In this document: piece after piece, positions 1 through 64,000 of the stretch
How the letters are laid out: every line of letters starts with the position of its first letter
Position numbering within the stretch: position 1 is the stretch's first letter
NCBI RefSeq assembly: GCF_002934265.1
Contig: NZ_PTIX01000012.1
Coordinates: 62,001-126,000, forward strand
From: Actinokineospora auranticolor
Lineage (GTDB): Bacteria; Actinomycetota; Actinomycetes; Mycobacteriales; Pseudonocardiaceae
Length of the DNA: 64,000 nt
Reading direction: 5' to 3'
Position numbers and translations under genes: made by a program
Notes under the pieces: generated by a model
Database searches by the model: none
Told to the model about the DNA's origin: nothing
The model's input: the letters and a program-made list of their open reading frames with translations, nothing else

Positions 1-1
1 C

Positions 2-451
2 GGTTCGGGGCTGCCGCAAGTCCCCTCGATCCCCCTGGCTGACGACCGCGCCACCGCGGCGGGGGCCGACCAGTCCATCGGGGCCCTGGTCAAGGACGCC
101 ACGACCCACCTGTCCACCCTGGTCCGGGCCGAGGTCGAGCTGGCCAAGTCCGAGGTGGCCAAGGAGGTCAAGAAGGGGATCAAGGGCAGCATCTTCTTCT
201 TCATCTCGCTGTCGGTCCTGCTCTACAGCTCGATCTTCTTCTTCTTCGCCTTGGCCGAGCTGCTCGCCGACGTCGGCTTCAAGCGCTCCGCCGCGTTCGG
301 CATGGTGTTCGGCTTCATGCTGGTCATCGTCACGCTGTTCGCGTTCCTCGGCTGGCGCAAGGTCAAGGCCATCCGGGCACCGGAACGCACGATCACCACG
401 GTCAAGGACACCGCCGCCGCGTTGACCCACCGCGGCGAACCCAAGCCCTGA
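2..451 (+). CDS. Phage-holin-family (DUF1469-type) membrane protein, 5'-truncated
   Basis: The reading frame is open from the window edge, so the start lies upstream; 149 residues are visible. A disordered N-terminal stretch is followed by an amphipathic segment (SIGALVKDATTHLSTLVRAE), typical of actinobacterial holin-X/DUF1469 proteins. Two hydrophobic helices follow, around FFFISLSVLLYSSIFFFF and FGMVFGFMLVIVTLFAFLGW, with a basic C-terminus. The product should be a small inner-membrane protein; the family name comes from similarity to phage holins and no lytic role is shown. It lies 8 bp before an epoxide-hydrolase-type gene, the same pair as Rv3669-Rv3670 of M. tuberculosis as I recall, so the two are probably co-transcribed. 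Confidence 0.8.
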   Translation, partial: GSGLPQVPSIPLADDRATAAGADQSIGALVKDATTHLSTLVRAEVELAKSEVAKEVKKGIKGSIFFFISLSVLLYSSIFFFFALAELLADVGFKRSAAFGMVFGFMLVIVTLFAFLGWRKVKAIRAPERTITTVKDTAAALTHRGEPKP

Positions 452-459
452 CCCGGGGC

Positions 460-1398
460 ATGGCGACGCGGCTGGACCCGTCGAGCGTCCGCATCGACGG
501 GCCGTGGGCGCACCGGGACGTCCACGCCAACGGCATCCGGCTGCACGTGGCCGAGACCGGCGAGGGCCCGCTGGTGCTGCTGCTGCACGGTTTCGCGGGT
601 TTCTGGTGGTCGTGGCGCCACCAGCTCACCGCCCTGGGCGACGCGGGCTTCCGCGCGGTCGCGGTCGACCTGCGCGGCTACGGCGACTCCGACAAACCCC
701 CGCGCGGCTACGACGCGTGGACCCTGTCCGGCGACGTCGCGGGGCTGGTCAAGTCCCTCGGGGAGACCAGCGCCCACCTGGTCGGCCACGACTGGGGCGG
801 CCTCCTGGCCTGGAGCGTCGCGGCACTGCACGCCCGCGTGGTCACGTCGGTGACCGCGGTGTCCGCACCCCACCCCCTGGCCCTGCGCGCCCAGATCGGC
901 CGCACCGCGCTGCGCCGCTCCCCCCGCAACCAGGCGCGCGCCCTGGGCCACCTGTTCCGCGCCCAACTCCCCCTCCTTCCCGAACGCCGCCTGACCCGCG
1001 ACGACGCGGCGGCGGTGGAGCGGCAGCTGCGGTCGTGGTCGGGCCGGTACTGGCCGGAGCTGCCGGAGGCGGCCGAGCGGTACCGAGCGGCCATGCTGGT
1101 CCCCGGCGTCGCGCACAGCGCCCTCGAATACCACCGCTGGGCCCTGCGCTCGCAGGTCCGCAGCGAAGGCCGCCGGTACGCCGAGGCCATGGCCCGCAGG
1201 CTGACGACCCCGGTCCTGCAGCTCTACGGCGCGGACGACCCGCTGGTCCTCCCCCGCACCCGACCGTCGTCGACCCCGTGGATCGCAGGCCACACCGAGA
1301 CCCACACGCTGCCCCAGGTCGGCCACTTCCCGCACGAGGAAGCACCGCAGGCGACGAACGCGCGGGTGACGAGCTTCATCAAGAACCTGCGACCCTGA
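460..1398 (+). CDS. Alpha/beta hydrolase, epoxide-hydrolase type (EphE-like)
   Basis: This 312-residue protein has an alpha/beta-hydrolase fold. The oxyanion-hole motif is H43-G44-F45. The nucleophile elbow reads GHDWGG, with Asp111 as nucleophile, as in epoxide hydrolases and haloalkane dehalogenases rather than the Ser of esterases. A C-terminal GHFPHEEAP segment supplies the catalytic His. The expected reaction is hydrolysis of an epoxide to a diol through a covalent Asp ester; the substrate is unknown. The ATG start follows the holin-like gene by 8 bp. The gene occupies the same relative place as ephE (Rv3670) in mycobacteria. A dehalogenase activity cannot be excluded from sequence alone. 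Confidence 0.85.
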   Translation: MATRLDPSSVRIDGPWAHRDVHANGIRLHVAETGEGPLVLLLHGFAGFWWSWRHQLTALGDAGFRAVAVDLRGYGDSDKPPRGYDAWTLSGDVAGLVKSLGETSAHLVGHDWGGLLAWSVAALHARVVTSVTAVSAPHPLALRAQIGRTALRRSPRNQARALGHLFRAQLPLLPERRLTRDDAAAVERQLRSWSGRYWPELPEAAERYRAAMLVPGVAHSALEYHRWALRSQVRSEGRRYAEAMARRLTTPVLQLYGADDPLVLPRTRPSSTPWIAGHTETHTLPQVGHFPHEEAPQATNARVTSFIKNLRP

Positions 1399-1403
1399 GG
1401 AAC

Positions 1404-1412
1404 TTGTCCACA
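1404..1412 (+). promoter_or_regulatory. DnaA-box-like site TTGTCCACA
   Basis: The 9-mer TTGTCCACA matches the high-GC actinobacterial DnaA box. It lies six bases after the hydrolase stop codon. Binding is inferred from sequence only. Confidence 0.45.
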
Positions 1413-1525
1413 GGCTGGGTGTGGGGCTTGAACTGGGTGTGACGTGGGTCTTTTGCCTTCCATATCGGGATTTGTCCCCAGGAAGGGATGACCGATCCAC
1501 TGGCAGTCCCCAGTCTGGAGCGGGG

Positions 1526-1545
1526 TTGTCCACAAGTTATCCACA
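1526..1545 (+). promoter_or_regulatory. Two adjacent DnaA-box-like sites
   Basis: TTGTCCACA (1526-1534) is followed after two bases by TTATCCACA (1537-1545), in the same orientation. TTATCCACA is the canonical bacterial DnaA box and TTGTCCACA the usual high-GC actinobacterial variant. The pair sits in non-coding DNA downstream of the clamp paralogue gene. Confidence 0.5.
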
Positions 1546-2181
1546 GACTGTCGATGCTGGGGACGACCAGCTCGCGGCACGGGTGGTGACGCTCCTGCGG
1601 ATGCGGGCGGTGGCTGGGGCAGAGCGATGGCTGTGCGGCCGCGCGGCTTGCAGCACCGGTAGGCCGAGCCAGACGGCACTGCGGGTCGGCGTGCCGGCTG
1701 CCGAGCCTTGAGCGGGCCGGCCACGGTGCGGTGGAGGACGGTCAGCGGATTGCCGCATTGAGATGGCCTTGCGGCAAGAGATCGGTGGCGGGTGCCGCGA
1801 CCTTGCCGCGCAATTCCCTGCCGAGGCGTACGCCGCTGGCTCGGGGGCAAGGCAGGGCTCGCGGCGGTTCGACGAATCCCCAGCGAAGCGGGTTCACCAG
1901 GTGGGCTGCGAGGTCAGCGGAGTGGGCCAGGCGGGCGAACGTTGTGGTGGATGGGCGGCGCGCTGCGGCAAGGCCGGAGGCTGGGTCGGTGGCAGTGGTT
2001 GGGCACGTGATGGGCGGTGGAGGCCAGGGACGTGGTGAGGATTGGGTGACCAAGTGGGCGGGCGAAGAGGCGAGGTTGCGGGCGGGTGAGGGTGCGGTCA
2101 TGGCCAGGGACCCGGTGGGGACCGGGTGACCGGTGGGCGGGCGGAGAGGTGTGGGTGAGGGTGCGGTCTGGGTGAGATGGG

Positions 2182-3279
2182 TCAGTGGTTGGGCGGGAGC
2201 ATGGGCATGACGATGTAGGTGAGGTCGATGTCCTGGGGTTCGACGTGGGTGAGGATGGTCGCGCGCATGCCCGGCTGGATGGCGAGGCGGACCTCCCTGC
2301 CGCCGAAGGGGCGTAGGGCGTCCTGCAGGTAGCGGGACAGGTAGGACGGGCTGGTGCGGCCCCCGGTGACGGTGGCCTTGATGGACTCCTCGGCCTCGCC
2401 CGTCTGCTGGGCGGTGGCCCGCAGGCGCAGCGTTGTGTCGCCGACCTCGACGCTGATGACGCCGCGGGTGTCCGAGTAGAGGGCGACGCGACGGGTGGCG
2501 TCGAGGAGGGTGTCGGCGTGGACCACGACGGTGGTGTCCACTCCGGACAGGTTCAGCTTGTTCTCGCTCAGGAAAGCGCCGTCGAGGATGGCGGTGGTGA
2601 CGACGGTGTCCGACCAGCGGAGGGTCAGCTGGTTGGCGTCCATGGCCAGGGTGACCTCGCCCGCTCGGGACAGCTGCTTGCCCACCTCGGCCAGCAGGGC
2701 CGCCGGGACCATGACGTCCAACTCGGCCTCGGCCGCGCAGGGGACGGTGGCGATGGCCATGCGGTACCGGTCGGTGGCGCGCAGCACCAACCGCTCGTTC
2801 TCGGTGCGGATGCGGACGCCGGTGAAGATCGGGAGGGCCTCGTCGCGGGACGCGGTGGTCGCGACGGTGGACAGGGCCGACGACAGGTGTTCGCCGGAGA
2901 CCTGGACGCCGGTGTGGGCGGGGGTGCCCAGGCCGGGGTGGAGGTCGACGTCGAGCAGCGGGAGCGCGAAGCGCGCGCCTTCGGCCCGGATGGCGAGCAT
3001 GCTGCCCTCGACCACCAGCCGCACCTGGGGTTGGTCGAGCATCCGCAGTGTCTCGGCCAGGGGCTTGCCCGGCACCAGCACGCGGCCCTCGGTGTGCACG
3101 AGCGCGCCGCGGCGCACCCGGGCCGTGCGCTCCCGGTCGCTGGCGCCGACGACCACGCCCGTGGCGTCAGCGGTCAGCAGCACGCCGCTGAGCACCGGGT
3201 CGATGAGCCGCCCCGGGACGAGGCGGACGACGTCGGCGGCGGCTGCGGCCAGGTCTGCGGTGGTGACGGTCAGGTCCAT
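2182..3279 (-). CDS. DNA polymerase III beta-clamp (DnaN) paralogue
   Basis: This 365-residue protein has the three-domain layout of the sliding clamp. Recognisable segments are the N-terminal domain with LVPGRLIDPVLSGVLLTAD, the central LPIFTGVRIRTENERLVLRA, which is the DnaN 'GV...L.ATD.YR' signature (ATDRYRM), and a C-terminal strand ending in YIVMPMLPPNH, matching the clamp's 'MP(M/V)R' end. It is slightly shorter and more divergent than a housekeeping DnaN and is not beside dnaA or recF, so it is probably a second clamp. Its role could be repair or replication of accessory DNA, or it could be a non-essential duplicate. The ATG start has no strong ribosome-binding site. A DnaA-box sequence lies 42 bp upstream, suggesting replication-linked control. 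Confidence 0.85.
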   Translation of the reverse strand: MDLTVTTADLAAAAADVVRLVPGRLIDPVLSGVLLTADATGVVVGASDRERTARVRRGALVHTEGRVLVPGKPLAETLRMLDQPQVRLVVEGSMLAIRAEGARFALPLLDVDLHPGLGTPAHTGVQVSGEHLSSALSTVATTASRDEALPIFTGVRIRTENERLVLRATDRYRMAIATVPCAAEAELDVMVPAALLAEVGKQLSRAGEVTLAMDANQLTLRWSDTVVTTAILDGAFLSENKLNLSGVDTTVVVHADTLLDATRRVALYSDTRGVISVEVGDTTLRLRATAQQTGEAEESIKATVTGGRTSPSYLSRYLQDALRPFGGREVRLAIQPGMRATILTHVEPQDIDLTYIVMPMLPPNH

Positions 3280-3320
3280 GCCGGGAACCGTAGCCTCGGG
3301 GACCGACAGGGCGCGGAAAG

Positions 3321-3329
3321 TTGTCCACA
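3321..3329 (+). promoter_or_regulatory. DnaA-box-like site upstream of the clamp paralogue
   Basis: TTGTCCACA lies 42-50 bp upstream of the start codon of the leftward DnaN paralogue, in the expected promoter zone. Together with the three boxes beyond the other end of the gene, this puts DnaA-like sites on both sides. Confidence 0.45.
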
Positions 3330-3344
3330 GCCCTGATCGGGTGA

Positions 3345-4583
3345 CTAGACAGCGAGCGCGGGCTCCCGTTCGGTCGCGTCCGAGTAGCGGGTCACCGTTT
3401 TTCTACGAGCGTAGACAACCGCCGCGAACGCCAGTCCCATCAGCGTCGCCGCCACGTACGAGGACCACAGCCCGACGTACTTGACCAGCTGCCCGCTGGT
3501 CAGCTGCCCCAGCGCGATGCCGACGGTCACCGAGGTGATCACCCAGCCGAACGCCTCCGTCGCGGTCTCCGGCGGCGCCACCACCTCCAGCACCGCCGAG
3601 TGCGTGGTCGCCTGCGGGGTGACCAGCAAACCGGCCACCAACGTCACCAGTGCCAGCCACAGCATCGACGTCGGGATCGCCAGCAACCCCACCATCACCG
3701 CGAAACCGCCGAGCAGGACCGGCATCCGCAGCTCGATCGGCCGCGGCCACGGGCGCAGCCCGTAGACCACGCCGAAGGCGACCGAGCTGATCGACAGCAG
3801 CCCAAGCAGCAGCCCGCCCGCCCCCGGGTCGCCCGCGCGGATCGCCGCGGCGGGGATGGCCACCTCGACGAACCCGATGACCGCGCCGAAGCCCATCGCC
3901 GCGATCGCGACCGTGCGCATACCGGGGTGCGCGAGCGGACCGAGCAGCGTGCTCTTGCGCCCTGTGCGCTCCGGCCGCGACTGCCTGATCGTCGCCGTCA
4001 GCGCGAACCACACGGCGCCGATGACCAGGCAGGCAGCGCCCACGACCACGCCCGCTCCCGGCCAGGGCAGCCGGATCAGCAGCCCGGACACCGCGGGTCC
4101 GGCGATGAAGAACACCTCCAGGCTGATCGCCTCGTAGACCAGCGCGGCGTCGCGCGTCGGCCCGGGCGGGACCAGCCGGGTCCACATGGCACGGGAGGCG
4201 GAGCCGACCATCGGCTCGGTGAGCCCGACCGCGAAGCCGAGTACCACCAGCGAGAACGTGGCCGCGTGCCGCTCGACGGCGACGATCGTGAGCGCGACGA
4301 AGACGGCGAACAGCGACGCGGTGACCAGCAGCGGCCGCGAGGGCCCGGCGCGGTCCATGATCCGGCTCTGCGCGGCCGACCCGATCGCGACCCCGATCAG
4401 CGACCCCGCCGACACCAGGCTCGCGGTGGCGATGGACCCGGTGCGGTTCTGCACGTACAGCAGCAGCGACAGACCCACCATGGCGATCGGCAACCGACCG
4501 AGCAGCGACGCCACCACCGGCCCACGGGCACCGGGGGTGGTGAGGGCAGCGCGGTAGTCGGCGGGACGGGTGGAGTGGGACAT
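3345..4583 (-). CDS. MFS transporter
   Basis: This 412-residue polytopic membrane protein has about 12 hydrophobic helices. A short cytoplasmic N-terminus ([20 protein letters not shown]) precedes [20 protein letters not shown], and [12 protein letters not shown] lies in the first inter-helix loop, where MFS proteins carry their A-like motif. The ATG at 4583 is chosen because the upstream in-frame extension is non-hydrophobic and overlaps operator-like repeats. It resembles the YbfB/EntS-type drug exporters of actinobacteria; the substrate is unknown. It is convergent with no partner and sits alone between the clamp paralogue and crp, so it is probably a monocistronic exporter controlled at its own promoter. 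Confidence 0.85.
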
Positions 4584-4623
4584 GCGTACCAGTATGCGGC
4601 TTTTCGGTACGGGCGTACCAGTA
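4584..4623. promoter_or_regulatory. Operator-like repeats upstream of the MFS gene
   Basis: GCGTACCAGTA occurs twice as a direct repeat (4584-4594 and 4613-4623). The second copy also forms a perfect inverted repeat, GGTACG-gg-CGTACC (4606-4619). The first copy abuts the MFS start codon. The arrangement fits a transcription-factor operator over the promoter; no regulator gene is adjacent. Confidence 0.5.
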
Positions 4624-4930
4624 ATTATTCGTGGTTTGCGCCACCAGAAAGTGGGGTATGTATCGATCGGATAACGGTAGTGGAGATTCTCCGTGGACCC
4701 GAGCAACGGATCCGGACCGCGGCGAGTCCTTGAGGGTGAAACCACTTGAGCTTGGGGTGGGGACCCGTGCGATGGTTCCCCCATCGCGCCACGAGTTCCC
4801 TCCGGCAACGGGTCGGGGCCTGGTCCGGAGGGCGGGGAGCGTGAGCCGTCGGGGGATGGTTCACGCGAAGGCGGGAGGTCGGTGCGCCGCGTCGGGGGCG
4901 GCGCCCGGCCTCTCCGCTGCCAAAGACGTG
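4624..4930. other. Gene-free interval upstream of the MFS gene
   Basis: No frame here has a plausible start with homology-like composition. It presumably holds the MFS promoter and the untranslated end of the crp transcript. I see no repeat other than the flanking operator and terminator. Confidence 0.5.
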
Positions 4931-4968
4931 CAAGAGGGGCCCGGTCTACCCAGACCGGGCCCCTCTTG
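4931..4968. terminator. Strong intrinsic-type terminator after crp
   Basis: A perfect 17-bp stem (4931-4947 with 4952-4968) encloses a 4-base loop and ends 15 bp beyond the crp stop. There is no long U tract, as usual for actinobacteria. It can work in both directions. Confidence 0.8.
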
Positions 4969-4983
4969 CGTTGTCTTGAGCCT

Positions 4984-5658
4984 CTAGCGCGCGCGGCGCG
5001 CGAGGCGCTCGGGGTCGAGGATCAGCACGCTCTTGCCCTCCAGCCGCAGCCAGCCGCGGTGGGCGAAGTCGGCGAGCGCCTTGTTGACGGTCTCCCGGGA
5101 GGCGCCGACGTACTGGGCGATCTCCTCCTGGGTGAGGTCGTGGGTGACCCGCAGCAGCCCGGCCTCCTGGCTGCCGAAGCGCTGCGCGAGCTGAAGCAGC
5201 GCCTTGGCGACGCGACCGGGCACGTCGGTGAAGATCAGGTCGGCGAGCATGCCGTTGGTGCGGCGGAGCCTGCGGGCGATGACCCGCAGCAGCTGCTCGG
5301 CGATCTCCGGACGGGTGGCGATCCACTGGCGCAGCGCGGGCCGGTCCATGGTGACCGCGCGCACCTCGGTGACCGTGGTCGCGGTCGACGTCCGCGGCCC
5401 CGGGTCGAAGATCGACAGCTCGCCGAACATGTCCGAGGGCCCGAAGATGCCCAGCAGGTTCTCCCGGCCGTCCGGTGACTTGCGGCCGAGCTTCACCTTG
5501 CCGGACTGGATGATGTACAGCCGGTCGCCGGGCTCGCCCTCGGCGAAGATCACGTGTCCGCGCGGGAACTCGACCGCTTCCAACGTCTGAGCGAGCGCTT
5601 CGGCCGCGGCCGGCTCGACCCCTTGGAAGATGCCCGCGCGGGCCAGGGTCTCATCCAC
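4984..5658 (-). CDS. crp: Crp/Fnr-family global regulator
   Basis: This 224-residue protein has an N-terminal cyclic-nucleotide-binding domain (about residues 1-120). The phosphate-binding cassette reads [19 protein letters not shown], in which GELS...R(T/S)-A is the cAMP-contact pattern. A long dimerisation helix follows, then a C-terminal winged helix ([21 protein letters not shown]). Length and sequence match M. tuberculosis Crp (Rv3676) and corynebacterial GlxR, cAMP-responsive regulators of carbon and respiration genes. The start is GTG with a clear AGGAGG six bases upstream. A TACACT -10-like hexamer lies in the leader on the minus strand. It ends in a strong terminator, so it is monocistronic. 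Confidence 0.95.
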
Positions 5659-5820
5659 CTCGGTCCTCCTGTTTCCACTCGGCGGCGGCGAAGGTCTGCC
5701 ACCGCCGACAACTACATACAGTGTAGGGCGTGCGGCGATGATCCCTAACCGGCTCGCCGACCCTCCGGTGTGGATCGTCGCGCGGACCGGGCACGCCCCC
5801 CAGCCGCATGACCCTATCGC

Positions 5821-6072
5821 CTAGTCGCGACCCCGGCGACCGCGCAGCTTGGCGGCGCGGCCACCCAGCCTGCGCAGCCGGAACAGCTCCAGCGCGCGGC
5901 CGATGCCGTGGCCGTAGAGCGCGCGGACCTCTTCGGGTCGCGCCGACTCCAGGAACTCCTCGACCTCGGTCTCCTGCACCGCCACGTGCCGGAGCCGGGC
6001 CTCGACGCGCTCCATGAAGAGCGCGAAGAACATGATCACTAAAGGTACCGCGAACACGAACCAGACAGCCAT
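5821..6072 (-). CDS. Small membrane protein upstream of crp (Rv3675-like)
   Basis: This 83-residue protein has one N-terminal transmembrane helix (VWFVFAVPLVIMFFALFMERVE), then an acidic segment (ETEVEEFLESARPEEVRALY) and a very basic C-terminus (RLGGRAAKLRGRRGRD). It lies between crp and nth, exactly where mycobacteria carry the small membrane protein Rv3675. The function is unknown; the topology suggests a membrane-tethered cytoplasmic tail. It has the same orientation as crp, with a 162-bp gap that contains the crp promoter. Confidence 0.75.
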   Translation of the reverse strand: MAVWFVFAVPLVIMFFALFMERVEARLRHVAVQETEVEEFLESARPEEVRALYGHGIGRALELFRLRRLGGRAAKLRGRRGRD

Positions 6073-6207
6073 GGTCGTCGATCCTCGCTTCGTGGCCTCG
6101 GCTGGGTCGGACCCGCCTCCGGTCCGGCCTCGCCCCTGTGGTTGATGTCAGCTTGGTTGACGTCTGGGGCACATTTCGGGTTGTCCGACGGCCCGTAGGC
6201 TATCGAG

Positions 6208-6996
6208 GTGCCTCCCACCACCCGACGCCCGCCCCAGGACAGCGGTACCGACCTCGCGTTGACCCGCAGGGTGCGCAGGATGACGCGCGCGCTCGCGGAG
6301 GGGTACCCGGACGCGCACTGCGAGCTGGACTTCACCACACCGCTCGAGCTGGCCGTGGCCACGATCCTGTCCGCGCAGTGCACGGACGTACGGGTCAACC
6401 TGACGACACCGGCCCTCTTCGCCAAGTACCGCTCGGCGGCCGACTACGCCGGTGCCGACCGCACCGAGCTGGAAGAGATGATCCGGCCGACCGGCTTTTA
6501 CCGGAACAAGGCGAGTTCCCTCATCGGCCTGGGCGCGGCGCTGGTGGAGCGGCACGGCGGTGAGATCCCCGGCAAGCTGGACGCGCTGGTCAAGCTGCCC
6601 GGCATCGGCCGCAAGACCGCCAACGTGATCCTCGGCAACGCCTTCGGCGTGCCCGGCATCACCGTCGACACCCACTTCGGCAGGCTCGTCCGGCGGTGGG
6701 GGTGGACAGAAGAAGAAGACCCGGTCAAGGTCGAGCACGCGATCGGCGCCCTGGTCCCGCGCAAGGACTGGACGATGCTGTCGCACTGGGTGATCTTCCA
6801 CGGTCGCCGGGTGTGCCACGCGCGCAAACCCGCGTGCGGCGCCTGCCTGCTCTACCGCGACTGCCCGTCCTTCGGCGACGGCCCGACCGACCCCGACCAG
6901 GCCGCCAAGCTGGTCAAGGGCGCCGAGGCGCCGCACCTGGTCGAGCTGGCGGAGCGGACCCGGGCGGGCTACCGGCCGGGGAAGTCGACCGGGTGA
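6208..6996 (+). CDS. nth: Endonuclease III, DNA glycosylase/AP lyase
   Basis: This 262-residue base-excision-repair enzyme removes oxidised pyrimidines and nicks at the abasic site. The helix-hairpin-helix reads LPGIGRKTA (130-138), with Lys136 as the Schiff-base nucleophile, and VDTH supplies the catalytic Asp154. The [4Fe-4S] ligands are Cys203, Cys210, Cys213 and Cys219 in the C-x6-C-x2-C-x5-C spacing of the family. The GTG start gives a short extra N-terminal tail common in actinobacteria. It is the first gene of a four-gene coupled operon; its TGA overlaps the GTG of the thioredoxin-like gene. Confidence 0.97.
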
Positions 6997-7598
6997 ACAG
7001 CCGGACCAGGTGGGTGCTGGCCGCGGTCGTCCTGCTGGTCGCCGCGGTCGTCGCGGTGTGGCCACGCGGTGACGGTGACCCAGGCGCGGCGCCCGCACCA
7101 CCCGAACCGGACCTGACCGGGGCCAGGGCAGCCGCCGCGCTGGCCCCGTGCCCGAGCGGCTCGGGAGGGCCGCAGGAGCTGCGGGACGCGCGTGCCGAGT
7201 GCATGGCCGACGGGTCGCAGGTGACCGCGGGCACCGTGTTCGCGGGCAGGCCCGTGCTCGTGAACGTGTGGGCGACCTGGTGCGCGCCGTGCCGCGACGA
7301 GCTGCCGCTGCTGGCGGAGTACGCGGCGGGCGCTGACGCGGTCGAGGTCGTGGGGGTCGCGGTGCAGAGCCCGGCCAAGGACAGCCTCGACCTGCTGCGC
7401 ACCCTGGGCGTGCGCTACCCGAACCTGCTCGACCGCGACGGGCTGGTCCAGCGCGGCCTGCGCGTCCCGGACGCGCTGCCCGCCTCGTACCTGGTCGCCG
7501 CCGACGGGAAGGTCACGATGGTCGCCCAGCCGCGGCTGTTCCGGTCGGTCGACGACGTGCGGGCGGCGGTGGACCGCTACCTCGGAGGGGGCCGATGA
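6993..7598 (+). CDS. TlpA-like membrane-anchored thiol-disulfide protein
   Basis: Starting at the GTG that overlaps the nth stop, this 201-residue protein has an N-terminal signal anchor ([16 protein letters not shown]) and an extracytoplasmic thioredoxin-like domain. The active site WCAPC lies in [18 protein letters not shown], and the cis-Pro region is in [16 protein letters not shown] second cysteine pair outside the active site (APCPSG and AECMAD) may form a disulfide. The family reduces or oxidises thiols of exported proteins, for instance during cytochrome c maturation. Gene order matches Rv3673c. It is probably co-translated with nth and with the downstream NUDIX gene (ATGA overlap). 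Confidence 0.9.
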
Positions 7599-8287
7599 GC
7601 ACGCACGGACCGCTGGTTGACCCGGGCACCCTGCCGGACTGGTTGGGCCCGGTGGTCGCCGCGACGAGCGATCTGGACCTGTCCCTGTGGCGGCGGTTCG
7701 CCGCTCCCGGCCCCGGGTCGCGCAATGCGGCTGTCTTGATGCTCTTGGGCGAAACGGACGACAACGGCCCGGATCTCCTCTTCCAGTTGCGCGCCAACAA
7801 CGGCGGTCGACACTCCGGTCAAGTCGCCTTCCCCGGGGGACGAACCGAGGAGTCCGACGACGGACCGGTCTCCACCGCACTACGGGAAGCGGTAGAGGAA
7901 ACCGGGCTCGATCCGGCCGGGGTGCGCCCGGTAGCGCTCTTGCCCGAACTGCACGTACCCGTGTCCGGTTACAACGTCGTGCCTGTCTTGGCGCACTGGG
8001 AGAAGCCGAGCAAGGTGTGGGCGGTGGACGCCGCCGAGTCGCAGGCGGTCGCCCGGATCCCCGTGTCGCACCTGGCCGACCCGGCGAACCGGTTCCGCGT
8101 GCGGCACGCGGGCGGTTACGTCGGGCCCGCCTTCGCCGCCCCTGGCATGCTGATCTGGGGGTTCACCGCGGGCCTGTTGACCATGCTGCTCGCCCTGGGC
8201 GGCTGGGAGCGTCCTTGGGACGCCGACGACGTGCGCGACCTGGACCTGGCCTGGCGCTTGGTCGAGGATCGGAGGTCCCGGGCGTGA
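7595..8287 (+). CDS. NUDIX hydrolase, CoA pyrophosphatase type
   Basis: This 230-residue protein carries the NUDIX box, seen as GGRTEESDDG...REAVEETGL. Just before it is LLFQLRANNGGRHSGQVAFP, which matches the CoA-pyrophosphatase (NudL) signature LLTxR...R...GxVxFPGG. The expected reaction cleaves coenzyme A to 4'-phosphopantetheine and 3',5'-ADP. The start ATG overlaps the stop of the tlpA-like gene and its stop overlaps the marP start, so the four genes nth-tlpA-nudix-marP are translationally coupled. The same order occurs in mycobacteria (Rv3674c-Rv3671c). Confidence 0.9.
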   Translation: MSTHGPLVDPGTLPDWLGPVVAATSDLDLSLWRRFAAPGPGSRNAAVLMLLGETDDNGPDLLFQLRANNGGRHSGQVAFPGGRTEESDDGPVSTALREAVEETGLDPAGVRPVALLPELHVPVSGYNVVPVLAHWEKPSKVWAVDAAESQAVARIPVSHLADPANRFRVRHAGGYVGPAFAAPGMLIWGFTAGLLTMLLALGGWERPWDADDVRDLDLAWRLVEDRRSRA

Positions 8288-9468
8288 ACTGGGTGGATGT
8301 GCTCGTCGTCGCGCTCGCCGTGCTGGCCGCGGTGTCCGGCGCGCGGCAGGGCGTGATCACCGCGTTGCCCGCGTTCATCGGGGTCCTGCTCGGCGCGGTC
8401 GCGGGCATCAAGATCGCGCCGCTGGTGGTCGAGCAGATCGACTCGACGCCGACCCGGGTCGCGTTCGCGGTGGCGATCTTCGTGCTGCTGGTGGCGCTGG
8501 GCGAGACGTTCGGCGTGTGGGTCGGCCGGACGCTGCGGCAGAAGATCTCCTCACCGAAGCTCGCGGGCGTGGACAGCGCGCTGGGCGCGGTCGTGCAGGG
8601 CGCGGTGGTGTTCGTGGTGGCCTGGCTGATCGCGCTGCCGCTGACCACCGTCGGCGGGCTGCCGGGGCTGGCCTCGGCGATCAACAACTCGGCGGTGCTC
8701 GGCGGGGTCAACGAGGTCATGCCGCAGGCCGCGCGCGGGCTGCCCAACGAACTGCGGCGCCTGTTGGACGTCTCCGGGTTCCCGGCCGCGGTCGACCCGT
8801 TCAACCGCACGCCGAACCGCGAGGTCGCCCCGCCCGACCCGGCGCTGCAGGCCAGCGCGGTGGTGCGGCGGGTCGAGCCGAGCGTGCTGAAGGTCAACGC
8901 CAAGGCGCCGTCGTGCGAGCGGGCGCTGGAGGGCAGCGGGTTCGTGATCTCCCCGGAGCGGGTGATGACGAACGCGCACGTAGTGGCGGGCACCGACGAG
9001 GTAGGCGTAGAGGTCCAGGGCGACTCGCTGCGCGCCCGGGTCGTGCACTACGACCCCGAGACGGACGTGGCGATCCTGGCGGTGCCGGGGCTGGAGGTGG
9101 ACCCGCTGCCGTTCGCCCCCGGTGACGCGGCGAGCGGCCAGGACGGCATCGTCTTGGGCTACCCGCTCGACGGTCCGTACACCGCGTCCCCCGCGCGCGT
9201 GCGCGACCGGATCCCGTTGCGCGGACCGGACATCTACGACGCGTCGACGGTCAACCGGGACGTGTTCACGCTGCGCGCCAAAGTGCTCAGCGGCAACTCC
9301 GGCGGTCCACTGATCAACCCGGCGGGTGAGGTCATCGGCGTCGTCTTCGGCGCGGCGGTGGACAACTCGGAGACCGGATTCGCGCTGACGGCGGCGGAGG
9401 TCCGCGACGAGGTCGGCCGCGCGCCGTCGCTGTCCCAGCCGGTGTCGACCGGGCGGTGCGCGAGCTAG
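8284..9468 (+). CDS. marP: MarP-type membrane serine protease
   Basis: Starting at the GTG overlapping the NUDIX stop, this 394-residue protein has four N-terminal transmembrane helices of the CvpA/colicin-V-production type (about residues 1-145). A periplasmic chymotrypsin-fold protease follows. The triad is visible as TNAHVV (His232), YDPETDVAI (Asp261) and GNSGGP (Ser339), within a few residues of the M. tuberculosis MarP triad as I recall it. Cysteines near residue 213 (SCER) and at the C-terminus (RCAS) could form the redox-sensitive disulfide described for MarP. MarP is required for acid and oxidative stress resistance and processes peptidoglycan hydrolases. It ends the nth operon and overlaps the convergent NUDIX gene by 4 bp. 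Confidence 0.93.
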   Translation: MNWVDVLVVALAVLAAVSGARQGVITALPAFIGVLLGAVAGIKIAPLVVEQIDSTPTRVAFAVAIFVLLVALGETFGVWVGRTLRQKISSPKLAGVDSALGAVVQGAVVFVVAWLIALPLTTVGGLPGLASAINNSAVLGGVNEVMPQAARGLPNELRRLLDVSGFPAAVDPFNRTPNREVAPPDPALQASAVVRRVEPSVLKVNAKAPSCERALEGSGFVISPERVMTNAHVVAGTDEVGVEVQGDSLRARVVHYDPETDVAILAVPGLEVDPLPFAPGDAASGQDGIVLGYPLDGPYTASPARVRDRIPLRGPDIYDASTVNRDVFTLRAKVLSGNSGGPLINPAGEVIGVVFGAAVDNSETGFALTAAEVRDEVGRAPSLSQPVSTGRCAS

Positions 9469-10355
9469 AGCAGGTCCAGGGCGTCGCCGGGGCGGGCGTC
9501 GAGGTGCGCGGCGGCCGTGGGGTAGCGGGGGTCGTCGGGGAGGATCACGCGCAGGGTGGTGCCGGTGCGGACCACCTTGGGGATGATCTTGTCGACGGTC
9601 CGCGGCGCGGCCATGGCGGCGGCCACGGAGTCGCGTTCGGACAGTTCGGCCAGGGCCATCCAGGTGGGCGGGAGCAGACCGCGGGCACCGGAACGCCAGT
9701 CGTCCAAGGCGTCCGCCGGTCGGCGCCAGGCAACGTCCTCGGCCTCCGTAGTGGCGCCGTCGGCGTGCTGGCCCTCGGGCATGGCGGCGAGGAAGAAGCG
9801 GGTGTCGTAGCGGCGCGGCTCCTCGGCGGGGGTGACCCAGTTGGCCCACGGGCGCAGCAGGTCGGCGCGCAGGACCAGGCCGTGGTCGGCGAGGAACCCG
9901 GCGAACGAGTACTTCCGCTCGACCAGTTCCTGCCGCGCGTCGTGGAACGGCCGCGTGTCCGCCACGACGCTGTCCCCGTCCGGCCCGGCCAGCAGGACCC
10001 CGGACTCCTCGAACGTCTCCCGCACGGCCGCGCACACCAGCGCCCGCGCCAGCGCCTCGTCGCAGCCGAACCGCGCCGCCCACCAGGCCGGGTCCGGACC
10101 GTGCCAGGCCACGGAGGCGTCGGCGTCGCGGCGGTCCACGCCGCCGCCGGGGAAGACCGTCATGCCGCCCGCGAACGCCATGCCGACGACCCGGCGCAGC
10201 AGGAACACCTCCAGGCCGTCCTGGTCGCGGACCAGCATGACCGTCGCGGCGTCCTTCGGCGTGACCGGCGGGTTCGGGGGCTCGGCGGGCACCAGGTCGG
10301 CGGGCAGGACCAGTTCCTCGGGCAGTTCGGGCACGGGATCGACCCTAACCGCCAC
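9465..10355 (-). CDS. NUDIX hydrolase, NUDT19/RppH-like long form
   Basis: This protein of up to 296 residues has a NUDIX fold: TPKDAATVMLVRD, then VFPGGGVDRRDADAS, and a split box ending AAVRETFEESGVLL. The large insertion between GG and RExxEE, and the length, match the NUDT19-like family of actinobacteria, which act on CoA derivatives or nucleoside diphosphates. The C-terminal third is not NUDIX. The annotated GTG could be replaced by the GTG of VPELPEE a few codons downstream, because the first codons overlap the promoter zone shared with the divergent beta-lactamase-fold gene. It is convergent with marP. Confidence 0.85.
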   Translation of the reverse strand: MAVRVDPVPELPEELVLPADLVPAEPPNPPVTPKDAATVMLVRDQDGLEVFLLRRVVGMAFAGGMTVFPGGGVDRRDADASVAWHGPDPAWWAARFGCDEALARALVCAAVRETFEESGVLLAGPDGDSVVADTRPFHDARQELVERKYSFAGFLADHGLVLRADLLRPWANWVTPAEEPRRYDTRFFLAAMPEGQHADGATTEAEDVAWRRPADALDDWRSGARGLLPPTWMALAELSERDSVAAAMAAPRTVDKIIPKVVRTGTTLRVILPDDPRYPTAAAHLDARPGDALDLL

Positions 10356-10369
10356 CGGGGGCCGATAGT

Positions 10370-11176
10370 GTGCGGGACGTGACGCACCCGGCCTACGCCG
10401 TCGTCCGCCAGGTCACCCCGTACGCCGGGGTGTTGTTGGAGGACAACCCCAGCGTGATGACCCTCGACGGCACGAACACCTGGATCCTGCGCGCTCCGGG
10501 GTCCGCCGATGCCGTAGTGGTCGATCCCGGCCATGAGGACATCCCGCACTTGGAGCGAATCGTCGCCGCCGCAGGGACCATCGAGGCAATCCTCATCACC
10601 CACCACCACGACGACCACGTTGGCGGTGCGCCATGGCTCGCTCGTCACGCCGCTGCGCCGGTCCGCGCGTTCGACCCCGCGTTGTGTGTCGATGGGGCGC
10701 CGTTGACCGACCGCGAGGTCGTAGTGGCTGCGGGGTTGGAGATCGAGGTACTGCACACCCCGGGGCACACGGCGGATTCGCTGTGTCTTGCCGTTAACCA
10801 CGACGAGCCCGCTGTTCTTACCGGCGACACGGTTTTGGGCCGGGGCACCACTGTGATCTCCCCGCCGCCGGATGGCTCTCTTGGCGCTTACCTGAGCTCT
10901 CTGCGGACTCTGATCGCCTTCCGCTCCGGTACGCGTGTTCTTCCCGGCCATGGCCCGGATTTGCCTGATCTGCCCGTAGTGGCGCAGGAATACCTCACCC
11001 ACCGCGAACAGCGTCTCGACCAGATCCGCGCCGCCTTGGCGCACCTCGGTTCGGACGCCACACCGCGCCAAGTGGTCGAACACGTCTACGCGGACGTCGA
11101 CCCGTCGCTTTGGCCCGCCGCCGAGTGGTCGGTGCGGGCGCAGTTGGAGTACCTCAACCAGGGATTGGGCAGATGA
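10370..11176 (+). CDS. Metallo-beta-lactamase-fold hydrolase (Rv3677c-like)
   Basis: This 268-residue protein has the zinc-binding motif HHHDDHVGG (HxHxDH). Further metal ligands are HTPGHTADS, TGDTVLGRGTT and the late VLPGHGPD, all in hydroxyacylglutathione-hydrolase/LACTB2-like order. A C-terminal winged-helix-like part (SDATPRQVVEHVYADVD...) is typical of LACTB2-type RNases and thioesterases. The substrate is uncertain: a thioester or RNA. The start is GTG at 10370 or the GTG nine bases on (VTHPAYA). Its ATGA overlap with the next gene indicates an operon. It neighbours RidA and ArsA genes as in mycobacteria. Confidence 0.88.
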   Translation: MRDVTHPAYAVVRQVTPYAGVLLEDNPSVMTLDGTNTWILRAPGSADAVVVDPGHEDIPHLERIVAAAGTIEAILITHHHDDHVGGAPWLARHAAAPVRAFDPALCVDGAPLTDREVVVAAGLEIEVLHTPGHTADSLCLAVNHDEPAVLTGDTVLGRGTTVISPPPDGSLGAYLSSLRTLIAFRSGTRVLPGHGPDLPDLPVVAQEYLTHREQRLDQIRAALAHLGSDATPRQVVEHVYADVDPSLWPAAEWSVRAQLEYLNQGLGR

Positions 11177-12057
11177 GCGCTGACGTGGTGCGGGTCGGGT
11201 TGGTCGGGGCCGGGCCGTGGGCTCGGAACGTGCACGCGCCGGGGCTGCTGGCGCACCCGGGAACCGAGCTGGCGGCGGTGTGGGCCCGACGGCCGGAGGC
11301 CGCCGCGGAGTTGGGGGCGCCGGTCGTCGCGGACTTCGACGCCCTGCTCGGCCAGGTCGACGCGGTCGCGTTCGCGGTACCGCCCGCGATCCAGACCGAA
11401 CTCGCGATCAAGGCGGCCCGCGCGGGCAAGCACGTGCTGCTGGAGAAACCCATCGCGGACACCCTCACCAACGCCGAGCGGCTGGCCGACGCGGTCGCGG
11501 AGGCGGGGGTCGCGTCGATCGTCGTGTTCATCCGCCGGTTCGCCCCGGAGGTCGTCGACTGGCTGGCCGACCTGGACGGCACCGACGGCTGGGCGGGCGG
11601 CACGGCCCGCTGGCTCTCCGGCGCCCTGCTCGGCGGCGCGTACTCGTCGTCCGCCTGGCGCCACGAAGGCGGCGCGCTGGCCGACATCGGACCGCACGTC
11701 TTCGACCTGCTGGACGCCGCACTCGGCCGGATCACCGACGTGGTCGCCGCACACCGCAGCGAACCAGACCTGTGGAACTTCGTCCTCACCCACGAAGACA
11801 CCCGCACGAGCACCGCAACCCTGTCGATGCGCCTACCCATGCGCCCCACCATCACAGAGGTCTCGGTCTACGGCGAAGCGGGCTACCGCGAACTGACCGG
11901 CCGCTCAACCCCCGCCCAAGACTCCTACAAAACCCTCCTAGACGAATTCACCACAATGGTCCACACAGGACAAACCACCCACCGCGCAGACGCCCACCGC
12001 GGCCTCCACATCCAGCGAATCCTGAACACCGCAAGCAAGGCCGCCCAGCGGAACTAA
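11173..12057 (+). CDS. Gfo/Idh/MocA-family oxidoreductase
   Basis: This 294-residue protein starts at the ATG overlapping the preceding stop codon. The N-terminal Rossmann fold shows VGLVGAGPWARNVH and the family signature EKPIADTLTNAERL, where Lys of EKP is the usual catalytic/binding residue. The C-terminal alpha/beta domain includes DIGPHVFDLLD, whose His is conserved in the family. It is expected to oxidise or reduce a sugar or related polyol with NAD(P); the substrate is unknown. It is coupled to the beta-lactamase-fold hydrolase gene. The last 150 bases turn markedly C-rich with different codon choice, without breaking the frame. Confidence 0.88.
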   Translation: MSADVVRVGLVGAGPWARNVHAPGLLAHPGTELAAVWARRPEAAAELGAPVVADFDALLGQVDAVAFAVPPAIQTELAIKAARAGKHVLLEKPIADTLTNAERLADAVAEAGVASIVVFIRRFAPEVVDWLADLDGTDGWAGGTARWLSGALLGGAYSSSAWRHEGGALADIGPHVFDLLDAALGRITDVVAAHRSEPDLWNFVLTHEDTRTSTATLSMRLPMRPTITEVSVYGEAGYRELTGRSTPAQDSYKTLLDEFTTMVHTGQTTHRADAHRGLHIQRILNTASKAAQRN

Positions 12058-12170
12058 CACCCGCCGCCACAATCCCGCCGCCTCGTGAAGCCCCACCCCG
12101 AGCCCAAGCGCAGCCCCCGCCCTCCTCTTGGGGGACAGCCCTGCTCCAGTCTATCGGGGGTGGGGTGCGG

Positions 12171-12260
12171 CGGAAGGGGTGGCGATTTCCTGTGGATGAT
12201 TCCGGCGCATGTGGATGGAGGTCCGCCTAGCAAGATCAATTCGGCGGACTTGGTTCGCCT
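12171..12260 (+). repeat. Imperfect direct repeat, copy 1
   Basis: Matching blocks shared with 12514-12602 are CGGAAGG, GCGATTTCC, TTCC-n-GCGCATGTGGA and GCAAGATC, in the same order and spacing. The match is divergent, and neither copy lies in a recognisable gene. Confidence 0.6.
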
Positions 12261-12513
12261 TGAGCCAGAAGAGCGGGCGACAGGGCCGCGCAGGGCGATG
12301 GGCGAACACGCCTTGTCCGCGATCCCATTCGGCCAGGTCCAGGGATGCCCGCCGCCGGAACGAACGCTCCGGAGTCCATCGAGCGGCGGCACGCACCGGG
12401 GATCATTCCCAGACCGGCCGCGCTGCATCCGCAACCCGCCACACCAAGATCAAAGCGAGTCGATGGACGGGCCCACTTGCCGGACGTCCTGTTCGTCAGG
12501 AGCGAGAGCGCGA

Positions 12514-12602
12514 CGGAAGGCGGCGATTTCCCGTCAACGGTTCCAGCGCATGTGGACAGAGCCCGGCCGAGCAAGATCGACTCGACTGGCTTCGGTTCAC
12601 CG
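12514..12602 (+). repeat. Imperfect direct repeat, copy 2
   Basis: This is the partner of 12171-12260, offset 343 bp. The same ordered blocks (CGGAAGG, GCGATTTCC, GCGCATGTGGA, GCAAGATC) are separated by mismatches and a 1-base length change. It could be a degenerate mobile or extragenic element. Confidence 0.6.
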
Positions 12603-12782
12603 TGAAGCCGGAACCGGACCGCAGGCGACAGGACCGCGCGACGAGCGCGCTTCGACCTGATCGGCGAAGAAGAACGGGTCCAAGTTGCCAACAACCAGCC
12701 AGGAGCGTGGTGGCTCGACGAACCGACCACGCCCCTTGGAGCAGGAGCAACGAGAACCCGCCCGGGCTTCGTGAGCCAGGAG

Positions 12783-13733
12783 CTAGGAGTGCTTGCTCTC
12801 CGGTGGTTGCAGGGGCAGCCCGTTGACCATGGTCGAGCTGTTGGCCTCGTGCCAGTCGAACGGCTGCCCGCCTGCGCCGAGGTCGCCTTGCCAGTCCGGT
12901 TGAGTCGGGTCCGTCTGCTCGCGACGGGCCAACTCCTCCTGTAACTGGCGCAGCAGGCCCAACTCCTGGTCGTTCAGCGAGTCGTCAGCCGGAGGCGCGG
13001 ACGGCGGAATGTCCTCAGAGGCCGGGATCCACTGCTCGGCGATCTTCTTCTTCGACGCCTTCACAGGATTCCCTTTGGGCACCACCGCGGGCGGTGTGCG
13101 CGGCACCTGTACCTCCGTGGCGTAGCGCATGGCCGTGTGGTGGTAGTCCGTCGGTTCCGTACCGTCCCGCAGGACCTCGACCGACGCCGTCAGGCCCGCC
13201 CGGCGCAGGGACGTCTCCACCCGGTACGCGGTGGCCGCCGCCGAGCCCGTGGGGCCGACGCCGACCAGCACGACCCGGTGCGGGACCGCGCCCGTAGCCG
13301 CGCCCGCCGGGGTGAGGCGCCAGACGGCCCACACCGCGCGGATGTCGGGCAGGGCTTCGAGGACTCGGCTGGCCGCTTCGGCTACGCCCTCCTCCGGGCC
13401 GATGCCGTCGACCTTGCCCGCGGCGAAGCGGTGGCGGGTGACCAGGTCGGGCTCGGCGACGCGCACCCGGCCGACCACTCCGGGGTCGCTGTAGGTGGCG
13501 CCGAACAGCGCGAGCAGCTCCTCCCGCTCGGCCGTGCCGATGCCCACGTGCCCGGCGACCAGGCACCCGGCGATCATCTCCAGCGACCGGTCGATCTCGG
13601 CCGAGGCCAGCAGTTCCCTGGCGTCGGCGAGCGCGTCGTCGTCCAGCCTGCCCGCCAGGGCCAGCAGGAGGTCGTGCACCCGGACCGGCAACGCCACCCC
13701 CGCCCATCCCTTGCCCGCGGCGACCTGCGTCAC
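12783..13733 (-). CDS. Unknown protein, larger member of a tandem paralogous pair
   Basis: I do not recognise the family. This 316-residue protein begins at a GTG preceded by GGGAGGGGA. It opens with VHDLLLALAGRLDDDALADAR, alternates alpha/beta segments, and has a RVVLVGVGPTG strand-loop. A polar C-terminal tail (from about residue 240) is rich in Lys, Pro and Gln. Its N-terminus and its RVVLV...VEVL...YH core are repeated in the upstream neighbour (AHELLLRLAGRMSDRQLW; RVVLV...VEVLP...YH), so the two arose by duplication. It follows RidA and DUF4177 genes on the same strand and is likely in their operon. It is soluble, with no signal peptide. Confidence 0.7.
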   Translation of the reverse strand: MTQVAAGKGWAGVALPVRVHDLLLALAGRLDDDALADARELLASAEIDRSLEMIAGCLVAGHVGIGTAEREELLALFGATYSDPGVVGRVRVAEPDLVTRHRFAAGKVDGIGPEEGVAEAASRVLEALPDIRAVWAVWRLTPAGAATGAVPHRVVLVGVGPTGSAAATAYRVETSLRRAGLTASVEVLRDGTEPTDYHHTAMRYATEVQVPRTPPAVVPKGNPVKASKKKIAEQWIPASEDIPPSAPPADDSLNDQELGLLRQLQEELARREQTDPTQPDWQGDLGAGGQPFDWHEANSSTMVNGLPLQPPESKHS

Positions 13734-13759
13734 GTTCCGTCCCCTCCCACTCGGCGGTG

Positions 13760-14353
13760 CTAGCTGGAGACCAGTTGGTCCTGGGCGACCAGCGGCTCCG
13801 ATGCGGCGAACGCGGCCCGGTGGTAGCGCGGCGGCTCCATCGTGCGCGGCAGCACCTCGACCGCGGGCTCGTACGTGCCCAGGGCACGCAGCACCCGCTG
13901 CAGCTCCCCGGTCAGGTGGGCCCCGTCGCCCGACGTGGTCACCAGGACCACCCGGGTCGCCGAACCGCCGCCGGAGCGGCTGCGCCGCCAACTCGACCGC
14001 GCCTCGACCACCTCGGGGCGGCCCCGCAGGATCGCGCCGAGCACCACCGCGACCGAATCGCCCATGCTCACCCAGTCAGGTGACTCCGCGGAGAAGGTGT
14101 AGTCGACTTCGACGATTTCGTCCACCCACGGCAGCGCGTTCAGCCGTTCGGCATCCGCACCGTGCGCCATCAGAGCGTTGACCGCGAGCTTGTACTCCTC
14201 AGGTGTAATCGCCACCTTTTCCCGGAGCAGCGTCAGCGGCAGTGAACGGGCCACGGCGTCGAGCGCGTCGGCGGCCAGCCAGTCGCGGAACCGCCACAGC
14301 TGGCGGTCGCTCATCCGCCCCGCTAAGCGGAGCAGCAGTTCGTGGGCGCTCAT
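13760..14353 (-). CDS. Unknown protein, smaller member of a tandem paralogous pair
   Basis: This 197-residue soluble protein has unknown function. Its ATG overlaps the RidA stop codon (ATGA), so it is translationally coupled to RidA. It shares two blocks with the downstream neighbour: an N-terminal helical HELLLRLAGRMSDRQL and a later RVVLVTTSGDG...VEVLPRTMEPPRYHR. It lacks the neighbour's C-terminal polar tail and has a shorter middle. The repeated fold suggests a heterodimer or subfunctionalised copies. Confidence 0.7.
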   Translation of the reverse strand: MSAHELLLRLAGRMSDRQLWRFRDWLAADALDAVARSLPLTLLREKVAITPEEYKLAVNALMAHGADAERLNALPWVDEIVEVDYTFSAESPDWVSMGDSVAVVLGAILRGRPEVVEARSSWRRSRSGGGSATRVVLVTTSGDGAHLTGELQRVLRALGTYEPAVEVLPRTMEPPRYHRAAFAASEPLVAQDQLVSS

Positions 14354-14805
14354 CCGACCTCCACCACCAGTTCGACCTCGACCGGGACCCCGAGCGGCAA
14401 CTCGGCCACGCCGACCGCGGACCTGGCGTGCCTGCCGACCTCGCCGAAGACCTCGGCGAGCAGGTCGGAGGCGCCGTTGAGCACCGCGGGCTGGCCGGTG
14501 AACCCACCGGCGGAGGCCACGAACCCGACCACCTTCACGACCCGGACCACCGAGTCGATGCCGACCAGGGCGTCCACCGCGGCCAGGGCGTTGAGCGCGC
14601 AGACCCGGGCCAGCCGCTGGGCCTCCTCGGGGCTGACCTCCGCGCCGACCTTGCCGGTGGCCGCGACCGCGCCGTCGACCAGCGGGATCTGCCCCGCGGT
14701 GAAGACCAGCGCGCCCGCGCGCACGGCCGGGACGTAGGACCCGGCGGGCGCCGCGACCGGCGGCAGGTCGATCCCCAGCTCGGCGAGCCGAGCGCGCCAG
14801 GACAC
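14350..14805 (-). CDS. RidA-family protein (Rv3678c-like)
   Basis: This 151-residue protein of the YjgF/YER057c/UK114 family has AGALVFTAGQIPLVDG, ARVCALNALAAVDALVG and a C-terminal LPLGVPVEVELVVE strand. RidA hydrolyses reactive enamine/imine intermediates from PLP enzymes to ketoacids and ammonia. The strict RidA Arg in the late 'R' motif is not obvious: the region reads RHARSAVGVAELPLG, close to SRSAVGVxxLP of the Rid1-7 subgroups, so the exact activity is open. The GTG start lies just after the DUF4177 stop. It is the second gene of a DUF4177-RidA-paralogue-pair operon. Confidence 0.88.
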   Translation of the reverse strand: MSWRARLAELGIDLPPVAAPAGSYVPAVRAGALVFTAGQIPLVDGAVAATGKVGAEVSPEEAQRLARVCALNALAAVDALVGIDSVVRVVKVVGFVASAGGFTGQPAVLNGASDLLAEVFGEVGRHARSAVGVAELPLGVPVEVELVVEVG

Positions 14806-14806
14806 C

Positions 14807-14974
14807 TCAGCCGACCTTGGGGCGCTTGAGGTAGGCGACCAGCTGCTCGCCGGTCGGACCGGGCAGCACCGACACCAGCTCCCAGCCGTCCTCGCCCCAC
14901 TGGTCGAGGATCTGCTTGGTCGCGTGGATCAGCAGCGGCACGGTGGCGTACTCCCACTTGGTGAGCTCGGACAA
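14807..14974 (-). CDS. Very small DUF4177-type protein
   Basis: This 55-residue gene starts at TTG, with AAGGA about seven bases upstream. The product reads SELTKWEYATVPLLIHATKQ, then ILDQWGEDGWELVSVLPGP and ends LVAYLKRPKVG. The W-E-Y...G-E-D-G-W-E-L-V pattern is the DUF4177 signature (mycobacterial Rv3678A). The stop lies one base before the RidA GTG. The function is unknown; its conserved position upstream of RidA implies a linked role. It is short enough to be missed by ordinary gene callers. Confidence 0.85.
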   Translation of the reverse strand: MSELTKWEYATVPLLIHATKQILDQWGEDGWELVSVLPGPTGEQLVAYLKRPKVG

Positions 14975-15152
14975 GGCGGGTCCTTATCATCGGAGGTCGG
15001 CCAGGTCAACGACCAGGCTGCACGCGTCGCAACCGGGTAGGCCACACCCTAGCCGCACACCGGTCGAGAGGTCCCGGGCCGGGGCCGTGCGATCCGACCC
15101 GGTTCACCGACGAGGGTGCGGGCTGACCGAGAGTGGTCGGTACGGTTGCGCC

Positions 15153-15401
15153 ATGGAGTCGTGGCGGATCATCGCGACCACGCTGCTCGGCGTGAGCGGA
15201 CTGGTGCTGGTGCTGGTCACCATGGCCAAGGTCCGCGACCGGACCGGGTCGGCCACCTCGGTCGCCGTCTCCGGCGTGGTCGCGCTGACCCTGCTCGGGC
15301 TGCTCGGCCTGCTGACCACCACGGTGCTGGCCGCGCCGCTGGTGTGGACCCTGGTGATCGTGGTCGGCGCGGCCGCGTCGGTCATGCTGCTGGTCGGCTG
15401 A
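15153..15401 (+). CDS. Small two- to three-helix membrane protein
   Basis: This 82-residue hydrophobic protein has helices around IIATTLLGVSGLVLVLVTMA, ATSVAVSGVVALTLLGLLGL and LVWTLVIVVGAAASVMLLVG, with a short basic loop (KVRDRTG). The family is not recognised. It is divergent from DUF4177 and lies 64 bp before the first ArsA gene in the same direction, so it could share that promoter or be monocistronic. Confidence 0.6.
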   Translation: MESWRIIATTLLGVSGLVLVLVTMAKVRDRTGSATSVAVSGVVALTLLGLLGLLTTTVLAAPLVWTLVIVVGAAASVMLLVG

Positions 15402-15465
15402 GCGGGCCCCGAGCGATGCGCCACTCGAACGGCGCCCCGGGTAACCGGGCATTTACGCTGAAACC

Positions 15466-16467
15466 GTGACCACCCCTGTCGTCGGCTGGACGGAGCAGAT
15501 CGCCCGGGCCCGGCTCCACGTGGTGACCGGCAAGGGCGGGACCGGCAAGTCCACCGTGGCGGGCGCCCTCGCGCTGGCGCTGGCGACCGGTGGCAGGCGC
15601 GTCCTGCTGGTGGAGGTCGAGGGCAGGCAGGGCATCGCCCAGCTCTTCGACCGGCCGCCGCTGCCCTACGCGGAGGAGCGGGTGGCCGCCGCGCCGGGCG
15701 GTGGCGAGGTGCGGGCGCTGCACGTCGACGTCGAGGCGGCGCTGCTGGAGTACCTGTCGATGTTCTACAACCTCGGCTTCGCGGGCCGCACGCTGCGCAA
15801 GATGGGCGCCATCGAGTTCGCCACCACCCTCGCGCCCGGCCTGCGCGACGTGCTGCTCACCGGGAAGATCAAGGAGTGCGTCACCCGCGCCGAGGACGGC
15901 AGGCACGTCTACGACGCGGTGGTCGTCGACGCGCCGCCGACCGGCCGGATCGTGAAGTTCCTCGACGTCACCAAGGCCATGGCCGACCTGGCCAAGGTCG
16001 GCCCGATCAAGGGCCAGAGCGACGGCGTGGTCAAGCTGCTGCACTCCGGCGACACCGCCGTGCACCTGGTGACCCTGCTGGAGGAGATGCCGGTGCGCGA
16101 GACCATCGAGGCCGTCGAGGAGCTCGACGCCGCCGACCTGCGACCGGGGGCGATCCTGCTGAACCGGGTCCGGCCGCCGCGGCTGCCCGCCCGCTCGGTC
16201 ACCGCCGCCGCCGACGGCCGGGTCGACGCGGCCCGGATCCGCGACGGCCTCACCTCCGCTGGGTTGGCGCTGTCCGACGCGCAGGTCGACGGCCTGGTCG
16301 AGGAGACCGTCGAGCACGCCATCCGGGTGCAGGCCGAGCAGCGGGCGCGCACCCAGCTGGCCGAGGTGGACCTGCCCGCGGTGGAGCTGCCCGAGGTGGT
16401 CGACGGCATCGACCTGGGCACCCTCTACGAACTGGCCGAGGCGCTCGTCGACCAGGGGGTCCGATGA
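15466..16467 (+). CDS. ArsA/GET3-type anion-transporting ATPase, first of pair
   Basis: This 333-residue cytoplasmic ATPase has a deviant Walker [11 protein letters not shown] (21-30, Lys23 and Lys28), as in ArsA/MinD/GET3 proteins, and the switch-II sequence [14 protein letters not shown]. It corresponds to Rv3679 of the mycobacterial Rv3679-Rv3680 pair, reported to form a hetero-complex ATPase with a role in metabolism rather than arsenite export. No ArsB pump is nearby. The GTG start and an ATGA overlap with the second ArsA gene support a coupled two-gene operon. Confidence 0.92.
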
Positions 16468-17585
16468 GCGCCCTCGAGGTCGACGCGCTGATCGACGACC
16501 CCGGTACCCGCGTCGTGGTGTGCTGCGGCTCCGGCGGCGTCGGCAAGACCACCACCGCCGCGGCGATCGCCGTGCGCGCCGCCGAGCGCGGCCGCGACAC
16601 CGTGGTGCTGACCATCGACCCGGCCCGGCGGCTCGCGCAGGCGCTGGGCCTGGCCGAGCTGGGCAACGTGCCGCGCGAGGTCGCGGTGCCGGGTTTCGCG
16701 CCCAAGGGCTCGCTGAGCGCGATGATGCTGGACATGCGGCGCACCTTCGACGACATGGTGCTCGCGCACGCCGGGCCGAAGCGGGCCGAGGAGGTGCTGG
16801 CAAACCCGTTCTACCGGACCATCTCCTCGTCGTTCTCCGGCACGCAGGAGTACATGGCGATGGAGAAGCTGGGCCAGCTCGCCGCCGACGGCACCTGGGA
16901 CCTGATCGTGGTCGACACCCCGCCGTCGCGGTCGGCGCTGGACTTCCTGGACGCGCCGCGGCGGCTGTCCACCGCGCTGGACGGTCGGATGATCAAGCTG
17001 CTGACCGGACCGGCCCGCGCGGGCGGTTGGGGGCTGCGCAAGGTGGTCAGCGCCGGGTTCGGGCTGTTCGCCAAGGCCGTGTCGGCGATCGTGGGCGGCC
17101 AGATGCTGGCCGACGCGTCGGCGTTCGTGCAGGCCTTCGACGGGATGTTCGGCGGGTTCCGGGAGCGCGCCCAGCGCACGTACGAGCTGCTGCGCTCGGA
17201 CGGCACGGCGTTCCTGGTGGTCGCCGCGCCCGAGCCGGACGCGCTGCGCGAGGCCAGCTTCTTCGTCGAGCGGCTGGCCGAGGAGTCCGTCCCGCTGGCG
17301 GGCCTGGTGGTCAACCGGACGCACCCGGCACTGGCGAAGCTGCCCGCGGCCAAGGCGCTCGGGGCCGCGGACTCGCTGGCGGCCCGCGGCGACGCCCCGC
17401 TGGCGGCGGCCGTGCTGCGGCTGCACGCCGACCGGGTGGCGCTGGCCCAGCGCGAGCGCAGGCTGGTCAGCCGGTTCACCAAGGCGCACCCCGGGGTGGC
17501 GCTGGCGCACGTGCCCGCGATGGCGGCCGACGTGCACGACCTGGCCGGGCTGCGGGAGATCGGCGACCGGCTGGCCGGGGCCTGA
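16464..17585 (+). CDS. ArsA/GET3-type ATPase, second of pair
   Basis: Starting at the ATG that overlaps its partner's stop, this 373-residue protein has Walker [13 protein letters not shown] near the N-terminus. The A' region is [13 protein letters not shown] and switch II is [15 protein letters not shown]. The GSGGVGKTT and [11 protein letters not shown] segments are hallmarks of the Rv3680 side of the pair. The two genes encode non-identical halves, consistent with a heterodimer. The C-terminal region is helical and contains [12 protein letters not shown]. Nothing in the sequence indicates metal binding. Confidence 0.92.
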
Positions 17586-17750
17586 CGACCTCCCGCACCG
17601 GGCCACCGCGCGCTGGCGACCCGAGCAAGTGACGGAGATCACCCTCGGGTGATCAACGCGTCAGCGGACTACCGCCCGCTCTCGAGTGCCGATCAACCCA
17701 GGACCGGGATCACCCTGACGCGGCCGGACCACCGGGCGCGGACGTCGGGA

Positions 17751-18065
17751 TCATCCGACGCGGGCGTCGATGTCGTCGTAGGTGTGCCTGCGGCGGGCGT
17801 CGTCGAGCAGTTCGCGCCACGAGGCCACGTCCGGCCTGCGGCGCAGCAACGCCCTGCGCTCCCGTTCGGTCATGCCGCCCCACACGCCGAATTCGATTCG
17901 GTTGTCGAGCGCTTCCGCCAGGCATTCCGTGCGCACCGGGCACGCGATGCAGACCATCTTGGCCTTGCGCTGCTCGGCGCCCCGGACGAAGAGCCCGTCC
18001 GGGTCCTCGTCTCGGCACGTCGCACGGACACGCCAGTCGACCTGTGGCTGAGCGTCGAGATGCAT
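17751..18065 (-). CDS. whiB4: WhiB-family iron-sulfur regulator, WhiB4-like
   Basis: The 104-residue form starts at the ATG at 18065, preceded by AGGGGTGGGGGAT. Four cysteines (C17, C39, C42, C48) ligate the [4Fe-4S] cluster in the usual C...CxxCx5C pattern. The turn motif GVWGG follows, then a basic stretch (RERRALLRRR) for DNA contact. WhiB proteins bind sigma factor region 4 and report redox or nitric oxide. Position between the ArsA pair and ponA2 equals Rv3681c (WhiB4). An upstream in-frame extension lacks conserved features and is rejected. It is divergent from ponA2. Confidence 0.9.
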   Translation of the reverse strand: MHLDAQPQVDWRVRATCRDEDPDGLFVRGAEQRKAKMVCIACPVRTECLAEALDNRIEFGVWGGMTERERRALLRRRPDVASWRELLDDARRRHTYDDIDARVG

Positions 18066-18326
18066 ATCCCCCACCCCTGTCGTCGTCGCGACCCTGTAAC
18101 CCGGTACCCCCCGGTACCGGTGCCTTGCAGCTCCACCGCGGGACCGCGAGTAGCCGTTCGGCGCTGTCGTGAGACGTTGACGAACTCTAGTGGGTCCCGG
18201 TTCCATCGAGAACGCAGGTGGAGGTTCCCGTTACGAAAAGTCAATACGCCAGGTGGTGTCGTCGAAAAGGCACTTCGCGTGACGGCTTCACCGGTGCTCC
18301 AACCGGGTCACGCGTAGGCTGGCCCC

Positions 18327-20837
18327 GTGCGTGTGGGAGACAGCCTGCTGAAACTGCTCGGACTTTGCCTGCTCGCGGGCGTGCTGCTGGCGGGGATGCT
18401 GTTCCCGGTCGTCGGCGCGCTGGGGGTCGCGTCGAACCGGGCGAGCGACACGATCGACAGCGTGTCGGCCGACCTGGTGTCCACGCCGCAGCCGCTGATC
18501 ACCACGATCACCGACAGCGCGGGCAACCCGATCGCCTCGCTCTACGACCAGTACCGGCTCCCGGCGACCGCCGACCAGATCTCCCCCACGATGAAGGCCG
18601 CGCTGGTCTCCGTGGAGGACCGCCGCTTCTACGAGCACCACGGCGTCGACTGGAAGGGCACCATCCGCGCCGCGGTCTCCAACCAGACCGGCGGCGAGAC
18701 CCAGGGCGCGTCCACGCTCACGCAGCAGTACGTGAAGAACTACTTGATCAACGTGGTCAACCGGGACAACAAGGTCGAGCAGAGCAAGGCCCAGGAGCAG
18801 ACCATCGCGCGCAAGCTGCGCGAGGCGCGGATCGCCATCCAGCTCGAGCAGAAGATGAGCAAGGAGGAGATCCTCACCGGTTACCTCAACGTGATCGAGT
18901 TCGCCTACGAGGTCTACGGCATCGGGGCGGCGGCGCACGCGTACTTCGGCACCACACCGGACAAGCTGACCGTCTCGCAGTCCGCGCTGCTGGCGGGCGC
19001 GGTGAACAACCCGGTGCTGTACAACCCGTGGCGCAAACCGTCGGAGACGTTGGCCCGGCGCAATTTCGTGATCGACAAGATGGTCGAGAACCAGAAGCTT
19101 TCCCCGTCGGCCGCCGCGGAGGCCAAGAAGGAGCCCCTGGGCGTCCTCCCGAAGGTGGACAAGCCCGCCGCGAACTGCGTCGGCGCGGGCCCGGAGTACG
19201 GCTTCTACTGCCAGTACGTCTTCGAGTACCTGGAGAAGGTCGGCTTCACCGAGGACCAGCTCAAGACCGGCGGCTACACGATCAAGACCAGCCTGGACGC
19301 GCGCGCCACGCAGCTGGCCAAGCAGGCGGCCGAGGCCGAGGTCCCCAAGACCCAGCCGGGCATCGCCAACACCATGGCGGTCGTCCAGCCGGGCAAGGAG
19401 CGCCACCAGGTGCTGGCCCTGGTCGCCAACCGCGACTACGGCCTGGACCCCGCCCAGGGCCAGACCACCTACGGCCTGCCGAGCCGGGTGGCCAACAAGT
19501 TCGGCGCGGGCTCCATCTTCAAGATCTTCACCACCGCCGCCTACCTGGAGAAGGGCGGCGGCATCATGAACGTCATCGACACGCCCACCTCCTACGAGTC
19601 CCAGGTCTTCACCGGCGGCGGGAAGAGCTGCAAGCGCACGGACAAGCCGAACGACGGCGACAACCGCAAGTACTGCCTGAACAACGCGGGCAAGGGCTAC
19701 CCGCCGAACATGACCGTGCAGGACGCGCTGGGCACGTCCCCGAACACCGGGTTCGTGATCCTGGAAGAGCGCGTCGGCATGGGCGCGGTCGTGGACATGG
19801 CCAGCAGGCTCGGCCTGCGCGAGACCATGGCGGCCAACAGCTACGGCGTCACCCCCGACCCCAACTCGGCCGACGACCGCAACCGGATGCCGCAGAGCGA
19901 CTTCTTCAAGCCGACCCAGGGCAACCCCGCGGGTCGCGCGTCCTTCACCCTGGGCCCGGGCCCGGTGAGCACGCTGGAGCTGGCGAACGTGGGCGCCACG
20001 ATCATGAGCGGCGGCGTGTGGTGCCCGCCGACGCCGATCGTCGAGGTGCTCGACCGCGAGGGCAAGAAGATCGACGTCAACGAGGCCCCCTGCGAGCAGG
20101 CCGTCGCCGAGCCGCTGGCGAACACGCTGGCCACCGGGATGTCGAAGGACGACACCATGGCGAACGGCACCTCGCGCGCCGCCGCCCAGTCGGTCGGCTG
20201 GAACCGCCCGATGGCGGGCAAGACCGGCACCACGCAGGAGTTCAAGTCGGCGGGCTTCGTCGGCGCCACCCCGCAGTACGCGGCGGCCGTGCTGACCTTC
20301 AACGACAGCCCCAAACCGCAGGGCCTCTGCGACACCGACCCACCGCGCCTCTGCGGCACCGGCGGCAACATCTTCGGCGGCAAGGTCCCGGCCCGGACCT
20401 GGTTCGCGATGATGTCGAAGTACATGGAGGGCATGCCGGTGGCCCCCCTGCCCCCGACCGATCCCCGCTACCTCGACGGCGGCGACGGGTCCAAGGTGCC
20501 GGACGTGACCAACAAGAGCCAGCAGGAGGCCACGGACATCCTCCAGGGCGCCGGCTACAAGGTCGTGGCCCAGAGCCGCAACGACGCCCGCAAGAAGGGC
20601 ACCGTGGTCGCCCAGTCCCCGCGCGGCGGGGCCATCCAGGGCGAGACGATCACGATCTTCGTGAGCACGGGGTACGTCCCGCCGCCCAAGACGAGCGACG
20701 TCCCGCCGACGGGCGACCCGGGCTTCCCCGATCCGGGCTTCCCCGGCGGCCCGGGCAACGGCGGCGGCCAACCCAGCATCCCCGGCAGGCCCGGCAGACC
20801 ACCGATCACGATCGTCCCGCCCGCAGCGGGCGGCTGA
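18327..20837 (+). CDS. ponA2: Bifunctional class A penicillin-binding protein
   Basis: This 836-residue peptidoglycan synthase has an N-terminal signal anchor (LLKLLGLCLLAGVLLAGML). The GT51 glycosyltransferase domain shows SVEDRRFYEHHGVD and GASTLTQQYVKNY. The transpeptidase domain carries the SxxK motif SIFK (in GAGSIFKIFT), the SxN motif SPN and the KTGTT box. One C-terminal PASTA domain (SKVPDVTNKSQQEATDILQG) is followed by a Pro/Gly-rich tail. It polymerises glycan strands and cross-links stems outside the membrane. The start is GTG. Synteny equals Rv3682 (PonA2). A strong terminator follows 15 bp after the stop. Confidence 0.95.
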   Translation: MRVGDSLLKLLGLCLLAGVLLAGMLFPVVGALGVASNRASDTIDSVSADLVSTPQPLITTITDSAGNPIASLYDQYRLPATADQISPTMKAALVSVEDRRFYEHHGVDWKGTIRAAVSNQTGGETQGASTLTQQYVKNYLINVVNRDNKVEQSKAQEQTIARKLREARIAIQLEQKMSKEEILTGYLNVIEFAYEVYGIGAAAHAYFGTTPDKLTVSQSALLAGAVNNPVLYNPWRKPSETLARRNFVIDKMVENQKLSPSAAAEAKKEPLGVLPKVDKPAANCVGAGPEYGFYCQYVFEYLEKVGFTEDQLKTGGYTIKTSLDARATQLAKQAAEAEVPKTQPGIANTMAVVQPGKERHQVLALVANRDYGLDPAQGQTTYGLPSRVANKFGAGSIFKIFTTAAYLEKGGGIMNVIDTPTSYESQVFTGGGKSCKRTDKPNDGDNRKYCLNNAGKGYPPNMTVQDALGTSPNTGFVILEERVGMGAVVDMASRLGLRETMAANSYGVTPDPNSADDRNRMPQSDFFKPTQGNPAGRASFTLGPGPVSTLELANVGATIMSGGVWCPPTPIVEVLDREGKKIDVNEAPCEQAVAEPLANTLATGMSKDDTMANGTSRAAAQSVGWNRPMAGKTGTTQEFKSAGFVGATPQYAAAVLTFNDSPKPQGLCDTDPPRLCGTGGNIFGGKVPARTWFAMMSKYMEGMPVAPLPPTDPRYLDGGDGSKVPDVTNKSQQEATDILQGAGYKVVAQSRNDARKKGTVVAQSPRGGAIQGETITIFVSTGYVPPPKTSDVPPTGDPGFPDPGFPGGPGNGGGQPSIPGRPGRPPITIVPPAAGG

Positions 20838-20852
20838 CCCCAACGATCAGGT

Positions 20853-20888
20853 AGCGCCCGGGTTCCGATCCCACGGAACCCGGGCGCT
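20853..20888. terminator. Terminator after ponA2
   Basis: A perfect 14-bp GC-rich stem (20853-20866 with 20875-20888) with an 8-base loop lies 15 bp beyond the ponA2 stop. Confidence 0.75.
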
Positions 20889-20914
20889 GTCGGTTCGCGC
20901 TCTGCTCGGATGAC

Positions 20915-21373
20915 GTGGTGACCACGACACACGAGCGGTTATCGAGGAGTTGGGGCGGCAGTCCGGTGCCGGGCTGCCTCATGCTGCTGTTCCTGTTCGT
21001 CGTACTGCCGCTCTACTTCTTCTTCAGGTCCATCTCGCCGGGACACCCGACCGAAGTAGCCGAGGACGACGCCTGGGAGGGGATCCGGGCAACGGAGGAA
21101 AGGCTGCGCGCCTTGCCGGTCACCGCAGACGACACCGCGATCGCGGCGGCGGTCGAGGCAGACGGGCAGCTCCGCGGGATCACCCGGGACGCGGCGAAGG
21201 TCACCGCGACCGCGACCTACCAGGGGAGCGGGCCCGCGTTCATCTTCGTCACCCAGGTGATGGTGTGCGCCGACTTCACCCTTACCGTCGACAACGGCCG
21301 GTGGGCGGTGTCGTCCGCCGAGAGCCCGGACTGCGCGGCCGTGCCGATATCTACGACGTCAACCTCTTCTTGA
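20915..21373 (+). CDS. Hypothetical membrane-anchored protein
   Basis: This 152-residue protein has one transmembrane helix (PGCLMLLFLFVVLPLYFFF) and an external domain of about 100 residues with two cysteines (MVCADFT and SPDCAAV) that could pair. The domain is acidic at first (TEVAEDDAWEGIRATEERL), then strand-rich. I do not recognise the family. The start is one of two adjacent GTG codons, or an ATG further in. It overlaps the convergent YqeY-like gene by 23 bp and sits alone between ponA2 and that gene. Confidence 0.6.
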   Translation: MVTTTHERLSRSWGGSPVPGCLMLLFLFVVLPLYFFFRSISPGHPTEVAEDDAWEGIRATEERLRALPVTADDTAIAAAVEADGQLRGITRDAAKVTATATYQGSGPAFIFVTQVMVCADFTLTVDNGRWAVSSAESPDCAAVPISTTSTSS

Positions 21374-21821
21374 CGACGGCGGCGACCCGGCCACCCTCGG
21401 CGCGGCCCGCGACCTTGGCGTTGGCGGCCTTCATGACCTGGCCCATCTGGCGCGGACCCGGGGCCTCGCCGAGCTGCTCGGTGACCTCGGCGACGGCGGC
21501 GTCGACCAGGGCGGTCAGTTCGTCGTCGGCGAGCTGCTGGGGCAGGTACTCGTTGAGGACCGCGGCCTCGTCGAGCTCCAACTGGGACTGCTCGGCCCGA
21601 CCGGCGCCCGCGAACGCCTCGGCGGCCTCCTTGCGCTTCTTCACCTCGCGGGCCAGCAGCTTGAGCACCTCGTCGTCGGTGAGCTGCCGGGCCGAGTCAC
21701 CCGCGACCTCCTCGTTGGCGACGGCGGTCAGCGCCATGCGCAGCGTCGCGGTGCGGGTCTTCTCCCGGTTCTTCATCGCGGAGGTCAGGTCCGCCTGGAG
21801 GCGGTTCTTGAGGTCGGCCAT
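21351..21821 (-). CDS. GatB/YqeY domain protein
   Basis: This 156-residue protein starts at MADLKNRLQADLTSAMKNRE, the standard N-terminus of YqeY proteins; a longer upstream frame is arginine-rich and rejected. Helical segments include TRTATLRMALTAVANEEVA and LPQQLADDELTALVDAAV. The C-terminal MGQVMKAANAKVAGRAEGGRV matches the GatB C-terminal tRNA-binding-like domain. The family may take part in amidotransferase or tRNA transactions, but its exact role is unclear. It lies between PonA2 and the metallophosphoesterase, divergent from the latter. Confidence 0.9.
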   Translation of the reverse strand: MADLKNRLQADLTSAMKNREKTRTATLRMALTAVANEEVAGDSARQLTDDEVLKLLAREVKKRKEAAEAFAGAGRAEQSQLELDEAAVLNEYLPQQLADDELTALVDAAVAEVTEQLGEAPGPRQMGQVMKAANAKVAGRAEGGRVAAVVKKRLTS

Positions 21822-21936
21822 GTCTGAAGAGGCTACTGGGGCCGCCAACCGGATATCCGCCAAGGTCAGGCGGGTGGACGGGGTAACCCGTCCGACGGTT
21901 GCGGGCCGGGGCGGGCCAACCCGTACCCTCGGGAGT

Positions 21937-22914
21937 GTGAGTGACGCAGTGAGCACCCTCGGCCGCAAAGCCCTCCGGGCCGCCATCGGCACCGCCGCGC
22001 TGGGCGCGGCGACCCTCGCCTACGCGGCGGGCTACGAGCGGACGAGGTGGACGCTGCGCCAAGCCACGCTGCCGGTGCTCGCCGAAGGCGCCCGCCCCCT
22101 GCGCGTGCTGCACATCTCGGACCTGCACATGCTGCCCGGCCAGAAGTCGAAGCAGCGGTGGGTGGCCGCGCTCGACGAGCTGAACCCCGACCTGGTCGTC
22201 AACACCGGCGACAACCTGGCCCACCGCCAGGCCGTCCCCGCCGTGGTGCGCGCTCTGGGCCCCCTGCTCAACCGCCCCGGTGTCTTCGTCTTCGGCAGCA
22301 ACGACTACTACGCGCCCAAACCGAAGAACCCCGCGCGCTACCTGTTCCCGTCGAACAAGCGGATCCACGGCATCCCGCTGCCCTGGAAGGACCTGCGCGC
22401 GGCGATGCTGGAGCGGGGCTGGATCGACCTCACCCACACCCGCAAGCTCTTCACCGTCGACGGCCGCACCATCGCCGCGGCCGGAGTGGACGACCCCCAC
22501 CTCCGCCGCGACCGCTACGACGAGATCGCGGGCAAACCCGACCGCCAAGCCACCCTGAGACTGGGCGTCACCCACTCCCCCGAACCCCGAGTCCTGGACC
22601 GGTTCGCCGAGGACGGCTACGACCTGGTCATGGCGGGCCACACCCACGGCGGCCAACTCCGCATCCCGGGCTACGGCGCGATCGTCACCAACTGCGACCT
22701 GGACCGCAGCCGAGCCCGCGGCTCGTCACGGTGGGGATCGGAGACGTGGCTGCACGTGTCCGCGGGACTGGGCACCTCGCCGTACGCCCCGGTCCGCTTC
22801 GCGTGCCCGCCCGAGGCCAGCCTGCTGACCCTCGTACCCCGCACGACCAGCACAGACCCGGCCCTGGACGGCTCAAGGGGAGCCCGGTTCGGAGCCGGTG
22901 CACGCGTCAGGTAA
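21937..22914 (+). CDS. Metallophosphoesterase (Rv3683-like)
   Basis: This 325-residue protein starts at GTG 21937 or the GTG four codons on. An N-terminal hydrophobic helix (AAIGTAALGAATLAYAAGY) tethers it to the membrane. Dimetal phosphoesterase motifs run in order: LHISDLHM (DxH), NTGDN, SNDYYAP in the GNH position (N kept, D for H), THSPEP, and GHTHGGQ. The family acts on phosphodiesters or phospholipid-type head groups; the substrate is unknown. Synteny matches Rv3683, downstream of PonA2. The tRNA-Pro gene begins 17 bp after its stop. Confidence 0.9.
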   Translation: MSDAVSTLGRKALRAAIGTAALGAATLAYAAGYERTRWTLRQATLPVLAEGARPLRVLHISDLHMLPGQKSKQRWVAALDELNPDLVVNTGDNLAHRQAVPAVVRALGPLLNRPGVFVFGSNDYYAPKPKNPARYLFPSNKRIHGIPLPWKDLRAAMLERGWIDLTHTRKLFTVDGRTIAAAGVDDPHLRRDRYDEIAGKPDRQATLRLGVTHSPEPRVLDRFAEDGYDLVMAGHTHGGQLRIPGYGAIVTNCDLDRSRARGSSRWGSETWLHVSAGLGTSPYAPVRFACPPEASLLTLVPRTTSTDPALDGSRGARFGAGARVR

Positions 22915-22931
22915 GCTTCTCTCGTTCCCAC

Positions 22932-23007
<76 letters not shown>

Positions 23008-23105
23008 CAGGTCAGGCCCTGTCCACTTAGGTGCGGACAGGGCCTGATCTCGTTTCTGCTTGACTAACTGCTTGTCTACGCTCCCCTGCTTGTCGAGCGG
23101 GTGGC

Positions 23106-23295
23106 TCACGGGATCCACAGACCGCTCGGCGAGCGCACTAGGGTGGGCGCCAGGCGGTGGCCCGGCTCCGGCAGGGTCAGGACACCTGCTCGATGTGCCG
23201 AGGCCCCCGCGGTCGTGTTTCCAGACGCGGCCCCCGCCGAACTCCTCGGCGAGGATGCGCAGGCCGGTGTAGCACTGCACGTGCCGCGTTCCCAC
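23106..23295 (-). pseudogene. Frameshifted remnant related to the gene at 37595-37960
   Basis: Two frames of the minus strand carry successive pieces of one protein. GTRHVQCYTG and then LRILAEEF...RVWKHDRG are in one frame; LTLPEPGHRLAPTLV...SGLWIP is in another. The intact gene near the right end reads GTRHVRQYTD, LRILEDEI...PVWKYDKG and LTLPEPGERLAPSLV...SGLWTPG. The remnant therefore lacks an internal segment of about 15 residues and is frameshifted. Its 5' part is not recognisable. The family function is unknown. Confidence 0.75.
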
Positions 23296-23473
23296 CAGTC
23301 GATGCGCTCAGCCAGCCGTAGGACCTCGCCAGCCTTGCCGACTTCCACCTCCAAACTAACGGCATGAATCGCGACGTCGGTCGACCCCGAACGCCGTCCC
23401 ACGCCGCGTTGCACTCCCCCCGCCACTGCCGCCACCCGGGCTGCTACAGCGCTTGTTTCACCCGCCCATGAGG

Positions 23474-23904
23474 TCACCTGCCCGCACCTGCCACAGGGGC
23501 TACGGACAGCAGAGCGCCCCTGCATCGCGAGGCCATCACGGGTTTCACTGGCGGAGCTATCCCGAAAACCTCCGGCACGTGAGCAACTACTGCTTCGACA
23601 CCCTCCATCTGTCCATCGGCGAGAAGGACATGGGCCGAATTCCAGGACGCAACACCTTGCGCCAGGGTTTTCCAGAGAACTCTGAAACCAGCATCGTCCG
23701 ACCAGCCGCAATCTCCGCCAGTTTGCTGTATCGAGCTGGCGAACTCTGCCAGATTCGCCAGGCATCGATAATGCGCTGCCGGATGCCAGCGACATGGAGT
23801 ACCTCGTCTTTTGCCAGGAACCGTGAGGGCACGACAAGTAGCTGTACCAGTCGGGGGTGATGTCTGGACAGCGGTCTCCGTGGGCGCTGTGTTGGGTAGC
23901 CCAC
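23474..23904 (-). pseudogene. Possible decayed regulator gene
   Basis: One minus-strand frame contains PSRFLAKDEVLHVAGIRQRI followed by IDAWRIWQSSPARYSKLAEI. This resembles the segment of actinobacterial XRE/TPR regulators in which AW..WQ.SPARY..L is common. The frame then degrades and another frame continues, with no helix-turn-helix left. It lies next to another pseudogene near attL. This is a weak call, resting on one short motif. Confidence 0.3.
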
Positions 23905-23980
23905 CGATCAACAGCGAAGCGCTTCTACGAGGTTGAGCAGCGTAGACGATGCAGAGTCTTCTGCCGCATCGACGGGTAGA

Positions 23981-24613
23981 CTATCTTGACTCGTAGTATA
24001 TAGTGGCACATTGCCCGAAGTTGTACATCATTCGCGCAGTTAGTGCTCCACTCACAACCGGGGCGACAAATGGTATTGCACGCGAAATTCCTTGCTTGCT
24101 CGCCTCTTCATTGACTTTACTAACGAACAAGGTGGAGAGGCCCTTTAAATTGTGTTTGACTGTCTCAAGAAGGGGCGCTTCCAGCTTCGTAGTAAGTAGT
24201 TTGACGAGCAATTCTGACGATAGCGTCAACCCTACGCCCAGCCCCGCACGAACAAGAGGCGCTCCTGCGGCTGACAGATCTCTGCCAGACTTGGTGGCCC
24301 AAAGCTCAGTGATTCTGAGGATATCGTCCAGCGGGTCCAATTTAACCCCCAGGTGATATCCAATTCCCCAGGCAGTGTGGGCCATTTTTCGATATGTAAA
24401 CACAAGCGAAGGCAAAGTCAGCGCAAGTGAAACGCCAGGAACGGCACTGCTCGCCATAGATACTGAAACAGCTTGCAATCCCTGCGCCCACCTCCACCGG
24501 ATCTGCGAGACGTGGCTTTCTGCACTTTCTTTGACCTTTTCAGCGTCTCCAATGACCGCAGTAAACACTCTCTCGAAAACAGTTTCTTCCTTGTGATTCA
24601 TTGGCTCAACCAC
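23981..24613 (-). CDS. Unknown membrane-associated protein, possibly EcsC-like
   Basis: This protein of up to 210 residues starts at GTG 24613 or, better spaced from an AGAAG, ATG 24601. It has an acidic/polar N-terminus, then amphipathic and hydrophobic segments (VSMASSAVPGVSLALTLPSL, AHTAWGIGYHLGVKLDPLDD and RAIPFVAPVVSGALTARMMY). The layout and the helix-hairpin spacing recall EcsC-family proteins, but I see no decisive motif. Base composition and codons are clearly lower in GC than neighbouring genes, a sign of recent acquisition. It is divergent from the next gene across a 15-bp palindrome. It is element cargo. Confidence 0.6.
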   Translation of the reverse strand: MVEPMNHKEETVFERVFTAVIGDAEKVKESAESHVSQIRWRWAQGLQAVSVSMASSAVPGVSLALTLPSLVFTYRKMAHTAWGIGYHLGVKLDPLDDILRITELWATKSGRDLSAAGAPLVRAGLGVGLTLSSELLVKLLTTKLEAPLLETVKHNLKGLSTLFVSKVNEEASKQGISRAIPFVAPVVSGALTARMMYNFGQCATIYYESR

Positions 24614-24714
24614 TTCTTGGCTGTTACGTGGGCGATGCCAGGCAGTTCTACCATGTGTTGACCCATCGCGACAAGGATCACACAGACTCCTAAGTTAGAA
24701 TTAGGGTTGAGTGC

Positions 24715-24729
24715 GTGGGAAGTTCCCAC
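24715..24729. promoter_or_regulatory. 15-bp palindrome between divergent cargo genes
   Basis: GTGGGAA-g-TTCCCAC has perfect 7-bp arms around a single base. It lies midway between the start regions of the leftward unknown membrane gene and the rightward three-helix gene, so it could be a shared operator. Confidence 0.45.
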
Positions 24730-24824
24730 TCGATGGCACACTATCCGCCACAAGCCCCATTCCACCTTCTAAGCTACGAAAAATGGCGCTGGCCCGAAGA
24801 TGCAAGGAGGTCTAAAGTAGTTTC

Positions 24825-25283
24825 GTGCCAGACGAGAATGACCCCGATCAGCACGAGGTGCAGAAGCTCGTCCATGACGAAATATCGAGCCGTATCGAAA
24901 GACAGGACCTCGATGGGACGCAAGTCGATAACAAGGCTACCGTCTTGATAGGCGTCTCGGCTGCAGCTGCACAATACCTTGCCACAAAAAATTCAAGCAT
25001 TCTTTTCGCAAGCATTGCCTTCGGCATGTACGGGTTGGCATTCGTCTCTGCCGTGATGGTCATATCTATCAGACGGTATAGAGATCTACGACCCGCTGCG
25101 TTGATCGAGCTACTCGACGCCTCGAAAGAGGATGTTTTACATCGCTTGATTGCTATTCGGATTGAGATATATCAGCACAATTCTCTACGCTATCGACACA
25201 AAGCCATCTATTGGAGAATAAGCATTGCAGCCCTGACCACTGGCCTGATTACGTCAACTTCAGCAATCGCTCTCGGAAGGTAA
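24825..25283 (+). CDS. Small three-helix membrane protein, SLATT/Pycsar-effector-like topology
   Basis: This 152-residue protein has a cytoplasmic helical N-terminus (HEVQKLVHDEISSRIERQ) and a VDNKATVLIGVSAAAA segment leading into two close transmembrane helices. A cytoplasmic helical stretch (ALIELLDASKEDVLHRL...) and a third transmembrane helix near the C-terminus (ISIAALTTGLITSTSAIALG) follow. The 'D-KA--L' start of the first helix and the 2+1 helix layout are shared with PycTM and SLATT-type effectors of nucleotide-signalling defence systems. No cyclase is adjacent, so this is topology only. The low GC matches its divergent neighbour. Confidence 0.65.
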   Translation: MPDENDPDQHEVQKLVHDEISSRIERQDLDGTQVDNKATVLIGVSAAAAQYLATKNSSILFASIAFGMYGLAFVSAVMVISIRRYRDLRPAALIELLDASKEDVLHRLIAIRIEIYQHNSLRYRHKAIYWRISIAALTTGLITSTSAIALGR

Positions 25284-25289
25284 GGTTAG

Positions 25290-25451
25290 ATGAGCACAGA
25301 CGCCGGCAAAGAATCTGATAGCGAACCGCAAAAAGGTTCCAAAGAAAGCCCCGATGCCAACATTGACGAGAAGGTCCAGAAATATCTCGCCAAGTGGTCA
25401 GATCGACGGTTTATCGATCAGCGAGAGAAGAATCCCCAGAACAGGCCCTAA
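25290..25451 (+). CDS. Small hydrophilic protein coupled to the three-helix membrane gene
   Basis: This 53-residue frame starts at ATG six bases after the preceding stop, with GGAAGG overlapping that gene's end as ribosome-binding site. The product is charged (MSTDAGKESDSEPQKG, then VQKYLAKWSDRRFIDQREKN) and contains a short amphipathic helix. It shares the lower GC of the adjacent cargo. The function is unknown; it may be a partner or immunity/regulatory peptide of the membrane protein, or a non-functional small frame. Confidence 0.5.
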   Translation: MSTDAGKESDSEPQKGSKESPDANIDEKVQKYLAKWSDRRFIDQREKNPQNRP

Positions 25452-25540
25452 AGACTTCGCGACCAGGTCACATGTGGTCGATTGACGCTCGCCCATGTGC
25501 ATGCGCAATATGAGATCGGCGACTCCGTTGCTTAAGTCGA

Positions 25541-25586
25541 GCCATGTTCAGGCCCTGCCCGGTAAGCGGCAGGACCTGAACATGGC
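25541..25586. terminator. Terminator after the integrase gene
   Basis: A 19-bp inverted repeat with one mismatch (25541-25559 with 25568-25586) and an 8-base loop lies 18 bp beyond the integrase stop. It closes the long leftward operon and separates it from the rightward cargo. Confidence 0.75.
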
Positions 25587-25604
25587 CGCACAAAGCTAAC
25601 TTAA

Positions 25605-26783
25605 TCAGCTCGGAAAGATTCGATCCATCGCTGTTGCGCCGTCCTCCACCACCGGGTTGAGCTGATGCCGGTAGACGGTCTCCGTTACCGCAGTGCTGCT
25701 GTGCCCCACCAAGCGTGAAATCTGCTCAAGGGTCAACCCACCATCCGACAGCAGCGACACGAAGCTGTGGCGTAGCTCCCGGGGCGTCCACTCGTTCGGG
25801 TTGAGGCCAGCCGCCTTGGCGAGCCTGCGGAACCCGCGCCGCACGTTAGCGGCGTCGAGCATGGTCCCGGTCTCGGAAGCGAACACCAGGCCGTTCTCCT
25901 GCCAGAGGTCACCGGCATCCTCCCGGACCTGTTGCAGCCGCACTTCCTGTGCCTCGAAGGCCGCCAAGCACCGGTCACCGATCCCTAGCGAGCGTCGGGA
26001 CTTCCTGGTCTTGGTGTCACCGCCTGCCCGCACCGACCGCCACACATTGACGTGGGCTTTCGGCTTGTCGGCTTCGCTGGCGGCCCGGTTGGCAAGCTCT
26101 TCCTTGCTGACGCGAACCAGGTTCTTCCACGGCAGCGGACGCACTTCCTCCGTCCGGCAACCGCTCAGCAGGGACACGACGACGTAGGCCCCGATCGTCG
26201 AGTTGTCGCTTTCCGCCGTCAGTAGCAGCGCCTCAGCCTGCGCGTAGTTCAGCGACTTCGACGGTCGACCTGTCTTCCCAGTCGGACACTCGCACAGCAT
26301 CACGACGTTGCGCTTCACCTTGTCGCGGGCCTGAGCGCGGTTGATCGCTCGGAGAAGGATGGACCGGATGTCCCGGAGTGTCCGAGTGCTCAGCTTCGTG
26401 GCCAGCCCGGCCAGCCACACGTCCACCTCGTCGGCGCTAAGTTCGCGGAGCTTTCGCGCGCCGATCAGTGGCGTGACGTGCAGATCTGCCAGGATGCGCA
26501 GCTTTTCGTGGGTGGCCTCTCCCCTGCCGGGCAGGCCGTAGGTCAGCCAGTCGTTGACCGCTTGGCCAACCGTGTACCCGTGCTGCGCGATGGCGAGACC
26601 GTCGTCGAAATCCCGGATGATTTCCTTGAGCTTGTTCTTGGCTTCCGTCTTGGTCTTGCCACTGGCGGTCTTGACCAGGCGTTTCCCGGCGGGCGTGTAC
26701 CCGATGGTCAGGGAGGCAATCCACCGCTGACGCCGTTCATCCCAGTGAAGGCCACCGTCGCCGCGGCTACGCCGCTTGGTCAT
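25605..26783 (-). CDS. int: Tyrosine site-specific integrase
   Basis: This 392-residue recombinase has an N-terminal SAM-like AP2/arm-binding part (RGDGGLHWDERRQRWIASLT), a core-binding domain (HGYTVGQAVNDWLTYGLPG) and a catalytic domain. Active-site residues are Arg210 (SGCRTEEV), Arg338-His339 (PRELRHSF), His361 (LVGHSS) and the nucleophile Tyr371 (TETVYRHQ). The usual first His of box II is Arg here, a frequent variant. It should recombine the tRNA-Pro att core. It overlaps the excisionase gene by 17 bp, so excision and integration proteins are co-expressed. Confidence 0.95.
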   Translation of the reverse strand: MTKRRSRGDGGLHWDERRQRWIASLTIGYTPAGKRLVKTASGKTKTEAKNKLKEIIRDFDDGLAIAQHGYTVGQAVNDWLTYGLPGRGEATHEKLRILADLHVTPLIGARKLRELSADEVDVWLAGLATKLSTRTLRDIRSILLRAINRAQARDKVKRNVVMLCECPTGKTGRPSKSLNYAQAEALLLTAESDNSTIGAYVVVSLLSGCRTEEVRPLPWKNLVRVSKEELANRAASEADKPKAHVNVWRSVRAGGDTKTRKSRRSLGIGDRCLAAFEAQEVRLQQVREDAGDLWQENGLVFASETGTMLDAANVRRGFRRLAKAAGLNPNEWTPRELRHSFVSLLSDGGLTLEQISRLVGHSSTAVTETVYRHQLNPVVEDGATAMDRIFPS

Positions 26784-26997
26784 GGCACTCCTCAGCTTCC
26801 TTGATGAGCAATTGGACGTAGTCGTTGAGCGCGGCGGCAGGAATGCGGCGCGACTTGCCTTGGGTAACCGTCCGGAGACGTCCGGAGCGGATCTGTTCGT
26901 ACAGGGCGGTTCTGCCGATGGAGAGCAGCCGCATCGCGTCGGCGACGGTGTAGAGGTGCCTAAGTGGAACGACAGTGGGAGTGAACTCCGCGGTCAC
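26767..26997 (-). CDS. xis: Excisionase / helix-turn-helix (MerR-like) protein
   Basis: This 76-residue protein starts at a GTG preceded by AAGGGG at suitable spacing. The winged-helix DNA-binding signature is LYTVADAMRLLSIGRTALYE, followed by IRSGRLRTVTQGKSRRIP, the Xis/excisionase domain of actinomycete elements. It directs the integrase towards excision. It overlaps the 5' end of the integrase gene in a different frame, a common xis-int arrangement. It lies downstream of the replication genes in the same operon. Confidence 0.85.
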   Translation of the reverse strand: MTAEFTPTVVPLRHLYTVADAMRLLSIGRTALYEQIRSGRLRTVTQGKSRRIPAAALNDYVQLLIKEAEECHDQAA

Positions 26998-27085
26998 GGT
27001 CAAGCCCCTTGAGATGGTGGTGGCCGGTGGGCTGACGTCGCATGGCGATCCCTTCCAGGGCAGGGGGTGACTGCGCGATTTCGCA

Positions 27086-27150
27086 GGTGTCACCCGGGGT
27101 TTCTGCTGATCAGGGGAGTGGCAGTGACACGGGTGACAGGGGTGACACAG
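27086..27150. repeat. GTGACA-type iterated repeats at the end of the ATPase gene
   Basis: Three tandem 9-mers (27124-27132, 27133-27141, 27142-27150) each start GTGACA. A palindromic GGTGTCACC lies at 27086-27094. They span the last codons of the ATPase gene and the gap before xis. The same 9-mer family occurs in three copies near attR (39477-39503). They are possible iterons or integrase/Xis arm sites. Confidence 0.45.
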
Positions 27151-28141
27151 CGGGGGCAGTGAGGGCGTCACCGGCCAGCGGGACGAAGTACCGGCCCGTG
27201 CTGTCTTTGGTGAGCTGGTTGTCCTCGACCATCCGCCCGCAGGTGCGCTTAGCGTTGTCGTTGGTGATGCCAGCACCTGCGGCGATGACCTTCGGGGTGC
27301 TGCCAGGGTTGTTCCGCAGGAACCGGAGGATGGCGGCCCGGGTGTCGCTGACCATGTGGTCCACTGCGGGGCCGTCGAGCATGTTCCAAGCCCCGTGTTC
27401 GGCATCGAAGGACAGGGCGTACTCGGCTTCCTCGACGTCGCGGCCGGTGACGTGCAACTGGCCGTCTGCGGCGTTCCGGCCCCGTTGGAGCACGAGCACC
27501 GCGTCCGCGGCTCCGGCGATGCCGTTGGTGCCGGAGACGGTCTGTAGGAAGTCCTCGGAGGCCGCTTTGCGCACGTGGGTGACCACCAGGACGGCGACGG
27601 CGTACTTGTCGGCGATGTACTTGATCCGGCCGATGGCGGCATAGTCCGCCGCGTACTGGCTGCCCGTGGTGTTCTCCCCACCACGCACCTTGGCCAACAC
27701 GTCGATGACGACCAGGCGGGCGTCCGGGTTCCGGTCGAGCCACCCGCAGATGGCGCGGTCTCCCCCGTCCGCCAGTGGCGGGCACTCGGTGGCGAGGGTG
27801 AGCATCTGCGGCCCGGGAAGGCCAGCGAGCATCTTCCGCATCCGCGACTGCAACCGCCGGGCGGTGTCCTCCAGCGCGAGGTACAGCACCGGCCCGGACT
27901 CGCTGACGATGGAGCCGAACGCGGGCTGTCCACCCGCGATCGAGAGTCCCAACCCCAGCGACAGCCACGACTTGCCCACCTTCGGCGGCCCCGCGATCAG
28001 GTTGACTCCCTCGCAGATGACTCCCGGAACAGCCCACTTGGGCTCTGGGAAGTCAGCCGCCAAGAGCTGATCGGCGGTCCAGGCGGTGCGCAACATCAGC
28101 CCGTCTTCCTCGGGACGTAGTGGTCGCACGACGGCGTTCAC
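27110..28141 (-). CDS. RecA-like AAA ATPase, replication helicase of the element
   Basis: The 343-residue protein starts at the GTG overlapping the primase-polymerase stop. Walker A is GPPKVGKS (51-58). Walker B is LVVIDVL (Asp147), with VLVVTHVRKA downstream, as in RepA/DnaB-type hexameric ATPases of plasmids and AICEs. A C-terminal winged-helix region (DTRAAILRFLRNNPGSTPKV) could bind origin DNA. It probably unwinds the element's origin with the coupled primase-polymerase. The last codons run through GTGACA repeats, so its C-terminus is repetitive (SPLSPVSLPLP). Confidence 0.88.
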   Translation of the reverse strand: MNAVVRPLRPEEDGLMLRTAWTADQLLAADFPEPKWAVPGVICEGVNLIAGPPKVGKSWLSLGLGLSIAGGQPAFGSIVSESGPVLYLALEDTARRLQSRMRKMLAGLPGPQMLTLATECPPLADGGDRAICGWLDRNPDARLVVIDVLAKVRGGENTTGSQYAADYAAIGRIKYIADKYAVAVLVVTHVRKAASEDFLQTVSGTNGIAGAADAVLVLQRGRNAADGQLHVTGRDVEEAEYALSFDAEHGAWNMLDGPAVDHMVSDTRAAILRFLRNNPGSTPKVIAAGAGITNDNAKRTCGRMVEDNQLTKDSTGRYFVPLAGDALTAPAVSPLSPVSLPLP

Positions 28142-29031
28142 GCGGCCACCTGCCGGGGGCGACGGGCACCGGCACGCAGTCCGGAGGTGATCGTGCTGTT
28201 GGCCGTGTGTGCGCTGTAGGCGTGAACGGCCAGGTGCCCGGACGCGGCCTGCAACAACGTCGCGCGCACGTCCTCCTCCGTGAGACCACCACCGGCCACG
28301 AGCTGGCCCAGCGCGCACGCGGCGATGTAGAGCGTCTGGTTGCGCTCACCGCCGGATGCACTCTCGACGCGGGCCACTTCCGCCGCGATAGCGGCGTCCA
28401 GGTAGCGGGAGCGGCGGTCGCGGCCGTGCAGCGTGATGGGTGCAGCCGGGGCGGTGGGCAGCGGCTTGGGGCGTAGCCGGTCGACCAGCCAGCCGGGCAA
28501 TGGGATGACCGGCGCGTCATGCTCGACGACGTAAGGGCGTCCGTCCACCTCGGACCCCGGGCCAGCTACGCAGCCGCCACCGGCCCGGGTGTCGATGTGC
28601 CAGCCGAGTCCCTGACCACGGTCGCCAGCGGTGTTGCGGAAAGTCTCGCCGGTCGGTGCAGCGAAGTACAGGTGCAGGCCACCGGACGGGGTCGAGACGG
28701 TGAACGTGTCCAGCGGGAGCGGGGCGCTTGCCTGTTCGGCAAGGACGGCCAAGACGTCGAGCCCGCAGTGGACCCCGGGCAGGTTCCAGGCTTCCGGGGC
28801 GGTCTCCCCTGGCTTGGCGGTGTCCAGGTCGACGACGACCAGGTGGGCGGGGCCGGTGGCGATGCCGACGTTGTAGGCGCCCGTCGACCAGCACCGGGCG
28901 ATGCGCTCGGGGTCGGTGGTGGCGCGGCGCTCCCAGTCGCGAACCGCGGGGCGCTTGCCGCCGGGGGTCATGGGGAAGACGGGCCAACCGCGGCCAGCCA
29001 GAGCCAGAGCGGCGGTGTGCATGGCGTTCAT
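28138..29031 (-). CDS. Bifunctional DNA primase/polymerase (Prim-Pol)
   Basis: This 297-residue archaeo-eukaryotic-type primase-polymerase has an N-terminus (ALALAGRGWPVFPMTPGGKR) typical of pfam09250. The metal-binding VVVDLD supplies Asp68 and Asp70, and SGGLHLYF provides His120. A helical C-terminal domain (ERNQTLYIAACALGQLVAGG) follows. It primes and extends DNA at the element's origin. A GTGA overlap couples it to the RecA-like ATPase, the usual replication initiator pair in one AICE class lacking a rolling-circle RepSA. Confidence 0.92.
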   Translation of the reverse strand: MNAMHTAALALAGRGWPVFPMTPGGKRPAVRDWERRATTDPERIARCWSTGAYNVGIATGPAHLVVVDLDTAKPGETAPEAWNLPGVHCGLDVLAVLAEQASAPLPLDTFTVSTPSGGLHLYFAAPTGETFRNTAGDRGQGLGWHIDTRAGGGCVAGPGSEVDGRPYVVEHDAPVIPLPGWLVDRLRPKPLPTAPAAPITLHGRDRRSRYLDAAIAAEVARVESASGGERNQTLYIAACALGQLVAGGGLTEEDVRATLLQAASGHLAVHAYSAHTANSTITSGLRAGARRPRQVAA

Positions 29032-29064
29032 GTCGTGCGCTCCTGTGTGGATGATCGGGGGTGA

Positions 29065-29316
29065 CTACCGGCGGCGATCACGGCGGACACGCGTCCAGGC
29101 GTTGTGGACTCGGCGGCCCACGCGGAGCCGGTATCCGCTGCCGCTGCACAAGCGGCAGGGGCGGAACGCGCGGATGAGCGGGGCGCGGTGGCGACCGGCG
29201 CCCTTGCAGCGGCGGCAGCGTTTGAAGGGCCAGATCGCGCACGTTGCGGCGTAACCAAGCGTGAACAGCGAGGCCAGGGTCAACGGATTGATCAGGAGTG
29301 CGGCGAGGGTGCTCAC
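29065..29316 (-). CDS. Small membrane-anchored CxxC zinc-finger-like protein
   Basis: This 83-residue protein starts at GTG behind AGGAG. One transmembrane helix (LASLFTLGYAATCAIW) precedes two cysteine knuckles, CRRCKGAGR and CRLCSGSGY, the CxxCxGxGx repeat of DnaJ-like zinc fingers, and a highly basic C-terminus. Proteins of this design are common in actinomycete integrative elements between the translocase and replication genes. The role is unknown; the tail could bind DNA at the membrane during transfer. Confidence 0.75.
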   Translation of the reverse strand: MSTLAALLINPLTLASLFTLGYAATCAIWPFKRCRRCKGAGRHRAPLIRAFRPCRLCSGSGYRLRVGRRVHNAWTRVRRDRRR

Positions 29317-29355
29317 AGGAGGTCTCCTGGCTGATTTTGGGTGCGCGAGACCTGC

Positions 29356-29480
29356 GCCTCTAGGCGCTAGGACGCTGATCAGGGGTGTTGCAGTCGTCTA
29401 GAGGGGGCTCTAGGTCTAGAGGGGTCGGGATCTAGACCTAGAGCCGCGGTCGCGGGGCCATGACGGCGACCTCTAGCTAC
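29356..29480. repeat. CTAG-rich inverted-repeat cluster, candidate transfer or replication locus
   Basis: The interval between the FtsK/TraB-like and zinc-finger genes holds a perfect 14-bp inverted repeat (29407-29420 with 29431-29444, 10-base spacer). CTAG occurs eight times between 29360 and 29476, a tetranucleotide rare in such genomes. Conjugative actinomycete plasmids carry the cis-acting transfer locus clt beside the translocase gene, with short repeats bound by the translocase. The position fits; function is inferred. Confidence 0.5.
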
Positions 29481-31635
29481 TCTTGGTAATTGCGTCGGCG
29501 ATCCACTCGCGGTTGATGCCCATACGGTTCGCGCCCTTGCCGGTGGTCGGGTCGGTGCCCCACACCTGCTTGGTGGCGATGCCGTAGGGCTTGAGCGCTC
29601 CGGCTAGCTGGGTGGCCTTGGCCGAACCGGTGGCCAACTCTGCCCAAGCCCCGTAGGTCGACGGCCGGAGTTCGGCGAGACGGTCCACGATGGATTCCGA
29701 CCACGCCTTATCCGCGTCACCGATGGCGGCCAGGACGTCATGCAACAGGGTCGTGTCGCCGCGGTCTTCAACCTCGACGTCGAGCCCCGCCGCGTAGCCG
29801 GTGAGCAAGCCAGCGGCAACGCGGATGGCGCGGGCGCGAGTGACGATCTTCTCGGCGGCAGGTGCGTCGATGTAGACGCCGCGCACGGTGCGCGGCTCAT
29901 CGCCGTCACCCTTGAGGATTCCGATCCCCTTGTCGCTGAACGAGAATGCGGTGGCGCGGACACCGTTCTTGTACGACGACGTGCCCAAGACCATGTCGTT
30001 GGGAACCTGACCGGCCACCTTGAGGCAGAACCGGAGGACGGCGTTGTCGCTGATCTGCGTCGGGATGGACTTGGAGTCCGGGCGCTGGGTGGCCAGTAGC
30101 AGGGCGATCCCTGTTGCCGGGCCACGTTTGACCAGGTCAGTGCAGATTTCCTCGATCTCCGCACCGTAGTCGGGGTGCTCGAACCACACCTGACACTCGT
30201 CAGCACCGACCACGATCGGGTGCAGCCGCAAGGATTTCTTGCTGGCAAGCTCACTGGTCACTTTGGACTCAGGGCACAAGTCCTTGGGGAGTTCCCGGAT
30301 GACCTTGGTTCGGCGCCGCATCTCTTCTCGCAGCGCACGGAGCGAGGTTAGGGCGTACTCGATGTCCTCCGGGTCGTCGCCGGCCCGGTACCGGTGGCTG
30401 ACGGGTGCCAACGGCGACAAGTCGCCGGTGCCCTTGAGGTCGTACACGTGCAGTTCGGAGCGCGGGTCAAGGCAAGCGATCAGCAGCAACTCTCGCAGCG
30501 TGAACGTCTTGCCCATGCGCGGGACCGCGCCAATGATCCCGGCGATGAACATCAAGGTGATGTCGACCCACCGGCCGCGCTGGTCGGTGCCGAACGGCTG
30601 GGGCTTGAACAGGTCGATCGGCTCACCGCGGCGCAGCGGCCATGCGGGCTGCTTCGCCTTGCTCATGTCCTGGTCACCGACCCAGAGCACCAGGCGCCCG
30701 GGGTGGACCGCGGCGTTCCCCTCCGGCCACACGCACCCAAGCGGACGCCCCAATCCGGACGCCAATCGGTCCCGACGCTCGATGACGTCGCCCGCGGTGA
30801 CGCCCGGCGGCAGGTCGACCTCTGCCCGCCAACCAGGCCCGTCACGGCTGATCGGCGCCGTGAACCCGATCGCGCGGCTGTTCTTGGCCATCGCCTGGTT
30901 GATCCCGGCGATGCCCAACACGGACAGGGCGCGTTCGACCACGTCAGAGGTGAGTTTCTGGACGTGGGCAGCGGTGACTGCCCGGCTGGCCACCGGCCGG
31001 TCAACCGGGGTGCCCAGCTTGCCCAGGATGCCCATCGCGATGCACCCGCAAGCCCAGATGACCCACTCAGGGGTGACCGTCGGCAAGATGAACAGCAAGA
31101 CCGTCCCCACCGACGCGCCCAAGAGCAGCAGGAGTGTCCGCATCCGGACTCGTGCGTCGCGCTGCTGGGAGAGCTTGAGGTAGTGCTCGGCGTTGCCCTT
31201 CTCGGACATCTGCCGCCGGATCGAGCGCCCTTCGGCGTCGGAAACCCACCGACCGGTTGCGACTGCCAAGAGCAACGCGCCCGCAGGCGAACGGACTGCG
31301 AGTTTGAGCGCGTAGAGCGGCGACCGGAAGGCGTGGTATCCCGCACTGTGGGCGTAGTGCTTGGCGGTCCACTTCGCCGTGGCCTTGGCCTCTGCGAGGG
31401 TGCGCAGGTAGCTGGGGATGATCGGCAGCCGTTCGGCACCGCGGATGCGCTCGATCCATGACGTGGCCGGACCGTCGTCCACCTTGTCGACCAGCATCGG
31501 CGGCGAGTCGTCGACTGCCTCAGCCTCGACGACCTCACTTCCCGGGGCGGGCTCGGTAGTCGGTTCAGGTGAGGCCGAGGTGGTCCGGGCGAACGGGAGA
31601 ACCACACCATCGGCGGTCGGCTCTGGCGTGGTCAT
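29473..31635 (-). CDS. FtsK/SpoIIIE-family (TraB-like) DNA translocase
   Basis: This 720-residue protein starts at the ATG overlapping the SpdB stop. An acidic N-terminal region leads to two transmembrane helices near residues 165-206 (TLLLLLGASVGTVLLFILPT). The motor domain has Walker A GAVPRMGKTFTL (Lys376), Walker B HPIVVGADECQVWF and the LLLATQRPDSKSIPT switch typical of FtsK. A C-terminal helical region (TYGAWAELATGSAKATQLAG) resembles a winged-helix DNA-recognition domain. It should pump double-stranded DNA between mycelial cells, the single-protein conjugation mode of actinomycetes. Confidence 0.93.
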   Translation of the reverse strand: MTTPEPTADGVVLPFARTTSASPEPTTEPAPGSEVVEAEAVDDSPPMLVDKVDDGPATSWIERIRGAERLPIIPSYLRTLAEAKATAKWTAKHYAHSAGYHAFRSPLYALKLAVRSPAGALLLAVATGRWVSDAEGRSIRRQMSEKGNAEHYLKLSQQRDARVRMRTLLLLLGASVGTVLLFILPTVTPEWVIWACGCIAMGILGKLGTPVDRPVASRAVTAAHVQKLTSDVVERALSVLGIAGINQAMAKNSRAIGFTAPISRDGPGWRAEVDLPPGVTAGDVIERRDRLASGLGRPLGCVWPEGNAAVHPGRLVLWVGDQDMSKAKQPAWPLRRGEPIDLFKPQPFGTDQRGRWVDITLMFIAGIIGAVPRMGKTFTLRELLLIACLDPRSELHVYDLKGTGDLSPLAPVSHRYRAGDDPEDIEYALTSLRALREEMRRRTKVIRELPKDLCPESKVTSELASKKSLRLHPIVVGADECQVWFEHPDYGAEIEEICTDLVKRGPATGIALLLATQRPDSKSIPTQISDNAVLRFCLKVAGQVPNDMVLGTSSYKNGVRATAFSFSDKGIGILKGDGDEPRTVRGVYIDAPAAEKIVTRARAIRVAAGLLTGYAAGLDVEVEDRGDTTLLHDVLAAIGDADKAWSESIVDRLAELRPSTYGAWAELATGSAKATQLAGALKPYGIATKQVWGTDPTTGKGANRMGINREWIADAITKSS

Positions 31636-32438
31636 CGGCCCTCCTCGTCTCGCATCAGGTGTGTCAACGCAGCAGCGCATCCGAGGACGACCACGGGCAG
31701 GCAGGACACGGGGGTGGTGATCTGCCATGGGGCTGAGGTCATCCCGGCAGCGGTCATCAAGTGGTACGCGACCTGACCGCAGGCACCCAGCACGAGCGCG
31801 CCGATCGCCGAGTTCCGGGCGAACTTGCGAGCCCGATCGGACCTGGATGCGGACAGCCACACCCGGAGGGCGAAGGCGGCGTACGCCTCAACACCGAGCG
31901 GCAGGGTGATCGCCGAATCGATCGTGAACTCATCGGCGATGCCGGGCAGCAGGGCGATCTCACCGAACCCGGTGAGCTTGCCCAGCCCCACCCAACCGCC
32001 CCAGATGGCGACGAACGCGCCTGCGGCGATCAGCAACAGCGCCCAAGAGTGCGCGCGCCATCCGACCTCCGAACGCTCGGAGCGCGTCGGAGCGTCTGGC
32101 GTCGGCTCCGGGTCTGCGGGGGCGCTGACCTTGGTAGAAGAGGTGCCCGCGCCGCTCTCCTCGATGACTTCGGAAGTGATCTCCGGCCCCGGGTTCACGG
32201 CGTCGGTCTCGGTGGGCGCGGCGATCTCATTCGCGTCCTCCGGGCCGTCGTCGACGACCGGGTTGGCGGGGTCGAACCCGGACGCCTTGACCGTGTCGAG
32301 CACGGCGGACGCCTTCGGCGCACCCACCTTGAATGTTTTGATGACCCGGTTGCGTGACGGCCACTCCCCCAAGTCCGCGGCAAGGTCGCGGACCTGGTCG
32401 GCGAGGACATCCAGCGGGGTCGGGTAGGCGCTGGTCAT
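31632..32438 (-). CDS. SpdB-like protein: winged helix plus DUF2637 membrane domain
   Basis: This 268-residue protein begins at ATG with GGGGGAG upstream. The N-terminal 60 residues form a helix-turn-helix-like unit (GEWPSRNRVIKTFKVGAPKA). An acidic, Thr/Pro-rich linker and four transmembrane helices of DUF2637 type follow, from AHSWALLLIAAGAFVAIWGG to a last helix containing LPVVVLGCAAALTHLM. Spd proteins mediate intramycelial spread of conjugative DNA after transfer. It is coupled on both sides: its start overlaps a micro-gene stop and its stop overlaps the translocase start. Confidence 0.85.
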   Translation of the reverse strand: MTSAYPTPLDVLADQVRDLAADLGEWPSRNRVIKTFKVGAPKASAVLDTVKASGFDPANPVVDDGPEDANEIAAPTETDAVNPGPEITSEVIEESGAGTSSTKVSAPADPEPTPDAPTRSERSEVGWRAHSWALLLIAAGAFVAIWGGWVGLGKLTGFGEIALLPGIADEFTIDSAITLPLGVEAYAAFALRVWLSASRSDRARKFARNSAIGALVLGACGQVAYHLMTAAGMTSAPWQITTPVSCLPVVVLGCAAALTHLMRDEEGR

Positions 32439-32599
32439 CGGTACTCCCCCGTCGTCGAGCGGCGGGAGCGGGGAAGGCTCGCCATGCAGGTGGATAGCAT
32501 CGAGTCCCCACTGCCCTCGTGGTTGTTGGGTGCTCCGGACCGGCGGGCGTTCTTGGCGGAGTGGCCGCCGGTCCGGATGTTGAGCAGGCAGGCGGTCAT
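32435..32599 (-). CDS. 54-residue protein coupled in the transfer operon
   Basis: The ATG overlaps the stop of the RRQRL gene and the TGA overlaps the SpdB ATG, so the frame is bounded by 4-bp overlaps at both ends, as in its neighbours. The product is polar and basic (MTACLLNIRTGGHSAKNARR at the start, SRRSTTGEYR at the end). No family is recognised. The double overlap is the main evidence that it is translated; small coupled transfer proteins are usual in these operons. Confidence 0.55.
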   Translation of the reverse strand: MTACLLNIRTGGHSAKNARRSGAPNNHEGSGDSMLSTCMASLPRSRRSTTGEYR

Positions 32600-32988
32600 C
32601 ACGCGGCCTCACCGCCGCTCGTGCGGTCGCAGTCCCAGCAGCGACGCCCGTTGAACTTCGGCAGCCGGTAGGACGCGGTCCGTCCGCACTCCGTGCAGGT
32701 GCGCAGCACCTGATTGGCCTTCCACAACGAGTAGAGCTGCGCCGTGGTCGCGCCCGGGGACGGCTTGGCGGTGTCGAGCCGGTACAGCGCGGCCCAGGAC
32801 TTGCCGCGGCGCCACTTGAGCTGCGCCACCCAGTCCTGACCACCGGGGCAGAGCCCGGCGTCCCGAAGTTGCCGCCTGGTCACGAGCCCTGCCGGAGCAC
32901 TGCGGTAGCCGAACGTCGGCACGCCGTCGTCCATGCGGCCCGGCCAGCTCTGGCCGTTCCACGGCAAGGTGACCACCTGGGCGGTCAT
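32599..32988 (-). CDS. RRQRL-motif zinc-binding protein
   Basis: This 129-residue protein starts at ATG 32988, overlapping the preceding stop. It contains VTRRQLRDAGLCPGGQDWVA, the RRQ(R)L motif of a family confined to actinomycete mobile elements, and a C-terminal zinc finger with CTECGRTASY and CWDCDR (two CxxC pairs). A basic patch (LKWRRGKSWAALYRLDTAKP) lies between them. It probably binds DNA or RNA in transfer or replication, but no function is established. A longer upstream frame is an arginine-rich shadow of the next gene. Confidence 0.85.
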   Translation of the reverse strand: MTAQVVTLPWNGQSWPGRMDDGVPTFGYRSAPAGLVTRRQLRDAGLCPGGQDWVAQLKWRRGKSWAALYRLDTAKPSPGATTAQLYSLWKANQVLRTCTECGRTASYRLPKFNGRRCWDCDRTSGGEAA

Positions 32989-33254
32989 CGGGAGCCCCCC
33001 GGCCCCAGCTCGCCACGGGGACGGCGTTGGACCGGCTTGCGCGCGGGCTTGTCGTCCGTCCTCTCCGCCGTCGCGGTGACCGGGCCGGACTCGGCAACGC
33101 GCGCCTCGACGTAGACGCGAACACCGAACCCGCCGCGGTTGGGGTACTGGCGGCCGTTGCTGGCGGTCTCGATCCCGGCCGCGTTGAGGACGGCCAGGAG
33201 GCAGCCGATGTCCTCCGGCTCGCCGAGTAGCCGCAGACCCACGGTCCCGCTCAC
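32985..33254 (-). CDS. Small conserved-type element protein of unknown function
   Basis: This 89-residue protein starts at the GTG overlapping the preceding gene's stop. Residues 1-55 alternate beta and alpha segments (GTVGLRLLGEPEDIGCLLAV, then FGVRVYVEARVAE); the tail is basic and Pro/Arg-rich. No catalytic motif is visible. It is coupled at both ends, so it belongs to the transfer operon. Confidence 0.7.
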   Translation of the reverse strand: MSGTVGLRLLGEPEDIGCLLAVLNAAGIETASNGRQYPNRGGFGVRVYVEARVAESGPVTATAERTDDKPARKPVQRRPRGELGPGGSR

Positions 33255-33475
33255 GCGGCCTCACCTCGCGGAACGACTGTGCGCACCGGCAGCGAGCGCA
33301 CCTGCGCGCCCATCATCCGGTTCATCTCGCGGCGCGCCCGCCGCGTGTCGATCTCGTGCATGGCGAACGGGGAGGTCGGCCGGTGGATCGGCTCCACGGT
33401 CGCGTCCATCTCCGCCAGCAACGCGTCAACGATCGGCCCCGTGAGGCCGTCGGGGTAGTGACTGGGGTGAGTCAC
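33251..33475 (-). CDS. First gene of the transfer/replication operon, unknown
   Basis: This 74-residue protein starts at GTG and is the promoter-proximal gene of the leftward operon, 51 bp from the GntR-regulator palindrome. It is mainly helical (GPIVDALLAEMDATVEPIHR), with a basic C-terminal half (DTRRARREMNRMMGAQ) that could contact nucleic acid. No family is recognised. Its stop overlaps the next GTG. Confidence 0.65.
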   Translation of the reverse strand: MTHPSHYPDGLTGPIVDALLAEMDATVEPIHRPTSPFAMHEIDTRRARREMNRMMGAQVRSLPVRTVVPRGEAA

Positions 33476-33525
33476 TTCGTACCTCGCTCTGGTCTCGCAC
33501 CCTCCGACGTGGTGACCAGCGAAAG

Positions 33526-33559
33526 CTAACAGTTGTTTGGTCAGCGGGTCAACTGTTAG
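33526..33559. promoter_or_regulatory. Divergent operator palindrome of the element
   Basis: CTAACAGTTG (33526-33535) and CAACTGTTAG (33550-33559) form a perfect 10-bp inverted repeat with a 14-base spacer. It lies between the leftward transfer operon and the rightward GntR-kinase gene. TTGGTCAG/CTGACCAG words recur nearby. This is the expected place for the KorSA-type GntR operator that represses transfer and its own gene. Confidence 0.65.
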
Positions 33560-33662
33560 ATGACAAATTCAGGTCAGATCGCTTTGACCAGGGGAGACGT
33601 GGCGAGATGCTGTTAGGCAACTGGTACGCTCACCTGACCAGCAACGCACGTTTGGAGCCCTC

Positions 33663-34514
33663 ATGGCAGGCGAACCCCCTCGCCTCTCCCGTTCCGAGTC
33701 CCTGCACCAGCAACTCGCCCGCAACATCCGCAACGACATCGAGTCAGGGCGCCTGCGAGACGGGCAGCCCTTGCCGTCCACCCGGGATCTGGCGAAGCAG
33801 TGGCAGGTCAGCGTCTTCACGATCAACGAAGCGATGAAGCTGCTCATCGATGAAGGGCTGGTCGACAGCAGGCCGCGGGCCGGTCGGATCGTCACGGCCC
33901 CGGATCAGGCCAAGCGTGTCGAGGTGCGGACCAGCCGCCCCAAGGTGCTGCTGATCGGCGGCTACGCGGGCAGTGGGAAGACCGAACTTGGCCGCATTCT
34001 GGCCCGGGAAACCGGGTGGCCGATCCTGGACAAGGACACCCTGACCAGGCCCGTTGTCGAGGCCGCGCTTGAGTTCATCGGCTGCTCACCGAACGACCGG
34101 GAGTCGGAGAAGTACCTCACGGCCATCCGCCCGCGCGAGTACGAGGCCCTGCGCAGCGCCGTGATGGAGAACGTCCAGTGCGGCAACAGCGCGATCGTGA
34201 CCGCTCCGTTCATCCGGGAACTGCGTGACCAAGCCTGGATCGACCGGACCCAAGCCACCTTCACCGCCGCAGACGCCGACGTCACCGTTGTGTGGGTCCA
34301 CTGCGACATCGACACGATGCTGACCTACGTCCGCCACCGCGGTGCCGCCCGAGACGCCTCCAAACTCGACAACTGGACGACCTACGCCGCGTCCATCGAC
34401 ATCGACTTCCGCCCCCCGATCGACCACATCGTCATCGACAACAGCGCCACCGGCGCTCCCCTCCAGACGCAGGCCCGCGAACTCATCGCCACGATCCTGG
34501 GAGCTGACACGTGA
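33663..34514 (+). CDS. GntR-type regulator fused to a P-loop kinase-like domain
   Basis: This 283-residue protein has an N-terminal GntR winged helix (RNIRNDIESGRLRDGQPLPS, then TRDLAKQWQVSVFTINEAMK). The C-terminal nucleotide-binding domain begins at residue 94, with P-loop GGYAGSGKTELG (GYAGSGKT at 100-107). Later segments include LDKDTLTRPV and VVWVHCDIDTMLTYVRHR, as in zeta-toxin/AAA_33 and gluconate-kinase-like proteins. The fusion suggests repression of transfer genes gated by nucleotide or substrate binding. It is placed as the KorSA-like master regulator of the element, and overlaps the dehydrogenase gene by GTGA. Confidence 0.85.
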   Translation: MAGEPPRLSRSESLHQQLARNIRNDIESGRLRDGQPLPSTRDLAKQWQVSVFTINEAMKLLIDEGLVDSRPRAGRIVTAPDQAKRVEVRTSRPKVLLIGGYAGSGKTELGRILARETGWPILDKDTLTRPVVEAALEFIGCSPNDRESEKYLTAIRPREYEALRSAVMENVQCGNSAIVTAPFIRELRDQAWIDRTQATFTAADADVTVVWVHCDIDTMLTYVRHRGAARDASKLDNWTTYAASIDIDFRPPIDHIVIDNSATGAPLQTQARELIATILGADT

Positions 34515-35422
34515 CCCCACCCGTACGCGTCCTCGTGAGTTGCGAGGAAGACGACCAGGTCGGTCACGACCTCCTCTCCCAGACCCCCGGCCTGGAAGTC
34601 ATCCCCTACGACCCCAACTCCCCCGACCTGGACTCCCACCAGGCGTCGGCCCACGTCCTCATCCCGCCCTACCGCAGCAGCCACCGCCCCATCCGCCTAC
34701 TGCCACTACTCCCCAACCTCCGCATGGTGCAACTCCTGTCAGCTGGCACCGACGAATGGGCACCCCACGTCCCTTACGGCATCACCCTGTCCAACGCCCA
34801 CGGCGCCCACGCAGGCCCGGTCTCCGAGTGGATTCTCTCCGCCATCCTGACCCAGTACCGCCAATGGCCCGCCCTGGTCAGATTCCAAGACCAAGCCATC
34901 TGGGCACATCGCAAGTTCCACGCAGACACCCTCGCCGGAACACGCGTCCTCATCATCGGCGCAGGCAGCATCGGCATGGCCACCGCCCGCCGCCTCAAAG
35001 CCTTCGAGGCCGTCCCCACCCTCGTCGCCCGAACAGCCCGGGACGGCGTCCACGCCACCACCGACCTACCCGCCCTGATCCCGGGCCACCAGATCGTCGT
35101 GCTCACGGCACCCCTGACAGAGGCCACGCGTGGCCTGGTGAACGCAGAGTTCCTGGCCACCATGAACACCGGCGCCCTGCTGGTCAACGCCGCGCGCGGC
35201 CAAATCGTCGATACGACGGCCCTCGTACACGAACTCCAGCAAGAACGCCTAACAGCCGCCCTAGACGTCGTGGACCCCGAACCGCTTCCATCTGGTCATC
35301 CACTGTGGTCGTGCCCCGGAGTCCTAATTAGCCCTCACTCAGCCCGAACAGTACCTAGAACAAATGAGCTTTGCTACTCCGCCGCAAACCGACAAATCTG
35401 CGACAGGGCACTATCCGGCTGA
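34511..35422 (+). CDS. D-isomer-specific 2-hydroxyacid dehydrogenase
   Basis: This 303-residue protein starts at the GTG overlapping the regulator stop. The nucleotide-binding Rossmann domain has VLIIGAGSIGMATARRL. Catalytic Arg, Glu and His appear in NAARGQIVD, DPEPLPSGHPLWS and ISPHSAR, in the usual order. The enzyme would reduce a 2-keto acid to a D-hydroxy acid, or the reverse, with NAD(P)H; the substrate is unknown. Its coupling to the element's regulator is odd for a metabolic gene and hints that its substrate may be the ligand of the kinase-like domain. Confidence 0.88.
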   Translation: MTPPVRVLVSCEEDDQVGHDLLSQTPGLEVIPYDPNSPDLDSHQASAHVLIPPYRSSHRPIRLLPLLPNLRMVQLLSAGTDEWAPHVPYGITLSNAHGAHAGPVSEWILSAILTQYRQWPALVRFQDQAIWAHRKFHADTLAGTRVLIIGAGSIGMATARRLKAFEAVPTLVARTARDGVHATTDLPALIPGHQIVVLTAPLTEATRGLVNAEFLATMNTGALLVNAARGQIVDTTALVHELQQERLTAALDVVDPEPLPSGHPLWSCPGVLISPHSARTVPRTNELCYSAANRQICDRALSG

Positions 35423-35433
35423 TTTCCTTGCAC

Positions 35434-36639
35434 CTAGGCAACGCCGTAGTGAGCCGCAAGACCAGCAAATTGGCTGCCCTGTCGCCGGGTGGCGTCGTCG
35501 ACCAGCTTTCGCATGACCGAACGCCCGAGAGGCTGACGTCTGGCCCAATCCGGAGATAGTTCACGAGCCTGGCCCAGGTAGCCGAGCGCAAGCCGCGGCT
35601 TCTTCAGCTTGACTGCGGCGCTGGCTAGATGGAGGCGGTGCCCCGATTCCCAGAATCGGGGCACAACGCCTTGGGCATCCGGAAGTCGCCGTGCGAGACT
35701 GAGACCTCGCTCGGGATCACCGTGTCGGATGGTGTGATCGACGCGTTGGAGTGCGGCTACGCGTGGGCCAAAGATCGCGACTTCGCTGGCTGAATCAACG
35801 CCAGCCCGTATGGCCGCGGCGGCAGCGACTGCCAAGAGATCTTCGGCGCGCTGTGCGCTACCTGACCGGTGTGCGGCGTTGGCGGCATTGAACAGCAGAT
35901 TGCCGAACACACCAGCCCGCGTCGGGTCTCGGTCAAGCATCCTGGGTTCGATCCGCTCTGCCGCGACTACCGCGACGCGTTCCGCTTCGGCAGTACGGCC
36001 TTGACGAATCAGAGTCCAGACCAGGTACCGTGTCGATACCGCCGTGTCGACCTCCGGCGTATCGGATTGACGTGCGACATCGATCGCCTTCTCCGCAGCC
36101 GTCCAAGCCAGATCGTCCAATCCCAGCCGGCCAGCGATCCCGGCCCCCAGGCGGTACCCGACGGAGATCAGCCGACACGCTGTTGCCTTTTCGGCTCCGG
36201 AGGACGCGTGTATCAGCCGCCGAGCGTCGGTAAGCAGCGCAGGCAGCCTCTGTAGAAGCTCATCGTGCCTGCCATCGACGTAGGCGCGCCATGCCTTGTG
36301 CGCCTCAACGGCAAGCGCACGAGCACACACAACCTCATCTGTCTCGGTGAACTCGGTCAAGCCTGGCACGTCACCGGTCGGGGTGATCGCCCGGCGCAGA
36401 CTGGTTATGTCCGCATCGGAGCCATTCAGCGTGGCCAACCGCCCTTGCAAAGCGTCAGAACTGACGCCGAGTGCCGCGGCTAGCTTGTCAATGGTGCCCG
36501 GGCGGGTCGTCTGCCGCTCGCCGCGTTCGATGCGGCCAACCGTGTCCACACTTACGTCGGCCGCGACGGACAACGCTTCCTGCGAGAGATCGTTCGCCTT
36601 GCGAAGACGGGACAGGTTGGTCGCCAACGCGTCAGACAC
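35434..36639 (-). CDS. XRE-family regulator with TPR-like helical C-terminus
   Basis: This 401-residue protein has an N-terminal helix-turn-helix (LRKANDLSQEALSVAADVSV, then DTVGRIERGERQTTRP). A long helical repeat domain (AHKAWRAYVDGRHDELLQRL and onwards) follows, typical of actinobacterial XRE regulators with peptide or small-molecule sensing TPRs. It lies 15 bp downstream of the NUDIX gene on the same strand, a common NUDIX-XRE pairing in this phylum. It is convergent with the dehydrogenase gene. It may control its own operon or the element's cargo. Confidence 0.85.
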   Translation of the reverse strand: MSDALATNLSRLRKANDLSQEALSVAADVSVDTVGRIERGERQTTRPGTIDKLAAALGVSSDALQGRLATLNGSDADITSLRRAITPTGDVPGLTEFTETDEVVCARALAVEAHKAWRAYVDGRHDELLQRLPALLTDARRLIHASSGAEKATACRLISVGYRLGAGIAGRLGLDDLAWTAAEKAIDVARQSDTPEVDTAVSTRYLVWTLIRQGRTAEAERVAVVAAERIEPRMLDRDPTRAGVFGNLLFNAANAAHRSGSAQRAEDLLAVAAAAAIRAGVDSASEVAIFGPRVAALQRVDHTIRHGDPERGLSLARRLPDAQGVVPRFWESGHRLHLASAAVKLKKPRLALGYLGQARELSPDWARRQPLGRSVMRKLVDDATRRQGSQFAGLAAHYGVA

Positions 36640-36654
36640 AGCCGCCTCCCAGAC

Positions 36655-37146
36655 CTAGAGCTGATACTCCGAGAGTACTGGTTGTCCAGCGTCGCAAAGC
36701 ACCGTCCGACCTCGCTCGACAGCCGACTGCGCCGCGACGATGCGCCGATGCAGGGCAGGCGTGACCAGCTTGGACGCTTCGTCGACTGTGTACAGCCCGA
36801 TGGAGCGAATCTCGGGGTCGACGACAGGCATGCGCCGGACCTCATCCTCGGTCACGAGACCGCCATCGAACACGAACGCCAGACCCTCGGGCATGACGCC
36901 TTGCGTAGGGATGTGGTCGACCACCAGCAGCGCACCTTGACGGCGAACGATGCCGACCTCCTCCTGAGCTTCCCGGCCTGCGGTCGCCCACGGCGCCTCC
37001 TCGGCGTCTGCCGTACCACCGGGGATCTCCCAATCATCCTTGTACGTCGGCTCGACCAGCAGCACCCGTCCCTGCTGGTCGTGAAACAGCACTCCAGCAG
37101 CCACTCTTTTCAAGGGCAGGGACCGGGCGTACTCGTCGTACGGCAT
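36655..37146 (-). CDS. NUDIX hydrolase
   Basis: This 163-residue protein starts at ATG 37146; a 34-codon upstream extension is arginine-rich and unlikely. The NUDIX box reads GGTADAEEAPWATAGREAQEEVGI (43-66), fully consistent with Gx5Ex7REUxEExGU. The preceding strand GRVLLVEPTYKDDWEIP is typical of house-cleaning or nucleotide-sugar NUDIX enzymes; the substrate cannot be read from sequence. It is the first gene of a two-gene unit with the XRE regulator. Confidence 0.85.
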   Translation of the reverse strand: MPYDEYARSLPLKRVAAGVLFHDQQGRVLLVEPTYKDDWEIPGGTADAEEAPWATAGREAQEEVGIVRRQGALLVVDHIPTQGVMPEGLAFVFDGGLVTEDEVRRMPVVDPEIRSIGLYTVDEASKLVTPALHRRIVAAQSAVERGRTVLCDAGQPVLSEYQL

Positions 37147-37325
37147 GAGTTCCACAAGCTTGGAGGCTACCTGTCGCGGCCGTGACGCCTGTTCCCTGCT
37201 TCCGAGGCAGGGAACAGGCGGTCGTCTCGACTGAAACCCGGCTCGCAAGCTGTGTTCTCCCAGGTCAGCGCGGCCGATGCTGTGAAGACACCCCCGACAG
37301 ACACGCTGCCAATGGCGGAGACAAC

Positions 37326-37598
37326 ATGGACTCGATAGTCACGAAGACCGCGTTGTGCTTTGGCCCTGCGATCGTCCTGATTCTCGCACTGGAGTTAATC
37401 GGAAGAGGTCTGGTTGCGCGAGCGAGGAAAAGCTTCCATGCCGCCGTCGAACGAGAGCGGGAGAGAGCCCGGGCCGAAGCACCTACGCAATTCATCCACC
37501 ACGTCTCACTTCCGGTGAACTGCACACCACTCAAACCTCTCCCCCTACCCCCGTCTCGGCACCGAATAGTTCTGCGCGACCACCAGGGAAGCCGATGA
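37326..37598 (+). CDS. Small membrane-anchored protein, coupled to the next gene
   Basis: This 90-residue protein starts at ATG behind GGAG. An N-terminal transmembrane helix (LCFGPAIVLILALELIGRGL) is followed by a highly charged helix (RKSFHAAVERERERARAEA) and a Pro-rich tail. The ATGA overlap with the next gene indicates co-translation. Family unknown. It is cargo on the right side of the element. Confidence 0.6.
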   Translation: MDSIVTKTALCFGPAIVLILALELIGRGLVARARKSFHAAVERERERARAEAPTQFIHHVSLPVNCTPLKPLPLPPSRHRIVLRDHQGSR

Positions 37599-37960
37599 CA
37601 ACCTCTGCGGCTATCACCAAAGAGCAAGCCATAGCTCGCTATCCAGCACTCGCCGCTCTTGCGGAAATTACGGAAGCTGGATGGACCTTTCGACCGATCT
37701 TCAATGAAGACAGTGAATTCTACGCCCTCGCCGGAACGCGGCACGTGCGACAGTACACCGACGCGTTGTGGATCTTCGATGAAAACAGCTTTCTAGCACT
37801 TCGCATCCTGGAAGACGAGATCGACTGCGGCCCGGTCTGGAAGTACGACAAAGGCAGTATTGCCGACGCCGTGTCAGCGTTATTGACTCTGCCCGAACCG
37901 GGTGAGCGTCTGGCGCCAAGCCTGGTGTTGCGGTCAAGCGGGCTGTGGACTCCAGGGTGA
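37595..37960 (+). CDS. Unknown small protein with a broken relative near attL
   Basis: This 121-residue cytoplasmic protein starts at the ATG overlapping the preceding stop. Recognisable blocks are KEQAIARYPALAALAEITEA, GTRHVRQYTDALWIFDE, LRILEDEIDCGPVWKYDKGS and LTLPEPGERLAPSLVLRSSG. The last three blocks recur, frameshifted, at 23106-23295 on the opposite strand near the other end of the element. No catalytic motif is evident. The family looks specific to mobile elements; its role is unknown. Confidence 0.7.
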   Translation: MTTSAAITKEQAIARYPALAALAEITEAGWTFRPIFNEDSEFYALAGTRHVRQYTDALWIFDENSFLALRILEDEIDCGPVWKYDKGSIADAVSALLTLPEPGERLAPSLVLRSSGLWTPG

Positions 37961-38407
37961 TCGAAATCCTCAAGCGGTACAAACGGTAGTGTTCCTGAGG
38001 CAACCACCGTTCGGCAAGTTTGAGAAAATGAGACTCCGGCGGGCATGGGTCACCACAGCCCACCGGCATGTCGCCGGTCGTTAAACCGCAGGGCTATCGC
38101 GCTGCAAGCGATGGTCAGGTTCATGCGGCAAGGAAACCGAAGGCTCCGGCCTTCTGGGCGTGTTGACTTCACCTGCACACGGATGAATTCAGACACGAGG
38201 GGCGCCTCCGCTCTGTTGCCCTCCTGCGACCGGCGACCCACAAGCATGTTCAGAAGTTGACTCCAGCGTCGCACACAAAATGGGCTCGGACTCGCTCTCT
38301 GATCCCGTCTGCGGCATGTGCACGATCGCAGGCCAGTATGACCGGCCGGTCGCCATCCCCTCAATTGGCGATCGGCCGGTCTTCGTTTCGATCGAAGGTA
38401 GTGCCTA
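37961..38407. other. Gene-free interval with a promoter-proximal hairpin
   Basis: No frame here is convincing on either strand. Only the strong inverted repeat at 38340-38381 stands out. The interval probably contains the promoter of the next two-gene unit. Confidence 0.5.
38340..38381. promoter_or_regulatory. Strong hairpin 26 bp upstream of a cargo gene
   Basis: 16-bp arms (38340-38355 and 38366-38381) pair with a single G-T wobble around a 10-base loop, followed by TTCGTTTCG. It could terminate upstream transcription or act as a leader structure or operator for the gene that starts at 38408. Confidence 0.55.
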
Positions 38408-38821
38408 GTGCCTTTCTCTGATGAGTTCCACACGAAGGTGATCGCCGCGTGGCACGCACGCAAGTGGATCGAGTGCGATAGCGGACCTGGCCACTTTCAA
38501 TTCCTGTACCCGCGTTCGTTCGGCGTGCTGTTGAGCGGGGAGCATCGCGTGTGGTTGGCCGATATCGGAGTTGAGACGTTGGACTGCGTCATTCGGCAGG
38601 GCCGGGGCGGTCGATTGACCGCTGAACTCAACCTCGCCGGGGTGACCAACGGGTGCGACTTGCACCGCAGAAGACAGATCACCAACCTGACCGTACGGAA
38701 GTACTCCCCGATGCGACTGTCATGGTACGAGCGGGAAGCGCGGGAGATCGACAGGGTTTCGCTTTCCCAGTGCGTCATGTTCGGCACCTGCCGAGAGGCG
38801 GTCTCGGTCGATGCCGAATGA
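38408..38821 (+). CDS. Unknown protein overlapping an XRE regulator gene
   Basis: This 137-residue protein starts at GTG. It is rich in aromatic residues and Arg (VIAAWHARKWIECDSGPGHF; LTVRKYSPMRLSWYERE), appears globular and soluble, and has several isolated cysteines. No family is recognised. Its 3' end overlaps the next gene by 11 bp, suggesting a co-expressed pair with that XRE protein, possibly a toxin-antitoxin-like or regulator-partner arrangement, though no toxin fold is visible. Confidence 0.55.
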   Translation: MPFSDEFHTKVIAAWHARKWIECDSGPGHFQFLYPRSFGVLLSGEHRVWLADIGVETLDCVIRQGRGGRLTAELNLAGVTNGCDLHRRRQITNLTVRKYSPMRLSWYEREAREIDRVSLSQCVMFGTCREAVSVDAE

Positions 38822-39332
38822 GGCGCCGCGCCGGCCGATAGAGAACGCCGGGTTGGCGAAGGCACTAGGTTCGCTGTTGCGCACACGGCGCGAAGATCTC
38901 GGCTGGTCGCGGGGCACCTTGGTCGAGAAGATAGCCGACATGTTCCCGCGCACCGATGAGCTCCACGGGCAGACAATCGCAACATACGAACTGGGCATCC
39001 GGCGCATCACTTTGGATCGTTTCGTAGTAATATGCACTGCACTCGATCTTGATTCTGTCGAGACGTTGGCGCGCGGCTTGAGGCTTGCAGACTTCTTTTC
39101 ATCGGATTCTTCTATCGCAATTTCCCTTGCAGCACTGGCCGCGTCAACCGACAAGAAGCTCCGCCCACTTTCTCAGTGGGCCACTGTGCAGTTGATTTCC
39201 AGCCCGGAAACCCAAATGGTAGAGCTGACGGTCGAGATGATTGAGAGCTTTGCGAAGATCTGCGCGGTCGATATCGAGAAACTCCGCTCTTTGCTGGATG
39301 CCGCGATGAAGAGCTACGCCAAGCGGCAGTGA
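38811..39332 (+). CDS. XRE-family DNA-binding protein
   Basis: This 173-residue protein has an N-terminal helix-turn-helix: ALGSLLRTRREDLGWSRGTL, then TIATYELGIRRITLDRFVVI, with the typical E-x-G-x-R-x recognition region. The C-terminal part is helical (MVELTVEMIESFAKICAVDI) and may dimerise. The start lies inside the preceding gene, so the two are coupled. As the last gene before attR, it could regulate the element's right-end cargo. It has moderately lower GC than the chromosome. Confidence 0.75.
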   Translation: MPNEAPRRPIENAGLAKALGSLLRTRREDLGWSRGTLVEKIADMFPRTDELHGQTIATYELGIRRITLDRFVVICTALDLDSVETLARGLRLADFFSSDSSIAISLAALAASTDKKLRPLSQWATVQLISSPETQMVELTVEMIESFAKICAVDIEKLRSLLDAAMKSYAKRQ

Positions 39333-39638
39333 TGCCGCAGCCCTGACCGGAAACTGGTCACGCGGCGACGTCGCATGACCTCTCAGTCGGCAGTTGAACC
39401 GTCAGCTCCGCGGCGAAGCAAGGTCGCGCCCGCAGTGAACATCTGTTCGATCCGCAGTCGGCCGCGCGGCCCGAGATGTCACCCCTGTCACCCCTGTCAC
39501 CTCCGATCGCGCGATGCCTTCTGCGTGCCAGACTGCGTGACAACGCAGGCGGTTCGGAGCGGACGAATACGAACGACGGCGAACAGTGACTTGGCGCTGA
39601 CCTGCACAGACAGGCGGTCAGGCGGGACACGACATGGC
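39333..39638. other. Gene-free attR-proximal region
   Basis: About 300 bases between the last cargo gene and attR hold no convincing gene. The region carries the tandem TGTCACCCC repeats and probably belongs to the attP arm DNA. Confidence 0.5.
39477..39503. repeat. Three tandem TGTCACC repeats near attR
   Basis: Units 39477-39485 and 39486-39494 are identical (TGTCACCCC), and 39495-39503 differs at one base. They lie 136 bp from attR, and the same word ends the tRNA/att core (CTGTCACCCC). They are candidate integrase or excisionase arm-type binding sites. Confidence 0.5.
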
Positions 39639-39682
<44 letters not shown>

Positions 39683-40391
39683 GTCGACTTGGGCGGCTCT
39701 TATCCACGGAAAGCGTGGATGGGAGTCGCCCTTTGTCGTATCTGGGGGGCGACCCCCAGACCCCCACGGTGCGGTGGGCGCGTAACGCGCGGAGCTTGCG
39801 TAGCGCGTGTAGCGACTGGGCGGGGTGGACAGATGGCCGGGGCGGGGCGGCTTGGTGGGTGGGAAGCCAGCGGGAGCGGAGCAGCTGGCGGGGTGAGGTG
39901 CCCTGGCGGGGCGGAGTGGCTTGGCTGGGTGGACAGATGGCGGGGCGGGGAGGCTTGGCGGGGTGGGAAGCCAGCGGGAGCGGAGTGGCTTGGTGGGGTG
40001 AGTTGCCCTGGCGACTGAGGGAAGCGGCTCGGCAGGGGAAGCGGCTTTGCGGTTGGGGAAAGCGGCTTGGTGGTGGAGGACTGGCTTGGTGGCGAAGGAC
40101 TGGCTTGGTGGGTTGTTGCCGGTAGGACGTTGGGGATGGCTGTTGGGTGAGTTGGTTGTTCGTGGATGAGTGCGGTTGTTTTGTTGTGGGGCTTGGGGAT
40201 GGCGGTGGGGCAAGTGGGTTGAGTGGGGGCTGTAGGTGGTTGATGGGTGCGGGTGGGTAGGGGGAGGATTTCTGGTTCCTGGATGACGTGGAAGTCGTGA
40301 GTGTGGGGTGAGGGGGACCACCTGGTGGGAGCTGGACCTCCAGCGCGGTCGAGGTCGTACCGTCGGGGGGAAGCGGTGGAAGGATGGTCTG
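39683..40391. repeat. G-rich gene-free region with a tandem repeat
   Basis: Two 86-bp units (39823-39908 and 39928-40013, period 105 bp) share GGACAGATGG, GGGAAGCCAGCGGGAGCGGA and GCCCTGGCG in order. Shorter GGCTTGGTGG words recur downstream to about 40115. Open frames here are repeat translations without family features. I see no gene in the interval. Confidence 0.6.
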
Positions 40392-40949
40392 GTGACGGTC
40401 TCTGTTGTGGGTATCGGCGGGTCGCTGCGGGCGGATTCGCAGTCTGAGCGTGCGTTGCGGGTTGTGCTTGAGGGGGCGGCCGAGGCGGGGGCCAAGACGA
40501 CGTCGCTGTCCGGCAACGACCTTGTCCTGCCGTTCTACGACCCGGCCGTTACCGACCGGACGGACGCGGCTCGGCGGCTGATCGACGAGCTGCGGGAGGC
40601 CGACGGGGTCATCCTCGTCTCCCCCGGCTACCACGGCACCGTGTCGGGCCTGGTCAAGAACGCCCTGGACTACGTCGAGGACCTGCGCACCGACGAGCGG
40701 GTCTACCTCGAGGGCCGCGCCGTCGGCTGCGTCGGCACCGCTGCCGGCTGGCAGGCCGCCGTGAACACGCTCACCGCGTTGCGGTCTGTGACCCACGCGT
40801 TGCGGGGGTGGCCTACGCCGTTGGGGTCGGCGATCAACAGCCTGGAGGCCAAGTTCGACGAGTCCGGGGAGTGCTCCGTCCCCGGCGTCACCACCACCCT
40901 GCGCACCATCGGCATCCAGGTGGTCGAGTTCGCCATCGTCCGTTCGTGA
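40392..40949 (+). CDS. NAD(P)H-dependent FMN reductase-type flavoprotein
   Basis: This 185-residue protein starts at GTG. It has the flavodoxin-like fold of the SsuE/ChrR family: VVGIGGSLRADSQSERAL binds the FMN phosphate, and VSPGYHGTVSGLVKNALDYV is the signature PxYxGxxxGxLKNxLD loop. It reduces FMN with NAD(P)H for a partner oxygenase or for quinone/chromate-type reduction; there is no partner gene nearby. It is the first chromosomal gene to the right of the element. Confidence 0.9.
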   Translation: MTVSVVGIGGSLRADSQSERALRVVLEGAAEAGAKTTSLSGNDLVLPFYDPAVTDRTDAARRLIDELREADGVILVSPGYHGTVSGLVKNALDYVEDLRTDERVYLEGRAVGCVGTAAGWQAAVNTLTALRSVTHALRGWPTPLGSAINSLEAKFDESGECSVPGVTTTLRTIGIQVVEFAIVRS

Positions 40950-41027
40950 CCCGCTGAGCCGAGCGGGTGCACGCGCCCCCTCGATCAGCGCACGACGCGG
41001 CCCGGCGGGCCTGGCAGGATCGGCGGG

Positions 41028-42869
41028 GTGACCACTCACCCTGTCGCCGAAGTCCCGGATCGCCTGTTCGCCGACGACGAGGCCGAGGCGCGCTGGCGGG
41101 CGCGCTTCCACGCCGCGCGGGTCTCGCTGCCCGACTGGGCCCTGGAGGCACCCGACCGCACCGTCTACGTCTCCAACGCCAGCGGCGTCTGGGAGGTCTA
41201 CGCCTGGGACCGCGCCACCGACACCCACCGGCAGGTCACCGACCGCCCCAACGGCACCCTGCACGCCACCGTCACCCCCGACGGCGAGCGGATCCTGTGG
41301 TTCAACGACACCGACGGCGACGAGTTCGGCGACTGGATGGCCGAACCCTTCGCCGGGCGGCCGGTCCACTCCGAGCCGGAACCCGCCGTGCCCGGCGCCA
41401 AGCGCGGGTACCCGGCGGGCCTGGCGTACGGGGACGCCATCCGGGTGGCGGGCGTCGCCGACGACGACGGCACCACCATCTACCTCGCCCGCGGCGAGGC
41501 CGACGCCGAGGTGATCTACCAGAACGAGCACGACGGCGGCGTGGCCGCGCTCTCCCACGACGAGACCCTGCTGGCCATCGCGCACTCCGAGCACGGCGAC
41601 AACCGCCACCCGGCGCTGCGCGTGCTGGCGGTGGCCGACGGGTCGACCGTGGCCGAGAAGTGGGACGGCAAGGGCAAGGGGCTCACCGGCATCGCGTTCA
41701 GCCCGGTCGCGGGCGACCAGCGGCTGCTGGTGCTGCACGAGCGCCGGGGCCGCGAGGAACTGCTGATCTGGGACGTCGCCGCGGACACCGAGCGGGAGAT
41801 CACCCTCGACCTGCCGGGCGAAGTCGAGGCCGACTGGTACACCGACGGCACCGCGCTGCTCGTCGCGCACACCCACGAGGCCCGCAACACCCTGCACCGC
41901 TACGACATCGCCACCGCCGAACTCTCCACTTTGAACACTCCACCCGGGACGATCGGGTCGGCGCACACGCGCCCCGACGGCACCGTGGAGTACTCGTGGT
42001 CCAACGCCGCCGAGCCGTCCGCCGTGCGCGCGCTGTTCGACGACGGCACCGACCGCGTCCTGCTCACCCCGCCGGGCGACCGCGCCCCGTCCAGCGCCCC
42101 GCTGGTCGACGCCTTCGTCGAGACCGCGCACGGCCGGGTGCACGCCTTGGTCGCCCGGCCCGTCGGCGCCCCGGACGGCCCGCTACCCACCGTGTTCAGC
42201 CTGCACGGCGGCCCGCACGCCGCCGACGAGGACCGCTTCTCCGCGTACCGCGCGCTGTGGGTCGACGCCGGGTTCGCCGTCGTGCACGTCAACTACCGCG
42301 GCTCCACCGGCTACGGCTCGGCCTGGCGCGACGCGATCGAGGGCCGACCCGGCCTGACGGAGCTCGACGACGTGCGCGCGGTGCACACCTGGGCCGTCGA
42401 GTCCGGCCTGGCCGACCCGGCGCGCTGCGTGGTCAACGGCGCGTCCTGGGGCGGCTACCTGACCCTGCTCGCCCTCGGCACCCAGCCCGACCTGTGGGCG
42501 GCGGGCGTGGCGGGTGTGCCGGTCGCCGACTACCTCGCCGCGTACGAGGACGAGATGGAGCCGCTGCGCGCCTTCGACCGCGCCCTCTTCGGCGGCTCCC
42601 CCGCCGAGGTCGGCGACCGGTACGCGGAGTGCTCGCCGATCACCTACGTCGACCAGGTGCGCGCGCCCGTGCTGGTGCTGGCGGGCGAGAACGACCCGCG
42701 CTGCCCGATCCGGCAGATCGACAACTACCTCGACCGGCTGGCGGCCCGCGAGCAGCACTACGAGGTCTACCGCTACGACGCGGGCCACGGCTCGCTGGTC
42801 GTCGCGGAGACGATCAAGCAGTCGCTGCTGGAAGTGCACTTCGCCCTGCGGGTGCTCGGGCTCCGCTGA
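41028..42869 (+). CDS. Prolyl-oligopeptidase-family (S9) serine peptidase
   Basis: This 613-residue protein starts at GTG. An N-terminal seven-bladed beta-propeller (about residues 20-350; repeats such as VYVSNASGVWEVYAW and ILWFNDTDGDEFGDW) precedes an alpha/beta-hydrolase domain. The triad is Ser473 (GASWGGYL), Asp556 (ENDPRCP) and His587 (GHGS). The family cleaves short peptides or acylpeptides. There is no signal peptide, so it is probably cytoplasmic. It stands alone, followed by the DUF2945 gene after 63 bp. Confidence 0.92.
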   Translation: MTTHPVAEVPDRLFADDEAEARWRARFHAARVSLPDWALEAPDRTVYVSNASGVWEVYAWDRATDTHRQVTDRPNGTLHATVTPDGERILWFNDTDGDEFGDWMAEPFAGRPVHSEPEPAVPGAKRGYPAGLAYGDAIRVAGVADDDGTTIYLARGEADAEVIYQNEHDGGVAALSHDETLLAIAHSEHGDNRHPALRVLAVADGSTVAEKWDGKGKGLTGIAFSPVAGDQRLLVLHERRGREELLIWDVAADTEREITLDLPGEVEADWYTDGTALLVAHTHEARNTLHRYDIATAELSTLNTPPGTIGSAHTRPDGTVEYSWSNAAEPSAVRALFDDGTDRVLLTPPGDRAPSSAPLVDAFVETAHGRVHALVARPVGAPDGPLPTVFSLHGGPHAADEDRFSAYRALWVDAGFAVVHVNYRGSTGYGSAWRDAIEGRPGLTELDDVRAVHTWAVESGLADPARCVVNGASWGGYLTLLALGTQPDLWAAGVAGVPVADYLAAYEDEMEPLRAFDRALFGGSPAEVGDRYAECSPITYVDQVRAPVLVLAGENDPRCPIRQIDNYLDRLAAREQHYEVYRYDAGHGSLVVAETIKQSLLEVHFALRVLGLR

Positions 42870-42932
42870 CCGCGCCTGTTCTCCCGCCGGGTGGGTACCC
42901 GGCGGGAGAACGGGACAGGAGAGGAAGACGTG

Positions 42933-43148
42933 ATGCCGAAGTTCCGCAAGGGCACTCGGGTGATGTGGAAGTGGGGCACGCACTGGGCCGAGGCGGTGGT
43001 GGTCTCGTCGCACGACGAGCCGGTGCGGCGCATGCTGAAGGGTTCGCTGATCACGCGCAACGGCACTGCGGACAATCCCGCGTACGTACTTGAGCAAGAC
43101 AACGGCACGCACGTGCTCAAGCTGCACAGCGAGCTGTCGAAGGCCTGA
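42933..43148 (+). CDS. DUF2945 / TUDOR-like small protein
   Basis: This 71-residue protein starts at ATG behind AGGAGAGGAAG. The pattern FRKGTRVMWKWGTHWAEAVV, then NPAYVLEQDNGTHVLKLHSE, is the compact beta-barrel of the DUF2945 'hypervirulence-associated TUDOR' family. The function is unknown; Tudor-like folds often bind nucleic acid or proteins. It could be co-transcribed with the peptidase. Confidence 0.85.
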   Translation: MPKFRKGTRVMWKWGTHWAEAVVVSSHDEPVRRMLKGSLITRNGTADNPAYVLEQDNGTHVLKLHSELSKA

Positions 43149-43273
43149 CCGAAAGGCGCATATCCGCAGGTCAGTGCCACTACGACAATCGGGCGACAGC
43201 ACCTCTCGATCGAACATATGTGTCATACCCCCGGGGTAAAATTCAGGGGTACACGATCGAGGGGAGAGCCCGC

Positions 43274-43921
43274 ATGAGCGTCGAGTCGATCATGGAATCG
43301 GGGACCGTGACGGCCACCGCGTCGTCCTTCGTGGAGTACGCGGCCGGGGGGCGCAGGCGGCGCACGGAGATCGTGACCGCCGCGCACGAGCGGGAGGACG
43401 AACCCGAGCACTACGGGCGCGTGTTCTACGTGCCGATCCTGCGCGCGATCCGGGCCGCGGCGCGCTCGGACGACCCGGCCGCGGTGCTCGCCGAGGCCAC
43501 GGCGGCGGCCGAGCTGAACGGCCAGCCGCGCGCGTTCGCCGAGGTGTCCGACGGCTTCCTGGCCTGGTGGCGCGGCGCCCGCCGGACAGCGGTGCACTGC
43601 CGGTCCACGGTCGTGCGCGTCGGCGAGCTGAACGTCGCGGTCGCGCCGCACCTGGCCGTGCGCGACCGCGCGGGCGAGACGCACACGGTCCTGTTCCACC
43701 TAAAGGAAGCCCCGTTGACCCGCGACGCCGCCAACGCGGCGCTGCGCCTGATGGCCGTGTGCGCGGGCGACCTGCTCCCCGGCGCGCACCCCCTGGTCGT
43801 CGACCTCCGGCGGGCGCGGGAATACCGGCTCCCGCGCAACACGAACACCACCACGCTGGACGCCTGGCTGACCGCGGAGGCTTCCGCCTACACCACGCAC
43901 TGGCACACGACCGCGCCGTGA
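43274..43921 (+). CDS. Hypothetical soluble protein
   Basis: This 215-residue protein starts at ATG behind GGGGAGAG; the longer frame from 43220 has no ribosome-binding site. The sequence is mixed alpha/beta (GRVFYVPILRAIRAAARSDD; VVRVGELNVAVAPHLAVRDR) without a signal peptide or recognised motif. It resembles uncharacterised actinobacterial proteins annotated as hypothetical. The ATG lies just after a CCCCCGGGG tract. A strong bidirectional terminator follows. Confidence 0.6.
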   Translation: MSVESIMESGTVTATASSFVEYAAGGRRRRTEIVTAAHEREDEPEHYGRVFYVPILRAIRAAARSDDPAAVLAEATAAAELNGQPRAFAEVSDGFLAWWRGARRTAVHCRSTVVRVGELNVAVAPHLAVRDRAGETHTVLFHLKEAPLTRDAANAALRLMAVCAGDLLPGAHPLVVDLRRAREYRLPRNTNTTTLDAWLTAEASAYTTHWHTTAP

Positions 43922-43989
43922 TGCACTATCTCCCGCAAGAATTCCACCACTAGCCGATCGTTCCCACCGAACCCGATCCGAACATGAGC

Positions 43990-44034
43990 AGGGCCGGTAA
44001 TCCGATCCGGGGCGAGGATCGGATTACCGGCCCT
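43990..44034. terminator. Bidirectional terminator between convergent genes
   Basis: A perfect 19-bp stem (43990-44008 with 44016-44034) with a 7-base loop lies between the convergent hypothetical gene and the Gly/Leu-rich protein gene. Confidence 0.85.
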
Positions 44035-44110
44035 TTGTGGCCGTTATTGGCACACGGGCACTACGCGGGAATTGCCATCAGCACAGGTACTGCTCACAGG
44101 TACTGCGAAA

Positions 44111-44797
44111 TCACTTGCCGCCACCGAGCAGGCCACCGACGAGCGGCAGGCCACCCAGCAGACCACCGAGCAGGTTGCCGCCCGGCAGGCCGCTCAGCAG
44201 GCCGCCGAGGCCACCGAGGCCACCGGTCGCGCCACCGGCCGCACCGGTCACACCACCGGTCGCGCCGCCCAGGCTGCCCAGCAGACCGCCGACGACCGGC
44301 AGGCCACCGAGGACGCTGGTCAGGCCACCCAGGCCGCCCAGCGGGGAACCGCCGCCGGCCAGCCCGCCCAGCAGACCGGTCAACAGGTTGGACACGGCCT
44401 GCAGCAGGCCGCTCAGCGGGTTGCCGCCACCGAGCAGGCCGCCGACGACCGGCAGGCCACCGGCCGCGCCACCGGTCACGCCGCCGAGCAGACTGCTGAT
44501 GTCGGGAATCGGCAGGCCACCCAGACCCGGCAGGGCCTGCTGCACCTGGGCGAGCTTCGCGTCGGCCTCAGCAGCCCTCGGGTCGGCTGTCTGCTGCAAC
44601 GTGGTGCGCAAATCGTTGATCGCGGTGCGTACGCCCGCGAGGTCCTGGGTGTCGACAGCCTGCTTCAACTGGCTGTCGACGGTTGCGATCCGCTCGACGG
44701 GGTCCGTCGCAGTTTCCGCCTGTGCCATTCCGGCACCACCGAGCGCGAGAAGGCTACCCGCGACGGACGCGGCGACGAAACGAGCGATCTTGTTCAT
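44111..44797 (-). CDS. Secreted Gly/Leu-rich low-complexity protein
   Basis: This 228-residue protein starts at ATG behind AAGGAG. A Sec signal peptide (NKIARFVAASVAGSLLALGG, cleavage after AQA) leads to a short helical domain (TVDSQLKQAVDTQDLAGVRT). About 130 residues follow, built of GGL/LLGG repeats with recurring LPVVGGLLGG units. Cysteines are absent from the mature part. The composition recalls extracellular amphiphilic or surface-active proteins of filamentous actinomycetes, but no family is assigned. It is a single gene with its own promoter, divergent from the MFS gene. Confidence 0.8.
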   Translation of the reverse strand: MNKIARFVAASVAGSLLALGGAGMAQAETATDPVERIATVDSQLKQAVDTQDLAGVRTAINDLRTTLQQTADPRAAEADAKLAQVQQALPGLGGLPIPDISSLLGGVTGGAAGGLPVVGGLLGGGNPLSGLLQAVSNLLTGLLGGLAGGGSPLGGLGGLTSVLGGLPVVGGLLGSLGGATGGVTGAAGGATGGLGGLGGLLSGLPGGNLLGGLLGGLPLVGGLLGGGK

Positions 44798-45238
44798 CGG
44801 GTTTCTCCTTGTCGGTTGTCCATGTAGGTGGACGACCAACTCAGTACCGGGGAAATATGGTCAATTCCATTCGGCCCGGCTGCGGTGACCGAATCCGAAA
44901 TCGCTGCGTTAGCGGTTTAAATGGGCCGCGACGAACGCGAGAGTGACTCCGGTGACGCTGGTGTCACGGCACGTGACCGACCCCGAGAAGCCGCGCGCGG
45001 TATGCCCCGACCGATGAGCGGATGTCCCACGACCGGGCGGCAAAGCCCGGGCTCGGCCGGTCGGGTGATAGCCCGGCCCGCAAACGTCCCATGTCCCACC
45101 AGCGCCGGGATGCGGGCGCCGCCCGTTCCGGTCCTCCGTGGACGGGTGGCGGCACCCGGGTCCGTTTCCTGGAGCGAGTCCAGGAACACATGGGATAATG
45201 GGTTGACCAGGACGCCGGTGTCGGGTCCCATCAACGGC
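44798..45238. promoter_or_regulatory. Divergent control region of the Gly/Leu-rich and MFS genes
   Basis: No gene is seen. A GTCACG-gca-CGTGAC palindrome lies at 44963-44977. A GATAAT -10-like hexamer at 45194-45199 sits 40 bp before the MFS ATG. Either could serve regulation; no regulator gene is adjacent. Confidence 0.4.
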
Positions 45239-46489
45239 ATGCAGCAGTACCGCCGGATGCTCGGCCTCCCCGGCGTGCGGACGCTGGTGATCCTGATGTT
45301 CTTCGCCCGCATCCCGCTCTCGGCCGCGAGCATCGTGCTCACCCTGCACGTGGCCGTCGGCCTCGGTCGCGGCTACGGCGACGCGGGCCTGGTCGGCATG
45401 GCCGCCACCATCGGCATCGCGGTGGGCGCGCCGCTGATGGGCATGGCCTTCGACCGCTACGGGCTGCGCCCGATCGTGCTGGCCGCGACCGTGGTCGAGA
45501 CGGCCTTCTGGACCACCGCGCCGCACCTGCCGTACCCGGTGCTGCTGCCGGTGGCCTTCGTCGGCGGCCTGCTCGCGCTGCCGGTCATGTCGATCGGCAG
45601 GCAGGCGGTGGCCGCCCTGGTCCCCGAGCCGATGCGGCGCTCGGCGTACTCGCTGGACTCGATCTCGGTGGAGCTCAGCTTCATGATCGGCCCCGCCGTG
45701 GCGGTGCTGCTGACCACCCGGTTCTCGACCACCACGGCCGCGACCGCGCTCGGCTGCGGGGTGGCGGCGGTGGGGTTGGCGCTGGCCGCGGTGAACCCCA
45801 AGGTGCGGGCCGAGCACGAGGAGCAGCAGGGCGGGCCCCGGCTGTCCCGGCGGCAGTGGCTGACCCCGGAGCTGATCCGGGTGTTCGCCGTCGGCGGCAG
45901 CGCGGTGTTCGTCCTGGCGGGCATCGACGTGACCATGGTGGCCGCGCTGCGGGCCCACGGTGAACTCGACTGGGCCGGACTGCTGATCGCGGTCATCTGC
46001 ACCGCGTCCGCCGTGGGTGGGCTGGTGCACGGTGTGGTGAAGCGGTCGCTGCCGCAGGTCGTGCTGATGGCGTTGCTGGGCGCGCTGACCATCCCGGTAG
46101 GACTGTTCGTCGGCCAGTGGTGGGTGCTGGCGCTGGCCCTGATCCCCTGCTGCGTCATGTGCGCCCCCACGATCGCGGCCACCGGGGAGGAGGTCGCGCG
46201 CCTCGCACCACCCGCCGCCCGGGGCGAGGCGACCGGGCTCCAGAGTTCCGCCCTGACCCTGGGTGGCGCGGCGGGCGCGCCGGTGGTCGGGTTCGTGGTC
46301 GACCACTCGTCCCCCGGCTGGGGGTTCGCCATGGCGGGCGCGGGCGGGCTGCTGATCGCCCTCGTCGCCACCGTCCTCGGCGCCGTCGTGGCGCGGCCGC
46401 GCGGGTCAGTCGAGGCAGCGGACGGAGACCAGCAGGCGCAGGTTGTCGACGCCCGCCTCCGGGACACCGCGGACGTCGAGCAGGGCTAG
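45239..46489 (+). CDS. MFS transporter
   Basis: This 416-residue protein has about 12 transmembrane helices; the start is ATG 45239 (GTG 45218 is possible). GMAFDRYGLRPIVL is the cytoplasmic loop motif A between helices 2 and 3. The C-terminal tail is acidic. It resembles YcaD/sugar-efflux or drug-exporter groups; the substrate is unknown. The extended upstream frame is arginine/proline-rich and rejected. The last 84 bases overlap the convergent membrane-protein gene. Confidence 0.85.
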   Translation: MQQYRRMLGLPGVRTLVILMFFARIPLSAASIVLTLHVAVGLGRGYGDAGLVGMAATIGIAVGAPLMGMAFDRYGLRPIVLAATVVETAFWTTAPHLPYPVLLPVAFVGGLLALPVMSIGRQAVAALVPEPMRRSAYSLDSISVELSFMIGPAVAVLLTTRFSTTTAATALGCGVAAVGLALAAVNPKVRAEHEEQQGGPRLSRRQWLTPELIRVFAVGGSAVFVLAGIDVTMVAALRAHGELDWAGLLIAVICTASAVGGLVHGVVKRSLPQVVLMALLGALTIPVGLFVGQWWVLALALIPCCVMCAPTIAATGEEVARLAPPAARGEATGLQSSALTLGGAAGAPVVGFVVDHSSPGWGFAMAGAGGLLIALVATVLGAVVARPRGSVEAADGDQQAQVVDARLRDTADVEQG

Positions 46490-46957
46490 CTCAACCTGCT
46501 GCGGGGCGGTCCGCGCCACCAGGCACTCCGGCCTGCCGCCGCGCGTCACCCCGTCGCGGTCGACCCACATCGGGTTGTCGAGCGGGTACTCCGCGGAGGT
46601 CGCGAACCCGCCGCGCGCGAACCGGAAGACACCGCGCTCCGCGTCCACCCGCACGGCTGTCCCCCGCACCGGCGTCGGTTCCGGCAGGCGCGCGGGCACG
46701 GCCTCGGCGACCCGGTTCATCGCGATGACGGTCAGGCCCAGCGCGGCCGCCGCCAACCACGGGCGGCGGCGGTCGTGCCGGGTGTGCTCGGCTTCGCACA
46801 ACCCGCAACGCCGCACCGCCCCGACTCGCGCGACCCCTAGTTGGAGTCCCACGAGGACAAGCAACAACCCGACTACGACCGCGACAAGCCCACCCGACAC
46901 GTCCGCCCCCCGTCCGCTGCCGACCCGCGCGGCCGACCCGGTCAGAGGATTCCGCAC
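46406..46957 (-). CDS. Hypothetical two-helix membrane protein
   Basis: This protein of up to 183 residues could alternatively start at GTG 46900 (VSGGLVAVVVG), which has a purine-rich upstream stretch. Helices are SGGLVAVVVGLLLVLVGLQL and RRPWLAAAALGLTVIAMNRV, with a CGLCEAEHTRHDRRR zinc-knuckle-like loop between. The C-terminal half is a soluble beta-rich domain. No family is recognised. The overlap with the MFS 3' end is unusually long. Confidence 0.6.
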   Translation of the reverse strand: MRNPLTGSAARVGSGRGADVSGGLVAVVVGLLLVLVGLQLGVARVGAVRRCGLCEAEHTRHDRRRPWLAAAALGLTVIAMNRVAEAVPARLPEPTPVRGTAVRVDAERGVFRFARGGFATSAEYPLDNPMWVDRDGVTRGGRPECLVARTAPQQVELALLDVRGVPEAGVDNLRLLVSVRCLD

Positions 46958-47019
46958 GACGACGACGGCCGGTGCCGAATGGGATCACCCACCCGGCACC
47001 GGCCGTCGGTCGACGCGGT

Positions 47020-48083
47020 CTAGAGGGTCTTGGCCAGGGACTCCGCGATCTCGTACGTGTTGAGGGCGGCGCCCTTGCGGAGGTTGTCGCCGCACACGAA
47101 GAAGTCGAGGGTGTTCGGGAAGTCCAGGGCCTGGCGGACGCGGCCGACGTAGGTCGGGTCGCCGCCGACGACGTCGGCGGGGGTCGGGAACTCGCCCGCC
47201 TCGGGGTTGTCCACCAGCACGATCGAGGGCTGGGCCGCGAGGATCTCGTGCGCCTGCGCGACGGTCACCGGGTTGGCGAAGGTCGCGTGCACGGCCAGCG
47301 AGTGGGTGGTGACCACGGGGACGCGGACGCAGGTGGCCGAGACCTTCAGGTCCGGGATGCCGAGGATCTTGCGGGACTCGTTGCGGACCTTGAGCTCCTC
47401 GCTGTTCCACCCGTCGGCCTTGAGCGAGCCCGCCCACGGCACCACGTTGAGCGCCAGCGGCGCCGGGAACGGCGAGTCCTCCTGGGACAGCCCGGCGGCG
47501 GCCAGCGCCTCCCGGACGTCACCCGCGCGGACACCGACCTCCTTGCCCGCCACCGCCGCGTACTCGGCCTGGAGCCGGTCGATGCCTTCCTGACCGGCAC
47601 CCGAGGCCGCCTGGTACGAGGACACCACCAACTCGCGCAGCTCGAACTCCCGGTGCAGCGCGCCGATGGCGGCCATCATCGACAGCGTCGTGCAGTTCGG
47701 GTTGGCGATGATGCCGCGTGGGCGGTCGGCCGCCTTGTCGTCGTTGACCTCCGGCACCACCAGGGGCACCTGGTCGTCCATTCGGAACGCACCGGAGTTG
47801 TCGACCGCGACGGCACCGCGCTCGGCGGCGATCGGCGCCCACTGGGCCGACACCTCGTCCGGCACGTCGAACATCGCCACGTCGACGCCGTCGAAGACCT
47901 CCGGCGCCAGCGCGAGGACGGTCAGCTCCTCCCCGCGCACCGTGATCTTCTTGCCCGCTGAGCGGGGGGAGGCGATGAGCCGCACCTCGCCCCACGGCCA
48001 CTCGGTGCGGCCGTTGAAGATGTCGACCATGACGGTGCCCACCGCGCCGGTGGCGCCGACCAGGGCAAGAACAGGTCCGGGCA

Positions 48084-48084
<1 letters not shown>
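47020..48084 (-). CDS. asd: Aspartate-semialdehyde dehydrogenase
   Basis: This 354-residue enzyme reduces aspartyl phosphate to aspartate semialdehyde with NADPH for lysine, diaminopimelate, threonine and methionine synthesis. It shows the N-terminal Rossmann [10 protein letters not shown]. The catalytic cysteine is Cys131 in IANPNCTT, and the active-site His is in the [12 protein letters not shown] region. Its ATG overlaps the aspartokinase stop codon (TGATG), so the two are co-translated, the conserved ask-asd order of actinobacteria. Confidence 0.97.
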
Positions 48085-49349
<1,265 letters not shown>

Positions 49350-49525
49350 TGGGTGCAACCTCCTCAGGCCGGATGCGCGTCCGGTCACGGTCCGGCCGAC
49401 GCCGCATCGCCGCAGAGCGTACCTGCGCCACCGCGGTGCCCCCGCCGCTCTTGTGGCACCCGCCACTGCGCCACCCGACTAGGGTTGTGCGCCGAGCCAA
49501 CCAACCAGTCGGGGGAGGACCGCCG

Positions 49526-50737
49526 GTGTCCGCCACGGACGTCACCAGTGCTGCGGCCGGGACCGCGGACGACGACGCGGAGTCCGCGCCGACCGGGGCG
49601 CGGGTCCGCTGGTCCCCCGCGCAGGCGCTGCGGTTGCTGACCCCCGCGCTGGTCTTCCTCGGGGTCCGGGAGATCGGGCTGCTCGGGCTGAGTTGGATGT
49701 CGGAGAAGAAAGGTGCCTCGGCGAGCGAGGCACTGCGCTCGTGGGACGGGCAGTGGTTCCTGTCCATCGCGGCGAACGGCTACGCGGGTGTGCCGGACCA
49801 CCTCGTCGACGCGTTCGGCAGGCGCAGCCCCGAGACGCCGCTGGCCTTCTTCCCCGGGTACCCGACGCTGGTCGGCTGGGTCAACGACCTCGGCTTCGAC
49901 CTGGTGCCCGCGGCGCTGGCGGTCACCATCGTGTTCGGCGTGGTGTGCGCCTACGGCCTGACCCGGCTCGGCGAGCTGGTGCCGGGTGGCGGCAGGCGCA
50001 CCGGGCTGGCGCTGGTGGCGCTGTTCGCCGCGTCGCCGATGTCGATCGTGCTGTCGATGGCCTACTCGGAGGCGATGTTCTGCGCCTTCGCGATCTGGGC
50101 GCTGGTGTTCGTGCTGGAGCGGCAGTGGCTGGAGGCCGGGCTGGCCTGCGCGGTCGCGGGCCTGGTGCGGCCGACCGCCGCCGCGCTGATCCTCGCCGTC
50201 GGCCTGGCCGCGGTCGTGGCGGTCGTGCGGCGCCAGGACGGCTGGCGGCCGTGGGTGGGCGGGCTGGTGGCACCGCTCGGCCTGCTGGGCTACCTGGCCT
50301 GGGTCGGGTTCCAGACCGGCGAGTGGAACGGCTGGTTCGCGCTGCAGGAGCGCGGCTGGGACTCCGGCTTCGACGGCGGCAAGGCGACGGTCAAGTTCAG
50401 CGTCGACGTGCTCGGCGACGGTCGGTCGGTGCTGGAGGTGGCCACGGTCGCGCTGATCGTGGTGGCGCTGGTGCTGGTCGCGGTGGCGGTCCGGCAGCGG
50501 ATGCCGTGGCCGGTGCTGGTCTACACGGTCGGCGTGCTGGTCATGGACCTGTGCTCGAACGGGCTGATGAACTCCAAGGTCCGGCTCATGGTGCCCGCGT
50601 TCGCGCTGCTCGTGCCGATCGCGATCGGCCTGGCCAAGCGGAAGACGTCGACCGCGGTGACCGCGCTGGCCGCCGTCGCGGTGACCGGGTCGTGGTTCGG
50701 TGCCTACGCGCTGACCGCCTGGGGCTACGCGATCTGA
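49526..50737 (+). CDS. PIG-V-like mannosyltransferase, polytopic membrane protein
   Basis: This 403-residue protein starts at GTG behind GGGGGAGG. About ten transmembrane helices follow a polar N-terminus. The SWDGQWFLSIAANGYAG and PLAFFPGYPTLVGW segments match the GT-C-type PIG-V/PIG-M motif (WD..W...IA..GY...AFFP.YP), whose first-loop Asp is catalytic. Such enzymes transfer mannose from a polyprenol carrier to extracytoplasmic glycolipids or glycans. It is divergent from lysC and stands alone. Confidence 0.85.
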   Translation: MSATDVTSAAAGTADDDAESAPTGARVRWSPAQALRLLTPALVFLGVREIGLLGLSWMSEKKGASASEALRSWDGQWFLSIAANGYAGVPDHLVDAFGRRSPETPLAFFPGYPTLVGWVNDLGFDLVPAALAVTIVFGVVCAYGLTRLGELVPGGGRRTGLALVALFAASPMSIVLSMAYSEAMFCAFAIWALVFVLERQWLEAGLACAVAGLVRPTAAALILAVGLAAVVAVVRRQDGWRPWVGGLVAPLGLLGYLAWVGFQTGEWNGWFALQERGWDSGFDGGKATVKFSVDVLGDGRSVLEVATVALIVVALVLVAVAVRQRMPWPVLVYTVGVLVMDLCSNGLMNSKVRLMVPAFALLVPIAIGLAKRKTSTAVTALAAVAVTGSWFGAYALTAWGYAI

Positions 50738-50785
50738 CCCACCGCCCCGACGGCGGGTGATCCACAGCTCTGACAGCCTGGGGCC

Positions 50786-51406
50786 ATGCGATCTGACTCA
50801 CGCCGAGCCGTACAGCGGCCCGAGCCCCCCGCCGACCTCGACCCGCTGCTGCGCGACCGCTGGAGCCCGCGGGCGCTCGACCCGGACGGCGCGGTCACCG
50901 AGGCTGCCCTGGTGCGGATGCTGGAGGCGGCGCGCTGGGCGCCGTCGTACGGCAACACCCAGCCCGCCCGCTACCTCGTCGGTCCACGCGGGACGGACAC
51001 CTTCGACCGGATCCTCGCCCTGCTGGTCCCGGGCAACCAGGCGTGGGCGCACAACGCCGGTGCGCTGGTCGTCGCCTGCGCCGAGACCGAGAACGACAAG
51101 GGCCCGGTGCCGTACGCGGAGTACGGCGTCGGTTTGGCCACCGAGAACCTCGTGCTCCAAGCGGTCGCCGAGGGCCTCGTCGCGCACCAGATGGCGGGCT
51201 TCGACGCGCCCGGCGTGACCGCCGCGTTCGACCTGCCCGCGACGATCCGGCCGCTGGTGGCCGTGGCCATCGGCGTGCTCGGCCCGGTGGAGCTGCTGCC
51301 GGAGGACCGGCGCGAGCGGGAACTGGCGCCACGGCACCGGATCCCGCTCGCCCAGACCGCGTTCACCGGCAGCTGGGGTCACCCGTTCGTCCCGGACAAC
51401 CGGTAA
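50786..51406 (+). CDS. Nitroreductase-family flavoprotein
   Basis: This 206-residue protein has the FMN-binding RWSPRALDPDGAVTEAALVR and WAPSYGNTQPARYLV motifs (R-S-x-R and the (S/G)xxNxQPxR loop). It also has AVAEGLVAHQMAGFD and a C-terminal Arg-containing end. The family reduces nitro or quinone groups, or acts as a dehydrogenase, with NAD(P)H and FMN. The physiological substrate is unknown. It is not coupled to neighbours. Confidence 0.92.
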   Translation: MRSDSRRAVQRPEPPADLDPLLRDRWSPRALDPDGAVTEAALVRMLEAARWAPSYGNTQPARYLVGPRGTDTFDRILALLVPGNQAWAHNAGALVVACAETENDKGPVPYAEYGVGLATENLVLQAVAEGLVAHQMAGFDAPGVTAAFDLPATIRPLVAVAIGVLGPVELLPEDRRERELAPRHRIPLAQTAFTGSWGHPFVPDNR

Positions 51407-51409
51407 GGC

Positions 51410-51802
51410 CTAGCCCAGTCGCCGGACCAGCCTGCTGACCACACTGGACACGGTGAGCCAGAACGCCGCGGCCAGGCTGTAGTTGACCAGAACGCCGAGC
51501 TTGCTGTCCGCGGGCGTGAAGAGGTTCTTGAACGCCAGGGAAAGCGGCTCGGCCAGTTCGCGCATCGCCGTGCTGATGGGGTTGTCCGGGTTGGCGTTGC
51601 CCATCACCAGCACGACGTGCACCACGATGACCAGGGCGATGAGCGAGCCCGCCCAGCGGACCAGCCGAGCCAGGAAACCGACCGCCGACGAGCGCAGTTC
51701 CGCGCCGCGGTGCCGGGTCCCGCTCGGCTGGTCCACAGTGGGCTCGGGCTCGGCCACCCCGGTCGGGCGGCGGGAGCGGCCCAGTGCCGCGCCGAAGACC
51801 AC
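51410..51802 (-). CDS. Two-helix membrane protein, paralogue of next gene
   Basis: This 130-residue protein has a polar N-terminal 45 residues, then helices WAGSLIALVIVVHVVLVMGN and LVNYSLAAAFWLTVSSVVSR joined by a loop with ELAEPLSLAFKNLFTP. The neighbour repeats this plan with SLAEPLALFFPGLFP and LVNYGLAAVFWLVVASLVAR, so they are tandem duplicates. The family is not named; similar pairs occur upstream of leuA in related genomes as hypothetical membrane proteins. It lies 9 bp downstream of its paralogue, in an operon. Confidence 0.75.
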   Translation of the reverse strand: MVFGAALGRSRRPTGVAEPEPTVDQPSGTRHRGAELRSSAVGFLARLVRWAGSLIALVIVVHVVLVMGNANPDNPISTAMRELAEPLSLAFKNLFTPADSKLGVLVNYSLAAAFWLTVSSVVSRLVRRLG

Positions 51803-51811
51803 CGGTGCCGC

Positions 51812-52108
51812 CTAGCGCACGAGCCGCGCGACCAGGCTGGCGACGACCAGCCAGAACACCGCGGCCAAGCCGTAGTTGACCAGGACGTTGAGCGTGGGGT
51901 TGGCGATGGGGAACAGCCCGGGGAAGAACAGCGCGAGCGGTTCCGCCAGGGACTTGATGAACTGGACGAACGCGTTGCCCGCGTTCGCGCCGAGGACGAC
52001 CAGTAGGATGTAGACGACCTCGATGATCGCGAAGAGCGCGCCGATGCCGGTGATGATCCGCGCGGCGGACCCACGGGTGCTGGTGCCGTGCCACCTCCGA
52101 GTAACCAT
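51812..52108 (-). CDS. Two-helix membrane protein, paralogue of previous gene
   Basis: This 98-residue protein has helix 1 IITGIGALFAIIEVVYILLV, an amphipathic loop FIKSLAEPLALFFPGLFPIA and helix 2 LVNYGLAAVFWLVVASLVAR. It lacks the long N-terminal extension of its duplicate. The conserved AEPL..F...LF and LVNY.LAA.FW blocks suggest a re-entrant or interface helix between two membrane spans. The function is unknown. It is the first gene of the two-gene unit, divergent from leuA. Confidence 0.75.
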   Translation of the reverse strand: MVTRRWHGTSTRGSAARIITGIGALFAIIEVVYILLVVLGANAGNAFVQFIKSLAEPLALFFPGLFPIANPTLNVLVNYGLAAVFWLVVASLVARLVR

Positions 52109-52171
52109 GCTGGGAAAGTGCCCCTGACCTCGGGTGTCGTAACTGCTCCGAATGGCCCAACGCGATCACCG

Positions 52172-52223
52172 GTCCACCATGTGGACTTCTGATTCCACAT
52201 CCATCCGCGCGTCGGTCTAGTCT
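52172..52223 (+). promoter_or_regulatory. leuA promoter with GTCCAC palindrome
   Basis: TAGTCT (52218-52223) is a -10 hexamer placed six bases before the leader GTG, so transcription should start at or next to that codon (leaderless). GTCCAC-cat-GTGGAC (52172-52186) is a perfect palindrome upstream, a possible activator or repressor site. Confidence 0.5.
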
Positions 52224-52250
52224 GGCCTCGTGGCGCGCGTGCTCCTGCTT

Positions 52251-54149
<1,899 letters not shown>

Positions 54150-54163
54150 CGAGCACTCCCCAG

Positions 54164-54195
54164 CGGGCCCCGGGACGTCGAAGTCCCGGGGCCCG
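54164..54195. terminator. Terminator after leuA
   Basis: A perfect 13-bp stem (54164-54176 with 54183-54195) with a 6-base loop, followed by TTGTG, lies 14 bp after the leuA stop. Confidence 0.85.
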
Positions 54196-54416
54196 TTGTG
54201 CATTAACCAACATTTCCGGGAATCGTTGAAGATCCACTAAGGACAAATCCTGGACAACGGGTCGGTCACCACGCCGCTTCGTTAACACCTCGCTGCGGCT
54301 GCGCGATCGAGCAGGTGGCGACGGCGCACGGGCATTCACGCACTACGAGCACTCGTAGTGGAAAAGAATGGCCGCCGCAGACTCGCCACGGGCATTCTCG
54401 CGGCGAGGTGGTGCAC

Positions 54417-55163
54417 ATGGGCGAGCACGGCGTGAGCCGCGTGTGGCGGCGCGGGCGCAACTTCCTCGGCAAACCGGTCGAGGACTTCTGGAACCGCACC
54501 GGCGACGCGGGCGAGGCCGTCGTCGTGGAGCGGGTGTCGAACGCGCTGCGGGTGGCCGCGACCCGCGGGGACGTGTGGCACCCGACGGTCGTGGTGCGGC
54601 TGAGCGCGGGCGACTACGACCTGCTGGAGGGCAGCTACGACGAGGTGCGCGGCAGGCTCAGCGGGCTGATCTGCGGCCGCCTCGACTACCGGGGCGTCTC
54701 GGTCGGCGTGGTGCGGATCGTGCTGGAACCCGTGGGCCTCAGCGGAAGCGAGTCGTTCACGATCCTCACGGCTGGCGACCGGGACGCGGTGTTCACCCGC
54801 GCCGAACCGCCGCCGCAGCCCGACCCCGCACCGCGGCAGCAGTCGTTCCCCCGGCAGCGACCGCGCCCCGACGGCAGGCCGACCCACGCCCTGCGCTCCT
54901 TCTCGGACGGTTCGCGGATCCCGCTCGGCGGGGTGCCGGTCACCCTCGGCCGGGCGCAGGGCGCGCCGGGGCGGCTCGACGACCCGAAGGCCAGCCGCAG
55001 GCACTGCGAGTTGGTCGTGCGCGCGGACGGGCGGCTCACGTGCACCGACCACTCGTCCAACGGGACCAAGGTGGACGGTCAGCGAATAACCGGAACCGTG
55101 ACGCTTTCCGTGGGACAGGTACTTCGCGCGGGCCGCACGGAGTGGGTTGTCGAACATTGGTGA
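54417..55163 (+). CDS. FhaA-like FHA-domain protein
   Basis: This 248-residue protein starts at ATG 54417 (an adjacent GTG is possible). The N-terminal half resembles the DUF3662 domain of FhaA: RRGRNFLGKPVEDFWNRTGD, then PTVVVRLSAGDYDLLEGSYD. A Pro/Arg linker precedes a C-terminal FHA domain with VTLGRAQG, ASRRHCELVV and SSNGTKVDGQRI (phosphothreonine-binding Arg, Ser-x-x-His and Asn-Gly-Thr). FHA domains bind phosphothreonine on kinases and substrates. It opens the kinase/phosphatase module and is probably a phospho-dependent adaptor. Confidence 0.85.
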   Translation: MGEHGVSRVWRRGRNFLGKPVEDFWNRTGDAGEAVVVERVSNALRVAATRGDVWHPTVVVRLSAGDYDLLEGSYDEVRGRLSGLICGRLDYRGVSVGVVRIVLEPVGLSGSESFTILTAGDRDAVFTRAEPPPQPDPAPRQQSFPRQRPRPDGRPTHALRSFSDGSRIPLGGVPVTLGRAQGAPGRLDDPKASRRHCELVVRADGRLTCTDHSSNGTKVDGQRITGTVTLSVGQVLRAGRTEWVVEHW

Positions 55164-55306
55164 GCGACCGGTCTCGAAATACCGCGCTACCGATGTCGAA
55201 GTACGAACACTCGTAATCGCCCACCTGGTAGCGGATACCGAATTCCGTGCCACGGTGTGTCCGTCACCCGAGAAGAAGCCCGCCGACAACCAGGGAGTTG
55301 AGCGAA

Positions 55307-57751
55307 ATGCCGCTGCGCCGGTCGGGCGACTTCCTCTACTGGTGCGCGGGCGCCGACCCGACGGTGGTCGACCACGCGCACCTGGGCCGCCCGGAACGGG
55401 TGCGCTACGGCAGCATCGGCATGTCCGTGCTGCTCACCGGCACCGCGGGCGGGCTGTCCATGCTCATGGTGCTGGGCATGGTCAGCCACGGGTTCCGGCT
55501 CTGGCACCTGCCCGCCGCGCTGTTCTGGGCGCTGTTCATCTTCAACACCGACCGCTGGCTGGTCAGCTCGATCAACTACAACGACCCGAAGCCCGAGGGC
55601 GCCACGTCCAAGCGCGACACGCGCGGGGACTTGATCAAGCGCCGGTTGGGCAGGCTCTGCACGGTCCTGGCGCGCATCGCGATGGGCGTGCTGATCGCCT
55701 TCGCGGTGTCCGAACCGGTACTGCTGACGATGTTCGAGAGCGAGATCACCCACCAGCTCAGCATCACGAACCGGCAGAACGAAGAGGCGACCAAACAGGC
55801 CATCGAGGCCAAGTACGCGGGTGACTTCGCGACCATCGAGGCCAAGTACAAGGCCACGCAGGACGCGGTGGACAAGGCCGCCGCCGAGCTCAAGACCGCC
55901 GAAGCGGAGCTGACCAAGGAGAACGCGGACGGCAACAACACCGGGCAGGGCTGCTCGCTGAAACGGGGCAGCCCCTGCAAGGCGTACCAGGAAGCGGTCG
56001 AGCTCAAGCAGGCCGAGCTGCGGAACGCGCAGGCCAACCGCGACACCGCGCGCGAGACCTACACGCGGGACACGGCGGCGACCCGGGCCAAGGTCGACGG
56101 CGAGATCGGCGCCAAGAAAGCGGATGACAACCCCGACGGCCTGCTCGCCCGGCAGAAGGCGCTGGCCGACCTGACCGCGGCCAACCCCGAGTTGGGCACC
56201 CGGGTGTGGCTGATCCGCGGGGTGTTCCTGCTGGTCGACCTGCTGCCGATCCTGCTCAAGACCTTCGCCTCGACCAGCATGTACGAGCGTTTCGTGCGCA
56301 CCGCCGCCGCCGACCTGCTCGCCGGGAAGCAGCGCGCCCGCGCAACCGCCGACGCCGCCGACACCCGGCGCGCGGAGGCCGACCGCGTGATCGACCGGGC
56401 GCGCATCGACGCCTTCCAGGACGTCCGACTCGAAGAGGTCGCCGCGAGCCGCGACCTGGACCTGTCCGGGATCAAGCTCGACCTCGACCAGCAGCGGATC
56501 CAGCTCGAACTGGACCACGAACTCGAAGTGCTCCGGATGCGCTGGCGGCACCGGGAACGGGTGGACGCCGAGGGGCTGCTGTTCGAGGGCACCGAGGTCC
56601 ACCCCGGCAAGCACGACCCGGCCCTGCACGACGTCACCGAGCCGGGCGATGACGGCGACCCGTCGGGCGGTGTCCAGGGCGACCACCCGACGGACCCGCT
56701 CGGCGGCCCGTCCGGCGGTGCGGGGAAGCGGCCGAAGCCGGACCCGCGCAGCGTGCTCAACGACCGCTGGGTCATCGTCGGCCCGCTGCCGGACTCCGAC
56801 CAGGCCGGGTTCAGCGACCTGAAGCTGGCCTACGACCTGCACGAGCCCGAGCGCGAGGTGGTCGTGAAGCGGGCGCTGACCATCGGCGCCAACCGGCGGG
56901 CGGCCGCGTACTCGATCAAGAAGGACCAGCACTTCCACGCCAAGGTGCGCAGCAGGCACGTGGCACCGCTGCTCGACCTGGGCGAGCACGAGCTGTTCGG
57001 CCCGTTCGTGGTCACCCCGCGCTACCCGACCACCCTGGTCAAGCGGCTGCGCGACGAGCCGCTGACGCTGGAGTGGTCGCTGCGGATCATGGAGCAGGTG
57101 CTCGGCGGGCTGACCGACCTGTGGCGCACGGCGAACTGCGTGCACCTCGACATCAAGCCCGCCAACATCGCCCTCGACGACAACGACGACGTGAAGCTGA
57201 TCGACTTCGGGCTGGCCAAGGCAGTGCGCGGCACCGACGACCTGGTCAGCGGCGAGGAGTCCAAGTTCACCCGCTGGTACGCGCCGCTGGAGCAGATCCT
57301 GCGCGCGCCGAACTGGGTGTCCAGCGCCTGCGACGTGCGCGCGGTCGGCGCGGTCTGGTACGAGATGCTGACCGGTCTCCGGCCGCTGCACCGGGAGGCG
57401 CGGGCCACGGGCACGAGCCCGCTGCGGATCACCACGGAGCAGTTCGTCGAGCTGCTGCGCACCACCGACCCGATCCGCCCCAAGCGGCTCTACCCCGGCC
57501 TGCCCGCCTCGGTGGACTCGCTGGTCATGCGGTGGCTCAGCCGCGACCCGGTCGACCGGGTCAGCGGGCCGCTCGGCGACCGCTCGCACGCCGAACTGGC
57601 CCGCGAGGCGCTGGCCGCGGTGCGCGCGGACGTCGAGGCGCGCGGGCAGCTGTTCGACCTGATCCCGGGCGTGCTCGGCGCCCAGCGGGTCGGCTCGTCC
57701 ACCGACGTGTACCGGCGCGGCGCCGACGAGCAGCAGACCCGTCAGCGCTAG
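55307..57751 (+). CDS. DUF4407-type membrane protein fused to a Ser/Thr protein kinase
   Basis: This 814-residue protein starts at ATG behind GGGAG. Three hydrophobic helices (about 35-60, 67-87, 118-142) and a fourth (about 300-322) frame a long soluble coiled-coil with heptad-rich KAAAELKTAEAELTKENA, the DUF4407 layout. A second coiled-coil and acidic linker lead to a kinase domain (about 485-750): VVVKRA with Lys521, HLDIKPAN with catalytic Asp615 and IDFGLAK with Asp633. The glycine-rich loop is degenerate (VGPLPDSDQAGFSDL). It may transduce a membrane or envelope signal into phosphorylation of FHA partners encoded on either side. Confidence 0.88.
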   Translation: MPLRRSGDFLYWCAGADPTVVDHAHLGRPERVRYGSIGMSVLLTGTAGGLSMLMVLGMVSHGFRLWHLPAALFWALFIFNTDRWLVSSINYNDPKPEGATSKRDTRGDLIKRRLGRLCTVLARIAMGVLIAFAVSEPVLLTMFESEITHQLSITNRQNEEATKQAIEAKYAGDFATIEAKYKATQDAVDKAAAELKTAEAELTKENADGNNTGQGCSLKRGSPCKAYQEAVELKQAELRNAQANRDTARETYTRDTAATRAKVDGEIGAKKADDNPDGLLARQKALADLTAANPELGTRVWLIRGVFLLVDLLPILLKTFASTSMYERFVRTAAADLLAGKQRARATADAADTRRAEADRVIDRARIDAFQDVRLEEVAASRDLDLSGIKLDLDQQRIQLELDHELEVLRMRWRHRERVDAEGLLFEGTEVHPGKHDPALHDVTEPGDDGDPSGGVQGDHPTDPLGGPSGGAGKRPKPDPRSVLNDRWVIVGPLPDSDQAGFSDLKLAYDLHEPEREVVVKRALTIGANRRAAAYSIKKDQHFHAKVRSRHVAPLLDLGEHELFGPFVVTPRYPTTLVKRLRDEPLTLEWSLRIMEQVLGGLTDLWRTANCVHLDIKPANIALDDNDDVKLIDFGLAKAVRGTDDLVSGEESKFTRWYAPLEQILRAPNWVSSACDVRAVGAVWYEMLTGLRPLHREARATGTSPLRITTEQFVELLRTTDPIRPKRLYPGLPASVDSLVMRWLSRDPVDRVSGPLGDRSHAELAREALAAVRADVEARGQLFDLIPGVLGAQRVGSSTDVYRRGADEQQTRQR

Positions 57752-57770
57752 ATCGCGAGAGGAGAGCCGG

Positions 57771-59123
57771 ATGGACCTGCTGTCTTTGGTTGTGGGCTTC
57801 GCCCTCGGTGTCGGTGCCGCCGTGGCGGTCCACCTGGTCCGGGCGCGCGTGACCCGCCCACGCCCGGTTCCGCCGCCGCGCGTCGACGAGGAGCTGGACG
57901 TCCCCGAGGTCGTGCGGCCCAAGGAGTCGGGGCCCGCGGCGGAGTCGGTACCCGTGGCTCCGGTCCCCGCGGAGTCGTTGCCCGCCAAGGAGTTGGCGTC
58001 CGCGGAGTTGGAGCCCGCCACCGAGTTGGCGCCCACGGTCACCGAGCAGCTGCCGGTGGAGACCACCGAAGTCATCCCCGCGGACCCGGTGACCGAGGCG
58101 CTGGCGGTAACGGAGTTCACCCCGGGCACGGGCCTGGCCTGGCTGCGCGGCGACGGCGACTTCCTGATCAGCCGGGCGACGACGCTGGTCGGCCGCAGCG
58201 CCACCTGCGACCTGGTGGTGGACGAGGACTTGGTCAGCCGCAGGCACTTCCGGGTGGTGCGCGACGAGCGGGGCTGGTGGCTGGAGTCGTTCGACACGCC
58301 CAACGGGACCTACCTCAACGACCGGCCGATCCGGCCGAACACCCCGGTCCGCCTCCAGGGCGGCGACCGGATCGGCCTGGGCGACACCGAACTCACCCTG
58401 ATCCTGCCGACCACCGACACCCCGGCGGAGTCCGGGATCGCGTTGTCGTTCAACAGCTTCGGCGCCAGCATCACCGGCGGCAGGCGGTCGAACCAGGACG
58501 TCTGCCACTGGGACAACACCATGGTGGCGGTCGCCGACGGGGTGGGCGGGCGGCCCGCGGGCGGGCTGGCGGCGAAGCTGGCCGTGGATGGCATCCGGGA
58601 CGCGGGCCAAGACCAGGACCTGCTCGCCACGGCCCGGCGGGTCAACGAGGTCGTGCGCGCGACGGGCGAGGAGAACGTCCTGGCGACGGGCCTCGCGACC
58701 ACCCTGGACGTCGCCGTGCTGCGGCCCGGCCCGGAGGGGTACCTGGTGGCGGGTCTGCACATCGGCGACGGCACGGTGATCGTCCAACTCGGCGCGGAAC
58801 TGGAGGACCTGGTCGAGGCCCACTCGTCGACCGCGGTCGGCTCGGGCGCGGGCGGGAAGCTGCTGCGCGCGGTCGGTCTGGACGAGACGATCCGCCCGGA
58901 CCGGTGGGACCGACCCGCGCGGCTCGGCCAGCGGTACCTGCTGGCCAGCGACGGGCTGGTGAACGCCCTGGGGCACCAGCCGTTGCGGCGCGCGCTGGTC
59001 CGGCTGCGGGCGGACGAGCCGCGCGAGTGCGTGCGCAGGCTGCTGGAGCTGGCGGACCGCGCGGGGGCGGCGGACAACGTGACGGTGGTGGTCGCCGATG
59101 TGACTCCCACCGAGGACCGGTGA
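57771..59123 (+). CDS. FHA-PP2C phosphatase, membrane-anchored
   Basis: This 450-residue protein has an N-terminal transmembrane helix (LLSLVVGFALGVGAAVAVHL), an acidic, Pro/Glu-rich linker and an FHA domain near 120-205 (LVGRSATCDLVVDEDLVSRR; NGTYLNDR). A PP2C Ser/Thr phosphatase domain follows, with metal ligands Asp243 (SNQD), Asp256 (ADGVGG), Asp394 (SDGL) and Asp435 (DNVT). It would reverse the neighbouring kinase, with the FHA domain targeting phosphorylated substrates. It starts 20 bp after the kinase gene and ends 6 bp before the next gene. Confidence 0.92.
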   Translation: MDLLSLVVGFALGVGAAVAVHLVRARVTRPRPVPPPRVDEELDVPEVVRPKESGPAAESVPVAPVPAESLPAKELASAELEPATELAPTVTEQLPVETTEVIPADPVTEALAVTEFTPGTGLAWLRGDGDFLISRATTLVGRSATCDLVVDEDLVSRRHFRVVRDERGWWLESFDTPNGTYLNDRPIRPNTPVRLQGGDRIGLGDTELTLILPTTDTPAESGIALSFNSFGASITGGRRSNQDVCHWDNTMVAVADGVGGRPAGGLAAKLAVDGIRDAGQDQDLLATARRVNEVVRATGEENVLATGLATTLDVAVLRPGPEGYLVAGLHIGDGTVIVQLGAELEDLVEAHSSTAVGSGAGGKLLRAVGLDETIRPDRWDRPARLGQRYLLASDGLVNALGHQPLRRALVRLRADEPRECVRRLLELADRAGAADNVTVVVADVTPTEDR

Positions 59124-59129
59124 TCGAGG

Positions 59130-59840
59130 TTGGCGACCCTGACCATCTTCACCGGCACCAGACCGCCGTGGCAGGTTCCGGTGGACACCGTGGTCTACCT
59201 GGACCGGTTGTACCTGACCGGTTTGCCTGGCGACCCGACCATCTCCCGGCAACCGCACGCCCCGAGCCTCTGCCACCGCGCCGGGGATTGGTGGCTGGAC
59301 AACTACTCGCAGGCGCACAACGCGTACGTGGCGGTGCACCCGCGCCACGAGCAAGGCCGGATCGTCGTGCCGCTGCGGTGTTCGGTGCGCCTTGGGGACG
59401 GGGATTCGGAGGTGTGGGTCTGGAGCCCGCAACACCGGTTGCGACTGCGGGTGGCAGGCTCGGCTTTCCTTTCGGCGCAACGGGAACAGGAGGACGATGT
59501 GTCCACAGAGGTGGGTGTGCCCGGAGCGCACGACCGCGTGACGGAACTGTGGAAGCGGGTGCCGTTCCACCGGGTGGTGCTCGCGGCGTACTACCGGCCG
59601 TACTTCGCGCCCGGCCTGGTCCGCCCGGCACCGCAGAACCGCGAACAGACCCGCCGGTGCGTCGGCCAACCGACCTGCACGCGGTTGGACAGGGCGTTGC
59701 GGGAGACCATGAACGCGATTTGGGGGGAGCAGGGGCACGCGGCGGAACTGCCCGAATACCTGATCAGCCAGCGGTTGTTGAACGCCACCGACCAGGGCCT
59801 CGTCCCCCACACCGACTGCGCCCACCGCCGCAGCCAGTGA
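59130..59840 (+). CDS. FHA-like protein ending the kinase module
   Basis: This 236-residue protein starts at TTG immediately after the phosphatase gene. The N-terminal half has PGDPTISRQPHAPSLCHRAG, then DWWLDNYSQAHNAYVAVHPR. The SR...HR and N-A-Y elements are arranged like a divergent FHA domain (NAY for NGT). The C-terminal half is helical (HDRVTELWKRVPFHRVVLAA), with several Cys and no known fold. It is most likely a module-specific substrate or adaptor. The start is uncertain because spacing from the ribosome-binding site is short. Confidence 0.65.
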   Translation: MATLTIFTGTRPPWQVPVDTVVYLDRLYLTGLPGDPTISRQPHAPSLCHRAGDWWLDNYSQAHNAYVAVHPRHEQGRIVVPLRCSVRLGDGDSEVWVWSPQHRLRLRVAGSAFLSAQREQEDDVSTEVGVPGAHDRVTELWKRVPFHRVVLAAYYRPYFAPGLVRPAPQNREQTRRCVGQPTCTRLDRALRETMNAIWGEQGHAAELPEYLISQRLLNATDQGLVPHTDCAHRRSQ

Positions 59841-60155
59841 CCGCGCCCGGATTCTTGGAGGGGACCTGACGCCACTGCGTGTTTGGCCGGTACTTCGCCC
59901 GCATCGGCCGCAAGTCGGCGAGGTTCGCCGGGTTGATCAACGTATGCCTCCGGCCCCCGGAATCCACTTTAGTCGGAGGCACCGACAGTTCGGTGTGGAA
60001 ACGATCCAGCCCTGTGGACAACTCGCGATCAAGGGGCGGGGTGCGCCGGATGGGGCGAGTTGTGCACAGGGCTAGATCATCATCAGGCGGTTCTGTCAGG
60101 GGACGCCGGTAGAATGGTTACCGGGGGCCGGAGGCGTGCCATCAGGCCGGAGCCG
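59841..60155. promoter_or_regulatory. Interval with a DnaA-box-containing inverted repeat
   Basis: No gene is seen. The inverted repeat at 60008-60026 and 60055-60073 has 19-base arms with one mismatch and a 28-base spacer. Its arms contain TGTGGACAA (inverse of DnaA box TTGTCCACA, 60013-60021) and TTGTGCACA. A smaller TGCCTCCG/CGGAGGCA hairpin lies at about 59945-59981 after the FHA-like gene. Confidence 0.5.
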
Positions 60156-61238
60156 TCAAGCCGGATCCGCGGTCGCGGCGCCGGTGGGGTCGACGGTCAG
60201 CTCGTCCTTGTTCTCCGGGAAGTGGCAGGCCGCCTGGTGGCCGGGGGCCAGGGAGATCAGTGGCGGCTCGGTCGCCTTGCAGACCTCTTGCGCCTTCCAG
60301 CACCGCGTGTGGAAGCGGCAGCCGGTCGGGGGGTTGATCGGGCTGGGGACGTCGCCCTGCAACCTGATCCGCTCGCGGTTGCCGCGCCGGGCCGTGTCCG
60401 GGATCGGGACGGCCGAGAGCAGGGCCACCGTGTACGGGTGCATGGGCCGCTCGTACAGCGCGGTGCGGTCGGCGATCTCCATGATCTTGCCCAGGTACAT
60501 CACCGCGACCCGGTCGGACACGTGCCGCACCACCGAGAGGTCGTGGGCGATCATCACGTAGGTCAGGTCGAACTCGTTCTGCAGGTCTTCCAGCAGGTTG
60601 ACGACCTGGGCCTGGATGGACACGTCCAGCGCGGACACCGGCTCGTCCGCCACGATCACCTTGGGGCGCAGCGCCAGCGTCCTGGCGATGCCGATGCGCT
60701 GGCGCTGGCCGCCGGAGAACTCGTGCGGGTAGCGGTTGTAGTGCTCCGGGTTGAGGCCCACCAGCTCCAGCAGGTCCTGCACCGCGCGCTTGACGCCGTG
60801 CTCGGTCTCCACGTTCTGCAACCGGAACGGCGCGCCGACGATCGTGCCGACGGTGTGCCGGGGGTTCAGCGAGGAGTACGGGTCCTGGAAGATCATCTGG
60901 ATGTCGCGGCGCAGCGGGCGCATCCTGGCGGGCGTCAGGTGGGAGATGTCCTGGCCGTCCAGCTCGATCGTGCCGCCGGTCGGCTCGATCAGCCGGGTCA
61001 GCAGCCTGCCCGTGGTGGTCTTGCCGCAGCCGGACTCGCCGACCAGCGACAGCGTCTCGCCGCGGCGGACGGAGAAGGTCAGGCCGTCCACGGCCTGCAC
61101 CGCGCCGACCCTGCGCTGCAGCAGGCCGCGGCGGATCGGGAAGTGCTTCTGCAGCTCGTTGACGACCAGCAGGTCTTCGCCGAGGCGGCGGTCGGCCGCC
61201 GGGTTGTCGGTCTGGGTGCTCACGGCGTCCTCGCTCAC
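60156..61238 (-). CDS. oppF: Oligopeptide/dipeptide ABC transporter ATP-binding protein (OppF/DppF-like)
   Basis: This 360-residue protein starts at the GTG overlapping the stop of the partner ATPase gene. It has Walker [11 protein letters not shown]-loop [18 protein letters not shown] signature [12 protein letters not shown], Walker [13 protein letters not shown] and switch His in MIAHDLSVV. The C-terminal oligopeptide-transporter extension carries the cysteine-rich [20 protein letters not shown], which in this family can bind an iron-sulfur cluster. It powers peptide uptake as a heterodimer with the upstream ATPase. It is last in the operon. Confidence 0.94.
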
Positions 61239-62314
61239 AGCTTCGGCCTGATCTCTTCGTCCCAGATGCGCAGGCGGTCCTCCGCACCGAGGTGGCAGGC
61301 GATGTGGTGACCGCCGCCGAGGTCGCGGAACTCGGGCCGCTGGGTGAAGCTGAGGTCCCCGTTGCGCCCGGCGTAGGCGCAGCGCGGGTTGAACGGGCAG
61401 CCCTCCGGCACGTTGATCAGGCTGGGCGGCGAGCCCTTGATCGGCTGCAGCCGCTCGGAGCGCTCGCGGTCCAGCCGCGGCATCGAGCCGAGCAGGCCCC
61501 AGGTGTAGGGGTGCTGCGGGGAGTTGAAGATGTTCTCCGCCGAGCTGTACTCGACCGCGCGACCCGCGTACATGACCATGATGTCGTCGGCGAGCTCGGC
61601 GACCACCCCGAGGTCGTGGGTGATGATGATGACCGCGGAGTTGAACTCGGCCTGCAGGTCCCGGATCAGGTCCAGGATCTGCGCCTGCACGGTCACGTCG
61701 AGCGCGGTGGTCGGCTCGTCGGCGATCAGCAGCTCGGGGTCGCAGGACAGCGCCATGGCGATCATCGCGCGCTGCCGCATACCGCCGGAGAACTGGTGCG
61801 GGTAGTCGTCGACCCGGCTCGTCGGGTTCGGGATGCCGACCCGGCCCAGCAGATCGATCGCGTGCTTGCGCGCCGCGGCCTTGCTGACCCGGTTGTGCAC
61901 CCGGTACGCCTCGATGATCTGCGTACCGACCGTGTAGAACGGGTGCATCGCGGACAGCGGGTCCTGGAAGATCATCGCCATCCGCTTGCCGCGCAGCTGG
62001 CGCACCTTGTCCGGGTGCAGGCCGACCAGGTTCTGGCCGTCCAGCAGGATCTCGCCGGTGATCTTGGCGGTACCCGCCTTGTGCAGCCCCATGACCGACA
62101 GGCTGGTCACGCTCTTGCCGGAGCCGGACTCGCCGACGATGCCCAGGGTGCGGCCGCGGTCGACGTCGAAGCTGAGGTTGTCGACCGACCGGACGACGCC
62201 GTCGTCGGTCGGGAAGTGCACCCGCAGCTCGCGCACCTGGAGGAACGGTCCGCCCGCCGAGGCGGGTCGGGTCTCGACGCCGCCTTCGAGGCTGTTCTCG
62301 GAAATCTGGCTCAC
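61235..62314 (-). CDS. oppD: Oligopeptide/dipeptide ABC transporter ATP-binding protein (OppD/DppD-like)
   Basis: This 359-residue protein starts at the GTG overlapping the permease stop. It has Walker [11 protein letters not shown]-loop [15 protein letters not shown], signature [13 protein letters not shown], Walker [13 protein letters not shown] and switch His in IITHDLGVV. The C-terminal cysteine motif [14 protein letters not shown] is shorter than in its partner. The coupled overlaps on both sides give fixed stoichiometry of translation. The pair of ATPases defines an Opp/Dpp-type peptide or nickel importer. Confidence 0.94.
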
Positions 62315-63336
62315 TTTGCGCGCACCCTCGGGTCGACGACGGCGTAGAGGAGGTCAACGACCAGGTTGGCGATGACGACGAAGAACGCGGCGAGGATCGT
62401 CACGCCCATGACCTTCGGCAGGTCGTAGTTGGTGATGCCCTCGATGGCGTACTTGCCCAGGCCCGGCAGGCCGAACGCGCTCTCGGTGAGCACCGCGCCG
62501 CCGAGCAGCAGTCCGACGTCGAGGCCGAAGATGGTCAGGATCGGGGTGAGCGCGCCGCGCAGGCCGTGCCGGACCACCACCGTGCGCTCGGGCAGGCCCT
62601 TGGCCCGCGCCGTGCGGATGAAGTCCTCGTTCATCGTCTCCAGCATCCCGGCCCGGGTGAGGCGGGCGTACTGGGCGGAGAACAGCAGGGCCAGGGTGAT
62701 CCACGGCAGCAGCAGGTTGTACGCCCACTCCCCCGGGTCCTCGCCGAGCGGGACGAACCGACCGCCGGGGGCGGTCCAGCCCAGCGAGTAGCTGAAGATC
62801 GACAGCGCCAGCACGCCGGTGAAGTAGATCGGCAGCGACACGCCCGCGAGCGAGACGCCCATCGCGAAGCGGTCGAAGATGGTGCCCTTGCGCAGCGCGG
62901 ACAGGGTGCCGACGGCGATGCCGCCGAGCAGCCACAGGACCGCCGCGCCGACGGCCAGCGACAGCGTCACCGGCATCCGGTCGAGCAGGTCCGGCCACAC
63001 GGGCTGGTAGTTGCGGAACGAGTACCCCAGGCAGGGCGCCGGGCAGTGCTCGACGCCGGTGCCGTAGTTGAACTCGGCACCCGCGAAGATGCCCTTGAGC
63101 CAGTGCCAGTACTGCACCGGGATCGGGTCGTAGAACCCGAGGTTGTGCGCCGTCTCCCGGACGGTTTCCGCGGTGGCGGCCCGACCGACGTAGCGGGTGG
63201 CCAGCGTCTCCGGGGTGGCGCCGATCCACTTGGGCAGCACGAAGAAGATCGAGAACGTGACCGCGCTGACGATGATCAGCAGGACCAGCGCCGCGAAGAG
63301 CCGCCGGATGATGTATGTGATCACAGTGGCCGGCAC
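62311..63336 (-). CDS. ABC transporter permease, DppB/OppB type
   Basis: This 341-residue inner-membrane permease has an N-terminal helix ([20 protein letters not shown]) and five further helices. The EAA cytoplasmic loop ([20 protein letters not shown]) contacts the ATPases. A large periplasmic loop (about residues 40-110) is characteristic of the B-type subunit. Its stop overlaps the ATPase gene start. The usual second permease (DppC) is not between this gene and oppD, so it must be elsewhere, perhaps upstream of the binding-protein gene beyond the window. Confidence 0.93.
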
Positions 63337-63416
63337 CGGCGGCGGGCCGGGGAGGTCGTCCCCGGCCCGCCGCCTATCGCCTTCACCTGCCTAAATCCGA
63401 TGGGGTTTGCCGACGC

Positions 63417-64000
63417 CTACTGCACGCCGAGGGACAGGTAGTCGTACTGGCCGAAGGCCTCGCTGACGAACACGTTCGTCAGGCCCTTGCCGCGCAGCAG
63501 CAGGCTCTTGCCGTGCACGCCGGGCAGGATGACCGCCTCTTCCATGACGCGCTTGTCGATGGCGCCCCAGTCGGCCTCGCGCTTGGCCTTGTCGGTCTCG
63601 CCGATGGCCGCGTCGAGCATGGTGTCGACCTCGGGGACGCGCACCGAGAAGTTGGTGGAGCCACCGGTCTCCCGGATCACCCGGCTGTCGACGATCTCGG
63701 CGAGGAAGCCGTAGCCGTCCGCCCAGTCGGCCTGCCAGCCGTTCTGCGCGAGGCCGAGCTTGTTCGCCACGGTGTAGGGCGGGTTGCCCGCGAACTGCGC
63801 GAAGTAGTCGCCGCCGGGGTACGCCTTCAGGGTCAGCTTGATGCCGACCCGGCCCAGCGCCTGCTGCAGCGCCTCAGCGGTGGCCTTCTCGCGCGGCCGC
63901 TCCGAGCGGTAGGCGATGTTGGTCTCGAAGCCGTCGGGCTGGCCGCACTCGGCCAGCTTCTCCTTGGCCTTGGCCACGTCGCCCTTGTTGTCCGCGCCCG
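63417..64000 (-). CDS. Peptide ABC transporter substrate-binding protein, 5'-truncated by the window
   Basis: The frame is open to the window edge; the visible part is the C-terminal 193 residues. Segments such as AYPGGDYFAQFAGNPPYTVA and NGWQADWADGYGFLAEIVDS are typical of the SBP_bac_5 (DppA/OppA) second lobe. The signal peptide and lipobox lie outside the window. The apparent GTG start at 63977 is internal, because coding continues (ADNKGD before it). It is first in the visible transporter operon, 80 bp upstream of the permease, and delivers the peptide substrate at the cell surface. Confidence 0.88.
   Translation of the reverse strand, partial: GADNKGDVAKAKEKLAECGQPDGFETNIAYRSERPREKATAEALQQALGRVGIKLTLKAYPGGDYFAQFAGNPPYTVANKLGLAQNGWQADWADGYGFLAEIVDSRVIRETGGSTNFSVRVPEVDTMLDAAIGETDKAKREADWGAIDKRVMEEAVILPGVHGKSLLLRGKGLTNVFVSEAFGQYDYLSLGVQ

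Follow-up and report, generated by a model that had tools for sequence, protein, structure and literature searches.

A four-gene cassette built on a DUF4407-kinase fusion as a candidate transmembrane phospho-signalling circuit in Actinokineospora auranticolor

PpkA, the kinase of the threonine phosphorylation pathway of type VI secretion, is a membrane kinase. In the parts of PMC3224232 and PMC3953482 available to us, this pathway (PpkA, PppA and Fha) is described as combining a Ser/Thr kinase with a neighbouring phosphatase and a reader of the FHA type. The TerY-P triad, according to the available portion of PMC11090510, consists of a vWA protein, a PP2C phosphatase and a Ser/Thr kinase, and is linked to defence systems. 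In the open-access literature searched, DUF4407 is named in three papers, in at least two of them as a table entry, and the four-gene architecture described here was not found. The type of circuit is already known; the DUF4407 sensor is new.

We analyzed a stretch of 64,000 nucleotides of the A. auranticolor genome (the window). The four consecutive genes proposed in the initial annotation are indeed present on the forward strand (genes 1 to 4), and in 5.4 kb they combine a predicted sensor, writer, eraser and readers. The set is an inserted accessory cassette. It occupies a variable region with leuA on one side and opp on the other, and genes 1 to 4 are missing 3' of leuA in all 15 other sampled genomes of the genus. 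No direct repeats of at least 10 nt flank both ends of the insertion, and a sigma-70-type promoter scan of the locus gave no match. A GC-rich inverted repeat after leuA (54161-54198; 19-nt arms, 89% complementary), found by a repeat search and not called a terminator in a T-tract terminator scan, is possibly the leuA terminator; if so, the module is a unit apart from leuA. The annotation had also likened the set to the core pknB-pstP-fhaAB locus, and the strain does carry a core-type locus elsewhere (G000:C6), which contains open reading frames for two FHA proteins, a single PP2C and two kinases; one of the FHA genes has an FhaA_N domain (2.2e-39). The names fhaA, fhaB, pstP, pknA and pknB are inferred there from gene order.

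Gene 2 (55307-57751, forward strand) encodes an 814-residue DUF4407-kinase fusion. As predicted, a Pfam domain search places DUF4407 (PF14362) in the N-terminal part (residues 30-331; 55394-56299), with 195.1 bits against a cut-off of 31.3 and a near full-length match (profile positions 10-294 of 297). The AlphaFold model, whose pTM is low (0.45), has hydrophobic helices at residues 28-60, 67-88 and 106-142, a coiled-coil hairpin at 144-273 and a fourth transmembrane segment at 294-321, so that it suggests four membrane segments versus three by hydropathy. At the hairpin tip, which is modelled with low confidence, Cys216 and Cys224 (55952-55978) form an inferred disulfide. Across 63 non-redundant DUF4407 domains, the loop between the third and fourth transmembrane segments holds zero, two or four cysteines and never an odd number, with cysteines missing from nine. 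Because these counts are always even, they point to disulfides in the loop and to an extracytoplasmic coiled-coil hairpin. The C-terminal kinase domain (residues 488-778; 56768-57640) scores above the Pfam Pkinase cut-off, and its fold is nearest to PknB. It falls below the cut-off of the PASTA-kinase equivalog NF033483 (79.4 versus 450 bits), and no PASTA repeats were matched by Pfam at E<=1.

The three remaining genes, also on the forward strand, all contain FHA domains. Gene 1 (54417-55163; 248 residues) carries one at its C terminus (residues 175-238; Pfam 5e-13) with GR, SRRH and NGT motifs; its N-terminal ~140 residues match no assigned domain, and no transmembrane segment was found. It had been called FhaA-like, a label that did not hold beyond the FHA domain: FhaA_N (PF12401) has no Pfam match at E<=1, and hhalign against the N terminus of the strain's own FhaA gave 11.2, a score that at least 8 of 40 shuffles exceeded (the best reaching 23.5). 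We therefore ruled out gene 1 as an FhaA orthologue.

Gene 3 (57771-59123) encodes a membrane-anchored FHA-PP2C protein, in the expected order: a transmembrane segment (residues 5-23), an FHA domain (139-204) and a PP2C domain from about residue 232, assigned by Pfam and sequence analysis. The PP2C_2 match (3.9e-09) scores 36.8 bits against a cut-off of 24, and the aspartates of the NQD, ADGVGG, GDG, SDG and ADN motifs are kept. About 13 residues are absent between the GD and SDG motifs by comparison with 10 genus orthologues, a segment that is likewise short in the fusion loci L130 and L131. Against the PstP/Stp1 equivalog NF033484, the protein remains below the cut-off (84 versus 230 bits).

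Gene 4 (59130-59840; 236 residues) had been read as a divergent FHA-like protein, and a fold search bears this out: residues 1-111, the whole span of the fold listing, form an FHA beta sandwich that Pfam misses. A helical C-terminal domain follows (133-235), which may resemble a winged helix. None of 11 homologues matched a Pfam family, and a search of solved structures gave no match at E<=1. Of the motifs that bind phosphothreonine (GR, SxxH and NG), R26, S39 and R40 are invariant in all 11, and the histidine of SRxH and the NG motif found in genes 1 and 3 are not kept. Outside the genus there are three weak matches, with E values from 3e-4 to 7e-4.

Taken together, we favor the reading, at a probability of roughly 0.6, that the four genes form a transmembrane Ser/Thr phospho-signalling circuit complete in itself, with a DUF4407 envelope sensor, its own phosphatase and phospho-readers. 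Its signal, kinase activity, binding partners and output we infer as follows. DUF4407 would act as the sensor, its membrane helices holding a long coiled-coil hairpin outside the membrane with the tip closed by a disulfide, and a helix of ~97 residues would relay a change inward to the PknB-like kinase domain. The kinase would phosphorylate threonines on itself and on its partners, and the FHA domains of genes 1 and 3 would dock onto these phosphothreonines. The FHA domain of gene 3 could thereby bring its phosphatase into contact with the kinase and so provide negative feedback, while gene 4, with its degenerate FHA and helical domains, may serve as reader or effector.

We identified at least seven DUF4407-kinase fusions, the window included, in two families. 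The initial annotation had made its reading depend on co-conservation of the four genes. The full set recurs neither at the other six fusion loci nor 3' of leuA elsewhere in the genus (0/15); what did recur were pairs. An FHA gene lies upstream of four of the six fusions outside the window (in L164 at a distance of 1.4 kb, with one other open reading frame between), and a PP2C gene lies downstream of two, so that PP2C genes adjoin three of the seven fusions. The PP2C-gene 4 pair is present in all 10 genus loci with a strong gene 4 match. An FHA HMM whose training sequences came from the window, L068 and L069 found no FHA gene in L130 or L131, and a PP2C HMM, which misses the Pfam-confirmed PP2C of L074, found none in L068, L069, L163 or L164. 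Two pairs of fusion loci (L068/L069 and L130/L131) are close relatives.

Beyond the fusions, a class-wide sample of 207 genomes contained DUF4407 in 35. The seven fusions compare with 31 DUF4407 loci without fusion, in a small sample that was partly hand-picked and selected partly by open-frame length. A canonical kinase adjoins a separate DUF4407 gene in six further loci, and kinases near non-fusion DUF4407 occur in other arrangements, on the opposite strand (L137, L143, L144) or more distantly (L078, L085, L087, L132), from which we conclude nothing. A loose motif marked possible FHA frames beside non-fusion DUF4407 in L073, L080 and L087, without support from the FHA HMM. The whole-protein and DUF4407-part searches were insensitive, with 2 to 8 candidates scored per genome, and the fusion counts are therefore lower bounds. 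Two contig scans, one with gene 2 and one with an alignment as query, returned no relatives; a plasmid search gave one weak DUF4407 match for gene 2, on a Rhodococcus plasmid, and no relatives of gene 4.

The fusion, the gene overlap and the even-only loop cysteines allow a testable role to be proposed for DUF4407, namely that of the extracytoplasmic sensor for Ser/Thr kinases. More tentatively, and at slightly less than even odds, DUF4407 could be a family of general envelope sensors in which a coiled-coil mast, clipped by a disulfide, stands outside the membrane, and which was recruited into Ser/Thr kinase circuits on several independent occasions: as a fusion accompanied by FHA and PP2C partners, as a gene overlapping a canonical kinase, and next to TerY-type vWA proteins. 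Among the seven fusion loci found, the window cassette alone unites the sensor-kinase, the FHA-phosphatase and two more FHA proteins, in this reading under private palindromic operators.

The vWA association suggests a different reading, in which the cassette is a derivative of TerY-P-type signalling in stress or defence: DUF4407 would belong to vWA-PP2C-kinase systems, FHA proteins would have taken the place of the vWA, and the circuit would serve stress response or phage defence. Of the 32 short loci scanned, 14 have a TerY-like vWA motif no more than about 1.5 kb from DUF4407, and in L074 a vWA, a PP2C, a protein resembling a kinase (Pkinase 25.2 bits against a cut-off of 31.7) and DUF4407 follow one another. 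The ties of the triads to defence systems in the available text of PMC11090510 and the variable leuA-opp slot fit the same idea. However, Pfam detects neither a vWA, a nuclease nor another known effector domain in genes 1 to 4, and neither a zinc ribbon nor an OB fold on the kinase. The PADLOC matches to the kinase look generic, and a named defence system was rejected on that ground. We regard this reading as unlikely.

The kinase residues raise a second alternative, that the gene 2 kinase domain has little or no activity, as a poor enzyme or a pseudokinase, and that the cassette serves mainly as a membrane scaffold gathering FHA proteins phosphorylated by core kinases. Asp540 aligns with the alpha-C Glu of PknB and of the relatives, HRD is replaced by HLD and the Gly loop is degenerate, and because of the first two substitutions the activity of the kinase is not certain; the fusion kinases also lie on long branches. 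Yet K521, HLDIKPAN at 613 and DFG at 633 are retained, HxDxKxxN is kept in five of six relatives, and phosphatase genes accompany the fusions as noted above. The DFG motif reads DWG in four relatives, DWA in L163 and DFG in L164; given this DWA and the HNDAHPRN loop of L164, some of the relatives may be inactive. We consider a scaffold somewhat less probable still than a TerY-P derivative.

The upstream regions of genes 1 and 2 share a motif. A perfect 20-nt inverted repeat 5' of gene 1, CACTACGAG-CA-CTCGTAGTG (54341-54360), includes one exact TACGARCACTCGTA site, and a second lies 5' of gene 2 (55202-55215). Both are candidate operators, and these are the only exact copies in the 8.43-Mb assembly. 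One further site differs by a single mismatch; with up to two mismatches the motif has 81 matches genome-wide (35 in a repeat array) versus 45 for the reversed control, and is not enriched. Through these private palindromes one regulator might control both units. None of the 10 genus loci has TACGA-N4-TCGTA within 300 nt 5' of its PP2C-gene 4 pair, which disfavors gene 4 as the binder of the two palindromes. That there is no dedicated pathway, only loosely linked and recently inserted genes that happened to accumulate at an insertion slot, would agree with their absence 3' of leuA in 15 of 15 other genus genomes and with a full set found nowhere else among the loci examined, but is very improbable given the shared private motif, the gaps of 19 nt between genes 2 and 3 and 6 nt between genes 3 and 4, and the FHA-fusion and fusion-PP2C pairs seen again in other genera and in a second family.

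What computation shows is the domain content, a topology model, the even cysteine counts, the recurrence of partners and the private motif. DUF4407, whose Pfam name marks it as a family of unknown function, is common and repeatedly accompanies kinases, and because the cassette is compact, a bacterial path from kinase to output could be rebuilt in a test tube. Like the core pknA-pknB-pstP-fhaB-fhaA locus, the proposed circuit has a Hanks kinase, a PP2C phosphatase and FHA proteins encoded together. Unlike that locus, it is accessory within the genus, its sensor is a coiled-coil DUF4407 with no PASTA match, its phosphatase bears its own FHA domain, and gene 1 is without detectable FhaA_N. With the TerY-P triad it shares the pairing of a kinase with a PP2C, whereas it lacks the vWA (by Pfam, in genes 1 to 4) and its kinase is fused to DUF4407 rather than to the zinc ribbon or OB fold described in the available part of PMC11090510. 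The type VI secretion pathway, compared by domains alone, resembles the cassette in its workings only, namely a kinase, a phosphatase and an FHA reader.

We predicted the structure of g2, the 814-aa DUF4407-kinase fusion of the cassette, with AlphaFold from 17 sequences (mean pLDDT 78, pTM 0.45). In the model, helices 28-60, 67-88 and 106-142 may be read as membrane helices, two long helices (144-207 and 223-273) form a hairpin, and TM4 lies at 294-321; hydropathy alone gives three TM segments. Beyond TM4 the model continues with a roughly 97-residue helix (325-421) and a disordered linker that leads to the kinase. The tip of the hairpin, a low-confidence region, holds C216 and C224. We counted cysteines in the TM3-TM4 loop, delimited by hydropathy, of 63 DUF4407 domains that were non-redundant at 70% identity (from 132 near-full-coverage domains in the fetched loci). 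Nine domains have no cysteine in the loop, 41 have two and 13 have four; odd counts never occur. Outside the loop, 28 of the same 63 domains have an odd number. Disulfide pairing in an oxidising compartment would be expected to produce this parity. The hairpin therefore most likely lies outside the cytoplasm, a placement that is also consistent with the positively charged TM2-TM3 loop read from the sequence and with a cytoplasmic kinase. In the four-cysteine subgroup (L061 and others, 13 of the 63 representatives), the hairpin loop has a second, separate cysteine pair, which points to a likely second disulfide.

The Pfam model PF14362 (DUF4407) matched in 45 of 249 genomes sampled from the window's family (limit 1e-10), in 28 of 35 from a second family (1e-20) and in 35 of 207 from the class (1e-15); these samples overlap one another. 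At least seven fusions to a kinase were confirmed among the fetched loci (the window, L068, L069, L130, L131, L163 and L164). Genomes with a fusion number at least 3 of 249, 4 of 35 and 2 of 207, respectively, as scoring in two of the samples was limited to a small number of candidates from each genome and not all places were fetched. In a 17-sequence tree, six of the seven fusion kinases, on long branches, cluster away from L164 and from the canonical and split kinases. Based on this grouping, the coupling probably arose more than once.

Five of the seven fusion loci have an FHA gene upstream in the same orientation, with gaps of 143, 53 and 419 nt, one 1-nt overlap and, in L164, 1.4 kb that include another ORF. 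No such gene was found at 30 DUF4407 loci longer than 9 kb that have no fusion, nor at eight from a later fetch. Fisher's test of the fusions versus the 30 loci gives p 4.8e-5, or 5.3e-4 if restricted to the four fusion loci with FHA within 0.5 kb, values that disregard relatedness, the choice of loci and the use of three of the five positive loci to train our FHA HMM; L163 and L164 matched without training. An N-terminal TM helix is present in four of the five FHA partners; g1 is without one and g3 has one. A PP2C gene then follows the fusion in three of the seven loci (window, L130, L131).

Other DUF4407 genes have other neighbors. At all five loci from another family (two genera), the DUF4407 ORF and a canonical kinase ORF downstream of it overlap at the kinase start; in L126, which belongs to the window's own genus, DUF4407 is likewise followed by a kinase. 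In 14 of 32 short loci, a TerY-like vWA motif is found about 1.5 kb or less from DUF4407. L032 (7900-13020) shows a different context, in which a fourth DUF4407 gene of its genome precedes a gene for a 1049-aa Tubulin_2 protein (Pfam 1.4e-53). Next but one to the L163 fusion, on the opposite strand, a 1417-aa ORF (8392-12645) matches our kinase and FHA HMMs and has a P-loop-like start by sequence reading; it is possibly another signalling GTPase.

Homologues of g4 (44-50% identity) were found in 10 of 15 other genomes of the genus, at another place than the cassette. In all 10 loci (L020-L029) they adjoin a short PP2C gene lacking an FHA domain, and none of the 10 fetched stretches contains a DUF4407-kinase. 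The PP2C gene is preceded, at a distance of about 50 nt, by a GGGGGAG..CTCCCCC-type inverted repeat (7-nt arms in four of the 10; by eye, an imperfect likeness in others), which differs from the window palindrome.

The cassette is an accessory insertion at a variable leuA-opp junction, because g1-g4 are absent downstream of leuA in the fetched stretches of all 15 other genus genomes (E<=1e-8) and the leuA-opp interval (L107-L121) varies between less than 0.1 kb and about 7 kb and holds differing cargo in some. All 15 have leuA, followed within the fetched stretches by opp genes in 14 (weak similarity in L121, none in L110). The 14-mer TACGARCACTCGTA has exactly two copies in the 8.43-Mb assembly (0.02 expected from base composition), both at the cassette: one lies 73 nt ahead of g1 and is contained in a perfect inverted repeat of 20 nt, the other 105 nt ahead of g2. 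It was not found in the 300 nt upstream of the genus PP2C-g4 pairs or of the FHA genes of L068 and L069. A pattern scan showed 35 two-mismatch copies, mostly spaced by 63-68 nt, in a CRISPR-like array of the strain's assembly (G000:C11:232020-234396).

Elsewhere in the window, an integrated element (22932-39682), which we take to be of the pSAM2 type, is bounded by tRNA-Pro (22932-23006) and an exact 44-nt duplication of its 3' part (39639-39682). It carries genes for a phage integrase (25605-26783), Prim-Pol (28138-29031), an FtsK-like protein (29473-31860, below the Pfam cut-off) and GntR, and parts of it have reduced G+C.

In the mechanism that we consider most likely, the external hairpin of g2 would detect an envelope change, upon which the kinase, judging by its fold and residues, would be turned on and phosphorylate itself and its partners. 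The FHA domains of g1 and g3, judging by their motifs, would bind the phosphothreonines, and g3, given its TM-FHA-PP2C order, could remove the signal at its site of origin. Most tentatively, g4 might hand the signal onward. The private palindrome may couple expression of the cassette genes.

In the parts of the open-access literature searched, DUF4407 appeared in table entries, and no description of a DUF4407 sensor or of this gene combination was found; kinase-PP2C-vWA groupings are mentioned for Actinobacteria in PMC7159879. The circuit type is already known: the PknB/PstP/Fha locus and the PpkA/PppA/Fha pathway likewise combine a membrane kinase with a phosphatase and FHA readers. The strain itself has a separate PknB/PstP/Fha-type locus (gene names from order; the last kinase ORF is cut by the stretch end).
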